This document shows positions 1 to 64,000 of a DNA stretch of 64,000 nucleotides, piece after piece. Source of the DNA: Siphonodentalium dalli (Eukaryota; Mollusca; Scaphopoda; Gadilida; Siphonodentaliidae); NCBI GenBank assembly GCA_032622095.1, contig CP136061.1:232188944-232252943 (forward strand), written 5' to 3'. The position numbers were made by a program, and so were the translations under genes. The notes under the pieces were generated by a model. It did no database searches. It was not told the DNA's origin and saw nothing but the letters and a program-made list of their open reading frames with translations. Position 1 is the first letter of the stretch. Each line of letters opens with the position of its first letter.

Positions 1-245
1 AAAAATCGATATCTGATCACTATGCGCTTTGGTGTGTGGGTTCCTCGTCTCGAATCAAATATATTTTACCCCCGAAGCCAAAGAAATAGTAATTATGGAG
101 CGTCTGATCGGATTGAGTAACTTTAACGTTTGCCTCGCGTAGTTATCTCCCTTTATCTGTAAAAATGTCATTTTAAGATCTCGGAAATTATGAGGAGCAG
201 AACATCGAAAATTGGACAATACCCACATCTCGATATGCCCTATTA
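1..245. other. Flank left of the first palindromic element, no feature seen
   Basis: AT-rich sequence outside the homology between the arms of the 246-6461 palindrome. No coding signature, RNA gene or repeat was recognised. Confidence 0.4.
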
Positions 246-404
246 GTGTAGTGACTTAGCGACAAAATTTTGTCATATTGGAACGGACTGGCCAAAAGTG
301 CCATTTTTTTATATTATGTCAAGTTAGGTGTGCTCTTTCAGAAAGTGAACTAGAAACAGGTTTCTGATCAATATTAACCCTTGTTTCCAGTATAAATCCA
401 AGAT

Positions 405-1400
405 GGCGGCCAAATTCAATCATTATTTCACCATGACATTCCAACTGGTATACAATTTAAGGCACATGCATAATAAAGGCGTCATTCCATCCGGCATTGT
501 CATATTTTGAAGATATTAGCAATCCAGGCTGACCAAATTTGAAAATTATCACTTTTTGGACCAAAAGCATGAAATTTTGTCATAAAATTATTCTCGTTTC
601 AATTATTTCGGAATAATAAACAGACACTTTCTCAAAACTGTTTCAGTGCAGATCAAAGGTTAAGATCTTAAAAATTTCAGAACTGTATACTGCAAACAAA
701 ATATACAACATCTAGGACAAATTCGTAACCATATTTTAGACATTTTGGATTATGTTACCCCTCACCCCAAATATCATGAAATTTTGTTTTTGTGATAAAC
801 ATCCGATATAACATGGATGAGAATCTATAAAGGATACTATTCGATGACATTTCTAAATACTGTAATTGCAATTACACACAAAATGACCAAAGTTGAAATT
901 TACAACTTTTTCGACTAAAATATGCAATTTGGTAAGAAAATCCTCGTCATTTCAAATATTTTGGTCCAATAAATGGTAATTTACACATAGGATATTTGCG
1001 ATAGTTCAAAATATTTGGTCTTAAATATTTTGGACATATATACTGAAAACAATGAATACATATTCTGTGGTCAATATGTAACAACGTTTCAGAAAATTTT
1101 AGTTATGTTACCCCTCGAAAATGTGACTTGGTTGTAAAGATTCAATAAATCTTTGGTTAAATCTTATAAAGTGAGTTTTTCGATGACAATTAGTCATATA
1201 TTGTTATGTAACAATCTCATTGACAGTATACTGTTTAAATTTACAATTGTATGCCTAATAACAGCTATATGTTATTTCAAATCATCATTTCAAATATTTT
1301 CAACCATTATATGGGCAATTTCTCAAACATTTCCCAAGATCGTATACCACATGCGGCCTTGAAAGTTTCGAAAATGACTGTCGAATAGAACACATTTAAA
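405..1400. repeat. Subterminal degenerate tandem repeats of the left arm (mirrored at about 5330-6310)
   Basis: Roughly 340 bp units recur with divergence. Each holds a stretch resembling GTTACCCCTC (near 750 and 1110), a segment about tracing ...TCGTTTCAATTATTT / TCGTCATTTCAAATATTT, and a downstream ACATATATACTGAAAAC-like stretch. The right arm carries the same series inverted, with ATTTTTGGGGTGAGGGG at 5587 and 5943. Internal repetition in both arms suggests subterminal arrays existed before the palindrome formed. Confidence 0.55.
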
Positions 1401-1600
1401 GGTGTATACATGTCATGTCTTGGTGAAATAGAATAAAATTCTAAAAATCTATTATACCATAAATAATTTGAAGGTGTTGACTTATATAATCTACAAATGT
1501 AGCATACAAGAGGGGGTATATATAGACATGTAGTTCAAATCACAACTTTAATTTGTCTATCAATAATACACATAACATAAAGATGGTATATCTGTGTTTA

Positions 1601-2955
1601 GGGTGGATACACACATGCATGTAATCTCTGTAAATATCGTGTATTTGGAGTTTTACATGGATCATACACACCGTGTAATATGTGTCCGCTGACAACCCAA
1701 TCATTACGACTGTGTTTGACCACAGTGAGTTAAACTCTGAACCGCTGAAGAGCCGTTGACTGGGACGAAGTCGTCAGGCCGCTTAAAATAATTATTCGCG
1801 CGATAACTCAAATGGTCGACGTTCTGTTTAAATCATTGTCAGTATTCTATTGATGTTAATACCAGTGATGGCCTCTTCCACAACGCAGGGGGCTATGACC
1901 CCCAACACACACGGGGAGCTATATTATCCCAGAAGCTACCGAATTCACCATTGCATATTTCCTCGACGGGGGTGTGCACGCAGCACCCTGAGTCCTGACA
2001 CCCTGCTTTATAAATATCGTAGTCATGTCTGTCGTGTCTGTTTTCTACGAGTGATTAATCTAATATGCAGCAATTTATGCTATTCATATAATTATGAACA
2101 TATTATACAGCTTTAAATTTGAATGCATGGTGTTGCTGTTTGTCTTCATTCGGCGAAAGGGTTGCCTAGCTACGAGATCCCAACTACGTCACCTTTCATC
2201 TCTTGTGTTATACAGTTATACATGTATACGCAAAATTTACAACTATGGAATATTTAAGTAAAACATATTGTAATTCTTGCCCAGATAATCCTGGCTGATA
2301 CATTCAATTAACTCCCTAGTTATTAGAAGCTTTCGAGAACCAGCCCCTCCCCCAATCATGGATTATGGTCGAAAATGTTATAATTCAAGCTTGTGACAGG
2401 TAGGAGCTTGTTCAACCTTTGGCTTGAGAAACATATATATAAATGGGGGGAGGGTGTCACTCTTTTTAATTTCAACGCTGTACCTGCATTATTTTTTGGC
2501 GCTATAATGAATATTTGCAATCCCAATTGAATTAATGTTATCACATGAGCTCGCTCTCAAATTATCAGAGAAATCTCAACAAGCCGGTATCATCCTATAA
2601 AAGAATTCTGCATATTTTATTTTTGTTTTGGATGACCCTGTTTCCAAGAAATGACAGAAACAAATCAAGTATAAAATCGACCGGCTCTAATCCACTTTTC
2701 GAAGTGAATTATAACTCGTGAAAAACAGCAACATATATCAGACAAGAATTACTCATTTCGGCATCCATGAAAGAAGACATGTTTATGACTGGCCTGAAAT
2801 TTCTTGATGGCAGTTTGTTTGATAATGGCTTATAACTACTCACTGGTGAAATTGACCTCTCGCGCGCAGGTGATTAATTTTGTCAATTATTGGTGTGGCC
2901 ATGTAAAATACATGTATTTTACATACAGACATTACATGCATGTGTGTATCCACCC
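1601..2955 (+). mobile_element. PIF/Harbinger-like non-autonomous element, copy 1
   Basis: The terminal inverted repeats begin GGGTGGATACACACATGCAT and end with the complement. The flanking duplication is TTA (1598-1600 and 2956-2958). TTA matches the TWA target of PIF/Harbinger transposons, and the GGG start fits that group. The right arm of the surrounding palindrome preserves the uninterrupted site with one TTA (complement of 5122-5124), so the borders and the 3 bp duplication are demonstrated rather than guessed. No transposase was recognised inside; the short ORF at 1850-2116 reappears in inverted form in copy 2 (27717-27995) and is probably not a functional protein. Confidence 0.85.
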
Positions 2956-3586
2956 TTATACTCTGTTCTTAAATTCACGTTTGTTATGTTGTACCTGTAT
3001 AACTATAATGTGCACAGTCTGATCATACCAGCGGATATATAGCAACTCATAGATTGTCATGTTATAATCACCGGTGACCATGTTGATACATTGAACAAAT
3101 ATTTTAGGCATTCTTAATATTACAATTACAACTGCATAATTATGTGCATGGTAAATCAGCTATTGCACATTTGCACCTGTTACAAGTTTGGGATTTGCAA
3201 CAACACTTGATGAGTTCTGAACACACAGCTGCAGCTTCTGGTAATGTAGTCCACAATGGTTTACATCCATGATCTTCAACTGTCCATCCCCAGTCATGCG
3301 GGCCATGTATTGGAATTGTTATGTCATGTCAAGTGTACCACAATCCTGCCTGGTATATGGCTCATTTCGTATGCTGTGTTAGGGCCCCTTTTGAGCGACA
3401 AGTTTTGGAGAATTCTCTTCATATGCCTCGTTATCAGCAACTTTTGACAACCTTTATTATAATTAATGTTAATGAAACGTTCGAGTTCTTTGAAAATATA
3501 TGAGGATGAATCTAGTTGAATAAAAGGTTGATTCGCCTATATAAGAAATGTACATTTATCTGTGATAACGGGATAATATTTCCATG

Positions 3587-4240
3587 CTATCCAGAAACTT
3601 TTTCTGCCCTTTATATGGAAGAACAAAGTGGTATCAAAAGCAGATATCGAATGAAAATTGGGTAGTGATAACAATTGTCATCGCCCAGAGCGGAAAATGT
3701 GCTGTTGTCATGGTACAATGTTTTAGTTTTGCCTGTTCCCAGAGAAACACATGTATCACCACCACTGTTAGCATCCGTAAACTTTGAAAACAGACCGATG
3801 ACCATTGCCAGGACATCTGTGTCAACAATCCAAACACGGATGGTCGTCAGCCCACAAGAAAGCGCATGGATAATGTGCGGCACAATTCTAATATCAGCTT
3901 CCTCATATCCTGACAACAGTTTCTCAAGATTTACTAGGAAGAATTTGCTATTTTGAGAGTTGACGAACATTCTGTCATGTTTAACACTTTATCATCATGT
4001 TCTGATGCATTACTTGTCAGGAATACAAAAATTTCAAGCTTATTGTCAGAATGACGGAGGAAGTCGTTCCATTTTTTTGGAATCTTAGTTTGGCCACCAA
4101 CTTTTCGTCCAAGACCTATACCACGATTCTCATTAGTGCTGCCTTTTGTGCTGCCTTCAAAATACCTATCCCACACAACACACATGACATTAACACTTCT
4201 TATTTGTAGAGTAGAAACTTCATTGGTGACTTTAATCATT
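3587..4240 (-). pseudogene. C-terminal half of a repeat-associated metazoan protein (EEADxR / DTDV family), decayed
   Basis: Two overlapping minus-strand reading frames form one decayed gene. The first (4239-3934) contains a WDRYFEGSTKGST block, then GGQTKIPKKWNDFLR and NKLEIFVFL. The second (3970-3611) contains EEADIRIVPHIIHA and VWIVDTDVLAMVIGLF, then FGTGK-like SLGTGKTKTLY. After one more frameshift near 3660, a block resembling the family motif HAxxGCDTTSxFxGKGKxxxW follows (ISAFDTT, IKGRKSFW). This order matches a large uncharacterised protein family seen in cnidarian, mollusc and other animal genomes. I infer a PIN/XPG-like nuclease fold from the spaced acidic motifs, but have not shown it. 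At least two frameshifts make it non-functional. It lies in the left arm of the palindrome; the matching N-terminal half is on the opposite strand at 4309-4792. Confidence 0.7.
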
Positions 4241-4308
4241 AAAAGTACATGTAGATCCTATCGCAGGCACAATTATATGCACAAGAACGCCTCCATATAA
4301 TATCTTGC

Positions 4309-4792
4309 ATGTACTTCCAATATTTTATTTCTTGTAATAGTGTGTTCGAACAACATTTGGGCAGTTCAAAAAACCCGAAATCGCTTCTCCGCTATTCCAA
4401 ACGATCAAGTGCAGGAACAGGAGAACATCAAATTGAAAGGAAATGGAGGGTTGATAGGTTTAACAGAGAGCTCATCAACAATAACGAGATGGCTAGAACT
4501 CCCCGAACCAGACTTGTTTTTCTCTCATGAGAGTCGGCTATTTCCCCCGCTTTCTAGTATCAACGGGAGGTAAATTCAAGGGGACACAATCTGATTTGCT
4601 GGGATGTATCCGGGAATCAATTGGAGATATATCGAACCCACCTAAAAATGTTCAGTGCAAGATATTTGATGGAGGCATTCTTGTGGATATGATTGTACCT
4701 GCGATATAGTATCTACTTTTAATGATTACGCCCAGTCACTAATGAAGTTTCTACTCTACAGACTAAGAAGTTTTACTGTCATATATATGTAG
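4309..4792 (+). pseudogene. N-terminal/middle part of the same repeat-associated protein, decayed
   Basis: The plus strand encodes, with frameshifts, the part of the family that precedes the EEAD/DTDV region. Frame starting 4340: RFSAIPNDQVQEQENIKLKG then LIGLTESSSTITRWLELPE, matching the family signature FSAIxxDQxHEQNNxxxKGxGGxxGLTxxPxxxxRW. Then SHESRLFPPLSS; after a shift near 4565, GGKFKGTQSDLLGCI and KIFDGGILVDMIVPA. After another shift at 4709, VSTFNDYAQSLMKFLLYRLR. That endpoint abuts, in protein order, the WDRY block of the minus-strand half at 4240. The two halves therefore belong to one ancestral gene now split between opposing palindrome arms. Family function unknown. Confidence 0.7.
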
Positions 4793-6461
4793 TGTGGGAC
4801 ATATGAAACGAGCTGCCTACCAGGTATAATTGTGGTACACTTGTCATGCCAACTTGCCAAGCTGCAGCTGTGTGCTCAGAACTCATTAAGTGTTGTTGCA
4901 AATCACAAACTTGTAACAGATGCAGATGTGTAAACGCTGACTTACCATACACAGAGTTATGTAGATGTAATTGTGTGCTTAAAATATTTGTTCAACGTAT
5001 AAACACAGGCAGCGGTGATTATAACATGACAATCTATGAGTTGCTATCTATCAGCTGGTTTTATCAGTCTGTGAACATTATAGTTATATAACATAACAAA
5101 CATGAATTTAAGAACACAGTATAAACAAAGATAGACCATCTTTATGTGTATTATTGATTGACAATCTAAAGTTGTGACCTGAAATGCATATCTATATATA
5201 CACCCCTCTTGAATGCTAGATTACACAAGTCAATGATATTGGGTCAAATATATCCATTAATGGTATTATAGATTCTTTTATTTTTATTGTATTTCACCAA
5301 AACATTACATGTATATACCCTTATATGTGGTGTATATATATTTGATGATCATTTTCGAAACTTTTAAGACCGCATATTGTATATTATTGCATATTGCCAT
5401 TCTATTGGTTGAACATATTTGAAATGATCAAATAAATTGTTATTAGGCATACAATTGTTAATTTCAACAGTATACTGACAATGAGATTGTTACATTATAA
5501 TATATGACGAATAGCGATCGACAAACTCACTTTATAAGATTTAACCAAAGATTTATTGAATCCTTACAACAAGTCACATTTTCGTGATTTTTGGGGTGAG
5601 GGGTAACATAAACCAAGTTTTCTGAAACGTTGTTACATATTAAACACATACAATGTATTAATCGTTTTCAGTATATATGTCCAAAACATATAAGACCGAA
5701 CATTGTGAACTATCGCAAATATCCTATGAGTAAATGACCATTTATTGGACCAAAATATTTGAAATGAAGAGGATTTTCTTACAAAATTGCATATGTTTTG
5801 TCGAAAAAGATGTTATATTTCAACTTTGGTCATTGTGTATGTAATTGCCATAGCAGTATTTAGAAATGTGATCAAATAGTGTCCTTTGTAGATTCTCATC
5901 CATGTTCTATCGAATGCTTATCACAAAAACAATATTTCATGATTTTTGGGGTGAGGGGTAACATAATCCAAAATTTCTAAAATACGGTTAAGAATGTGTC
6001 CTAGATATTGTATGTTTTGATTAGAGTATACATGTCCAAAAATGCTAAGATCTTAACCTTTGATCTGCACTGAAACATTTTTGAGAAATTGTCTGTTTAT
6101 TATTCCGAAATAGTTGAAACGAGAATGATTATATGACAAAATTGCATGTTTTTGGTACAAAAAGTGATAAATTTCCAATTTGGTCAGCCTGGGTTGCTAC
6201 TATCTTCAAAATATGACAATGTCAGGTTGAATGACGCCTTTATTATGCATGCGCCTCAAATTGTATACCAGTTGGAACGTCAGGGTGAAATAATGATTGA
6301 ATTTGACCGCCATCTTGGATTTATACTGGAAACAAGGGTTAATATTGATCAGAAACCTGTTTCTAGTTCACTTTCTGAAAGAGCACACCTAACTTGACAA
6401 AATATAAAAAAAATGGCACTTTTGGCCAGTCCGTTCCAAAAAAAACGCTAAGTCACTACAC

Positions 6462-7370
6462 TATATTAGCCACGGGCATCAAAACTTCTACCCGCGCTTT
6501 CGCTGTGGAGTTACCGCCCATAGATAGGCACACATTCCAGATAACTGCATTTGGTTTTCACAGTCGTGTTGATCCCTGTCAGTCAGTGCGAAAACCAAAC
6601 TGGGCAGGTTCGGTACAATATTTTTTTTACATTGGTGGGGGTGGAATGATTCGAATGTTTATCGTGACGAAACTCGTTTATTCGTCTATTTAGGTCTATA
6701 GATTCCCAGAGTCCAGCTGATCATACACCAAGAAAGATTATTTTAATCTGAGTGGAAATACCAGAGTTGTGGGCAATCGGCTTGTCGTCGTTTCTCCTAT
6801 AAACGGACAAACATTGGAGACCATCACATACTTCTAAGCGTCCGGAATAAATAGTGCTCCGTACTATGCGCCAAATTTTGACAATGTCGGTTCCGTATTG
6901 TAGGTCTGGGGAGGGGTGGTCAGTGGGACAAAATTGTGTTCTTGTCCTAATCGAAGGAAACTTAGAATCTAATATCTACAGCCAAAGCAGATCACGAAAC
7001 TGAAAACAGATCTTAAATCCGGTGGAAAATGACGGAGATTTGGGGCATTCACAGTTTGCAATTATATATGGCACACGAACTTGACAACACAACTCCTCCG
7101 AAACTGTCTAACATTGCCTGGCATTTGATACGCCAATGCGTACGGACTGAAGAGAGCATGCGGTATGTCACATTTTGCCAGTGTCGGTTCAGTATTGTGG
7201 GTCTGGGGAGGGGTGGTCGGTGATATCAAAATGACATTCGTCTCCAAAACAGATGACGCGTTAAATCTGATAACATTCATGTATTCGGGTTTATTACGCC
7301 ACCTGTGGTGTTTCTAGCTTCTGAGATTTTGATATTGCGTGGTGGACAGGGCGAATGTATTCTTGGAGAT
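6462..7370. repeat. Unannotated stretch with a ~55 bp direct repeat (6882-6935 and 7169-7222)
   Basis: The two copies share a core around GTCTGGGGAGGGGTGGTC preceded by ACAATGTCGGTTCCGTATTG-like sequence. Nothing else was recognised; the short ORFs at 6394-6693 and 7029-7223 show no family signature. Confidence 0.45.
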
Positions 7371-7819
7371 TGTTTGTACCTTACTTAATCGTACCGATAG
7401 AATCACGTAGATGCCGAAATTGTAAAGTTAACGCCACCGGTGTATAATACGTTTATGAAAATATGATAAATCGTATCGATAGAGTCAGGACAGGCTCAAA
7501 TTGTAAACTTAAAGTCACCGGTGTAATAATATGTTGTTGAAAATATAAATAATTTGATAGACTGAAAATAATATATAACCCATTGGGAGCCCCTGATGTA
7601 TTCTTGTTTGTACCTTACTCAATCGTACCGATAGAATCACGTAGATGCTTAAATTGTAAAGTTAACGCCACCGGTGTATAATACGTTTGTGAAAATGTGT
7701 TAAATCGTATCGATAGAGTCAGGACAGGCTGAAATTGTAAACTTAAAGTCACTTGTTGTTGAAAATATAAATAATCTGATAGACTGAAAATAATGTGTAA
7801 CCCATTGAGAACCCCTGGT
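7371..7819. repeat. Tandem duplication, unit about 234 bp (two copies)
   Basis: Copy 1 begins TGTTTGTACCTTACTTAATC at 7371 and copy 2 begins at 7605 with one difference in that string. Both contain the half-unit pair ending CACCGGTGTA, and both end in AACCCATTG(G/A)GA. Copy 2 is slightly shorter because of an internal deletion near 7752. Inside each unit the two halves (GTACCGATAGAATCACG and GTATCGATAGAGTCAGG) are themselves related. Confidence 0.8.
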
Positions 7820-9280
7820 TTAGTGAAGTGCATTGTGGGAAGTTTAATTATGATTCACCTCCATCTTTATTTTCTGGAATTATCACCAAGATTTCTCCAC
7901 TCTGTTCTCTTAAAATGTACCCTGATCGGTCATATTCTTTTGATAATTCTATCTAAATACATCTTAGCTACTATTCGGATCTGCTGTCCCGGTCGAAGAA
8001 GGTTTAGTTTGACCAAAACGGCTTTTGACAAAAGTTTGTTTACAAAAATTGAGCATACTCAATGACCCGTAGGCCGTACACGCTGTAAATTTTTTATCGA
8101 AAACAAATTCAATTTCTTCCATCTAAAACATAATTACGCGCTGAACTCTGTCATTTTAAGAATATAGTAGTATTATACACATACACACCAAGTTTCAGCT
8201 CAAAATTTTGAAAAATGACAGTTTTATAGACATAAATCGATTTTAAATTTTATCAACGAAAAAAAAAATCATTTCTTCGATCTAGGAAATAATTACGTGC
8301 TGTACCCTGTCATATTTGACCGGTTCTAACTGATAATTGTGTGACAGTACAGTCGCGTTACTTTATACGTCAACATTGGTCATTATCACTCGACAAATTT
8401 ATTTCGGTCTATCGTATCAGTATCAACCCCTATTTCCCCCGCGTAGCCTGACTAAGTGTCTTTATCGCTCCACTAATTTGTATCGTTTCATCGGTATGAA
8501 TTCCATATCCAATTATCCACATATAACCAACCCAATCTCTAATCCCGGTCCAATTTATTTATTTCTTTCATCGGTATATAGTCATGTTACGTAATATTTT
8601 ATCTTGTGATACTTGTACTTATATGTCTATGGTATTACTATAGTATACCGTATATGTATATCAATTGCTATTCCTTTCTATATAATCCTGGTGCCAACTA
8701 TAGAGATAATTTCAGACCCCCCCCCCCAATTTTATATAATTGCTGCTTTAGTAGTCACGATGCATTACATGGCAACATCGATCCACTAATTTATGTCAGT
8801 TCATCAACTTCATCGGTACAAACCCCTTTTTTCTCCGAGTCCATATAACATAACCAACCCAACATCTTATAGAACTCCATAAATGACTATTCTGGCACTA
8901 TATAGAGATGACTAAGATTCTGACACCCCCCTATTTTATAGCCTTGTTGCAACAGTAGAGTTGATATGCATAATATGTCAACATTGGTCGTTATTGCTCT
9001 ACAAATTGATATCGGTTCAACCCTTAGTTCCCTGTATCGCCCACCCCTCCCTCAATTTATTTTTTCATTTGTATTATAGTCTCGTCACATACACATTTTA
9101 TCTTTTGTAACTTTTGCTTCAAAGCGTCGAGATCCGCTTTTTGAAATGTAAGCAGGCTTCAAACTCATCTTATCCAAGAAAAACTCTGGTTACATAACAA
9201 ATTTGTGTATACGGTGTACGCGCATTTGTTGCGTTAAAAACCAAAGGTCCCAAGTCAAGGTCCAAATCCCCAACACACTG
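7820..9280. repeat. Degenerate repeats, no gene recognised
   Basis: 8103-8165 and 8270-8330 share an ATTTCTTC-ATCTA...AATTACG-GCTG...CTGTCAT pattern. From about 8370 to 9120 three diverged units recur; each has ACATTGGTC(A/G)TTAT or ACATCGATCCACT, a CGGTxxxAACCCCT(A/T)TTT stretch and, in two of them, TTTTATCTT followed by an ACTTxTxCTT tail. The pattern suggests an old tandem repeat. A poly-C run is present near 8718. Confidence 0.4.
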
Positions 9281-9829
9281 ATGTGAGGTTTAACTCCATC
9301 TACATACAGTAATGTCCAAAGTAATTCATCATTTAACCACAGCAAAATTGTGTGTATTTTTTCATGATTCTAAATCCTGAAAAATTACCCATAATTATGC
9401 TGTGGTTAAAGGGTCAATTACTTTGGGCATTACTGTAACCAATATAAGGATTTGAGGTTTAATGATAACTCAATCATCATACAGTAATGTTCAAAGCAAT
9501 TGACCAATTAACCACAGCAGAATAATGGGTAATTTGAGGATTGTAAATGCTGAAAAAATACATAATTCTGCTGTGGTTAAGTGGTCAATTACTTTGGGCA
9601 TTAGTGTAACCAATATAAGGATTTGAGGTTTAATGATAACTCAATCCTCATACAGTAATGTCCAAAGTAATTGACCACAGCAAAATTATTGGTAAATTTT
9701 CAGGATTTCAAATCCTGAAAAATTACCAATAATTCTGATGTGGTTAAGTGGTCAATTACTTTGGGTATTACTGTAACCAATACAAGGATGTGAGGTTTAA
9801 TGAGAACTCCATCCATATAACTAATAATT
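9281..9829. repeat. Three tandem copies of a palindromic unit (~175 bp period)
   Basis: Each unit carries an inverted pair: ACAGTAATGTCCAAAGTAAT on the left and a complement ending ATTACTTTGGGCATTACTGT on the right, with CTTAACCACAGCAGAATT-type inner arms. The palindromes lie at about 9306-9437, 9482-9605 and 9653-9775. The linker is AACCAATATAAGGATTTGAG GTTTAATGA-like and also precedes the first copy from 9281. Copy 3 has lost a few bases of the left arm. Each palindrome resembles a MITE, but here it is multiplied as a tandem satellite. Confidence 0.85.
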
Positions 9830-10600
9830 ATGTGTGAAAATCAAAACAAAATAAATTCCATGATGGCGTCCAATATGGACTGCCTAATTCTGCTCCAAAA
9901 CATGTATATTCAATATATGGATGTTTATTGGGGGAAACCGATTATTTCAATGATATTTTCATTAACTGTGATCCAAAACCCGACTTACGGGAGCGTGCGA
10001 CTGTATCTTAAGCATATGTGCCTATTTAATGAGCCAACAATTGGAATCCCAACAGAGAAGATTGGCGTGGGTCCCTTGCGCGATCTGTCCATCGAAAACT
10101 ATTTAGACATCTCAAGACACGTAAGACCCAATAAGTTAATATACAGAATAGATACATCTATTGCCTGAGTGACTAATATTTATATTTGTTACAATGAGGT
10201 CAAATAGTTGCGAAGCCAGCACCACAATTCTTTCCCTCCATAGTAAATCTTAAAATAACTTCTAAAGAATTAATAATTCACCTTATATTTGGTATGAAGC
10301 GTCCTTGGTTAACTGGAGTTCATATCTGTTAGCATCACGTCACCAAGGTAATTACTTGCGAAGCCACAGCCACAACTATTTCCCTCCATAGTAATTATCA
10401 AAACAACTTCTTAAGAACAATTGACCAGGTCAGTCGCGCAATTATTGGAAGAGCCACGGTCAATCATTTTTTTTAAACCAAATGTTACATTTAAATTATT
10501 GCTTTATTTAACCAAAACAAAAATGAGAAAATTTAACTTTTACTACTTGCTAAATTTTATCTTTGAATTATTTCATTTAAATTTTAGTATTTAAAGTATA
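9830..10600. other. Unrecognised stretch with a short direct repeat
   Basis: A 112-codon plus-strand ORF (9830-10168) shows no family motif, signal peptide or domain and is not called a gene. A direct repeat of about 60 bp lies at 10196-10250 and 10340-10400 (TTGCGAAGCCA then TTTCCCTCCATAGTAA). Confidence 0.35.
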
Positions 10601-10699
10601 CTATGTCCAAGTCTTTATAATCTGTTGAGTGACCCCACAGTCGTTTACTTTGTTAGTAATAATTTGAAGGATTACTTGTTTAAACGCAATTGTTATCAA

Positions 10700-10796
10700 A
10701 TTATTTTATGTATTTTTTATAATTTCTATTTATATGTAATACCATAATATTGGTGGCGTTACCATTTTTGACTATGGTTTTCTTGTCAAGGGTGTG
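10700..10796 (-). pseudogene. LINE ORF2 extreme C-terminus fragment
   Basis: On the minus strand this reads KKTIVKNGNATNIMVLHI and ends at a stop near 10706. It is a close relative of KKTIIRNGNALKIILL at 58825-58870 in the larger LINE remnant. The shared downstream DNA (TAATAATTTGAAGGATTA at 10659 and 58725) shows that both come from the same retrotransposon family. The upstream border near 10796 is abrupt. Confidence 0.6.
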
Positions 10797-11530
10797 TGAG
10801 GTATACACTAGGGAAATAGCAATCAGTAATATAACCCGCTACCAACGTCTAAAGTATGAGGCTGACAAAATAGATTACCCAAAGTTCCTTATCGCCTACA
10901 TCACCGAACGTAAGATCTTGTTGATTCCAGTCATGTAAGTTTCGTCGAACCAGTTAGTTGTCGTTTTCAATGAAAGGAACACATATGAATTCATAATTGT
11001 GTACTTGGTCTGGTGCTCTATATAATGGTGGGAACTAACACGGTACACAATTCTTCTGATTCGTGCTTGCAATAAAAAGAAATCGTCCGCAGCAAAATAA
11101 CCGTTCATTAAATTGGATATTGAGCGTCCAATATTAAATAATGAATCGTTGTTTGCAAAATAATGTACGATCTCGACAATAACCATCCATTATCCAATAA
11201 TCTGGACTCGATGAACAAAGGAGTGACGTCATAGTCATGTTTTAAGGTATTGTAAATTACTATCTCCATTTTATGGATGGTACAGCTATTTAGCACTGTG
11301 AATCCTGACTGGTGGGTCAGAACATTCATTGTATTATCTGCTACTTCTGTTCGGGATGGCTGTTCCGACGGACACACGATAATACATGCAAGTTACTGCT
11401 CGATCGAAGCGGAGGGAAACGACGTATATTTAAATTAGTGGTTATATACTAGCATGATTTGAGAAAAGACTTCCTCTTTAGTGACATGGTATAGTCTCAT
11501 ACCAGGCTAGTAATTCGGGTCGTTGATTTG
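10797..11530. other. No feature recognised
   Basis: A plus-strand open stretch (to 10935) ends at ATGTAAGT, which could be a splice donor, but there is no acceptor, start or domain support. Overlapping minus-strand ORFs at 10896-11377 have no recognisable motif. Confidence 0.3.
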
Positions 11531-11586
11531 TCGATTTGAATTGGAGACATGGTAAGACGCTTTACCATGTCTCCAATTCAAGTCGA
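11531..11586. repeat. 25 bp hairpin with a 6 nt loop
   Basis: The left arm (11531-11555) pairs with the right arm (11562-11586). The inner 20 bp (TTGAATTGGAGACATGGTAA and its complement) are perfect; one G-T position lies outside them. The loop is GACGCT. No poly-T tract or homologous copy was seen in the window. It may be a tiny foldback element or a local inverted duplication; a small-RNA precursor is possible but unsupported. Confidence 0.7.
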
Positions 11587-13609
11587 CCAATCGGTGGTAT
11601 TGGTCCCACGGTGGGTAGTATTGGACAACTATCTGAATAGTAAGACCAAGTATTGCCTTTACTATATCTTCTGTTGTGTACATGTGTTGTACCACCGTGT
11701 ATTTTATATATATATATTGTTCACATTTCATAATATACAATGGTATCATAATGCATGCATATATTCCTTTGTACCACAACTACACGTGTTATATCATATC
11801 ATGTTTCCCATATTTTATTCTTATTTTAAATAAAGTTTTCAACAAACAAATATTTCGTTCATTTTGGGTCGGGTTGTCCTGGGTTGGTTGAGTCGGGTTA
11901 TCTCAGGGGCGGGTGGCCCCGTTCCCGCGGTAATCGCCACGACGTGTCGGTCGTACGACATCTATAATGGGAACATGCAGACACATTATTGCGTGTCAAG
12001 ATCCACGTAACGAGTTAATGCAAATTTCCACTGCTTTGTGCGTGTGATTTCGTGGTGAAAATTGAATTGTTGTCTTGTCAATTAACGTAATATATATAGG
12101 GCAACGTACAAGATTATGTCGACTATATGAATTGGGTTATCACGCTTGCTACAAGTTTGAAGTTGCCGTGTGGAGCAGGGGGGGGGGGGTCATCCACTTT
12201 TTCCATACACTAGGCCGGGGTGGGTGGGTGGTTCAGCTGCGAAAAAGTCACTTTTTTCCTGAGTGGTCGCAATTTTTTCCTCTTACAACATTTCTTCAAT
12301 ATAAATGCCTCAAAGTGTTCAGCATCATTGTTAAGGTGTGTATGACACTTAGGGCAATGCTTAGGGGGGTAGTTAGTGTGGATATGGGCATGATGCTTCT
12401 CAGAAATCCAGATTACGAACCAACTCTCAGGAATTCGCCTTTTGCATCCGATCACATTGGCATGTACCAATGCTACTGGTTCCAGATGAAAATGGACAGT
12501 TATGTAGCACATGAATAAACTTTAATATAAATAAAATGAAAAAAACTATTCATTTATCTCATTAATATTTACTCATTATACCTGATCAGACCAGATGACC
12601 CAGTCAAAATTGTATCGGCATGGGACTGTAGACTGCAACAACGCATATCACTGAGATAATAATCTTGAGATGGTGGGACCCAGATAACAGATTGGGCGAG
12701 CATACATAGACCTTGAATGTGTAGATATGGAGAAGGCTGCTAAGTGGAATAAACAAAATCAGAACAGATGAGTGAAAAGAAGGGAAAGAAAATATAATAT
12801 AACTTAATATAATATGCAAGTCTAAAAATAATGTGCTGGTCATCAGCAAAATGATCGAAGTCTGCAGGGGGCGAATTTGGCGATACTACCCGGCATAGCA
12901 TCAACAAATTCAACCTCTAACGACCTCATTCTATTTTGGTCTCGACCAACCATGGAGAACTAGCTACATATGAGGGTCACATATGGTGAATTTGGTAATG
13001 TTATAGCCCACTCTGCTGGGTAGCATCACTAAACTCACACTCCTTGGAGCTTATTCTGCTGACTGCATATGACTGTCTTATTTTCAAGTTTCTATTTACA
13101 CGCAGTACATGTATTTGTCTGAATGCTTGACCTGGGTCTGGCCTTAGCACAGTACCTAGCACAAGAACTCAGCTCATGGAAATGAAAATTAGTTTTGTGA
13201 TACATAGTGGATTTCAGCTGAATACCTGTATTGTTGGAGAGTTAATTGCCAGGTGGTGTTGCCCTAATAATGTTTTCAGAAATCATAATTGACATAAATT
13301 CATGTGATACTATGGGACACATCTAAAGTTACACTTTTTGTGATGAAAAGAAGGTACACTAATGCTTTTATACTTGTTTACATGTATAATGAGCATTATG
13401 AGCTACCTTAGACAATATTTGGGGAAGAATCAATCAATAATTTACTGATCAGCACATGTATTCTGTGTGTTATTTTTGGTTTTTCCAGGTTTTTGTTTAG
13501 AACCTGTTTCGTGTTGTTACAAAAGTTGGAATGACTTAGAAGAACCAGAAATGGAAATAGAGTAACTGTAATACTGACCATCAAGCTTAAATGGTGTGAT
13601 ATTACAGAT
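11587..13609. other. Mostly unrecognised, including a poly-G tract and G-rich repeat relative
   Basis: A run of more than ten G lies at about 12180-12190, followed by GGTGGGTGGTT and TTTTTTCC-type words like those of the G-rich repeats at 13610 and 45700. A minus-strand ORF (12512-12210) has a Cys/His cluster (KHCPKCHTHLNNDAEH), too short to call a zinc finger. At 12870-13035 two related stretches (minus sense GAATTTGTTGATGCTA and GAGTTTAGTGATGCTA) suggest an old duplication. No gene is called. Confidence 0.3.
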
Positions 13610-13756
13610 TTGGAGGTAAAAAGGGGGTGGGTACCCCGCATGAAATTGGAAAAAATATTTTTTCCTTCAAATAGGGGGGTGGTGGGTACCCAAGAGCCGG
13701 AAAAAAGTTTTTTCAGCCTAATGTCATGTCACTTTTTTCCGACCCCCCCCCCCCCT
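13610..13756. repeat. G-rich GGTGGGTACCC/GGAAAAAA repeat, two units plus poly-C
   Basis: Two units of about 50 bp: GGGGGTGGGTACCCC followed by GGAAAAAATATTTTTTCC, then GGGGGGTGGTGGGTACCCA followed by GGAAAAAAGTTTTTTC. They end in a poly-C run from about 13742. The open plus-strand frame across it is not considered coding. Similar words occur at 12180-12290 and 45660-45840. Confidence 0.5.
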
Positions 13757-13789
13757 GTGTGGAGTCTGTGGAACCTGAATGATCTGTAC

Positions 13790-13896
13790 CAGTTTCTATC
13801 AAACGAGAACGTCTGCCGAGCACGAGAATCAGCTGACCGTCGGTAACTATAGCGACCCAAGTTTGAGATTGGTCATATTACAATATACACATCTCG
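13790..13896. repeat. Dispersed repeat shared with 44020-44125
   Basis: Both places contain AATCAGCTGACCGTCGGTAA followed by CTATAGC-ACCCAAGTTTGA, preceded by CG-GAACGT-TGCCGA. The strings NENVCRARESADRR / NGNVCRSCESADRR read on the plus strand may be the cysteine-rich tail of a LINE ORF2, but the homology is only suggestive. Confidence 0.55.
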
Positions 13897-13904
13897 CTAT
13901 TATA

Positions 13905-14321
13905 GGGACATGACAATCTGCGGGATGGGATGGGATATGGGACAAAACGACAATCTGCGGGACAGAATTTCAAATTGCGTGGGACGGCCGATATCTCGAG
14001 GAATACAGCACGTAGAGGGCTCATTTTGGTGTCTAACGAAAGGCTCACATTCGCCCCATCCACACATATTAACCCCAGAAGTTGCATTATTTGATCGACA
14101 ACTGACCTAACATGGGATGGAATATGGGATAGAACGACAATCTGCCGGACAGAATTTCAAATTGCGTGGGACGGCCGATATCTCGAGGAATACAGCACCA
14201 AAAGAGCCCTCGACGTGCTGTATTCCTCGAGATATCGGCCGTCCCACGCAATTTGAAATTCTGTCCCGCAGATTGTCGTTTTGTTCCATATCCCACCCCA
14301 TCCCGCAGATTGTCATGTCCC
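13905..14321. mobile_element. MITE with 8 bp target-site duplication and internal inverted/direct copies
   Basis: The element is bounded by GGGACATGACAATCTGCGGG at 13905 and its complement ending at 14321. CTATTATA flanks both sides (13897-13904 and 14322-14329). Long arms of about 115 bp pair 13905-14020 with 14217-14321. A third copy of the inner part lies in direct orientation at about 14110-14205, so the element holds the same block three times. An 8 bp duplication fits hAT or Merlin-type transposons; the GGG start favours neither decisively. It lies inside the intron downstream of the lectin-like exon on the minus strand. Confidence 0.85.
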
Positions 14322-14388
14322 CTATTATATAGTGTTGAGCATGTTGGAACTAACATACTGTGTGGTATCATGCAACTCATATACTCAC

Positions 14389-14598
14389 ATGTCAAATCGT
14401 TTCTGTTGTAAAGAATAATTTGTCGTATATCTGTACTTCGGTATAGATGCAACTGTAGCCGTGGTTGGAATACTTCCTTTGACATCACGCTCGTTGTCGG
14501 CCCCCATACTTTATGTCCATCAATCGCATTCCGTCCTCCATAGGACGAGTTCACTCCATGCGGAAAATACACATCTGTGGCATATAGGGCGACGTTAA
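14389..14598 (-). CDS. Candidate exon of a fucolectin-type (FTP / F5-8C-like) lectin domain
   Basis: A minus-strand 210 bp open exon. It is preceded by a pyrimidine-rich stretch ending CGTTCCAG and followed by a donor-like GTGAGT, so both ends are in phase 1 (a symmetric 1-1 exon). Its translation starts VNVALYATDVYF, contains SSYGGRNAIDG in the middle and ends STDIRQIILYNRND. Known fucolectin-tachylectin-pentraxin domains follow the same order: NVAL near the start, GGxxxxAxDG, and xI+xIxIYNRxD after a W-x-VDL strand. Here the W-VDL position reads RLQLHLY, so a key tryptophan is missing; that may mean divergence or decay. Such domains bind fucose-bearing glycans and are usually secreted. No flanking exon was identified, so the gene may continue outside what I can recognise or be a remnant. 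Confidence 0.5.
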
Positions 14599-14621
14599 CT
14601 GGAACGAAAATATATAGCAAC

Positions 14622-14961
14622 AGTAAATTTTATCATCATCGTCTTCGTCGTCATCGTCGGTTGTGATGGTCGTTCACCGGTCGTAGTTGTTCTGATCCGC
14701 TTTCACCTACTCATCACCACTATATACCAACTCAATCACTATACCAAACCACCACTACGACTTTATCATCATCATCATAATCGACAGGGTCCATTTCTGC
14801 ATGGAACACAGCGAATTGAATGCGAAACGTATACAAATATTCAAAATTGTATCTTATGCTTTTCGCTTGCAATTAAATTGCATGTGTCAATTTGTGATGG
14901 TCAATCCTGGTACTAGCATATTACTTTATTGAAGTTCAACGAAGAATTATTTAGAGTCTAA
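14622..14961. repeat. Intergenic stretch with TCATCATCG-type simple repeats
   Basis: Imperfect (TCATCG/TCGTC)n at about 14629-14665 and (ATC)n at about 14764-14778. No gene or other feature was seen in the rest up to the TAA that flanks the next element. Confidence 0.5.
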
Positions 14962-15497
14962 AGGTTGTTCCACACCGGGCGCGCGCGAGCGATTATAATG
15001 TGTTAATACACATAGCAATGTGTAGTTTTACATACAAATACATTGACCAAGTGCCGTTCTACACATAATTTGTACATTTTATCACACACACTTGTGTAAG
15101 AATGTAGATCGTGCGCATTGCGTGCCTTCAGTTTCATAGTCTGCTACATGACGACGATATTGTTTGAGTATATGTTTTGGAATACAACTTACTACTGTCT
15201 CAATACCCATGTAATTTTGAGTGACGAGAATAAACAAATTGTAGACAAGGAATGTAAGTTCAGAATTCCGACTTGTGAGTATTGTATTAATGATATATGA
15301 GGATATATTTGTTAAAACTGTCATGAAGAATACTGCTCTTACTCTTGTTTATATGATTTAGTCCAGGAGATATTGGTCGACCTCTGCACCCCCCCCCCCC
15401 AGGACTTAACTTCACCCCACTAATTTTCTTCCTTAAGGTCTCCTCTAATTTTTTTCACTTGTTAACAAGAAAAAAAAGTGGCCGCAGAGACTCCATA

Positions 15498-16525
15498 CAA
15501 GATGGCGTCCATCATGGCGGCCATTTGTTTTTAATGCACCAGGTCTCTTTGATCGCCATTATAGTAAAGATGATAGCACAAGCGGTCTTGTTTTCCGCTC
15601 GATTCGTTATGCTAATATACAACCCTTACAAATTAGCCAAAAATCCGCCGCCGAAATGTGAAAATATGCTATTTTTCTGACATGTTACCACCTTTCGTTT
15701 GTCTCTGTGGGAAAATGTTAGAATTTTTGCGTCATGTTATACATTTATCATATAGAGGAGTCATTGACGAACACATGGAGATCATAATATGCATTCATTG
15801 CGTATATTTTTGTCCGATATCACATTTTCCCAAATGCCGGTATCATAGGTCAAAGCCGAATCTCCGTTAATAACGCGATGTTATGTTTCGAATCAATGAA
15901 TGTTATTGCTATTATAACAACACCCATGCATATATATTTGCAGGAGATACTCGAGCTAGGATTCCACTTATACCTGAGTTGAGGAATATTTACCCAAATC
16001 CAAGATGGCGGCCAAAATGGCCACCAGAAATAAAAAATCGCCGAAAATCGCTGATTTTAACATCAGTGAGTATTATTGTCATGACAACTCCACACCTGCT
16101 TACTATTGTAAGTTGGAAACACTTAGGCGAAGAACTTTCCTTGTACCATATTCAAATAAATGTCCCCCAAATCCAAAATGGCGCCCACAATGGCGGACAG
16201 ATTTTGAAAAATCACCGACATTCCCTCATATTCACATCATTGGGCATTATTGTCGAGACAACTCCATCCATGCGTACAGTTGAGTTTGGAAATACTGAAG
16301 TGAAGTAAGTACCTTACATCTCATGCAAGAAATGGTTTTCCAAATCGAAGATGGCGGCCAAAATGGCGACCGAAATTTGAAACACGCCTACATTCATTTG
16401 CTTTCTTAGGATGGGCGTTATTGTTTCGCGATTTCTACCCACCATTACATGTTGATATGTATGAATTATTCATTAGGGTTTGGCAAGTGATACTCACAGT
16501 CAATATGGCGGCCAAACTCGGGGGC
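15498..16525. repeat. Array of AAGATGGCGGCC-like motifs spaced ~155-175 bp in the left arm
   Basis: CAAGATGGCG or a close variant occurs at 15498, 16001, about 16174, 16348 and 16501. Each is followed by CCAxAATGG and, in several units, by an AAA-TCGCCGA-AT...TATTGTCxxGACAACTCCA tail. The right arm repeats the series in inverted form (about 19262-19920). The core AAGATGGCGGC matches the known YY1 consensus; whether any protein binds here is unknown. Confidence 0.65.
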
Positions 16526-17189
16526 AGAAATTGAAAAGCCGATATTATCACATACTAATGTCATAATATTGATTTGTATAAACGAAACGGTACATAATAT
16601 AAGCCATCTATTAGTTCCAATGTAAGTCGTAGCCTTTTGGAAGGATGAAAACCCACAATCGCAATGTGGCATTTCAAAATCCATTCTCCACTAAGGGCTC
16701 ATACTGGCCGTAACCGTATATAGGTGCGCCGAATAGTCATATTATGACTTCCAAGAATCAAAACAACAGTACCTGAGCTTATTCTGAATTGCCACATTCA
16801 GTATTATCTAGACTCGTTTCCGTCTCTTCGTCAGATTAATCTATCTAACTCACAACAACAGTTCACTACTCTTCTTTGTAGGAGTGTGCCACTAATCGGA
16901 ATGTTTCAAACAATACATATGCCGGTGTCCAGCTCACGTGTTTGTTTCGAAAGCTTGGAATTCTTAGCGAGCTTCATTCGTGGTATAGCTTATGGTATAA
17001 TTCAGACGCTACATATGGGGTATATGCGTCATCTTGTGCGATACACTATAAAGGTATTCGGTCGATGCGTATACTAGCTTTCAGAAGGACCTATCTATCT
17101 GCGTATTGTCAGCTTTGGTGACCTAATGGGGATAACAACGTGTACACCTGGTGATCTTCCCAAACAGCCACTTCTCAATATATGGTTCA

Positions 17190-17601
17190 TCAATTCACAT
17201 ACTCATCTAATGCACTGACGTACCCTGACAACTTCTGTATATGGCTTTCAATGTTGAAAGCCCGACATTTTTCGGATGCATTTCTGCTAAGGCGCAGAAG
17301 ACCATAATGCATAATATGCCCAAACTCCTTGAACATGATCATAAGAACAAGCTTGTTGGCGTCCAGCAATCGTCTCATCGAACAGATCCAAGCAGATGAT
17401 AACAATACACACGGTGCTAGTTTGTGGGTATGTGTCATGATAGTGGAAATGAAATTGGACCATGACTGCACCGCCCCTTATTTTGTTATGTTTTAGATTC
17501 AGACAGGATCTCATGTGTGGCTTTGCTTCCTTGTATGCTAATATTGTATGTTCCCATCGTTTGGAAGCCGTTCTTGAACAACTCGACCAGGAGTATGCCA
17601 T
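17190..17601 (-). pseudogene. Unrecognised transposon gene remnant, left arm copy
   Basis: Two overlapping minus-strand frames. One (17471-17190) reads NFISTIMTHTHKLAPCVLLS, RRLLDANKLVLMIMFKEFGH and LLRLSRNASEKCRAF. The right arm of the same palindrome encodes HFIPSIMAHVHKLAPRALF on the plus strand at 18280-18345, so this is a conserved region shared by the two arms rather than a chance ORF. Frames are shifted relative to each other and the family was not recognised. Confidence 0.45.
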
Positions 17602-18188
17602 TGGCTACTGTTGTTTAAGCCCCACCAAGACTGGGGTGTAGTCTTAAAGGCGATACCTTTGATAGTTGGTTGATATGTCATACTCACGCTGGGTGGTATG
17701 GTTCAAGAAAGTACAAATGCCATCAACAAAAGGTTGAAATGTTCAACGCGAAGAACATCCAGAGGAATGTTACGTTGATGAGCTCTTGCATTCATTTCAA
17801 CAAACGTTGGTACACCAAGTGATTTCTTGGTAACATCACCAATGCGACCATTTTCCTGCATGAGACATTAACTACTATATTCTAAAGTTATATATATAAA
17901 GCTATATGATCATAAAGGTCGCGTTCCCCAACGTCCACAGCCATTGCCATCGAGACTGTAAATTGTTTTTTAAATACATAGTGAAATAAATACACCACAG
18001 TTCCTGACATTTTCTTGAATAATACCGCCCACATACTGACACTAACCCCGAGAGAGGATAACAAAACACGCATACATGCATGCTATAAAGACATTATCCT
18101 TTAGTCCATCCGACTGTTTTGAGGGAGGCTAGCATAGTATTATCCAGACCAAAGTTTACGTAGTTGAATCAGAAAGGCTTCGAAACGG

Positions 18189-18452
18189 ATGTGGAAATAC
18201 AATCTTACCACACCAAATAAAACCGACACGCATGACATTCGATATCTTAAACATGCACCAGGTGTCGGGGTGGTGTATACAGTGGCCCATTTCATTCCCA
18301 GTATCATGGCGCATGTCCACAAACTAGCACCGCGAGCATTGTTCTTCTCTGCTGGGAGATATTCGACGAGACAACTGCGGGGCGTCACACAGTTTGCTTC
18401 GAATAATGGTCAAGAAGTGTGGGTAGTCTGTACACTAGGGTCTTCTCCTTAG
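18189..18452 (+). pseudogene. Unrecognised transposon gene remnant, right arm copy
   Basis: The plus-strand ORF contains VAHFIPSIMAHVHKLAPRAL and then ASNNGQEVWVVCTLGSSPL. It is the mirror partner of the left-arm remnant at 17190-17601, where the second block appears in another frame (GVWAYYALWSS). The shared HFIxSIMxHxHKLAP core is the best handle for a search. No catalytic motif or known domain was recognised. Confidence 0.45.
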
Positions 18453-20609
18453 CAGATAGACATCTGTCCAAGGGAATGAGACAGCTAGCAAGCTTCGAAA
18501 CACTGTCGAAGTTGTCCACATATGCCAATGCGTTCGCTGAGTTTATGAGTTGACGAACCATCTATTGAGAAGTGACTAGCTAACTGGTTCGCCAGGTGTA
18601 CATGTCGTTATCACATGGGGTATGAGACACATACATAGAGATGACCTTCTGTAAGCTTGTATACTCATCGGCCATATGCCTTCCTAGTTCAAGATGACGC
18701 ACAAATATCATATTTAGCAAATATTTAAAATCGTAAGCTAGATACCGGAAAATGAATTGTTTGAAACGTTATGATTAGAGGGACCCTACTCCCAGGAAGT
18801 GGTGAATACTTTGTCGGTGTGAGCGACCTAGATTTATCAGACAAAGAAATGGAAGCTGGTCCAGATAATTATGGACGTGACGTGGCAAATCAGAATCTGT
18901 TATCAGGTAATTGTTCTGATATAACTATTCGGCGCACCTACGCTTACGGCCATTATCGGCGCTAAGTGGAGACTGGATTTCGAAATGCCACATCGCGATA
19001 TTAATTGTGGTTTTTCATCTTTCCAGAAGGATACGAGCTATGTTATGCGTTTTATTGAAATTAATATGTGAAAATATCGATTTCTTTTCAATTTCTAGCC
19101 GCCAATTTAGCAGCGATCTTGGCTGTGAGTATCAATTGCCAACCCTAATGAATACTTCATGTCACTATTCCATATCAACATGTAATGGTGGATAGAAATC
19201 GCGAAACAATAACGCCCATCGTAAGAAAGTAAAGGAATGTAGACTTGTTTTCAAATTTCGGTCGCCATTTTGGCCGCCATCTTCGATTTGGAAAACAATT
19301 TCGTGCATGAGATGTAATGTAATTACTTCACCTCAGTATTTTCAACTCAATTGTAAGCATGGGTGGAGTTGTCTCGACAATAATGCCCAATGATGTGAAT
19401 ATGAGGGAATTTCGGTGATTTTTCAAAATCTGTCCGCCATTGTGGGCGCCATTTTGGATTTGGGGGACTTTTATTTGGATATGATACAAGGAAAGGTCTT
19501 CGCCTAAGTGTTCCCAACTTACAATAGTAAGCAGGTGATACCGGCATTTGGGAAAACGTGATATCGGACACAAATATCCCGCAATGAATGCAAATTATGG
19601 TCCCCATGTGTTCGCCAATGACTCCTCTATATGATAAATGTATAACATGACGCAAAAATTCTAACATTTTCCCACAGAGACAAACGGAAGGTGGTAACAA
19701 TTCAGAAAAATAGCATATCTTCACATTTCGGCGGCCATCTTGGCCGCCATATTGGATTCTGGTGTCGGATTTTTGGCTAATTTGTAAGGGTTGTATATTA
19801 GCATAACGAATCGAGCGGAAAACAAGACCGTATGTGCTATCATCTTTACTACAATGGCGATCAAAGAGACCTGGTGCATAAACAAAAAATAGCCACCATG
19901 ATGGACGCCATCTTGTCTGGCGTCTCTGCGGCCACTTTTTTTTCTTGTTAACAAGTGAAAAAAATTAGAGGAGACCTTGAGGAAGAAAATTAGTGGGGTG
20001 AAGTTAAGTCCTGGGGGGGGGGGGGTGCAGAGGTCGACCAATATCTCCTGGACTAATTGTTGTAATACGCTAATACTAATCACGTGCAACCACACCACGG
20101 CCATGGTTTGTTAATTTAAAACGAAAACTCACACACGACAGAGCAAAATATTACGTACCATTGTACGCCATGAAAGTTTTAACATATAAATCTCCATTTG
20201 CCATGAATACTATATACCCACAGTTCGGAATACTGAACTTTACATTCTTGTCTACGATATATATGTGTAAGAATTTACACAACATGTGTAAGGCATAGGT
20301 GTTGATTTTATGCACACCAGTGTGTATACATGTGTATAAATTGACCCATTTATTGTGTAAAATATGTTTAAGATAAAAAATGAATAATGGTTGTGTAGCA
20401 GGGCTACACGTTGTTTGTAGAAACCCATGCAGCCACCTGACTCCCCTGAAATTAGCGTACACACAGAATAATAACCTGACTATCGCGCGCGACGAAGCGT
20501 TTCAGTCGCTTGCGGTGCGGACATAAAAATCGCGCGCTTTGAACGGTTACGGACGTTAGAAAACGGCCGTTATAATCGCTCGCGCGCGCCCGGTGTGGAA
20601 CAACCTTAA

Positions 20610-22770
20610 GAGAGCAGGGTGTTAATGTAAAATATTAGTTCGATGGGGGTTAAATCGATGGGGCATATATGTGTGATTGGCGATATCTGGGTGATTGGCG
20701 ATAGTAGTTGATAAGCATTTATTGATAATTGACTCGATTCAGCCCGAGTTTCTCGAATGTTCTAAAGTGTGCTTGAACGTAAACAAGATTTTAGCGCTCA
20801 TTCTACGTTTAGTTTCTTATGTGCACGGTTGGGCCCACCCTCCCACCCACATGTAGTAACGTAGATCATTCAATTATATATTGGCTTTTGAAAAAGTTGA
20901 TCATCAATACATACGAGAATATAGGCTGCAAAATTTCGTTTCATTGCCTGATACATGTTTATAGTATGCCATAATAGTATAGGTCTTTTATGATTATTTA
21001 ATGATAACACTATATAGGATGTGCACAGTTCATGTGAAGCCAACGTTATCCTGAATTTGTAGATTAAATCTTCGTTATACAATTCGTAGTTGTTATTCTA
21101 TAAATCATTTATGTTTGTTCGAGTGAAACGAGTTAAAACATAAGTTGAAATTCTCACAGGCAATCACAACTTCTCTTTTGAATCCTACCAATTTTCCTCG
21201 AAATTATGGGCATATATGGTTCAAGTGCAAGAAATTTCATACACTCCGCTTTGTGGAATCATATTTGTTCATACATCGCGAGACTACTAACAACTGTAGC
21301 TAATTATTACTCACTCTTTCAAACACCAACTAACACTTGACACTACTGATCTATAGGGTTGAAATAATTAATTTATATAATGTATATGTATATTGTGTTA
21401 AAATGTGTTTGCCTGTATTTCGGGTTTCCATCTTTCGGTCATGGACAGGCCAGTCCAAAGCCGGCCATACATGGCAGTAGTGTGTATATGCAGGTGGCGA
21501 ATAGCTGTTGTTTCTCTTACTAGTATTTCTTAAGCAATATGGCAGTCCTGTTGAGGGAGGAGGGTGTGTGGCACGGGTTGATTATTCATGTTTGTATATA
21601 TATATATAAAGGTATGAGTATCTATTTAGTAGTCATTACTAAGCTAGGTTTATTCACTATCTTGTCCCTCTGCATGCAGAACTGCCAAGCTGCATTCTTG
21701 TTATATTTATATATCTATACTTTTTATATTTATAATATATGAATGTCACACTCTGTGTTACTCTTTTGTATATATGCTTATGCTCAATTGTCTGCAAATT
21801 TTGCACCTGTTAGCCATTAAAAAATTATCTATCTATCTATACATTATATTGTGTTATCATAATTTATACATGCATACGGCTCCCATGAGCGTCTTGATGC
21901 TAAATAAATATATCTAAATAAATATATATATATTCATTTAGGTTTAGCCATGTTATGACCAACAATTGACAGTTTTTGGTGTTCAGACGATAAGTTCAGA
22001 TATAACCAATGATAATGTGGGCCCTGTTCACACGCACGTGCTCTCAATAGTTTTGCTATCGAAACGACACACCCGTTACATGTGCATGCAAGTCTGGTTG
22101 TTGAAAAAGTTGGTACCACGATTTTGGTGTCAAAATAGGAGCAAATATCCACGGAACAACACATTCGAAAACTTGTAATTCAAGATGGCGCGCAGGATGT
22201 TTCCCGATACCGCATACATGAAACATGTACATTATATACCATGCATCACTTCGTGGCTATAGCCCATATGCATTGCCATACATGTATAGCGTCCAATTTT
22301 TTATGATACAATAATATAAAATTATAGTTGATGCGAAATTCTTTGAGTGTTCAGTCTTCCCCATAATATATAATATGTGTGTTGTGTGTCCATGAAATTG
22401 ATTTCTACCTCTAGCTCCAAAAAGCCAAACTATCAATCACATTTCATTTATAGCTTCAAAGAGTCCAACTCTACCATAGTTGGGGTCTTGATGCTATGAA
22501 TTCTTCTTGTTAGTGAACTGTGGAATATGTTAGAAAAATTAATTTTCAGACACTGACACTATTTCTTAAATTTATGGAAATTTATGGAACGTAATTTCCA
22601 AAAATGATTAAATGTCTTGAGTTTATTTCAATTTTAGTGATATTCCATCTGCAGTGGCTGAAACTCTGAGGTGTTATGGACCACCACCTATCCGCTTAAA
22701 TCCGGAATTCACCCTTAACCCTTTCATGACGGGAGCCGCGCTGATGCAGCACTAAAGACCCGTTGACAGT
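20610..22770. other. Unrecognised stretch; possible LINE/SINE tail at about 21750-21842
   Basis: The segment ends in TTGCACCTGTTAGCCATTAA followed by (ATCT)n at 21825-21842, which is reminiscent of the 3' tail of a non-LTR retrotransposon. Short ORFs at 21539-21742 and elsewhere have no family signal. An AAGATGGCGCGC word lies at 22183. Confidence 0.3.
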
Positions 22771-22817
22771 GCATTCTCTTATATATGGGAGGTAGCCTCG
22801 CATATATAAGAGAATAC
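22771..22817. repeat. Hairpin, ~16 bp arms
   Basis: GCATTCTCTTATATATG (22771-22787) pairs with CATATATAAGAGAATAC (22801-22817) with one mismatch; the loop is GGAGGTAGCCTCG. It lies just upstream of the LINE reverse transcriptase copy. Confidence 0.65.
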
Positions 22818-22902
22818 ATTGGCTGACAAGGTCAAGATAAATATTGTTAGGCCAATGAGAATGCATTGGCACATGATTTTTTAAAGGAAGCTCCATTTTT
22901 AA

Positions 22903-23996
22903 ATGGAGTTCGACGAGAACGACGAGTCATATCTATATAACCCCATATCCGAGGAAGAAATTTATAGGAAAGCTGAACAATTGCAAGGCCGGAGGTACTG
23001 ATCAAATAATTAACGAACATATTATGGCTTCAGTAAATGAGATGATGCCTATTCACGTTTGCCTTTTTAACCTGGTCCTAAATAGTGGATTATTTCCCCA
23101 AGATTGGGCAGTTCGTCTAATACAGCCCATTTATAAGGGGTCGGGTGACCCAAATATATATATATATGCCAGAGTCTTACCGAGGTATCAACACTTTTGA
23201 TCTGTTTAACTCCGTTTTAGATAACCAATTGACCTCATTTGCAGAGGATATTGATTTAATCAGTAAGTCACAAACTGGATTTCGCAAAAGCCACTCCACT
23301 GTTAATATTATATTTATACTACATGCATTGATAAATATATACCTTCAGAGCGAACGGAAACAATACTGTACGTTTATTGATTTCAGCAAAGCTTTTGATA
23401 CTGTGTGGAGAGATCCACTATGGCTCAAATTGTTGAAATCAGATATAAACGGTAAGATTTTGCGGGTAATACGAAGCATGAATATTGAATATTAAATTAT
23501 GCGTAAAAAAATATAACTCACAGTCAGACTTTTTCGTGAGCAAGGTAAGTTTATTTCAAGGTGAAACAATGTCACCTTTCTTATTTTCCCTCTTCGTGAA
23601 CGATTTACAGAGGGTTTTTTAATGATTGTGCAAAAGAAAATCTGAATTTCAGATAGACGAAACAAATTTATTTTGCCGAGCATTTAGGATGGTACATCGA
23701 TATACTGTGCCTATTATATGCGGCTGGCACTGTCATTCTATCAGATTTAGGGGGAAATGTGAATCGCACACTATTAGCGTTTGCTAATTATGCTGAAGCT
23801 TGGAAACTTGAGGTGAAACATTAATAAGACCAAAGCAATTGTTTTCGCAAACAAGTTACCAAGAAATTTTCCTCTTTTCACATATAAATTGGCAGGGAAT
23901 ACAAATTGTAAAGGAATTCAGATACCTTGGGATTAATGTTTTCTACAATGGGAGATTTTGTCAGTACATAACGTGTACCACAAATACTGCGACAAA
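22903..23996 (+). pseudogene. LINE reverse transcriptase fragment, copy A
   Basis: Starts at EFDENDESYLYNPISEEEIY and continues through GGTDQIINEHIMASV, NSGLFPQDWAVRLIQPIYK, SQTGFRKSHSTVNIIFILHA and CTFIDFSKAFDTVWRDPLW, then FxGETMSPFLFSLFVNDLQ and KTKAIVFANKL...KEFRYLGINVF. This is the usual order of the fingers and palm of a non-LTR (CR1/Jockey-like) reverse transcriptase. Reading requires several frameshifts (for example near 22978, 23140, 23500 and 23650). The catalytic YADD box is replaced: the frame around 23706-23722 reads LLYAAGTVIL. Inactive. It shares the first ~730 bp with copy B, about 1.35 kb downstream. Confidence 0.85.
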
Positions 23997-24248
23997 GGCA
24001 ATGTAAACCCCCGTGTACGTGATATCACCAAACCCGAGGGTATCACCAAACCAGATCATGAAGTTTTGATAAATGATCATATCTTCCCTCAGAATAATCT
24101 ATATATCTCCCAGTTAAATGGTGTTATCCACTATTCAAAACATAATTTCGCAAAGCGGAATGTTCTCTCAATGGAACCATAGCTTGCACTCACCCCGATA
24201 AATTTAATAGAAATTCCGGCTCATTTCCGGCTCATTTCCATTGTAGAT

Positions 24249-24960
24249 ATGGAGTTCGACGAGAACGACGAGTCATATCTAAATAACCCCATATCCGAGG
24301 AAGAAATGTATAGTGCCATAGGGAAGCTGAAAAAAAATTCAAGGTTGGAGGTACTGATAAAATTATTAACGAATATATTAAGGCTTCAGTAAATGGGATG
24401 ATGCCCATTCACGTTCGCCTTTTCAACCTGGTCCTAAATAGTGGATTATTTCCCCCAAGATTGGGCAGTTCGTCTAATACAGCCCATTTATAAGCCCAAA
24501 TATGCCAGACTCTTACCGAGGTATCACACTTTTGAGCTGTTTAACTCCGTTTTAGATAACCGATTGATCTCATTTGCAGAGGATATTGATTTAATAAGTA
24601 AGTCACAAACCGAATTTCGCAAAAGCCACTCCACTGTTGATAATATATTTATACTACATGCATGGATAAATATATATCTTCAGAGCGGACGGAAACAATA
24701 CTGTACGTTTATTGATTTCCGCAAAGCTTTTGATACTGTGTGGAGAGATGCACTATGGCTCAAATTGTTGAAATCGGATATAAACGGTAAGATTTTGAGG
24801 GTAGTACGAAGCATGTCTACGAATATTAAATTGTGCGTAAAAAAATGTAACTCACAGTCAGACTTTTTTGTGAGCAAGGTAGGATTATTTCAAGGTGAAA
24901 CAATGTCTCCTTTCTTATTTTCCCTCTTCGTGAACGATTTACAGTGTTTTTTTAATCCTT
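24249..24960 (+). pseudogene. LINE reverse transcriptase fragment, copy B
   Basis: The second copy of the same LINE segment starts at the same EFDENDESYL point (24249). The long open stretch 24441-25022 carries WAVRLIQPIYKPKYA, then SQTEFRKSHSTVDNIFILHA, CTFIDFRKAFDTVWRDALW and FQGETMSPFLFSLFVNDLQ. Homology stops near 24955, before the YADD region, after which unrelated sequence follows. A frame change near 24335-24460 separates the beginning. The order and motifs are those of a CR1/Jockey-like reverse transcriptase; truncated at both ends. Confidence 0.85.
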
Positions 24961-25287
24961 TGTCCATAGTATGTATGTATGGACATGGGTACTATGACTA
25001 TCTTTTTGTGCCTGGGTCCTAACCTAACTACATGTATTGTAGGCTAGGTCCATGGCTAACATATTGGTGGCTGGCCCTATGTTCTTCATATATAGTAGAG
25101 TGGGTTCGTGACTTACATTATACATCTAGCTGTGTGGGTCTATGTATATAACGTTTATGGTCATGCCTCATATTAAATATAAGCAACAACTTTTCTACTC
25201 TCACTTTGAATTCCCGATATCTGAACTGATGGAGCATAGCGGATAATTGTACCATATGAAAACTAAATTTGTAGAACATTCTGGTTA
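24961..25287. other. No feature recognised
   Basis: Begins at the break of LINE copy B with ATGTATGTATGGACATGG-type sequence. No gene or repeat seen. Confidence 0.3.
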
Positions 25288-25740
25288 GGCTCACACTAAC
25301 AACATTTGTAATTGTTTTCACCATAAAAAACGAGTTTAGTTAAAACTACCATAATATCATATGTGCATTTTTGTTTTTCGGGTATCACCCTAGCAACAGT
25401 TACCACTCGTATAAGTAAGAATTAAGTGTTATTTTGTTCAGCCAGCTCAACACTAACAACAAATATTATAATTGTTTCAACATAAAAGTGCTATTTGGTG
25501 TAGTTTAGTTTCTCAAAGCTACCAGTCATATGTGCATTTTTTGATTTTGGGTGTGTCCCTAGCAACCGTCACCCCCTGTAAGTAAGGAATATGATAACTT
25601 GTCAGTCAGGTCAAAACTGACAACAATTATTTTCACAATAAAATGCTACACGACGTAGTTTAGTTTGTTAGAACTCACACATAATATCAGTCATATGCAT
25701 CAATTCGATGCCGGGTAGTTGCCTAGCAACCGTTGCTAAG
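25288..25740. repeat. Degenerate tandem repeat, three units of ~155 bp
   Basis: Each unit has AC-AACAAC...TAATTGTTT(T)CA(C)xATAAAA, then TAGTTTAGTT..., then CATATGTGCATTTTT (or CATATGCAT) and CCTAGCAAC-GT-AC followed by TAAGTAAG in two units. Unit starts are about 25288, 25444 and 25604. Confidence 0.7.
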
Positions 25741-26728
25741 AAGAGCCTGTCGCGAATGTCGCCACATGTGAAAATGAGCAGTAGCGTATAAGGAACATAT
25801 GTGCCAAGTTTCATGCTTTTATCACCATTTTCGCAGTTGTGGGGTTTTCTACAACAAGCGCTTGGACTAGCGGAAGAGCATTATGTGACGAGAGCCAGTT
25901 TAGGGGGTATTGTTGTGTTTTTACAAGTAGTAGTCACTTATCATAAGTATAGTGGCTAAATCCACATATGATATTGAAGGAGTGATATCTATGCATTTTT
26001 TAAAGCAAATTGCTCGCGCTTACGTAATGACTAGCCCGAGAAATTTGACATCGAATAACGACAGTTTGTCTGAAAAAATCGTCATTATGTTATTTTATAT
26101 CCATATCTACGAAATTCATTCCAATTCCCCCCGATGAATTAAATTCTCTTGTTCGAGAATTGTGTATTGAACAATATTGAGTACATTTGGTATATGCTTC
26201 GGCTGAACAAAATTTATACCATCCCATTATTCCCATGATTGTGAAAAATATAAGTTTGTTTTTTTATATGGAATAAATGGTATTTAATCAGAAAGCTCAA
26301 CTCGGATTTTAGGGGACTTTTCGTGTCGCGTCCGCGATGATATGGCCTAAATAATATTTTTAAAAATCAGCTTTCCCCGATTTATTTCCTTACTTTTCCC
26401 CATTCACGTCTAATGTGCCTGGACTATAACGTCCGTATGGACCATATTCCAATACAAAACTTGGGAACTTTTTGATATGCTGACCCGTTATGACAGGGAA
26501 CTTTATAACATCGAACAAACAAGGCAGTGAAAATATATATTTGTTAATACTTGTTCCTCAATAATCTACTTCACATTAGGGGTGGTATCAGCTCGATATT
26601 ACATGCTTTACTGTGACTATTGTGAACCGATATCGCAATAAACATTGAATTAATTATCCAAGAGAAATTCCATAATTGTAAGCGACGCAACCCAAAATGG
26701 CGCACAAAGTCAATTATATCGTGTATTA
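25741..26728. other. No feature recognised
   Basis: AT-rich sequence without a convincing ORF or repeat; contains AAAATGGCGCAC near 26694. Ends at TTA, the target of the next Harbinger-like copy. Confidence 0.3.
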
Positions 26729-28075
26729 GGGTGGATACACACATGCATGTAATTTATGTATGTAAAATCCATGTATTTTACATGGTCACACCAATTATTG
26801 ATAGCATTAGTCGGCTGCGCGCGATCTGACAATTTCAACAGGCGAGACAAGTGAGCAGTTATAAGCCATTATCAAACTAACTGCTATCAAGAAATTTCAG
26901 GCCAGTCATAAATTCTTTCATGGATACCGAAATGAATAAGTCCTGTCTGACATATGTTGCTGTTTTTCACGAGTTTTAATTCATTTCTAAAATTGGAATT
27001 GAGTCCGTCGATTTTATACTTGATTTGTTTCTCGTCATTTCAGGGTCATCCAAAATAAAAATAAAATGTGCAGAATTTGAATCTCTTTTAGGGCGATTGT
27101 GATACACGAGTGTTCAATGTCCCATTAAAGGCACGTGAGGCCTTAGTTGTCGAAAATATTTATATTTGTTCCAATCACCGTAAACAGAAAAACATTAAAA
27201 TGCATACAGTTTCGTTCATATATACCATGACCATCGCGTAAACAGCATGTTATCATAAAGATTTACTATATTTTACCTAAGCAAGAGCCTGATTGTGTTA
27301 CAGAAGACAGCACAATGCTGCTGGCTAATCACACACAAATGGCATAAACGCTCTTTATTCGTTCCATATCAGGAATTCACCAACAAAGAACGCTCTTTGT
27401 GTTTACCATCATAATATAAACAAACACCAGAAAAGTAACTTTTTATGCCTTTGTTTACATAACAATGGTCAAATATATGACAACAACATACTGTTTATGC
27501 GATATTTCTTATGTATATACGAACAAAGTCTGTCTACATTTTGTTGTTCTTTCTGTTTGTGGCGGTTTTTGACGGGTGGAAATATTTTCACAGGATACCC
27601 ACCGCCAAGGCCAACCGTACCTTTAACAATCCGATATGGTGCTCTCATGCCTTGAATAACAGGTATTTGAAAAATAAGACAGACATTACCGGTTCGTTGA
27701 GATTCCTCGGATAGTTTCAAAGCGAGCTCATGTGATAACATTCAATTGGGAACTCGTAGAGCCAGACAACCCTTTTCCCCGAATGAAGACACACAGCAAC
27801 ACTACCTTCTGTACTCTCAAAATTTAAACCTGTAATACTATGTTCATAATTATATGAATAGCATAAATTGCTGAATATTAGATTAATCACTCGTAGCAAA
27901 CAGATACGAGAGAAATGACTCTCGAGATCTGCACGTTCAGGGCTTGGCTCACTGTGGTCAAACATAGCCGCAATGATTGGGTTGTCAGCGGACACATATT
28001 ACATGGTCTGTATGATCCATGTAAAACGACAAATACACGACTTTACAGAGTTTACATGCATGTGTGTATCCACCC
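26729..28075 (-). mobile_element. PIF/Harbinger-like non-autonomous element, copy 2 (inverted relative to copy 1)
   Basis: GGGTGGATACACACATGCAT starts at 26729 and the complement ends at 28075. The left subterminal sequence (TACATGGTCACACCAATTAT) matches the right end of copy 1, so the orientation is reversed. Flanks are TTA and TAA, one mismatch from a TWA duplication. The length (1347 bp) is close to copy 1 (1355 bp). A shared internal segment encodes VINLI-SNLCYSYNYEH in both, probably by chance conservation rather than function. It contains no transposase I can recognise. Confidence 0.85.
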
Positions 28076-28099
28076 TAAATCGAGTTGGGTTCTTCACCT

Positions 28100-28760
28100 A
28101 CAGTGAAGTACATTATTAAGGAACATTTAATAACTAGTAAATCTAATCCTAAGATAAGACTAAGATAAGTTTAATAGGCAAAACATCCTTATAAGGACAG
28201 TATGCAAACATATTAATATATAGTTGTACATTGAACAATATAATAAATGATATAATAATAGATGGTAATATATAACCATTTAAGTAAAGCTGAATGTGCA
28301 TAGGGTCGTCTCGTCTTCATTTATTCATTGCTTATGAGGCGATGCTCATCGCGTGCGGAAAATAATTTTCGGATTATATGACATATTGAAGTGCATGAAT
28401 TTGAAATATTGTTGGATAGGATTTTGACAAGCTGTTCAGTTTGTGTCATGTTTTCAAAGTCTGGGAACTGTGTCTTCATAAGCGTTATTAGTTCGAGCCG
28501 CGGTGTGCGGTAAGCACTACATTCCAAAAGAAAGTGTTTTTCATCTTCAATAGCATCATCGGAACAAAATATACATAGTCTTTGTTCCAATGCCGTCGGT
28601 GGTTGGGTGTGGCGTCCCTTTTCAATAGCCAGTTTATGATTACTTATACGCAGTCTAGTAAAAACGATTCTGTTGTTCATTTGTTCGATTTATAAGGTTC
28701 CCTGTCAAAACTTCATATAGATTCCAGATTTTGTACTGGAGGAATGTGATCTCTACTGGC
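28100..28760 (-). pseudogene. LINE ORF2 C-terminal fragment
   Basis: The minus-strand ORF 28680-28321 reads TRLRISNHKLAIEKGRHTQP, EQRLCIFCSDDAIEDEKHFL and LECSAYRTPR. This is the cysteine/histidine-containing C-terminal region of CR1/Jockey-type ORF2 (LRISSHxLxIExGR, then CxxCxxxxIExExHFLxxCxxYxxxR). Upstream of 28680 the frame is shifted and the rest of the protein is lost. The region 28100-28320 is its likely 3' UTR, AT-rich with TAATAAATGATATAATAATA-like sequence. Confidence 0.75.
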
Positions 28761-29270
28761 GTTAACCAGAGTAGAGATTCATGGCATGCTCTAGAGCCGG
28801 CACTGCTTATTTCGCCCAATTTGGGCGGTTCTCTAGTGGTGGTTAATTGTGCAACGTGTGTGCCATGGAAAAACAGACGCAGCATTTGTGTAAATGTTAG
28901 CCCAAACTACATTTCGGCTACATTTGAAGTAACGACAGTTTTGTTATTTATTTCGAGGAATAATACGCATCAGATGAATTCAGCCCAAATATGTTAACAG
29001 TTTTCGTGTAAAACATTTGCAGTAGGTTAGCGTTATTTGGTATTTGTGGATGTCCTTTAACATGGCGAAAATAGACTACTGCGCTTGAACGAGCATGTGA
29101 ATTTGTCGTTTTTAATGTATAGCAACTTAATGATCAATAACAGAGGCATTCTCTGTCAAATACAGTCTAAATTAAACTACGCGTAAACGGGTATCTACTG
29201 TAAATTATAGAAGATGTCGGAATCGGCCTAATCGCCCCAGGGCCAACTCGCCCCAGTCGACGTATGCCAA
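28761..29270. other. No feature recognised
   Basis: Opposing short ORFs at 28655-28997 overlap without family support; the minus-strand one might be a shifted part of the neighbouring LINE. Nothing else seen. Confidence 0.3.
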
Positions 29271-29277
29271 TTCGGTA

Positions 29278-29712
29278 CACACTATAAAATATATCCGAAA
29301 TAAAAGTTGTATACGGGTGTTATATAGCGTTTGGTCCGTTGTTTCTGAATGAATATTATTGAAATTTGGTGTATATTTCCGGGCTGGGACATGGAATGCA
29401 ACAACGTTTGAATTGTTTTTAAATTTTTACAAATTTGTTGATTTTATTCTTTTTTTTTCGTTCTGAAACACACTATAAAGTGTATGCGACCGGCTCCAAA
29501 ATAAAAGGCGTGAGCGGACTTGATGTCGCATTATCTTCTTTGTTTATAAATGGACAAGACTGAAATTTAGTACATATGTCCGGGTTATGACATGGACAAC
29601 ATTAACATTTGAATTGTTCTTAAATTCACAAATTTGTTGATTTTATTCAACTTTTCGTTCTTTCATTCTATAAAGTGTAAACGGTCGGCCCCATTTAAAA
29701 GGTTAAGCGGCT
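29278..29712. repeat. Tandem repeat, two and a fraction units of ~190-197 bp
   Basis: Units start at CACACTATAAA near 29278 and 29468, with a partial third at about 29667. Shared words include CGxxxGGxxGACATGGA, TTTGAATTGTT(T/C)TTAAATT and ACAAATTTGTTGATTTTATT. Confidence 0.75.
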
Positions 29713-31523
29713 TATGTGCTTAGTGTTATAGTTAATCGGATTAACTAATTGGCGACTCTAAACTATTGTGTTTTGGGGTATTTGAGCTTTTTTGTGAAAT
29801 AATAATTTAGGACGTGAATACATTTATTTTAAATGATAACTTTATTTAATGATAATACACACATAAAATATAATAACGAACATGAGACATACATGATTTA
29901 TAAACTGTTAACAAAAGATAACAAATTCAATACATGACAAAGATGACTCAGTGAAGTTTATAAAGTGAACATAAAAATATTAAGGTAAGAATCTTATTAA
30001 GCATTACTAAACCCTTTAGCACAGACCACAGTCCACTTCACTCATCCGATCATCACCAAACTTCATATTTATCTTGATATTGATCTATCAGATGAGAGCT
30101 ATCAAATATTTTTTGAATTTCATAGGAAAAAATGGTCGCCAGCGGCCATATTGCATTTACGTTATATGTTATCGCGTCAGGTCGATATCTAGTATTACTT
30201 AGAAATTTCACCTTTCCAGATTCATAATTGCTCCATTGACTGTAACAGATGAAATTACCCCCCTCTTCGGATAGAGTGTCACTGAAACTTTATTTTGTCA
30301 GACAGTCTGTATATTCACTGATTATATGTGGCAATAATCTGTAATAAGATGTAGCACTATTTTATTTTATATTTACATGTAGTGCCGTTTTTATACAACA
30401 ATTCTACCCCTAGATCATCATGTGATCGACCATACATCGCGTGTGAGGACCTGGTTGAATTAAGGGGGGTTTTATGGATCACTTCTGTCCTCAAGCTAGA
30501 TTATATTTATGCCATTTAATGGCATGTTTCTAACGTGGAGGGGTAGATATACTTGAGACCCCACCGCTCTTCAATTCACACCAAGTTCTTAGCTGTCATG
30601 TTCGGATATTAGAACCCATAGCCATGATATATGATTTATTTTGTGTATACTAGTAATATAGTTATTTTCAGTACCTTTATATACCAGTACTGTGTATAAC
30701 AGTGCATATAAATGAATCCATGTGTACATGTATATTGATTCAACGGATTCAGTGGTTTTGTCCATCGGTCTATCAAATTTGCGGGGAAAACATGTCCACC
30801 AGCAATACACCCTGCTAAATTTCAAATTTGAATCAATTGGCGCACCCTGCAGCCAGCTTTTATTGGAGAACTTTTTCTCATGTGGATATTTTGGGTCACC
30901 ACTAGATGTGAGCCATATTTTGTTCTCAGACTTTCCTTGTGAAAACATCACTGCCAGCGGTGATCTTGAATTTTACTATTTTTATGGCTAAATAATTTGG
31001 TTGATCCTACATACGACATCCCTTGTCCGATCGTCATCAAATTCCACAATGATCTTCTGGATAACCAGGGTGAGAGTAATCTACTTTTTTCCGAATTTCG
31101 TTAAAAAACAGCAATTTGGTATCTTACTCTTTGCATGACTGAATTTTTAGCAACTGTACAGTCATATCCCTCATCTGATAGTCACCAAACTTCATATTTA
31201 TCTTCGGGGTGACAACTAGATGGGAGCTATCGAATGCCTTTTGGAAAACATTGTCGCCAGCAGTCATCTTCTATTTTGGTTTTTATATACATGTATATCT
31301 CTTCATGCGTATAGCCAGTATTACGTAGGTACTTCAACTTTCCGCATTCCTGTCATCATTTGAAATATAAAAATTTACCTGATACATGCACCCTTCAAAA
31401 TTTGTTTCGTCGTATCTATTTTAATGACCCGTATGGTAATATTGGTATAGATATATTTGTCAAACATTTCTTTGTACAATATACAGGTATTTAGTTCGTA
31501 ACTAAATCTAGAAATATATAATA
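29713..31523. repeat. Three diverged copies of a ~190 bp repeat, no gene
   Basis: Copies near 30045-30240, 30895-31080 and 31160-31350 share CATC-GAT(C/A)-TCA(C/T)CAAA(C/T)T(T/C)C, CACCACTAGATGTGAGC-like and GTCGCCAGC(G/A)G(C/T)CAT words. They are scattered in AT-rich sequence. Short ORFs such as 30722-30991 are not supported as genes. Confidence 0.45.
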
Positions 31524-33953
31524 CTAGCTGGTGGACCCGACTTCGTCCGGGATGTTCCCCTCTGATTTTCGGAGAATTGCGCGATTTAACCTTGAATTGA
31601 CCATTTTAAAGGTGAAGGTCATGTCGGGGTCACGATTTGACCCGTCCAAAACACTTCCCGGACAAAAGTTCCCGACAAAAGTACCCGTCGAAATCCGCCC
31701 GGCGTTATCCGATTTGACCTTGAATTGACAATTTTGAAGGTCAAGGTCAGGTCGGGGTCATGATTTGACCCATCCAAAACAATCCTGGGACAAAAGTAAC
31801 GGTAGGTATCAACTTTCGTTGAAATCCTTCCGTTTTACCAGATTTGACCTTGAATTGTACTTTTTGAATGTCAAAGTCAGGTCGGGGTCAGATTTGACCC
31901 GTCCAAAATACTCCCTGGAAATAATTTCCCCTAGGTATCAAATTTCGTCAAATCTGTCCGGCAGTTTTCCCGGCCATAGCTAACACACAAACAGACAGAC
32001 AAAAGTCCCAAAATATATATTAGACTAGCAGGTTAGCCCGCCACTGGCGGCAATCGTCAGAAACATGACATTTTTTTAATTAAAATTTTTAATATTATGT
32101 TTTTTTTTTATTTTTTAATATTAATTTAATGTTTTTAAAATTTAATTTATGTTTTTTTGAAATTTTTAATATTTATTTAATTATTAATTTAATTTAATTC
32201 TTTTTTATAATTTAATGGTTTTTTTATTATTAATTTTTATAATGAAAAATTGACCCGATGAAATCCCCCCTTCCTAGGAACGAAAGACAACGCATTCTTT
32301 GTTCTTCCCGTCGTGAAATCTCTCTGCGATAACATTGCATTGAATTGAAAACAAACGCTTCCCGTCGTGAAATCTCTCTGCATAATATTTCGAGTCTGCC
32401 GTACCCGTCCTAATGTCGTAAAATCTCTCTGCATAATATTTCGAGCGATAACATTGCATTGAATTGAAAACAAACGCTTCCCGTCGTGAAATCTCTCTGC
32501 ATAATATTTCGAGTGACTCCCGTCATACAGATAAGTAGATAGCGAAAACGACGCTCTTTATATAGACACTACGGAAAACGAACGCTCTTTATATATCAAC
32601 GCTATTAACCCCGAAGTGCCGATTGCGGTGAATTTGATGATTGGGAAGGGAGAAACGGTGCTCTGAGGTTCTCCAAAACGCAACCACGGTGGTGTCCGTG
32701 GGATTTTACACTTATATACGAAATTTGAGGTCGATGGGTGCAGTCGTTTTCGATTCTATAAAGTACACACACATATATATACGGAAGTCTCAAAATATAT
32801 AGTACTAGAAGGTGACCCGACTTCGTCCGGGCTATTAAAAAACCAAATTTCAAGTCGATTGCTCCACCCGTTTCCTTGATCTGGTCTGCGCATGCGCGAA
32901 GCTGGTGTCGCACGTGCTCGGCGACCCGATAAAATTCGTATCCGGGGCAAGATACATCCACATACCAAATTTCAAGTCGATAGCTACACCCGTTTTTGAG
33001 ATATATAGCCCAATGTCATTTGCGGATACCTCGGCCGGTGATGAGTTAACGCGACACAGTCAAATGCATCGGCAGTGTGAGAGTTAACGTAATCTAACTT
33101 TATGACCTCTGACGACGTCATAGAATTTACGCATTGATTTTATCCTGATAAAAGATCGCACCACTTGTACCTAATAATTGAGGCAGATAACTAAAACGGA
33201 TACATACATATTATATATCGTTGGAAAGATGAAGCCACACAGATTCTAACCGTGCAAATTATATGACTGGCAATTTATTATTCGCGCTATATCGTATCGA
33301 TTTGTGAGCACCGAACTGAAATATATTAGCGCAAAACGGCGTAAAAACAGATTTGACCTCCGCACGTGAAAAGTTGACCTCGCACGGACAAATAAATATG
33401 CCTATGTTCGTCTCCGGCCGAAAATACCCTAAAATACCAAATTTCATCGAAATTGGCTTAGTCGTTTTGGAGTCCATCGATTTCAAACAAACAAACACAT
33501 ACACACACACACACACACACAGATCTTTCAAAATATATAATAGATAGACTAGCTGATGTACCCGACTTCTTTTGGGCTATTTAGGGATTTCTTTGTGATC
33601 GCCTCCATCTGGACAGTACCCAGTATATACAGCGTCTGGACAAACTATTGTTCAATTGGTCCAGAAACATGCCTATATCAGCACGTTTGAGGACATGGTC
33701 CCACGTAAATTTGGACCCGTCCATATTGCTCCCGGGATCGAAGTAGTCCTACACACAAAGTTTTAGTCGGATCGGTCAAGGTCCAGAAACATGCCTATGA
33801 GCGAGGTCATTAAGTTGACACGTTAAATCCGAGTCGGATCGGTCGAGCAGTGTTAGAGTCTATAACACATACACACATGCATTCATACATACACACATAC
33901 ATACATACATACATACAGACATATATTCCAAAATGTATAATCGATAGCTAAAA
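31524..33953 (+). repeat. Forward half of a tail-to-tail array: four related blocks
   Basis: Four consecutive blocks each begin CTAGxxGGT/GATG-ACCCGACTTC and end in a microsatellite followed by CAAAATATATAxTAG. They start at 31524, 32025, 32805 and 33549. Blocks 1 and 4 hold GACCTTGA(A/C)-type words (CAAGGTCA, GGGGTCA) repeated several times; block 3 (32805-33548) is the single forward copy of the unit tandemly repeated at 34203-38435. The start CCCGACTTCGTCCGGG can fold into a short hairpin. No coding function; the open frames are by-products of repetition. Superfamily not assigned. Confidence 0.75.
32066..32515. repeat. Low-complexity T/A tract and minisatellite inside the second block
   Basis: 32066-32245 is almost pure A/T. 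From about 32305 to 32515 GTCGTGAAATCTCTCTGC recurs four times, in most cases followed by ATAATATTTCGAG and, alternately, CGATAACATTGCATTGAATT. Confidence 0.75.
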
Positions 33954-34202
33954 CAATTCTAAGGTAGATAGTTCACGGGCGACCTGATGCATGCATCTTA
34001 GTTTTCTTGTTTATCTTCATCGCGAGTTGCACTCATCGATAATTTCCTATAAAACTTTGAGTCTGTATTTGCATGAATGTTCATGCAGCGCACGATACAA
34101 ACATTACCATGCGCTATAAATTGAATGAATTTAAATTATACCCAACTTGAACTTTGCACATAATGTTTGCTTTTCTCGACAACATAATTTTAAGACGGGT
34201 CA

Positions 34203-35998
34203 TCTATTATATATTTTGAAAGATCTGTGTGTGTATGTATGTGTTTGTTTGTGTGTGTGTGTGTGTGTGTGTGTTTGAAATCGATGGAATCCAAAACGAC
34301 TAAGCCAATTTCGATGAAACTTGGTATTTGGATGTGTTTTCGGCCGGAGACGAACATAGGCATATTTATTTGTCCGTGCGAGGTCAACTTTTCACGTGCG
34401 GAGGTCAAATCTATTTTTACACCGTTTTGCGCTAATATATTTCAGTTCGGTGCTCACAAATCGATTCGATATAGCGCGAATAATAAATTGCCAGTCATAT
34501 AATTTGCACGGTTAGAATCTGTGGCGTTTCCTCTTTCCAACGATATATAATATGTATGTCTCCGTTTTAGTTATCTGCCTCAATTATTAGGTACAAGTGG
34601 TACGATGCTTTTATCAGGATAAAATCAATGCGTAATTTCTATGACGTCGTCAGAGGTCATAAAGTTAGATTACGTTAACTCTCACCCTGCCGATGCATTT
34701 GACTGTGTCGCGTTAACTCATCACCGGCCGAGGTATCCGCAAATGACATTGGGCTATATATCTCGGAAACGGGTGTAGCTATCGACTTGAAATTTGGTAT
34801 GTGAATGTATCTTGCCCCGGATACGAATTTTATCGGGTCGCCGAGCACTTGCGACGCCAGCTTCGCGCATGCGCAGACGAGATCTCGGAAACGGGTTGAG
34901 ATATTGACTTTAAATTTGGTATGTGAATGTATCTTGCCCCGGATACGAATTTTATCGGGTCGCCGAGCACGTGCGACACCAGCTTCGCGCATGCGCAGAC
35001 CAGATCTAGGAAACGGGTGGAGCAATCGACTTGAAATTTGGTTTTTTAATAGCCCGGACGAAGTCGGGTCACCTTCTAGTCTATTATATATTTTGAAAGA
35101 TCTGTGTGTGTATGTGTTTGTTTGTTTGTGTGTGTGTGTGTGTGTGTGTTTGAAATCGATGGACTCGAAAACGACTAAGCCAATTTCGATGAAATTTGGT
35201 ATTTGGATGTGTTTTCGGCCGGAGACGAACATAGGCATATTTATTTGTCCGTGCGAGGTCAACTTTTCACGTGCGGAGGTCAAATCTATTTTTACGCCGT
35301 TTTTGCGCTAATATATTTCAGTTCGGTGCTCACAAATCGATTCGATATAGCGCGAATAATAAATTGCCAGTCATATAATTTGCACGGTTAGAATCTGTGT
35401 GGCTTCATCTTTTCAACGATATATAATATGTATGTATCCGTTTTAGTTATCTGCCTCAATTATTAGGTACAAGTGGTACGATGCTTTTATCAGGATAAAA
35501 TCAATGCGTAATTTCTATGACGTCGTCAGAGGTCATAAAGTTAGATTACGTTAACTCTCACCCTGCCGATGCATTTGACTGTGTCGCGTTAACTCATCAC
35601 CGGCCGAGGTATCCGCAAATGACATTGGGCTATATATCTCGGAAACGGGTGTAGCTATCGACTTGAAATTTGGTATGTGAATGTATCTTGCCCCGGATAC
35701 GAATTTTATCGGGTCGCCGAGCACGTGCGACGCCAGCTTCGCGCATGCGCAGACGAGATCTCGGAAACGGGTTGAGATATTGACTTTAAATTTGGTATGT
35801 GAATGTATCTTGCCCCGAATACGAATTTTATCGGGTCGCCGAGCACGTGCGACACCAGCTTCGCGCATGCGCAGACCAGATCTAGGAAACGGGTGGAGCA
35901 ATCGACTTGAAATTTGGTTTTTTAATAGCCCGGACGAAGTCGGGTCACCTTCTAGTCTATTATATATTTTGAAAGATCTGTGTGTGTATGTGTTTGTT

Positions 35999-36038
<40 letters not shown>

Positions 36039-38435
36039 AAATCGATGGACTCGAAAACGACTAAGCCAATTTCGATGAAATTTGGTATTTTAGGGTATTT
36101 TCGGCCGGAGACGAACATAGGCATATTTATTTGTCCGTGCGAGGTCAACTTTTCACGTGCGGAGGTCAAATCTGTTTTTACGCCGTTTTGCGCTAATATA
36201 TTTCAGTTCGGTGCTCACAAATCGATACGATATAGCGCGAATAATAAATTGCCAGTCATATAATTTGCACGGTTAGAATCTGTGTGCCTTCATCTTTCCA
36301 ACGATATATAATATGTATGTATCCGTTTTAGTTATCTGCCTCAATTATTAGGTACAAGTGGTGCGATCTTTTATCAGGATAAAATCAATGCGTAAATTCT
36401 ATGACGTCGTCAGAGGTCATAAAGTTAGATTACGTTAACTCTCACCCTGCCGATGCATTTGACTGTGTCGCGTTAACTCATCACCGGCCGAGGTATCCGC
36501 AAATGACATTGGGCTATATATCTCGGAAACGGGTGTAGCTATCGACTTGAAATTTGGTATGTGAATGTATCTTGCCCCGGATACGAATTTTATCGGGTCG
36601 CCGAGCACGTGCGACGCCAGCTTCGCGCATGCGCAGACGAGATCTCGGAAACGGGTTGAGATATTGACTTTAAATTTGGTATGTGAATGTATCTTGCCCC
36701 GGATACGAATTTTATCGGGTCGCCGAGCACGTGCGACACCAGCTTCGCGCATGCGCAGACCAGATCTAGGAAACGGGTGGAGCAATCGACTTGAAATTTG
36801 GTTTTTTAATAGCCCGGACGAAGTCGGGTCACCTTCTAGTCTATTATATATTTTGAAAGATCTGTGTGTGTGTGTGTGTATGTGTTTGTTTGTGTGTGTG
36901 TGTGTGTGTGTGTTTGAAATCGATGGACTCGAAAACGACTAAGCCAATTTCGATGAAATTTGGTATTTTAGGGTATTTTCGGCCGGAGACGAACATAGGC
37001 ATATTTATTTGTCCGTGCGAGGTCAACTTTTCACGTGCGGAGGTCAAATCTGTTTTTACGCCGTTTTTGCGCTAATATATTTCAGTTCGGTGCTCACAAA
37101 TCGATTCGATATAGCGCGAATAATAAATTGCCAGTCATATAATTTGCACGGTTAGAATCTGTGGCGTGTCCTCTTTCCAACGATATATAATATGTATGTA
37201 TCCGTTTTAGTTATCTGCCTCAATTATTAGGTACAAGTGGTCCGATGCTTTTATCGGGATAAAATCAATGCGTAATTTCTATGACGTCGTCAGAGGTCAT
37301 AAAGTTAGATTACGTTAACTCTCACCCTGCCGATGCATTTGACTGTGTCGCGTTAACTCATCACCGGCCGAGGTATCCGCAAATGACATTGGGCTATATA
37401 TCTCGAAAACGGGTGTGGCTATCGACTTGAAATTTGGTATGTGAATGTATCTTGCCCCGGGTACGAATTTTATCGGGTCGCCGAGCACGTGCGACGCCAG
37501 CTTCGCGCATGCGCAGACGAGATCTCGAAAACGGGTTGAGATATTGAATTTAAATTTGGTATGTGAATGTATCTTGCCCCGGATACGAATTTTATCGGGT
37601 CGCCGAGCACGTGCGACACCAGCTTCGCGCATGCGCAGACCAGATCTAGGAAACGGGTGGAGCAATCGACTTGAAATTTGGTTTTTGAATAGCCCGGACG
37701 AAGTCGGGTCACCTTCTAGTCTATTATATATTTTGAAAGATCTGTGTGTGTGTGTGTGTATGTGTTTGTTTGTTTGAAATCGATGGACTCCAAAACGACT
37801 AAGCCAATTTCGATGAAATTTGGTATTTTAGGGTATTTTCGGCCGGAGACGAACATAGGCATATTTATTTGTCCGTGCGAGGTCAACTTTTCACGTGCGG
37901 AGGTCAAATCTATTTTTACGCCGTTTTTGCGCTAATATATTTCAGTTCGGTGCTCACAAATCGATTCGATATAGCGCGAATAATAAATTGCCAGTCATAT
38001 AATTTGCACGGTTAGAATCTGTGTGGCTTCATCTTTCCAACGATATATAATATGTATGTATCCGTTTTAGTTATCTGCCTCAATTATTAGGTACAAGTGG
38101 TACGGGGATCTTTTATCAGGATAAAATCACTGCGTAACTTCTATGACGTCGTCAGAGGTCATAAAGTTAGATTACGTTAACTCTCACCCTGCCGATGCAT
38201 TTGACTGTGTCGCGTTAACTCATCACCGGCCGAGGTATCCGCAAATGACATTGGGCTATATATCTCGGAAACGGGTGTAGCTATCGACTTGAAATTTGGT
38301 ATGAATTTTATCGGGTCGCCGAGCACGTGCGACACCAGCTTCGCGCATGCGCAGACCAGATCTAGGAAACGGGTGGAGCAATCGACTTGAAATTTGGTTT
38401 TTGAATAGCCCGGACGAAGTCGGGTCACCTTCTAG
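34203..38435 (-). repeat. Five tandem units of ~880 bp in reverse orientation
   Basis: Units start at 34203, 35080, 35956, 36840 and 37720 (lengths 877, 876, 884, 880, 716). Each runs from CTATTATATATTTTGAAAGA through a (GT)n stretch of variable length, GAAATCGATGGA(C/A)TC, an AACTTTTCACGTGCGGAGGTC block, TATGACGTCGTCAGAGGTCA, one or two copies of a ~124 bp sub-unit containing CTTCGCGCATGCGCAGAC, and AGCCCGGACGAAGTCGGGTC to CTTCTAG. The last unit has lost one sub-unit. Units are almost identical, so the array is recent or homogenised. Open frames in both strands of all units are artefacts of the repeat. Confidence 0.9.
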
Positions 38436-39690
38436 TTGTTTATATGTACTAATAAAATCATTTGCGTATATATCTCATATATATTTTGAAGACCTCTGTC
38501 TGTCTGTCTGTATGTCCTTTATAGAATCGAAAACGGGTTGACCGATCGAGAGCAAACTTCCTATCCAAAGGTAAAATCACACGGACACCGTCGGCGTCGC
38601 GTTTTGTAGACGCTCAGAGCACCCGTTCTCCAATCTCAGTCACACACAAACGGCACTGCGGTGGTTAATCAAGTGGTAATTTAATGAGCGTTTGTTTTTG
38701 ACGCATCGCTATAAAGAGCGTTTGTTTACCATTCAACGTTATTAGCATCTGCAGAGAGATATACGGGAACATCTAATATATAGAAACATGTGGAGCTATC
38801 GACTTGAAATTTGGTTTGTGAATGTATCTTGCCCCGGATGCGAATTTTATCGGGTCGCCGAGCCCGTGCGACGCCAGCTTCGCGCATGCGCAGACCAGAT
38901 CTCGGAAACGGGTAGAGCTATCGACTTGAATTTTTGTTTTTGAATAGCCCGGACAACGTCGGGCTCATCGGCTAGTATGATATATATTTTGGAAGATCTG
39001 TTTGTCTGTCTGTAATCGATGGACTCGAAAACGTCCGAGCCGATTTCGATGAAACTTGGTATGTGGGGTTATCTTCGACCGGGGAGTGACATGGGCCTAT
39101 TAATTTGCCCGTGCGACGTGACCTTGAAATCGGGTAATTTCAAGGTCAAACGCCCGAATATCACGGGATTTCGATGAAACTTGGTATTTGGGGGTACCTT
39201 CGGCCGGGGAGTGGCATAAACCTATTAATTTGCCCGTGCGACGTGACCTTGAAATCGGGTCATTTCAAGGTCAAACGCCCGAATATCACGGGATTTCGAT
39301 GAAACTTGGTATGTGGGGGTACTTTCGTGTGGGGAGTCTCATAAGCATATTCATTTGCCCGTGCGACGTGACTTTGACCTTGACATCGGGTCAATTGAAG
39401 GTCAAATCGCCAATTTTGATGGGATTTCTACGAAATTTTATACGTAGGGTTACTTTTGTCCACTGAGTGTTTTGGACGGGTCAAATCGTGACCCCGACCT
39501 GACATTGACCTTCAAAATGATCAATTCAAGGTCAAATCGAGTAAAACCGGATGGATTTCGACGGGCACGTTTGTCGGGTACTTTTGTCCGGGCAGTGTTT
39601 TGGACTGGTCAAATCGTGACCCCACTTGACCTTGACCTTCAAACTGGACAATTCAAGGTCAAAGTCCGGACGAAGTCGGGTCACCTTCTA

Positions 39691-39691
<1 letters not shown>
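38436..39691 (-). repeat. Two further diverged reverse blocks closing the array
   Basis: 38436-38975 ends GGACAACGTCGGGCTCATCG GCTAG and contains one sub-unit with GCGCATGCGCAG. 38976-39691 contains three tandem ~130 bp copies starting at GATTTCGATGAAACTTGGTA (about 39042, 39172 and 39294), each with GCCCGTGCGACGTGAC, then GACCTTGAC/TCAAGGTCA words like those of the forward block at 31524. It ends GACGAAGTCGGGTCACCTTC. Confidence 0.75.

Positions 39692-39738
<47 letters not shown>
39692..39738. repeat. (AT)n microsatellite
   Basis: Uninterrupted TA dinucleotide run of about 47 bp, directly at the CTAG end of the array. Confidence 0.95.
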
Positions 39739-39741
<3 letters not shown>

Positions 39742-40432
39742 TGTCTATATGGCTATGTGTGACCAAACGGCTGTACCATCGGAGCTGAGCATTTCTACAC
39801 ATGGGTCTATTGAGTCAATAGTGTCACTGACTAGGTGCCGTTGACGTCATGTTTTGTAAGTGGCACTCATGATTAATTTAATTCATTAATTAATAACATA
39901 CCTAAAACGGTTGGCCCGGAGATGAAATTTGTTTATATTGGCAAGGGGAATGTTACACGATAGGTGCCTTTGACCTCAGATGACTTAAATGAGAACTAAT
40001 AAATTATAATAACAAAGTCAAAGATAAAAAGCCTAGAATCAGCCTAGAAGATATGTTGGAAAAATTGGTACACAAGGGTAATTTGACCCGAAGAGTGTCA
40101 TGTGATAAGTGCCGTTGGGCTCATACGACTCAACGACCCAACGAGTACCATTGGAAAGGTGCCGTTGACTCTAAAGGGGGTTTTAAAAATTATAATATAT
40201 CTCAGTGATAAAGAGCGTTCCTTGTCAGCTTAGACAATATGTAGGAAAATTGATACACATGGGTCACCTGACCAGGGAATATCAGGGCGCCTTTGACCTC
40301 ATGAATTAAGTGGGTGCTAAAAAATTATATTAACATAACTGAAGGCACTAATAATTAGCAATAAAGATCGTTTATTATCAACTTAAAATATAGAGATAAC
40401 TTTATCAGGAGAATGTCACGCAATAGGTGACT
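39739..40432. repeat. Degenerate tandem repeat of ~170 bp
   Basis: Recurring words GTGCC(G/T)TTGAC, GTCA(C/T)G(T/C)GATAGGTGCC, GGTACACA(A/T)GGGT and ATTATA(A/T)TAA recur at about 39760, 39910, 40060, 40240 and 40400. The last fragment ends at the target duplication of the next element. No gene. Confidence 0.55.
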
Positions 40433-40440
40433 TTTACCGC

Positions 40441-41589
40441 CAGAGGCGGACTGGGCCAAAAAACCGGCCCAGGAAATGAATATAATACCGGATCATTTGC
40501 CGAAGGCAGTTGCCGAGGCTCGAAGCGCCGAGAATTGGTTTTCTACACTGAGAAATATTTTTCTAAACTGAGAAAGTTTTTCTACACTGAGAAAGTTTTT
40601 CTACACTGAGAAATTTTTTTCTACACTGAGAAATTTTTTCTACACTGAATTTTTTTTGTCTACACTGCATAAAATATGTTCACCAACGTGATGTTTTATT
40701 GAACAAACTAAACATTAATTCTGCCCCTATTGCACAAAATTCGTCTGAATCTTTTAAGATTCTAGAACAAATTCTGAACCCAACAAACCCTAGCGATACT
40801 AGATATATCTGCGATTTTGCTTTTGATATATTTGGAATAACGATTAAAAAATATTTTAGTTTGATTTTAAACACCGGAATTTCCCAAAAAAATGGAGAAA
40901 TGGAATTATTAGACCACTCTTTATGGGGGAGGGAGAATCTACCGAGCCTAATAACTACAGGATTTTTGGGATTTACAGCTGGGAGTTACCGTTAAAAACA
41001 GAACGAACCGAAGCTGATTGCAGAGCGCAGTATGAAAGCCAGTGTCATCATTAGTTACTGCGAACGCCATATTGTGATTGTGTATGCGTCTGATGGTACC
41101 CCCACCCCCCGAACGTCACATTATACTCACATGGGGAACCTGCAAACTTCCCAATTTAGGTAACTTCTGTCTTTCCTCGCCGGTTTTCCGCTTCTCAGGT
41201 GATATATATTTATATATATATTGGCAGTACACATTATCCGAAGTAAAACATTTTACATGTGGAATAATTTCCGAATCAATATATTCTTGTTTAGTGACGG
41301 TTCCAAATATGGTTACAATCGGGACAATCTCAGACGCCGTCGTAAATGGAATTCACTTCATGAATTTATGTGATAAGAGAGCCATCTTATTGGATACACG
41401 GCTGGTTAAACAACACATGTGGCGGCCCACGTCGGTTTCATTTGCGGCCCAACCACATATACCCCCTCCCCCCAAACCGTAAAAAACCTCGGATTCTCGC
41501 TTGATAGAAAATCACGTGGAATCATAATTTTTCCGGCCTCCGGCCCATCGGGAATTTTCCCGGTCTCCCGATCGGCCAGTCCGCCTCTG
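40441..41589. mobile_element. Non-autonomous hAT-like transposon with perfect 8 bp target duplication
   Basis: The left end reads CAGAGGCGGACTGG and the right end its complement. TTTACCGC flanks both sides (40433-40440 and 41590-41597). CAG-start ends and an 8 bp duplication are hAT hallmarks. The terminal inverted repeats extend with imperfections (CCGGCCC words at both ends). Length 1149 bp and ORFs without hAT transposase motifs make it non-autonomous. The interior carries a minisatellite at 40541-40670. Confidence 0.9.
40541..40670. repeat. Minisatellite TTTCTACACTGAGAAA, seven copies
   Basis: About 20-22 bp units of the form TTCTACACTGAGAAA(T/G)TTT in tandem, with small length changes in the T run and one CTAAACTG variant. 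Confidence 0.9.
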
Positions 41590-41597
41590 TTTACCGC

Positions 41598-42546
41598 TAT
41601 TCCAACCAAAATTGGTGTGGGGACTCGGGTACCCTGGTTGATGCACCATTACAGCGTTAGTTTGTAAAAAATTTGGATTAAACAAATTGTTTTGTTAAAT
41701 TGATCAAGGAGTTCAATCTTAAAACAAATAATCAATTTTTGGTTCGTTTTTAAATCAAAATGTTTAAACGATCAAAATATGCGCGAAGGGACCGCCGCTG
41801 AATAAAGGCTATTTCTAAGGCAGCATTCAAGCCCCCTAACACACACAGTGGGATGCCGGCACCCCCCCCCCCCCCAACGCTGAATAAATTAGCCTGTTTC
41901 AGCTAGTATACCATAAAATAGTAAGTCAAAAAGTAAGTTGCCCCAGTACCGAAATGATTGCGACTACTAATTTAGACTTCTTCGGCATCAGATTCTGTAA
42001 TTACCAATGCGTACTCACCGGTATTGATTGGAGGCGCCGTCGAAACCAATCCTAGAGCAAACATACAACATATAAATTTGTCAACGCAACTCATCATGTT
42101 TCATGGAGTATTGACATTACATGTATGGAAAACACAGAAACGTTCCAGGAGAAATGTATTCATTCACTGATCCGTTCATACGCATGCAACCGAGTATCAA
42201 ATATAGAGCTTTAGGTTGTAAAACTGCAACATTAACACTTGGGTTAGATTGCTATTTAGAAATATTCTTGTCGCGAAAGCATCTCATGATTATTATATCC
42301 AAGTAAACATTCAACGTTGAAATGACCGGATGAATTTACGGAAAACAAACTGCGAACCATGTACCCGATGCTATATATCTGGTTCGTAATATATTACTAA
42401 TAGCGATGCTATCCGTTCTAATTGGCTTCCATTTATAACTCAATACATCCTGTTTGACAAGGCTCACATAACGATAATTCGGTCACGTTGCGACATTAGT
42501 TGAAAAGAACTTCCTTGTTCTGCATGAGAAAATATTTCTATGTTAT
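41598..42546. other. No gene recognised; poly-C run near 41862
   Basis: A run of about thirteen C is present at 41862-41874. ORFs such as 42121-42306 have no family support. Confidence 0.3.
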
Positions 42547-43388
42547 GGGTGGATACACACATGCATGTAATATCTGTATGTAAAATACATGTATTTTACA
42601 TGGCCACACCAATAATTGACAACATTGATCACCTGCGCGCGAGCGGTTCATTGTTAACAGGCCAGACAAGTGAGTTGTCATAAGCGAAGTCAAACTCTCT
42701 ATTATCAGGACATTTAAGGCCAGTCCAAAACAGGTCGTCTCTTATGGATGTGGAAATTAGTTAAGTCTGTGAGATATCTGGCATTTTATTAATGCACGAA
42801 CACCAGAAGCGACATATCTGGTGTCTACAGGCTTGATATAGAACATTTTCGACCATGATGCTTGCTTGGCGTGTGGTTTCGAAAGCTTCAAATCGTTAAG
42901 GGACTTAGTTGAATGTATCGGTCGGAATAATCTGGGCAAAAAGGTACAATATAATATGTTTTACTTAAATAGCTCAGAGTTAGCCACCCCACTTTGTAGC
43001 GTTCCGGATCATATATAGCCTCAAGTCGGGGATCATATAAGCCCCTGCGTAAGAAATCCTGATAATATCCGCCATCATGTTGGGGATCATAGCCCCTGCG
43101 TTGGGGAAATCCTGGGGCCCATCACCTGTATAAAAATCAAGAGAAGACTGACAATGATTTAAACATAAAGTCCAACATTTGGGTTATCGCGCGAACAATT
43201 ATTTTAAGCGGCCTGACGACTTCGTTCAGTCAATGGCTCTCTGCACGCTCAGAGCTTGGCTCACTGTGGTCAAACATAGCCGCAATGATTGGGTTGTCAA
43301 CGGACACATATTACATGGTCGGTGTGATCCATGTAAAACGCCAAATACACGATAATTACAGAGATTACATGCATGTGTGTATCCACCC
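42547..43388 (-). mobile_element. PIF/Harbinger-like non-autonomous element, copy 3 (shorter)
   Basis: GGGTGGATACACACATGCAT starts at 42547 and the complement ends at 43388 (842 bp). Orientation is as copy 2. Flanks are TAT on both sides. Relative to copies 1 and 2 the interior is deleted, but ends and internal words such as TTTACTTAAATA (shared with copy 1 as its complement near 2260) are retained. Confidence 0.85.
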
Positions 43389-43468
43389 TATAAACCTTAA
43401 AGTTATAAATAAACGGAAAAAGTGTTGAGGTTTATGACTATGTAACTATATTCATCAGGATATCGCGC

Positions 43469-44000
43469 GTGCAAAAAATTAGAAGTTATCACATGAACTC
43501 CGAATACAACATAATTAAAGATCAAATAAAATTAGAGAATTATTTAATTAAATTACCTACAGCAGACGCAGTGAGATTGTTGAGATTTCGATGTTCAAAT
43601 CACCATCTACTAATCGAAGCGGGGTCATGGAATGATATACCGCTCAAAGATATGGTATTTAAAAAATGTAATAAAAATTATAGCCGATGAAATACCATTA
43701 TATTATGGTATGTGATGTATTGCAATGCAGTCTGAACGCCGATATTTGGAAACTGTTGCCAACTCGATAACCCCTGTGATAAATACTTACAATTTTGTAA
43801 AGTGGTGAAATAATTATATACCCTCCGGAAACTGGGTAAATATATACGGAAAATGGAACTAATATTGGATCGAAAACCACAACTATTCCACAATGACACA
43901 TCATTTACACCAATACCACCAATCAAATTTGTTATATACATGTAATTTCATATGTTCCACGTATATTTCAAGATATTTAAACGAGTTAAATAAAGAAATT
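43469..44000 (+). pseudogene. LINE ORF2 C-terminal fragment
   Basis: The plus-strand ORF 43469-43690 reads EYNIIKDQIKLENYLIKLPT then LLRFRCSNHHLLIEAGSWND. It matches the C-terminal LINE pattern LRLSSHxLxIExGRWNxIPxxxRxCKxCN. After a shift the C-rich box continues with IIADEIPLYYG, the equivalent of EIGDEFHYLLEC. Further plus-strand words (DKYLQFCKVVK) suggest the rest up to about 43900, and AAATAAAG at 43988 may be the polyadenylation region. Frameshifted and truncated. Confidence 0.6.
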
Positions 44001-44019
44001 GAAATTTAATGATATAAAC

Positions 44020-44125
44020 CAGATTCTACACAACGGGAACGTATGCCGATCATGTGAATCAGCTGACCGTCGGTAACTATAGCTACCCAAGTTTGAAGTT
44101 TGCCGTTTTGCAATCTACACCTCTG
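44020..44125. repeat. Dispersed repeat, partner of 13790-13896
   Basis: Shares AATCAGCTGACCGTCGGTAA and the following CTATAGCTACCCAAGTTTGA, same orientation as the copy at 13790. Possibly a LINE 3' remnant. Confidence 0.55.
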
Positions 44126-44423
44126 CACAGTGTGTCGATTGCAGTATGTGTTAACATAATACTATCAGATTACACACTCAGCTTCAATTCAATTAAATTT
44201 ATTTTGCTCATCATCATGAAGATATACAGAAAACATATCAGGTGTGTAAACATAAATATGATCAATGTTGTGCGCATGTGTGCGGATTGTATTGGATTGG
44301 CATACAATTTAAAATAATGCGTCAGTTATGTATAGTATATGTAAATGTATATATATGCGATAAATTAATTGAGAGAAATATAGTGCGACAACCCATGAAT
44401 TGTAAAATTCGTCCGTGGAAGCC

Positions 44424-44660
44424 TCAGGAGAGTCTAAATAGCGACAAAACCCTTCTAATGAATATGGACATATTTATGGTTTGTCTTCCTTTTCCCGAGT
44501 TGAAAAGTTCTCTCAATTTAATAGTGTTTGGATTTCGGTGAAAATGTAATGGGATGTATTTCGGTCGGAGATCATGTAATACTGGACATTTCAGAATGAT
44601 ATGCAATTCATCGCCCAGTTCTGATAGAGATATCACCCGGAGGTCGCCCTTACGCCCTGT
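44424..44660 (-). pseudogene. LINE ORF2 C-terminus joined to ORF1
   Basis: The minus strand reads LSELGDELHIILKCPVLHDL, RPKYIPLHFHRNPNT and SIFIRRVLSLF, the typical tail of ORF2 (xxEIGDExHxLxxCPxFxxxRxKYIPxxFxxxPNT...FI). In the same open frame (44930-44424) it is preceded directly by ORF1-like lysine-rich sequence, so the middle of the LINE, including endonuclease and reverse transcriptase, is missing. Confidence 0.75.
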
Positions 44661-45490
44661 CTTGAATTTTCTTGGATTTGTAGGTAATCTGTCTAGGTCG
44701 TGGCTCAGGAGGATCAGGTGAAGTGGGATTCTAGCTGTTAAGAGATTTTTTCTTTTTATTTTCTTTTTCTTTTTGGATTCCTTTCGTTTCTTTTTTGGTG
44801 GTGATGACTCACAGGATGATGATTCTGATTCTGATGGTGGTAGATTTGCGAAAATTTCTTCAATTGTGCTATTAAAACGCCTGATAGGCTCGTCTTCGTC
44901 TTCTTCCCAGTCTGGGTCGCTTTCTCTCAAGGATCCGGCGGCTTCTGCTTTTATTGAGTGCGAAGTCTCCGGCTCGGTGTATTCCGGGTCTTCGGGAGGA
45001 AGTCAGAGGGGTCCTCGTCTTCGTTTGTAATAACCTCGTCTGGCCGTGATGGTGGTGGTGATGGTGATTCCATCCCCTGGGCAGACAGGACCGGGATCTC
45101 AGCTGTATGGGCGGAGTCGACTGGTGTAGTTTCCGTCGACTTTTTCGCCTTCCATGCAGCGAGTCTTTCGGCATCTCTCTTTTTCATCGATGGTGTTTTC
45201 TTTTTCTTCTTTCTCATCTTCTGTCGAGGCTTCCGTGCTGATTCGGTAATATCCGAGTCCTTCCCGGTAGGGAGCCCTGAAAAGAGCTTTGCCGGGCCGG
45301 ACTGGAAGTCCAGAATCAGCTGGTATCCGCCTTTGTGAGCGTGGAATGACCAGCTCAGACAAGGCGTGACATGCACGGCTTCCAGCATGCTGGTGACACT
45401 AATTGGGATTAGCGGTGGCGAGTTCATCCTGAGAGGTGGCGATCCAAGCTCTCTGGAGGTCCGACTGCGAATGATGATTGATGAGTACAT
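44661..45490 (-). pseudogene. LINE ORF1-like protein, frameshifted
   Basis: A minus-strand ORF from 45490 reads GGYQLILDFQSGPAKLFSGL, then RKPRQKMRKKKKKTPSMKKR and DAERLAAWKAKK, a pattern common to ORF1 proteins of cnidarian and mollusc LINEs: a short beta-rich segment, then a basic stretch. An acid-rich, proline-rich segment follows. Near 45000 the frame shifts; the sense frame continues as EYTEPETSHSIKAEAAGSLR, then DWEEDEDEPIRRFNSTIEE and a second KKKRKESKKKKKIKRK tract. ORF1 proteins bind RNA and help retrotransposition. The joined element is an internal-deletion derivative. Confidence 0.55.
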
Positions 45491-45495
45491 GTAGT

Positions 45496-45840
45496 CTATA
45501 TCGCTCCAGTGAACATTTTGGGTTCTGGTCGATCTGCGGATTCTCTACCCGATTCCCACTTCAAATCAATTAGGACCACTGGGGAGGCCCCCATAGGGGT
45601 AGATTTCGAATAGAACTCTGGAAACCAATTGAGAGCCAGAGTCGGTTCGTTGTTTTCGCAGTAACTCAGGGGGGGGGGGGGGTCAGGAAAAAAATTACGG
45701 ATACAAGGTGGAAATTTTGTGTTTTTCAGTTTTGGGGACCCACCACCCCGGGAGCGTAAGTTTTTTTTCACCCTGGCCTGTGACACCCACCCGGGACCGT
45801 AAGTTTTTTCCACCCAGGTCTGGGACACCCACCCCCAAAA
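45496..45840. repeat. G/C-rich 42-43 bp repeat units plus poly-G
   Basis: On the plus strand two tandem units, CCGGGAGCGTAAGTTTTTTT...CTGTGACACCCAC and CCGGGACCGTAAGTTTTTTC...CTGGGACACCCAC, lie at 45751-45835. A third, diverged unit and a run of about fourteen G (45668-45682) precede them. The minus-strand ORF across it is a by-product. Related to 13610-13756. Confidence 0.55.
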
Positions 45841-46144
45841 TTGATGAAAATCATGTAAATTCTACTAAATAATGCGTCGTTGGCAGGGTAAGGGTCTATC
45901 ATTGTATCTGCACCAGAACTGAGAGAACGCTAATCAAGTACACCCACAAAAAATAAACAAACAAAGCACCTGGCTGAAAAATATGCCAACAAAACCTTTA
46001 AAAACACAAATATTTATGGTTATAAAGGTAAAATACCCACTTTAACAAGATGTGTCCCTTATTAGCAAGAGGTTAAATTATGTGCAAGTGTAAAGTAAAA
46101 ACACCATCAATTTGATTAAATAAACACAGTTCCAGTCCTCCCCC
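45841..46144. other. No feature recognised
   Basis: AT-rich stretch without a gene or repeat I can support. Confidence 0.3.
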
Positions 46145-46440
46145 AGTGGCGGATCCAGGAAATTTGAAAGAGGGGGGGGCGCCATGTATTATTATATATA
46201 TGATGCATAGCATCATCCGAGCTGCGAAGCGGCGAGTGGGGAAGAGCAGGAGAGGGGGTTTAACCCCTTTCTCGTAGGTGGGGGTCCGGGGAATTTTTTT
46301 TGTATACTACATTCAAAACGACGTGTTTTCCTGTGTTCTGGACCCCCCCCCCCCCTGAGTAACTCTCAATATGTCGGTGTGAGAGGGTGCATGAGTTGGT
46401 TTCTTGACCAATGGCGGCTCCTCTACCCGACCCACACGTC
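46145..46440 (+). mobile_element. Probable truncated hAT-like element
   Basis: CAGTGGCGGATCCAGGAAAT at 46145 is a classic hAT-type terminus. G-rich sequence follows, with a run of about fourteen C at 46342. The matching right terminus and target duplication were not found nearby. 46440-46560 repeats words of 45580-45670 (GGATTTCGAATAG-A-TCTG), so the two may be parts of one older repeat. Confidence 0.5.
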
Positions 46441-46817
46441 ATATGACTTATAGCTAGCCCCCTGGGAGTGACCGAGAGGGACGGATTTCGAATAGGATTC
46501 TGAATAGTACGCCAAAATCCAATTAGCCAATTGGCTGTCGTTGTCTTGATGCGATGGGTTTGCTATTCATGCATTTGGGCTAAGCATATATGACATAGCA
46601 GTGTTTGTCTTCATATATGATCAAGTTGTATGTACTAATGTTTTCTCCATGTATGGGACCGTGACCGCGTGTAGTATCGACTCGGGTAACAAAGAACGAT
46701 GACAAAACCCAACCAGCCCCGGATATAATCTGCGTATTATATCCCTTTGCGATATTGTGAAGTTATTTTTATGAAGGCCTACACTCAAAAGTGTTATGTT
46801 ATTGGCTGAAGTGGGCC

Positions 46818-46997
46818 ATATAATATATGGAATTGAACGACAGTCAATCACTAATTGCCACCATTATCGTTAGATCTATATATATGCATGTAGAACATGA
46901 TATGTAAAGTTTGGAATGTCCTGCGTATTTATTTTCCTATATACTATATACATTAACAAACTGTATTTGACTTATTCTATATACATGTAATATATAA
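46818..46997. repeat. Direct repeat, left copy (partner 49566-49745)
   Basis: About 180 bp starting GGAATTGAACGACAGTCAAT and ending near TAATATATAA, closely matching 49566-49745. The left copy is interrupted at its end by Harbinger-like copy 4. Confidence 0.8.
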
Positions 46998-47788
46998 GGG
47001 TGGATACACACCTGCATGTAATCTCTGTAATTATCGTGTATTTGGCGTTTTACATGGATCATACAGACACTGTAATATGTGTCCGCTGACAACCCAATCA
47101 TTGTCGACGTGTTGACCGCACTGAGTTTTAGTTTCAATTAAGTCGCAACGAAGAGAAACCGCTATTTTGGACCGAGTCGCCAGGCCACTTAAAATAATTG
47201 TTCGTGCGATAACTCATATGGTGGACTTTCTGTTCAAATAATTTCTAGTCATCTCTTGATATTTATAGCAGTGGTGGGTCCGTATGTCCCTGACGCAGGG
47301 GCTATATATATAGTCCCCAACTTGGGGCAATATGATCCCGAAAGCTATCATGCGGGGTGGATAACTCTGAGCCATTTCAAGGGGTGCTTTACACGATTTT
47401 CAATAAATTCTATGATAACAACGATTTAATATCGACAATATATAGAAAACTAAATTTTCAATGCCTGTTATTCAAGACATCACAGCACTATGTATGTTTG
47501 TTAAAATTTGTCGCTTCTGGTGTTCGTGCATTAATAGCATGCCAGATATAACACAGACTTGATTAATTTCGGCATCCGTGAGAGAAGACATGTTTTGGAC
47601 TGGCCTTAAATTTGCTGATAACAAACAGTTTAAATTGGCTTATCACTATACTCACTTGTCTGGCCTGTTAACAATGAACCGCTCGCGCGCAGGTGATCAC
47701 TGTTGTCAATTATTGGTGTGGCCATGTAAAATACATGTATTTTACATACAGCGTATTACAGAGATTACATGCAGGTGTGTATCCACCC
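46998..47788 (+). mobile_element. PIF/Harbinger-like non-autonomous element, copy 4 (shortest)
   Basis: GGGTGGATACACACCTGCAT starts at 46998 and its complement ends at 47788 (791 bp); orientation as copy 1. Flanks TAA and AAA. Next to the left end lies the 180 bp repeat whose second copy at 49566 lacks the insertion. Inside, from 47380 to about 47450, the sequence departs from copies 1 and 3 and instead matches the end of the TTAA element at 51375. Confidence 0.85.
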
Positions 47789-49565
47789 AAACACCCGATC
47801 GACCTTCTATATATACTTTCTGTGAAATTACGCATTTATGAGCCAGAGTAACGTGTTTAGCTGCAGATAGTGGGCACATGCTTAATCACTATACGCTCTC
47901 TAAATTCGAATAAATATTTTCAAACCAATGTTTAGTTATCTTCATTCTATCTGCATGTTTAATACCATACAAGATCTATTCGAGAATTTTAACAAACGAA
48001 ACTGGGGGGGGGGCCTGCAATCAGCCAATCACCACCATTCGCACGGCAAGGCATCTCGAACATAAACAAAAACATTGCGGTACTATATTTCGCTTGGTTT
48101 TGAATTCGCGCATTTTGAATTCGCGCACCTAGCTGCGCGAATTCAAAACTGACAACAATATTTTCCAAAAAGATTTGGATTTATTCTCAGAGATACTCAA
48201 TTGAAATAGTTAAAGACATCATTGGAATAAACTCGAAAAAAGTAAATCCACAGCCACATACCAGTCAGCTGACTTCAGAAAAAGCAACACTTGGCTGAGG
48301 GTTGTGTTGGCATAAATAATTCAGTCTGTTTGGTCATGGTGTCACTGCATGCAGCGTTGATAAAAAGGGGGCGTATACTTCCGTGCGCCTTCGGCCTGGC
48401 ACATGTATATTTCAACACCGTCGATGTTACCATAATTTGTTGCTTTGCATAGTTATGATTAATGATTTTTATGTTGGTCACCGGCATGTAATATATATCC
48501 GTATAAAACAGGTATAGTTGCCTATATTCAGTCCAGCCTTCCGTATAATGTATATAACTTATCAACATATACATCTGCTTTCCCCTGTGGTTCGCTATAA
48601 ACATCCCGGTGTCATATTTGTGTGAAATATAGGAAATTGGGACAATATATTATACACCGAATCTGATCATCTCGGTGATAAAATGTACGAAATTGGACAA
48701 ATTGCACTTACTCGTTTGACTACGACTAATGAATTATAATAACTTTTAATGGAATTACTTCATGCCGCCCAGTTTCTGGAAAAAAAATAGTTTTACCTAT
48801 AGTGAATTATTTTTGCGTTTGAGTGGGTATATTTCTAAAGAACATGCTTCGTCATCTTTTAATTAGTCTGAGTGATCCAGGCATGTGAAATCTATTAGTA
48901 AAAAATTTCTAAATTTCAGTGTAATTATACTGCCATTATTTTATAGTGAACAAAGCTCAACGCAGATGAAGGTGAGGTTTTAACATGTTCTTGATGTTTA
49001 TCAGCCAAGTCAAAATTACAATGATCGTACCTGATAAAAATTGTCGATGATTTCGTTTCCCAAAAGCAGTGGACGATAAAGAGCTTCTCAATATGGGTTT
49101 CGTTTATTACACTGGCAAGTTTGTATGGCATTTTTTCAGGCAATTTCTCAGACTATATATATGCCAGAATATGAACGGCAACATACGTATACATTGCATG
49201 TTTACCAAAGCTAACGACATGTGGAGTAAAATTTTGGTAGTTCCACATGTAACGGTGCTGTTAACACATTGCTTCAAAATACCTGTATGATTTATTCTTT
49301 CGAGATAAGTTCATGATATTTACTGGCAAATTTCGATACTAGTGGAACTAAATAGTTTTTACTTCTCTTACTAGCTGTGGTATAGATGCATTTTATAAGC
49401 ATTTATACATTCTGTTTCTGGTACATTGTATAGCTTTCTGTACCGAAATTCCTGCAAATGAATGCCTGGCAAATTTGCGAGTGTATGAACGTACCCTTAT
49501 GCTCGTTTGTTCTCGTGACCACACGACCCAGGTTGTCCAATATTTTGAGTAAATATGTTTATATT
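47789..49565. other. No gene recognised; hairpin at 48097-48149
   Basis: The hairpin pairs GTTTTGAATTCGCGCA (48097-48112) with TGCGCGAATTCAAAAC (48134-48149); a direct copy of the left arm (48113-48127) lies in between. A short G run is at 48004. ORFs at 48275-49290 have no domain signal. Confidence 0.4.
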
Positions 49566-49745
49566 ATATATGGAATTGAACGACAGTCAATCACTCATTG
49601 CATATATAGCTCATTATCGTTAGATATATATGCATGTAGAACATGATATGTAAAGCTTGGAATGTCCTGCGTATTAATTTCCTATAATATATACATGAAC
49701 AAACTGTATTTGACTTATTCTATATTCATGTAATCTATAACCCGC
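49566..49745. repeat. Direct repeat, right copy without insertion
   Basis: Matches 46818-46997 with small differences (CTCATTGCATATATAGCTCA versus CTAATTGCCACC). It continues into TATAACCCGCGACC where the left copy has the Harbinger-like element followed by AAACACCCGATCGACC, so it may represent the empty site. Confidence 0.7.
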
Positions 49746-49820
49746 GACCTAGCTATAACAAGCCAACTGGAATTTTTAACAAAGTTGGGGAGACAAATCC
49801 CCATCACCACGTCCCGCTAA

Positions 49821-49933
49821 TGGACTCTCGGGATATTGAACCCTCGGACTGTCGCACCCCGGATTATCGTACATTTGAACCATCATACTATTGAATCCTC
49901 GGACCACTGAACCCTTTGACCATTGAACTCTGG
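49821..49933. repeat. Degenerate ~16 bp tandem array (CGGACTATTGAACCCT-type)
   Basis: Successive units vary around GGACTxTxGxACCCTC, for example GGATATTGAACCCTC, GGACCACTGAACCCTT and GACCATTGAACTCTG. Same unit as the inverted array at 56127-56352, here in one orientation and more decayed. Confidence 0.65.
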
Positions 49934-50539
49934 GAGTGGATCGGACCAGCGCGGTGTACGACCTGTAATCGAACAATCTGTTCCCACCCTGGCGCTATAT
50001 CGGATATGTCGAAAAGTTTCTGGGTATATACAGTCCCGACACAACAATGTTTTAATTAACATCCCACCCACCAACTAATAATGTGCTCCTTTTGGTTGAT
50101 AGGAGTGGGACTTCCACTACAACCCTGTTTTTTGGGAGGGGGACTTCATGTCCAGAAACTCTGTTCGAACCCTCGCAATGCAAGAATCGTCCTCGATATA
50201 CTACGTGACCACCCTATATATATACATGTACATGTTGTGTTGCATACACTGTGTCTATTAGTTCATAATTGGCAATGATTGTGAAAACAAGTTTGACATT
50301 CACACATTCATACAGCGTCACTTTAATTGAAACTGAACACAATTCTGTCAACTTTAGACTAGCAACGTCATAATTATGACGACATGTCCTCGGACTATTG
50401 ATTTGATTCACATTAAAATCAAATTTTCGACCTGCATATATGTGGATTTCACTGAAACATTATACGGACCTCAATTTAATGTGAAATAATCTAGTATAGG
50501 CCGATCATGCTTTTGCTGACTGCTTAAGTGCCCGCGTCC
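49934..50539. other. No feature recognised
   Basis: Contains GTTCGAACCC near 50161 but no tRNA fold. No gene seen. Confidence 0.3.
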
Positions 50540-50656
50540 CCTGACTTCCAGGGTTCGACGGTTCGTTGGCTCGGGCAACTTCGGGGGTTCATGCATTAAC
50601 TTAACGAACGCCTGAAATTGCCCGAGCCAACGACCTGTCGAACCCGGGAAGTCAGG
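50540..50656. repeat. Small palindromic (MITE-like) element, 39 bp arms
   Basis: CCTGACTTCCAGGGTTCGAC to TCGGGCAA (50540-50578) pairs with 50618-50656 with about four mismatches; 39 bp spacer. Target duplication not clear. Confidence 0.75.
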
Positions 50657-51153
50657 CAACGAGCGTACCTCTGTTTTCAAGGGCGGGAACCCATCGAACC
50701 CTAGCTGGCTACGCCCATGGTCACGTGATTGACTATACCCTACGATTTGCACGTAAACACGACTACAGTTCCTTCGCAAGTGGAGGTAACAAAGGATACA
50801 CTACGATTTCGCAGCTGAGATCAAACAGTACTTGATATTCATTTATGCTCACGAGTCACGATCTTGCACTGAGTGTGCTCAGTCCAAATATTGATTACTA
50901 TCCACTTACGATTAAATCGTGGTCGTCTGAACGTTTGCTAAGTTACCCATGCAGGATCAATGTGGTCCAAAATGTTGTGTCGGAAATCTGTATATGTGTA
51001 CCCGGTATACATACATGTATATACCCAATACATTTCGATAGAAGTATGATATAAAAAGAATATGTATTTAGTGCGAAATTAGATGCATTTATATAACCAG
51101 CTCCAGGTTGACCACGATGGATATATAGACAGAACACAACGCGCATCTTAATC
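50657..51153. other. No feature recognised
   Basis: No gene, repeat or RNA signal that I can support. Confidence 0.3.
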
Positions 51154-51265
51154 TCGAATATTTTATCGAATGAGTTGCGGATGGCGCAAGGATATATTTC
51201 GCGAGAGCGTAGCTCGGGGGAATGTAACTATGCGCCGTTCGCAACGAGTTCGATAAAATATTCGA
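51154..51265. repeat. Small palindromic element, ~35 bp arms
   Basis: TCGAATATTTTATCGAATGA and on to GGCGCA (to 51186) pairs with TGCGCC...TTCGATAAAATATTCGA (51231-51265), with a few mismatches and a ~45 bp loop. Confidence 0.8.
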
Positions 51266-51374
51266 TATTATGATTCAAGCTGTGTTCTGTATTTATTATA
51301 CACCGTTGTGTCAGATGAGTTCAATTCATCACTGCCACATTCCTTGGTAATAAAGCCATCTTTATTGCGTTTAA

Positions 51375-51966
51375 AGGGGTACTGTACGCCATTTTCATTA
51401 AATTTCCGGTGATAACAACGATCTAATATCGATAATATATAGAAACATAAGTAATTTGAGTCGTAGATGTATTCTGTAAACGCTCAGGTTAATAGGCTAT
51501 CTTAAAATTTAATAATTTAAAAGTTAATAATTTGATATAAATTGAATTTATGACTGGAGCCATAAAATGGCGTCGACTAAATTACGAATTTCCGTGTACA
51601 CGAAGTAATCAAATAAAGTAATTGAGGGATACTGGATTGTTAAACCGATCGCACACACGATCGTTTAAAATTATGATGATATGGGGAGAAAACTCAAGCT
51701 ACTCACTGACTAGTGACGATACAATAACTTAAATGAGAATATGGGACTAGTATGCATATAATATAACTTTAATTTGATTCATTTGGTTGAAAACTGTACA
51801 AAAATTACTCGACAACGACAATTTGTATTTTTGCATTCCGGTAAATTTGCCATCCGTAACACTACTTCGTACTCAACAGACTTTCAAATAATGGAAAAAG
51901 TGTTACCTTATTCTCCGACTCGGAGACTATAGAAACCAACAACAACATGTTGGGTACAGTATCCCT
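51375..51966. mobile_element. MITE with TTAA target duplication (Kolobok/piggyBac-like)
   Basis: The left end AGGGGTACTGTACGCC (51375) and right end GTACAGTATCCCT (to 51966) are imperfect inverted repeats. TTAA is present on both sides (51371-51374 and 51967-51970). TTAA specificity is known for piggyBac and Kolobok; the AGGG start is more like Kolobok. 592 bp, no ORF. Its first ~75 bp are also found inside Harbinger-like copy 4. Confidence 0.75.
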
Positions 51967-51984
51967 TTAAGTTTCATGACCCTT

Positions 51985-52100
51985 ATGAAAAATACAATAG
52001 TATTACCATATACTATGTTATACTGTGGTAGCACTATGGTATACCATATTACATTATTATAAATATAGTATAACTATAGTATAACTATAGTATATTATTA
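51985..52100. repeat. ACTATAGTATA-rich palindromic simple repeats (also 52460-52620)
   Basis: Imperfect tandem copies of ACTATAGTATA and relatives (CTATAGTATA, TACTATAGT). The same word class returns at 52475-52625, 55170-55400, 55685-55765 and 56035-56095, so it forms a local family on both sides of the 52774 element. Confidence 0.6.
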
Positions 52101-52633
52101 TCCATCCCTTAACTAAAACTATTTCCGATTGGGCAAAAGCCGCCACGTGATAATCCGGGGAAAAGTCATATTGGACTCCCGAATGTCATATTGGACTCCC
52201 AAGTGTGCAATATCACTTTTTTTATCGGGACTCTGTGACCACACGAATTAACTATTGCGAAATGAATCGATGAAATTGTGATGCGCGCGCAACACTGGTG
52301 GATTTTCATTTCCGTGTTTACTGTTCCAAATCATGCTTTCTGATGATCAATAGAGAATTAAGTGCCGACAAATACCAAAAATAACCACTGCGTGTCTCGT
52401 GTAATATGACTTTTCACCACAACCTGGACTCGTACAAGAAAAACACTTACTGAACACAACATTGTATAATAACTTTATAGTATAGTACAGTAGGAAATAC
52501 TATGCATCAATCATGGTACTCCTGTAACTTTTACTGTAGTATATGTTGTGGTAACATAATATCGCATGGTATGATGGTATACCATACTACACTACAGTAT
52601 AACTATAGGATAGTAGAGTACAATATTATAAGC

Positions 52634-52771
52634 TAAGGGACGCTTAGTGGTCGGATATGGTGTCATGTGAGTATAAGTGAGATTAATATTAGGCGAGGCC
52701 GTAGGCCGAGTCTAATATTGATCTCGCTGCGCCTTACGTGACACCATATCGACCACTAAGCGTCCCTTAAC
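52634..52771. mobile_element. Small palindromic MITE, TA flanks
   Basis: AGGGACGCTTAGTGGTCG with ATATGGTGTCA at the left pairs with TGACACCATAT, CGACCACTAAGCGTCCCT at the right. The centre is a second palindrome, AGGCCGTAGGCC-type between AATATTA and CTAATATT. Flanking TA at both ends. It directly abuts the 52774 element. Confidence 0.75.
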
Positions 52772-53364
52772 TATGGGGCGCCGTTCCTCTATTTATCCCC
52801 TATTTAGAGATATCTCCAATTCATTAAGAGATATCTCCAATTGCCAAGGAGATATCTCCAATTGCCAATCGCGAGGAGATATCTCTAAATCACTAGGAGA
52901 TATCTCTTAATTCACGAGGAGATATCTCTTAGACATTTGGATATATCTCTTAATGGAGATATCTCTTCGTGATAGAGGAAATATCTCTTATTCATTTTCG
53001 GGTCAGAGATAATTAAGAATTTCTCCACAGCAAGTGTTTTTTTTTGGTCAGCCATTATTTGTTGAGAGAACATTTTATGGGTTTAGTTCGTTATGACAGA
53101 AGGCAGAAAACACGCTATTTTGGAGCACGTGCAACAGACCCTGTTCAATGGACAAAAGGGGGGAAATGGCTGAAACCTGAAATTAGGGTTCAGGCCCATA
53201 AAATCCTAACTTGGGCACTTTAAAAAACAATCAACCGGCACCTGCCGGCACCATGGCATTCCTTATCGAAAAGTACCATAGAAACCATTCTAAATATAAA
53301 GTGAATACCATTTCCTATAAAAAGCAAATTTCTGAGACCGACAATTAACGACCAATAAAACCAA

Positions 53365-53501
53365 AGTTACTGGACATAACGTCCCAAAAATAAGATTTTA
53401 TCGAATTTATAAATCGGTATCCTAATATAAAGAATATTAAATTAGGATACCGATCTATAAATTCGATTAAAACCTTATTTTTGGACTTTATTCCAGTAAC
53501 T
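53365..53501. repeat. Hairpin with ~60 bp arms
   Basis: AGTTACTGGACATAACGTCC...AAAAATAAG...TCGAATTTATAAATCGGTAT and CCTAAT pairs with the segment ending CCAGTAACT at 53501. Loop of about 15 nt around 53426-53440. Confidence 0.85.
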
Positions 53502-53535
53502 GTGATTCGGCGTCTCCGATAACCTAGGCCCTGCT

Positions 53536-53722
53536 CACAGGGGCCTGTAACGCGCTCCGCTGTCCGCCCCCCTTTTGCACTGCCCATATACGCCGCTCTA
53601 TATACGCGCTTTCATCGCGTTAATGGAACATTATATAGACGCGAAGAAGGCGCGCATATAGAGTGGCGTATATGGGCAGTGCAAAAGGGGGCGGACAGCG
53701 GAGCGCGTTACAGGCCCCTGTG
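53536..53722. repeat. GC-rich hairpin with ~75 bp arms
   Basis: CACAGGGGCCTGTAACGCGC, then TCCGCTGTCCGCCCCC, TGCACTGCCCATATACGCC and CTCTATATACGCGC pair with the complementary series ending CAGGCCCCTGTG at 53722. Loop about 35 nt. Composition is strikingly more GC-rich than the surroundings. Confidence 0.85.
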
Positions 53723-54924
53723 GCCCTGATGGCCTGTAGTGCACTGGACACCATCTCTGAGACACAGCCACTTTGTCTATAAAAGTGTGACTTTCACTTT
53801 CGTTTCATATTTTCCCATTTTTCTAAAGGTCACAGAATAATATGTATACTATCTGAAACAGGCCCCCTCTTCGGGAGTCTTTATTCGGTGTCGGAGGGGG
53901 CTGCGGACCCTGCACAAAGGGAACTCTGTGTATTAGGGGCATGTGACGCACATATCTAACAGACATAATTATCCTACTCTTTTTAATATTTTTGATCATA
54001 TTATTATGCTACTTCAATATATCCTCGGGGAAATAGGTTCATATTGGACCTAAATATTGACATTTGTTTATGTTAGCTTATTTGGTTCTGATATAAGCCC
54101 ATAGTAGACTTTTACCCATTTATTCTGTTGGATGGCACAGTCTACATTGAAAACCCATCTGCATAAAGAGCGTGAATCTGGTGCTGAAATAGGGCCAATG
54201 TGAGCGTATTTGTTTGTTTTTTGTTAATTATTTAATTACATTTTTTAGAATAATAATTTTGAAAAAATAATGCCGTTATTACCTCTGCCATGGTATCCCG
54301 AGTCACAACACCAAATTTCGTTTAAATCGGTCAGGGGGTCTTTGAGAAAAATCCGAAGACAGACAGGTCCTGTACTACTCTTTTATATATATGGATGAAT
54401 AATCTGTGCAAGTGTATTGAGGGATCCTTTATTTTAAGCCTGGTCCAGCTGGGTCCAGTGAAAACGGCCAAATTGGAGGTATCTCTTAGTGATCGAGGAG
54501 ATATCTCTTAATTCAGCAGTATTAAGAGATATCTCCAAATGACTAAGAGATATATCCTCGCGAATTAAGAGATATATCTAAATCACTAAGAGATATCTCC
54601 TCGCGAATTAGGAGATATCTCTAAATAATGCCACTAAGAGATATCTCCTCGTGAATTAAGATATATCTGCTAATGAATTGGAGATATCTCTTAATTCACG
54701 AGGAGATATCTCTTAGTCATTTGGAGATATCTCTTAATTGAACGAAGAGATATCTCCTCGGACATGTCGATTAAGAGATATCTCTAAATTGCTAGCAGAT
54801 ATCTCTTGATTCGCGAGGAGATATCTCTAAATCACTAGGAGATATCTCTTAATTTACGAGGAGATATCTCTTAGCCACGAGGAGATATCTGCAAATAGGG
54901 GATAAATAGAGGAACGGCGCCCCA

Positions 54925-56100
54925 TACGTAACGTATTTACTATGTCAGTGGTCAAAATCCAGCATAACAGATATCCCATTTCTTGGCGCCAAAATACACC
55001 AAAAAATATTCCCCAGGCCACAGAGTTTCTGAAAACAAGATGATGGATAAGCACCTAATATTGATTTCATATGGGGTTACTGACCTGATATGGGTTCATA
55101 TACCGTCACTATTTATCGACGCTAATTGGCTAGTCGCAAGAGCTGACATAATAAGAAATAATATGCAGCAATCATAGTTCTCCTGAGACTTTTACTAGAG
55201 TATGTTGTGGCAATACTATAGTATCCCGTGGTATACCGTAGTACACTACAGTATAACTATAGTATACTGTAATACAACTATACATACAACAATACAGTAT
55301 GAAATATATACCCCTGGAACTTTACTATATTATATTGCGGGTATTACAATAGCATATCATAATATTACCATAGAATGCCACGAAACATGTAACTTTAATA
55401 CACTGTAGTAATAGATAAGTACTTATCAGCTAGTGTGCCATGCATTCAATTTTTACATGGCTTATTTTGGTTGTGAACTTACATTTTCATTATAACTTCC
55501 TTGTGGAATATCAAACAAGTAGGATTAAATATTTTATTCAATAGAAAAAGACAAAAAGTCAACATTTTCATATAAACAAATCCCTCTTTTATAATTGTAA
55601 AAGTGATGCTGAGCACCAAGGCAACTTTTTTGAAGAGATATCGTTCTTAGTTATCTTGGGACATTCGAATCGGAACCCAAAACATCACATAGTATTACTA
55701 TAGTAACAATATAGTACTGATAAGTGTCACTGTAATTTTACCATAGTTAAACTATGATAATGAGCGATAACTCTATTTCACAGTAGCCCCTTACGAAGCT
55801 GATGCGTTTACTGTCTCTTTTTGCGAGAAGAAAATCATGTTTCAATTGTTAATCAGTGCAAAAATTATTAAGTGCCTGTTGTTATTCTAAAATTAACAGA
55901 ATGTGGCAAGACTAGTGTTGTAACTAAGTCACTTAAGTCAAGCAGTTTTTCACACCTTATATGTAATCACATCTGCCATTCGTGACCTCCACTGCATTGT
56001 TTGTCTCAAATGTGAGGCTTCTAAAAGCTACCATCGATAAGTATTACTATAGTTTTACCATAGTAACGCTATAGTTTTACTATACAAATGTAGTGGCAAT
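54925..56100. repeat. ACTATAGTAT-rich stretch, otherwise unrecognised
   Basis: Words of the ACTATAGTAT / CCATAGTAAC type cluster at 55170-55400, 55685-55765 and 56035-56095. No coding signal. Confidence 0.5.
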
Positions 56101-56126
56101 AGTCTAAAGCGGCACAGACTGAGGGT

Positions 56127-56352
56127 CAATAGTCCGTGGGTTCGATAGTCCGAGTGTTCAAAAGTCCGAGTGTTCAAAAGTACGAGGGTTCGATAGTCCG
56201 AGGGTCCTATAGAAGGGGTAGTGATGGTTTGGGTCACACTCCCAACGGACTATTGAACCCTCGGACTACTGAACTCTCGGACTATTGAACCGCCGGACTA
56301 TTGAACTCTCGAACTATCGAACACTCAGACTATTGAACCCTCGGACTATTGT
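56127..56352. repeat. Inverted pair of 16 bp tandem arrays (CGGACTATTGAACCCT)
   Basis: Right array (56245-56352): CGGACTATTGAACCCT, CGGACTACTGAACTCT, CGGACTATTGAACCGC, CGGACTATTGAACTCT, CGAACTATCGAACACT, CAGACTATTGAACCCT and a terminal partial unit, all exactly 16 bp apart. Left array (about 56127-56211) is the reverse complement unit repeated about five times, such as AGTCCGAGTGTTCAAA. A ~33 bp spacer separates them. The outer flanks CAATAGTCTAAAGCGGCACA (56098) and ACTATTGTGTCCGCTCT (56345) are also loosely inverted, so the whole may be a small mobile element with tandem-repeat arms. Confidence 0.85.
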
Positions 56353-57132
56353 GTCCGCTCTGATCCTGTAGACTTTACTCAAGCGACTAGTTGTGATATC
56401 TTATTGTTTGCAGATGTCACCAAATGAAAGCAGAATTGAATATTTTCAAACGCTCTTTAATTATACCATATCATGGAAATCGTAACCATTGACGTTCCTT
56501 ATTCTTTCAACCTAGACGAATCCCGAGTTTTTATTTTGAAGTGCTAAATTTATGACTGCAATATATACGACTGTCTGAGACACAGAAAGTCAGCGTGCAG
56601 GTACGTGTATTCAAGTATTTATCGACTCCCGATCCGACAGTGCAAGTATAATTCCTTTTGAGGGGGCGAGTTCGTCGTTAGACGTTTCTAAGATTCATTT
56701 GCTTCTGAAATTGTGGTCATAAGAATGGCTGCATGTAAGTGAATGTTGATTTGTTAGGATCTCCGAACTTAGAACTCTCTATTTTTTTCACACAATTCGC
56801 AAGCACGGCCATTTTCAAATTGAACGGGTTGAACCGCACGCATAAATATATAAATATCAATGGTTCTGAAACAACAAGCGCGAATAGAAATTACAGCTGT
56901 GTGGACAGAAAATGGCAACTATGTGAGAGCATTAGAAAGCTGAATTTAAAGTGATGTGGAACACTCAGCTGGTGTGTTCCCAACTTTTACTCCTTCGATC
57001 CGTCCTGATGGACAACTTTTGATGTTGCTATCACCGTTATGTATATACAGGTTTCATTCATCTGATTATTGCTGTACATACGATGACAATTCTAAAAGAG
57101 ACTGTGTCGATTGTGCATGGCTAGTTACAACA
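56353..57132. other. No gene recognised
   Basis: ATGGCTGCATGTAAGT at 56724 looks like a start codon followed by a donor site, but nothing supports an exon. ORFs at 56739-57174 lack motifs. Confidence 0.3.
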
Positions 57133-57833
57133 CTAGAGAGGGCTATTCATGATTCTGTGTCTTGCAGTGTGTAGACAGTATATCATCTTCTTGGATATTG
57201 CTTCAGCTGCTGTGCAGTATTCTTCAGTAGATGCAAAACCACTGGAATCGATGATAATTTGAATTTGGTTCTGATCAGACAGGTTGTGGAAGTTGGTATT
57301 GAGTAGTTGAGATGTTACTTCTGTTAGTGATGGTATGAACTTGGATCTTATTGGTTCTAATATTGGGCAGTGTAGCAAAAAATGTTCCCTGGTTTCAACA
57401 TCATCTTCGTCACATAATTGGCAGATACCGTTGGAGTTTTGGATGTGAAATTTATGCCTATGGTATTGGAGCATATATGTATCGGTGGCCAATTTCAGCT
57501 TCAGAATGGTCTTCTGTAGTTCGACTGTCGATGTTCTTTTGATATTTAGAGTTTTATGAGGTGTGCCAGGTTGATATGAATCAGTGTTGAGGTAGCGAAG
57601 ACTCTTGGCTGTCTTTGTGTCGGTTGAAATAAAGACTCGAGCTTCCAGTACTGGATGATTGTTTTCTTCATCATATTTTTCCATACATGTCCTGTATATG
57701 GTTGAGTTATGAGGTCAAGTGGAGCCGGGAGTTGATAATTTAATAATATCTTCTTGATATCGACGAACCAGCTGCTGCTGTTCATATCTTTCATCAGTGG
57801 TTGTCGATATACGGCTAACTGTTTTCTATGCAT
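57133..57833 (-). pseudogene. LINE ORF2 C-terminal region (CCHC-like)
   Basis: Minus strand. 57833-57546 contains SSSWFVDIKKILLNYQLP and HVWKNMMKKTIIQYWKLE. After a shift near 57650 the ORF 57684-57133 continues with SLRYLNTD, LKLKLATDTYMLQYHRHKF, then NGICQLCDEDDVETREHFLL and HCPILEPIRSKFIPSL. The C-x2-C-x8-H-x4-C finger near residues 95-110 is typical of the C-terminus of CR1/Jockey-like ORF2. The stop at 57133 is a natural-looking end. This is the 3' end of the LINE remnant running to 61546; a direct duplication (57973-58527) lies between it and the next LINE block. Confidence 0.8.
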
Positions 57834-57972
57834 TTGTTTCTTGTAGGCAGATGTTATTCACGCCCATCGGGGTGTATATTGGTGGGGAAATTTTAGATCG
57901 CCGTCCGTCGCCGAATGCGCCGTGTGTCTGTGGAGCTTTGATAAATAGATAATTGGTTTTTCCTTTTTCCGG

Positions 57973-58527
57973 TTGTGACAATTCGCAGTAGGTCCCTGTT
58001 TGCGGAGATCTATTTGCGGAGTTCCCCGAATTCGCGGATGTCGCCTAAAATGGTCGAAATATGTTGATTGTAATGAGGGAATGGGTGCGTATATGTCATT
58101 TGATACGTATTTTAAACAAATAACGACACGATGATCATAATAGTGGTTTGTTCTATCAATCATATCATCATCATGATCATCATAATACGGAACAAGTCTT
58201 GCGACTTTTTCGTCCCAATAACATTATTTGCAATACTTGTTTACAAATATATGTATCGTCATTCGATATTTACTTGTTAATTTACTTTAGTAAAAAGGGA
58301 AATAGTATTCAACCAACTGATAGATAGCCTGTTGTGACAATTCGCAGTAGGTTCCTGTTTGCGGAGGTCTATTTGCGGAGTTCCCCGAATTAGGGGAGAT
58401 CCCCTAAAATGGTCGAAATATGTTGATTTTAATGAGGGAACGGGTGCGTATATGTCAATTGATACGTATTTTAAACAAATAACGACGCGATCATGATACT
58501 AGTGGTTTGTTCTATCAAGCATATCAA
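57973..58527. repeat. Direct repeat of ~195 bp, two copies
   Basis: 57973-58167 and 58331-58527 share GTGACAATTCGCAGTAGGT, TGTTTGCGGAG-TCTATTTGC and TAATGAGGGAA-GGGTGCGTA, ending at GGTTTGTTCTATCAA. The copies differ mainly in the middle (TTCGCGGATGTCGCC versus TAGGGGAGATCCCC). The duplication interrupts the LINE. Confidence 0.85.
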
Positions 58528-58789
58528 ATTCGCTGGATTGATAGTTGCAGTATGTAACTATTATGACCGCATTAATTGCTTTCAATGTTTAGATATCAAC
58601 AATGGCTGGACCACTGTTGAAGATTTTATGGCGGGAACACAATGCCTCCTATTTTTTATCCGCATTTAGAGACTCCTGGTGTGGTGAATTAGAAACCTGC
58701 AGTAATAAGCCGTAGTTTTTTTGTAATAATTTGAAGGATTAGTTGTTTTAACGGAATTCTGAGGCGGTGCATTCATGTAACCAATATAT

Positions 58790-59100
58790 TTAACATTTTT
58801 GTTTATGATTTATGTTTATGCGTAATAATATAATCTTGAGGGCGTTACCATTTCTGATTATGGTTTTCTTGTAATAGAATGTTAGCGTTTTCATGTCGAT
58901 CTGCGCTTCGACTGGTAGTGTTCCCGATATGATGTATACTGCGAGATCTGATGTGTTAGATGGTAACGACATGACATGCTTCAGTAGCGTTTTTTGACAA
59001 TCCTCAAGCTTCTTCAAGTTCCCAGCGTGTGGTATGATGATTTCACATCCGTATGTTAGTTTAGGTAAAATTATATTTCATATAGATGAATACATGTATC
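58790..59100 (-). pseudogene. LINE ORF2 segment between reverse transcriptase and C-terminal finger
   Basis: Minus strand: LPKLTYGCEIIIPHAGNLKK, LEDCQKTLLKHVMSLPSNTS and DLAVYIISGTLPVEAQIDMK, then FYYKKTIIRNGNALKIILL. This matches the conserved ORF2 stretch xxYGxExW...LxxxQxxxLKxxxxLPxxTxxxAVYxxxGxLPVExxIxxxxLxxxxxxxR. It lies in order between the RT block (60185-60903) and the C-terminal block (57133-57833). The same family left the scrap at 10700-10796. Confidence 0.8.
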
Positions 59101-59298
59101 CGGATCAAGGCCATTATTCCCATGAAATCTGATTGGTAGGATACTGTATGCCGCTCGCCTAGATTTGTTTTATGTTGTTCTCGATTGTTGAGCACGCAGT
59201 CTTCTCGTTACTGTCCGATCGTACAATTCCGAGATGTGTTGTTTGGTCGGTCGTTGGCATTGGGACGTTTCCTAGCTGCATCTGAGCACAGGTATTTT

Positions 59299-59975
59299 GC
59301 AAACGTCCGTCCAATGAAAAATCAAATAATCCAACCCCTAAATCCCCGAAATCTATACTATTATCATCAAACTAAATAGCCCTATTGTCAAACAGACGTT
59401 GTTTTCGTGAAGTACAGCTAATTTGGGGGTGGTACTCAACATACATCGAGTTTAATAACGATTTATGCCCTTTTTTTTCGTCAGTTTTACAGATTTCTTT
59501 TCGCGGGAGGCCATTAATTTTGCAAAACTGAAAGCGAAACTAACTTGAACTTTATTAAATTAATTTTAATATCTCTCTTTTAATTGATATCCGGCATTCT
59601 TAATGACAAAACTCATACGGTGGATATATAATACCCACTAGAAAAGGAATTAGATAAAACATTTTTTTTTATCGATGTAAAATTATTTTATTTTGGAGTT
59701 ATTTACTGCAGCGTTTCTCGAGTTTGTTTCGCACTTTAATAATGGCTTCCCGCAAAAAGAAATCTGTAAAACTGACGGGGAAAAAAAGACAAAAATCGTT
59801 ATTAAACTCGATGTATGTTGAGTACGGTAAGTACCACACGCAAATTAGCTGTCCTTCGTGAAACAACGTATGTTTGACAATAGGGCTATTTAGTTTGATG
59901 ATTAGAGTATATATTTCGGTGATTTAGGGGTTGGATTGTTTGATTTTTTTTATTTTTCATTGGACGGACGTTTCG
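59299..59975. mobile_element. Foldback element inserted in the LINE
   Basis: The left arm (about 59299-59515) and right arm (about 59735-59975) are inverted: ACGTCCGTCCAATGAAAAAT at 59305 pairs with 59955, AAATAGCCCTATTGTCAAAC at 59373 with 59890, and CTGTAAAACTGACG (59769) with CGTCAGTTTTACAG (59480). The centre near 59515-59735 is unpaired and AT-rich. The arms differ by small indels. It separates two parts of the LINE gene that are normally adjacent, so it is younger than the LINE. Target duplication not resolved. Confidence 0.75.
59742..59826 (+). CDS. Possible first exon carried in the right arm of the foldback
   Basis: ATG at 59742 opens MASRKKKSVKLTGKKRQKSL then LNSMYVEY, ending at a strong donor (GGTAAGT at 59826-59832), a 28-codon basic peptide. 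The left arm has the same start on the minus strand (MASREKKSVKLTKKK) but a stop and an altered donor, so only the right arm is open. Could be the 5' exon of the parent transposon's transposase; no downstream exon is seen. Confidence 0.35.
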
Positions 59976-60184
59976 GGTTCCAACCAAATAAATTTGATTT
60001 ATGTTTTTCTATGTTCACTAATCTCAAATACGACGGCGAACCAAACTTTTTTGAAAACTATGATTATTTGGTCACATATACAGTGCTGCAATTACAGATC
60101 AATAAAAAATAAAATGTTGCTTTTGTAGAGAAAAATGCTGACCTCTATCAAAAATGAGATAGATATACTTTTCCGAGATTTTTA

Positions 60185-60903
60185 TTACATTAAAAAAAAA
60201 AAATTGTGCCTAATACCTGTGCATCTGAGTGGTATGAATTTTCGACCTGCTTGATGGTTTCCGATGATATTTATTATGACACTTGTTTGCGGCTGCATTA
60301 GGTAGCGATGACGATTGATGTATTCGTATGCTATGTTGATTAATAGCTGGCCATGGAGTTCTTCAGGACATGTAGCGATAAGTGCGATGTCATCAGCACA
60401 GGCTGTGGTGTTGATGTTGATATTTCCGATTGAAGTCCCGATTGTGGTACGTTGTATGTCGTGTAAAAGATCTTCGATGTATATTTTGTACAGATCAGCG
60501 CTGATAATTATACCTTGGCGCACTCCTTGTAAGACTTTAAATTCTTTGGATGTAGAGTTTGCCCATGTTACTACTGAGTGGCAGTTATGATGTAGCTGAT
60601 TGGTTGCTGCCCACAGTTGTGGGTGTATATCGTAAACGTAGAGTTTCCGAAGTAGGATTTCTGTTGATACTACCGGTACGTCGAATGCAGATTTGGCATC
60701 CAGAAAATATATATGGACAGGTAGTTTGGCGTCTTTGTTGTCTCTGATTACCTCTTCTATCATGACGGCACTGTTTAGAGGTGAAGAGTTATTTGTAAAG
60801 CCTCTTTGATAAGGAGATTGTTTTCGTAAAGTAGATTTTCTGAGCTCGCTCTTAAAATTGTCTCGAATACCTTCAGAATAATAGGAAGTATGGTAATTCC
60901 TCT
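60185..60903 (-). pseudogene. LINE reverse transcriptase palm region
   Basis: Minus strand. From 60903: RGITILPIILKVFETIL, then after a one-base shift KSELRKSTLRKQSPYQRGFT and NNSSPLNSAVMIEEVI. The long open part (60763-60185) carries YFLDAKSAFDVPVVSTEILL, RKLYVYDIHPQLWAATNQL, VLQGVRQGIIISADLYKIYI and ACADDIALIATCPEELHGQL. The LDAKSAFD, QGVRQG and CADD boxes correspond to catalytic motifs of non-LTR reverse transcriptases; the CADD aspartates are retained. The upstream part is cut off by the inverted duplication at 60800-61010. Confidence 0.85.
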
Positions 60904-61010
60904 GCCAGAGGAATTACCATACTTCCTCTATTCTGAAGGTATTCGAGACAATTTTAAGAGAGGAGCTAAGAAAATCTACTTTACGAAAACAATCTACTTA
61001 TCAAAGAGGC
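60800..61010. repeat. Spacerless inverted duplication, ~105 bp arms
   Basis: 60800-60904 is repeated in reverse complement at 60906-61010, meeting at TGGTAATTCCTCTG-C-CAGAGGAATTACCA with a single spacer base. Identity is high with a few substitutions. The right arm is an antisense copy of LINE coding sequence and separates RT segments that should be contiguous. Confidence 0.9.
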
Positions 61011-61546
61011 TAGTTGGAAGATGTCGACTTGTCCCCTAATTTGTTTTTGTAGATTGGATTCAAGAGTCCTAATTTGAAGTTGTCTGGAATGAATTGATCC
61101 TGAAGCATTTTGTTGAATAAGATAGTAAGTTGATGTTGTATAGTTGAATCAATAGTTGATCCGGCATGAATTAGATGTTCGGCTGTGATGCCATATTTGT
61201 CTGGTGCTTTGCCACAATGTACATATAGACTGGCGATAGCTTTCACTACCATTTCCGTTGTAATGACGTATTTTCTCGATGTAGATTTGGTATTGCACCG
61301 TATTGGAGTTGGTCAAGTTGTAATCAGCTACTAGTATACATTCCTCATATAATTTCCATTGGAAGTCTGTATTATCTTTAGGAGTAGGAAGGTTGCAGAA
61401 ATGGTTATGCCATCCTTCTGGAATTGCTTCATTCGAGTAAGTATAACTCCGTTTACAGATAAGTCCGATAGTAAGAGATTTCCTTGTTTTCGCTGCTTCT
61501 TAATGAATTGGTAGAAGGTATTTCGGATGATGGTTCTCGATTCCAT
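61011..61546 (-). pseudogene. LINE ORF2 linker and N-terminal reverse transcriptase region
   Basis: Minus strand. 61546-61331 reads FYQFIKKQRKQGNLLLSDLS and continues in other frames, corresponding to the FHxLIxKQR segment upstream of the RT. 61252-61010 reads IASLYVHCGKAPDKYGITAE, HLIHAGSTID and FKLGLLNPIYKNKLGDKSTS SN, the usual start of the RT domain (GKAPGxDGIxxE...NPIYKxKGDKxxxxNYRGIT). The next words of that pattern (RGIT) appear at 60903, beyond the inverted duplication, which confirms the order. Truncated upstream near 61546; no endonuclease domain was found. Confidence 0.8.
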
Positions 61547-61631
61547 GATGTTTTCTTTAAGCTCGCGATGATTGTTATTGACCGTGTTTCTAACAGCATT
61601 CCGAAAAACTGTACGCGCGTGTGTACAAGGT

Positions 61632-61977
61632 CATACTGGAGCTGAAGGGGTCACTCTCACCAAAAAAAGTGCTGAAGGGTACACAGGATTTGAAAATGTG
61701 CTGAAGGGTACACAGGGTTTGTGATCGCCACTAACATCGTTACTTAAACTGTGTTTCTGAAAGTCTGGTGCCCATTAGCAGTTTGTTTTCAGTTCATTTT
61801 AATGTTCATTGGAACGTAAACAATTATTCTCCAACAGACATCATGGCAGATACGAAAACTAAACGTCATTTAGAACGACATTTCAAACCATGTGTACTCT
61901 TCAGCACATTTTCAAATCCTGTGTACTCTTCAGCACTTTTTTTGGTGAGAGTCCACGACCCCTTCAGCCATACTGGG
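61632..61977. mobile_element. Small element with ~90 bp terminal inverted repeats
   Basis: Left arm 61632-61722 and right arm 61885-61977 pair: CTGAAGGGG...ACTCTCACCAAAAAAAGTGC, then TGAAGGGTACACAGGATTTG and AAAATGTGCTGAAG. The arm itself contains a direct repeat of GTGCTGAAGGGTACACAGG. ~160 bp unpaired centre. Target duplication unclear. Confidence 0.75.
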
Positions 61978-62198
61978 GCTTAAATTGATATCGAACTAAA
62001 ATAAATTTCCCACTCACAAAAATCCATTCCCCCATTAATTCACCAGGTTGAATTATTTAGATATGGTGTACAAATAAACAAGATTTCGTCCTTTAATAAC
62101 GTGTCACAATTATCAGGTGAAGGCCATTCTTCAGTTACCGTCACCTCCAGCCCGACTCTGAAACACATAAATTTAGCCAGGGAACGTAAACCTGATTT
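61978..62198. other. No feature recognised
   Basis: A minus-strand ORF (62228-62040) runs into the next hairpin and has no motif. Nothing else seen. Confidence 0.3.
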
Positions 62199-62280
62199 AG
62201 CTCCCATATAGACGCCACATCCGTCCAATCTCGCTACTGGACGAGTAGCGAGATTGGACGGATGTGGCGTCTAGCTCCCA
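62199..62280. repeat. Perfect 29 bp hairpin flanked by AGCTCCCA
   Basis: 62210-62238 and 62244-62272 are perfect reverse complements with a GGACG loop. AGCTCCCA lies on both sides (62199-62206 and 62273-62280). Either a miniature foldback with an 8 bp duplication or a replication snap-back. Confidence 0.85.
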
Positions 62281-63560
62281 CACAGGTCAGCGCACGAAGA
62301 TCTAGTCTCGTACCTGGTTCAGACACTCCGCTCACTGTTCCGTTCAACTCCACGACGTAACGCTACCGTCGGAACGTTGCGCCAGGGAACTTAATTTATG
62401 ATCCTTGGTTGCGCCAGGGATTATAAATAACTATACTCCCTGGTTGCGCCTTAGCGTACTATTGGAGACTGAGCGCTAGGAACGAGTCCAACGAAGATCC
62501 GGTATATCCAGCTTCCGCTATGGCCAATCCGACTTTTAGCAAAGTTGCCGTAAGAATAAAGGTAGAGGATAGTAGACCAGACGCTAGCTCTATGCCTTCA
62601 CTACGCTAAGGCGTAACGTTCCCAGCATGTCGGGAGCGTAACGTTACGGAGTAGTAAGCGGAGTGGACTGAGCCAGCGACGGGACTAAGAGGATAGCTGC
62701 TATCCGTGATTAGGCGATACTTCTGCGCATGACTCGCCGGAAGTTATAACACCATAGAAACGAGAAAGCGTCATGCTCAATATACGTACTTGACTACTTT
62801 GCGTACATTTTTGTTACGTTACCTTGCGTTTTACAATTTTACATTTTCGACAGTTTTGGAAATTTAGAAACGCTAAAACGGCATTATTGCACTTAAATGA
62901 ACAAGTATATAATATCATAGAGTTGTGCGCTGTTTCGAGATATATGAATCATGATTCGATTGTCGATTCTGAACGTTTTCATCACACAGTTCGAACTTCT
63001 GTGTCAGACTCGGAGGCAATTTTGGCCAAGTCCATACCAATTACCATTGTTATAATTTTATTTTAGAATATAATTTTCTTCTTAATCACAGATGCGCATA
63101 TTAATATATTTTTTTCCCATCTAATGTTGTAATAATTACATTACGAAAACACTGAAAAAACCGCCCAGTTTCAAGTTGCTGTAGTATTTTAAATAATTAA
63201 CCATAAGATATGGTATTTGGCTCATTGAATCATTAATAATTAATTCTGAAAAATTGAGGCAAACACGTATTTGAAGGCATACAATTCGAAAAATACTTAA
63301 CGAATCTGGGAACGGTTTTCAGTTCTGGATTCAGCAAATTGAGTTTGACAAAATAGGCATGATATTTGTATGACATATGAATTTGATTTTTTTATACACA
63401 TCCATGAATATCCATAAATTGATGATTTCAGCAAATTTTCCCAAATTTTTATCACAAAATTCACCTATTTTCTGTTTTTTTTCGATTTTGCTGATATTGA
63501 GTTTGTTGTTTATGGAGGGTTTCTGTATTGGAGGCCCTTTACACATTTATTATTTATTTA
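62281..63560. other. No gene recognised; short GGTTGCGCCAGGGA-type repeats at 62380-62450
   Basis: GCGCCAGGGAACTTAA, GGTTGCGCCAGGGATTATAA and CTGGTTGCGCCTTAG recur within 80 bp. Around 62600-62660 GGCGTAACGTTCCCAGCATG and GGGAGCGTAACGTTACGG form an imperfect pair. ORF 62824-63066 has no motif. Confidence 0.35.
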
Positions 63561-63650
63561 CGCTCAAGCACAAATATTTGCGCTTAAGCACAAATATTTG
63601 CGCTTAAACGCAAATAACCTCTAACATTTGCGCTAAAGCGCAAATAAAAA
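63561..63650. repeat. Short tandem repeat with TTTGCGCTTAAGCACAAAT palindrome
   Basis: GCGCTTAAGCACAAATATTT-like units recur about four times, in direct and inverted form, at 63555-63645. Confidence 0.7.
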
Positions 63651-64000
63651 TTAATATGCATTGATACCCCCCTGAATTAATTTTAAATGGCACAGGCCTA
63701 AACACATCACTAAAGTTTATATTTCCCCACCATATGAGGGAAGCAATCCCCAAGTAACCCCAATATCTGTTTTATGACCATGGAAATGGTATAGATCTGT
63801 GCAGGATATGTCCCTTTAATAAAACATACTTGAGCTCTGGGAGTGAGGCACCAATTCATGGGACACCAGGGACAGAGATGCTGATATGCATATGGATTTT
63901 TTTTCTCTTCAACTTTCCAGTCTGTATGGGGCTACTACTATAGGGGCCCATGATAATATAATATGAGATGGACTCAATCATTCACATCAGAGGGATGTAA
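63651..64000. other. Window end, no feature recognised
   Basis: No ORF or repeat I can support. Confidence 0.3.

What the first reader, a model, noticed from the sequence alone, without database searches (positions are those of the whole stretch)
246..6461. Giant palindrome in which each arm carries a different half of one gene
The arms of this 6.2 kb foldback pair along most of their length. The plus strand at 4309-4792 reads the front part of a known but uncharacterised animal repeat-associated protein family (DQxxEQ...KG, GTxSDLLxC, DGxxxVxMxxP, TFxDYA), stopping just where the minus strand at 4240-3587 resumes (WDRY...STKGST, EEADxR, DTDV, GCDTT-like). This fits an ancestral head-to-head inverted dimer in which each copy later lost the opposite half (the right arm lost about 790 bp at the joint matching 3382-4168).
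Basis: partly seen in the sequence, partly recalled or inferred. Interest (0 to 1): 0.75.

Follow-up and report, generated by a model that had tools for sequence, protein, structure and literature searches.

The report
Transposon folded into a repeating palindrome
This is one of many copies, in what looks like an animal genome, of a broken jumping gene that once copied its own back end in reverse onto its front, giving a mobile palindrome; at least three other jumping-gene lineages in the same genome did something similar separately.

Summary
The palindrome is real. It is a complete DNA-transposon insertion at 244-6463 with 18-bp inverted ends, a 3-bp target duplication (TAT) and an unrelated 1,355-bp insert nested in the left arm. 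The dimer history needs correcting. The whole centre recurs at 35 other places, 94-98% identical to the window's, among 40 scored of 365 candidates, so this is a mobile family. The left arm need never have had the front half; the right arm lost an internal 795-bp block but keeps the C-terminus. At least three further head-to-head palindromes, from separate lineages with different breakpoints, were read. In the one lineage with a diagnostic tip base, the palindrome read carries one 5'-type and one 3'-type tip. That favours an inverted duplication inside a single element, probably by template switching at the inverted ends during repair, over two joined elements. Closest known: maize Mu killer and Foldback/Galileo elements. 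Academ membership is untested by sequence.

The parts
241..243 (.). target-site duplication, left copy (TAT)
   Evidence: matching 3-bp duplication in 16 of 17 copies with both ends read, window included
244..261 (+). terminal inverted repeat, left (TAGTGTAGTGACTTAGCG)
262..277 (+). left-only tip (ACAAAATTTTGTCATA), inferred remnant of the native 5' end
   Evidence: found in all 19 left tips recovered from 21 copies, with variants in L012, L017, L026 and L027; L019 and L024 gave no left tip
278..1600 (-). left arm, outer part (inverted copy of the 3' tail, with repeats about 355 bp apart)
1601..2955 (.). nested unrelated MITE-like insert, 33-bp inverted ends, TTA duplication (1598-1600 / 2956-2958)
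   Evidence: absent from 20 of 20 other copies fetched
2956..4309 (-). left arm, inner part; carries the transposon gene from about aa 1125-1135 to its C-terminus
3125..3907 (-). gene fragment = aa 1267-1528 of L049 protein (EEAD, DTDV, GCDTT-like, Cys-rich C-terminus), with stops and frameshifts
   Evidence: E=4e-34
4015..4209 (-). gene fragment = aa 1165-1229 (VVWDRY...)
4310..4655 (+). single-copy centre (spacer), continuing the right arm's gene; junction with the left arm at 4309/4310
4346..4495 (+). gene fragment = aa 880-929 (DQxxEQ...KG)
   Evidence: E=5e-10
4517..4700 (+). gene fragments = aa 1086-1099 and 1107-1145; aa ~930-1085 missing
   Evidence: E=1.5e-4
4656..6439 (+). right arm; 795-bp loss at 4799/4800 and about 82-bp loss at 4858/4859 relative to the left arm
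4879..4971 (+). gene fragment = aa 1498-1528 (Cys-rich C-terminus) in the right arm
6440..6445 (-). right-only tip (run of T on the minus strand), inferred native 3' end
   Evidence: found in all 19 right tips recovered from 21 copies; L010 and L015 gave none
6446..6463 (-). terminal inverted repeat, right
6464..6466 (.). target-site duplication, right copy (TAT)

Best explanation
The feature is a non-autonomous DNA transposon, one copy of a mobile family. It descends from an element that encodes a ~1,530-aa uncharacterised protein, presumably its transposase. In the founder, an inverted copy of the 3' part of the element (end, tail, and gene from about aa 1125-1135 to the C-terminus) was laid down behind the native 5' tip, replacing the 5' part. 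The result was a head-to-head palindrome with a short single-copy centre that still had one 5' and one 3' tip. The likely event is interrupted gap repair. A strand copying inward from the 5' tip switched, at the shared inverted ends, to the 3' end of the template and copied back inward from there. The other side copied normally from the 3' end further in, and the two were joined. The right arm lost 795 bp and the palindrome was amplified, presumably in trans. SHOWN: palindrome, ends, duplications, shared gene, family, palindrome older than its spread, similar palindromes in three further lineages, tip bases in one lineage. INFERRED: native-tip assignment in the window lineage, template switching, gap repair, trans-mobilisation, and the role of the protein.
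For: Ends and 3-bp duplication: 16 of 17 copies with both ends read. Family: 36 places with at least 1,444 of the 1,501 centre bases, window included, the others 94-98% identical to it, from 40 scored of 365 candidates; 221 left tips with at most one mismatch, backwards control 0. Arms 88.4% alike, while left-left is 97.1% and right-right 97.7% over 15 copies; left is no closer to its own right arm than to other right arms, so the palindrome predates the spread. Gene: both halves in one 1,534-aa frame, inside an element bracketed by TAGTATAGCGGCTAAGACC-type ends; of 8 facing end pairs within 12 kb, 7 (7.9-11.9 kb) hold a listed gene hit. Recurrence: of 150 gene hits (of 151 matches; 150 of 2,885 candidates scored), neighbours within 5 kb are head to head in 6 of 6 cases; within 10 kb 7 head to head, 1 tail to tail, 3 direct; about 0.1 pairs expected at random. 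These six are not six births: L051 and L053 are one family, and L050 shares its ends with the unread C1 pair. Four palindromes were read (L050-L053), three lineages besides the window, arms 91-94% alike, with TAGT-type ends (one end of L052 starts TTGT) and matching 3-bp duplications. Breakpoints differ, and the arms group by lineage on a tree. Tips: 8 of 9 L050-type elements with both ends and one gene hit are 5'=GCAAC and 3'=GCAAA, and palindrome L050 has one of each. In all five palindromes read (window included) the ends differ just inside the inverted repeat.
Against: The tip type in L050 rests on one base of a 20-base pattern; one of nine elements (C8:70267378) has 3'-type tips at both ends, and the unread palindrome at C1:217245255 has one end of neither type. 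The sequence behind the 5' tips of normal elements was not read. No normal-length element with the window's own ends was identified, so tip assignment in this lineage is by analogy. Target duplications of intact elements could not be read. Gap repair itself was not observed; fold-back priming at a broken end would leave a similar centre. No domain of the protein is recognised, so calling it a transposase rests on position. One facing end pair (C1:162594825-162599618, 4.8 kb) holds no listed gene hit. L052 has a more complicated centre with a further insertion.
Confidence: 0.68

Rival explanations
1. True head-to-head dimer: two separate elements inserted or recombined in opposite orientation, their 5' ends were lost at the joint, and the pair then moved as one unit with its two outer 3' ends.
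For: Overall anatomy; head-to-head arrangement in 6 of 6 close gene pairs. One L050-type element (C8:70267378) does have two 3'-type tips.
Against: Palindrome L050 has one 5'-type and one 3'-type tip although both ends flank gene 3' ends, though by one base; in all five palindromes read the ends differ just inside the repeat.
Confidence: 0.16
2. Fold-back priming: a broken 5'-truncated element folded its own 3' strand back at a short match and copied itself, leaving the centre as the loop.
For: A single-copy centre of about 0.3-1.3 kb in the window, L050, L051 and L053, with sharp inner edges.
Against: Does not by itself supply a native 5' tip at the new end, so a second step is needed.
Confidence: 0.12
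3. Ordinary long-inverted-repeat transposon of Foldback/Galileo style whose long ends are its native state, with gene pieces captured by chance.
For: Long arms containing repeats about 355 bp apart, as in Foldback-like elements.
Against: The arms include the element's own gene body; L049, an element of normal length, shows no long inverted repeat in the part read (its first ~1.5 kb was not read); the lineages have different inner breakpoints.
Confidence: 0.03
4. Assembly artefact: a falsely folded or mirrored contig.
For: Palindromes are a known assembly hazard (general knowledge).
Against: Arms are about 12% diverged and the same centre is found at 36 places; the fetched copies have different flanks and 3-bp duplications.
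Confidence: 0.01

Closest known systems
Mu killer (maize, derived from MuDR)
   Same: Internally deleted, partly duplicated transposon whose two ends both come from the same element end and whose partial transposase copies form an inverted duplication (PMC3440606, abstract and passages).
   Different: Mu killer is described there as one locus that silences MuDR (those authors favour antisense RNA over a long hairpin as the main agent). Here the palindrome is a mobile family and similar ones exist in three further lineages; silencing is not tested. Mu killer copies the end next to mudrA and 1.3 kb into that gene; here the gene's 3' end is duplicated.
Foldback / Galileo long-inverted-repeat elements (Drosophila)
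   Same: Long inverted arms, variable arm structure, defective copies attributed to aborted repair, slippage or template switching (PMC4168063, passages).
   Different: Galileo is a P-superfamily element with 7-8-bp duplications; here duplications are 3 bp and the arms are the element's own gene and 3' tail.
Academ superfamily, AcademX lineage
   Same: 3- or 4-bp target duplications and an associated nuclease, as stated for AcademX in PMC10045372 (passage).
   Different: No Academ sequence was available; no domain was detected. Curated bivalve Academ elements average 5,565 bp (PMC10294476, passages), shorter than the 7.9-11.9 kb elements here. Membership not established.
Pack-TIR elements made by gap filling or fork-stalling template switching
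   Same: Template switching during repair inside inverted-repeat transposons, with later multicopy spread (PMC8277862, passages).
   Different: Those capture host sequence, and that paper finds breaks within elements rather than excision behind most single-copy cases; here the element re-copied its own 3' end.

Membership tests
TIR DNA transposon (class II) | short terminal inverted repeats plus fixed-length target duplication | tested here: met
   18-bp ends; 3-bp duplication in 16 of 17 copies with both ends read, window included
TIR DNA transposon (class II) | dispersed copies with precise ends | tested here: met
   36 places with the centre; of 20 fetched copies, left end found in 18 and right end in 18
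AcademX | 3-4 bp target duplication | tested here: met
   (palindromic elements only; intact elements not read)
AcademX | XPG-type nuclease domain (recalled as the lineage's mark) | tested here: inconclusive
   Pfam and PDB searches found nothing reliable; resemblance of EEAD...DTDV...GCD to FEN/PIN nucleases is by eye and from memory
AcademX | sequence similarity to Academ transposase | not testable with these tools
   no Repbase or animal protein library available; Kojima 2020 (PMC7165386) not held
Foldback/Galileo | long inverted arms making up most of the element | tested here: met
Foldback/Galileo | P-superfamily transposase and 7-8-bp duplication (Galileo) | tested here: not met
   3-bp duplication; no Pfam domain found in the intact relative
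Mu killer-like inverted-duplication silencer | inverted duplication of part of the element's gene between element ends | tested here: met
   that the gene is the transposase is inferred
Mu killer-like inverted-duplication silencer | hairpin or antisense RNA that silences the autonomous element | not testable with these tools
   no RNA data
Two-element inverted dimer | both outer ends are of the same native type | tested here: inconclusive
   Not met in palindrome L050 (one 5'-type and one 3'-type tip, by one base); not directly tested in the window lineage

The most novel reading that the evidence does not exclude
This transposon superfamily makes palindromes as a regular by-product of its own transposition: the switch just inside the inverted ends, perhaps driven by the encoded nuclease-like domain, keeps producing mobile hairpin-capable derivatives, which act as dispersed Mu killer-like brakes on the autonomous elements.
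Probability: 0.17. Interest if true: 0.78.

Novelty: new variant of a known kind. Interest (0 to 1): 0.52.

Why it matters
It gives a natural series of at least four separate palindromes (the window's and three more lineages) in one transposon group, with end tips that point to a template switch at the inverted repeats. That makes a long-standing question testable: how long-inverted-repeat (foldback) elements and Mu killer-like silencers arise. Because the palindromes contain inverted pieces of the element's gene and the window's family has spread, they are candidates for hairpin RNA that restrains their parents. The work also places an uncharacterised, abundant protein family (2,885 first-look candidates, 150 scored) inside inverted-repeat DNA transposons: 7 of 8 facing end pairs of one type hold a listed gene hit.

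Tried and rejected
Searches without result: Pfam and NCBIfam on the broken pieces, PDB on the window fragment, Pfam and PDB on the intact protein, a profile of 12 C-terminal domains against PDB, and each of those 12 against Pfam (best E 0.033, three unrelated families, taken as chance). Viral contigs and GTDB genomes gave no relative. Six motif words are in no held paper; an earlier search with shorter words listed only noise. Paper searches on foldback elements, gap repair, Mu killer and head-to-head elements listed Galileo, Pack-TIR and Mu killer papers; in the listings and passages seen nothing described recurrent palindromes of this group, which says nothing beyond those searches of that library.

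Rejected: assembly artefact (arms ~12% diverged, many loci); homogenisation of the arms by conversion (left arm no closer to its own right arm than to others); a single loss explaining everything (an ~82-bp loss and a gap in the front piece also exist). Structure prediction was not attempted: the stated rule does not cover loci from whole-genome searches, and the window's own fragment is too broken. Genome searches to enlarge the head-to-head count (protein of L050) and to count right tips did not complete (for the tips; 99, 101, 103, 104, 106, 108, 111, 113, 115 for the protein), nor was the longer left-tip pattern.

Notebook slips: the second checkpoint gives 17 of 18 for the 3-bp duplication; the recount is 16 of 17. 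The fifth lists the eight conforming L050-type elements without the ninth, which does not conform. Six rows (L011, L012, L013, L021, L025, L028) were read after shifting the printed edge by eye to the TAGTG start; L052 and L053 likewise. On rechecking, the tip count became 8 of 9 and the bracketed count 7 of 8, and I lowered the main confidence from 0.72 to 0.68 and raised the dimer rival from 0.13 to 0.16. One search was a faulty run (a culling option hid hits), replaced.
Full report
WHAT IS THERE. The window lies in a 2.23-Gb genome in 9 contigs, unnamed; that it is an animal is inferred from size and gene content. Self-comparison of 1-6700 confirms one large inverted repeat: 244-1600 with 5122-6463, 2956-3237 with 4859-5124, 3322-3373 with 4800-4851, and 4169-4309 with 4656-4799. 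The left arm is interrupted at 1601-2955 by an insert with its own 33-bp inverted ends and a TTA duplication. Three related inserts lie elsewhere in the window, and none of the 20 other palindrome copies fetched carries it. Relative to the left arm, the right arm lacks 3374-4168 (795 bp) and 3238-3320.

ENDS AND FAMILY. The centre (3300-4800) has 36 matches covering at least 1,444 of its 1,501 bases, window included, the others 94-98% identical, among 40 scored of 365 candidates. Twenty other copies were fetched with flanks. The left end was found in 18 of these 20 and the right end in 18 of 20. The ends are an 18-bp inverted repeat TAGTGTAGTGACTTAGCG with a 3-bp target duplication of varying sequence in 16 of 17 copies with both ends read, window included; L023 is the exception. 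Across the centre (2956-5121), 15 of 20 copies have no insertion or deletion of 10 bp or more against the window and 5 have small ones; none has the missing 795-bp block in the right arm; mean pairwise identity of the 21 is 97.8%. In 15 copies with both outer arms, left arms are 97.1% and right arms 97.7% alike between copies, but left versus right is 88.4% whether own or other. The palindrome was therefore formed once, well before its spread, and the arms have not been homogenised. The left tip occurs 221 times in the genome with at most one mismatch (100 places listed); the backwards control gives 0.

THE GENE. That query found 2,885 first-look candidates in the genome, 150 scored, with open frames up to 1,534 aa. 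The window's plus strand carries aa 880-929, 1086-1099 and 1107-1145 and reaches VVWD at 4799; the minus strand carries aa 1165-1229 and 1267-1528. The C-terminus is present in both arms (to 3125 on the minus strand; 4879-4971 on the plus strand). In the right arm the frame breaks off directly after VVWD, while the left arm continues VVWDRYF, so the 795-bp difference is a loss on the right. No library recognises the protein.

NORMAL ELEMENTS. The 3' end of the L032/L033 homology gave the pattern TAGTATAGCGGCTAAGACCAAAAAT. Its 50 matches in the genome (backwards control 0) include 8 facing pairs within 12 kb. Seven of these, 7.9-11.9 kb long, each contain one gene hit, among them the L049 frame; the eighth (C1:162594825-162599618, 4.8 kb) contains no listed hit. 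Only L049 was read, without its first ~1.5 kb, and it shows no long inverted repeat there. Target duplications of these elements could not be read.

RECURRENCE. Among 150 of the 151 gene matches, adjacent hits within 5 kb are head to head in 6 of 6 cases; within 10 kb there are 7 head to head, 1 tail to tail and 3 direct; about 0.1 pairs are expected at random. These pairs are not all independent. Four of the seven were read. L050 has arms 1878-4050/4346-6511, 94% alike, duplication CTA. L051 has 1497-3731/5066-7527, 91-94%, AAA. L053 belongs to the same family as L051 (94% over 5.5 kb), 1475-3674/5008-7208, TAT. L052 has 1450-3146/6373-8067, 91%, TAA (L052 and L053 duplications read with a shifted edge). 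The ends are TAGT-type, except that one end of L052 starts TTGT. Gene breakpoints differ: window about aa 1125-1135 left and 870-880 right; L050 about 850 and 940; L051/L053 1034 and 594; L052 1062 and 1209 (the window's edges also). On a tree of aa 1160-1528 the two arms of L050 and of L052 are sisters (0.997 and 1.0) and the four arms of L051/L053 form one group (1.0); the window's left arm stands alone; the types are separated by long branches. So besides the window's, at least three further lineages formed palindromes.

THE TIPS. For L050-type ends, 37 matches were listed. Nine elements have both ends listed and one gene hit of known direction: in 8 of 9 the end on the gene's 5' side reads GCAAC and that on the 3' side GCAAA; the ninth, short one (C8:70267378-70269799) has GCAAA twice. 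The difference is the last base of the pattern. The L050 palindrome, in which both ends flank gene 3' ends, reads GCAAC on the left and GCAAA on the right, so it appears to keep one native end of each kind. A second palindrome with these ends (C1:217245255-217249881, not read) is listed with GCAAC and GCACC. In the window, L051, L053 and L052 the two ends also agree nearly or fully over the first 18-19 bases, differ for a few to about 16 bases, and then agree again. In the window the left-only piece is ACAAAATTTTGTCATA, present with small variants in all 19 left tips recovered. This is what a switch from the 5' tip to the 3' end just inside the shared repeat would leave.

MODEL. Inferred: during repair of a gap or break in an element, a strand that had copied the 5' tip re-annealed at the 3' inverted end and copied the tail and gene inward. 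The opposite side copied the same end further. The two were joined, leaving a single-copy centre (346 bp now in the window, 295 bp in L050, about 1.33 kb in L051/L053). The product kept both transposition signals and could be moved by proteins of intact relatives. Fold-back priming is the main mechanical rival; joining of two elements is disfavoured by the tips but not excluded in the window's lineage. Precedents for template switching in inverted-repeat elements were seen in passages of PMC4168063 and PMC8277862.

WHAT IT RESEMBLES. Mu killer has both ends derived from one element end and partial transposase copies in inverted order (PMC3440606, abstract and passages). The present elements have that architecture but are mobile and multicopy in the window's family, and similar ones recur. 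A silencing function is possible and untested. A 3-bp duplication fits AcademX (3-4 bp; passage in PMC10045372), but no Academ sequence could be compared. The resemblance of the C-terminal motifs to FEN/PIN nucleases is from memory and by eye.

VERDICT. It is a new variant of a known kind (foldback or Mu killer-like derivative), made more interesting by its spread and its repeated separate origin.

Noticed in passing
window 1601-2955, 26715-28079, 42533-43390, 46993-47812: A MITE-like family with near-identical 33-bp inverted ends (GGGTGGATACACACATGCATG...) in four copies (coordinates of the last three are BLAST edges and include some flank); the nested one has a TTA duplication, which would fit PIF/Harbinger (recalled)..
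   Followed up: partly
L015 (C1:44697595-44704985), about 4041-4369: A different 329-bp insertion at nearly the same site in another palindrome copy as the window's nested insert; it matches nothing in the window.
   Followed up: partly
window 34675-37777: Near-identical open frames on both strands repeat about every 880 bases, apparently a tandem array.
   Followed up: no
window 23145-25022 and 60185-60763: Open frames resembling non-LTR reverse transcriptase pieces (DFSKAFDTVW-like), by eye.
   Followed up: no
window 530-1116 and 5580-6186: Each arm holds diverged direct repeats about 355 bases apart (68-71% alike), older than the palindrome.
   Followed up: partly
G000 C8:70267378-70269799: A 2.4-kb L050-type element with 3'-type tips at both ends and a single gene hit; a possible true dimer product or short derivative.
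   Followed up: no
G000 C6:145798138, 145814539, 145830937: Three palindrome copies spaced about 16.4 kb apart in the same orientation, suggesting a tandem segmental duplication.
   Followed up: no
L049 8711-9499 (-): An open frame of tandem C2H2 zinc fingers lies about 1.7 kb beyond the 3' end of an intact element.
   Followed up: no
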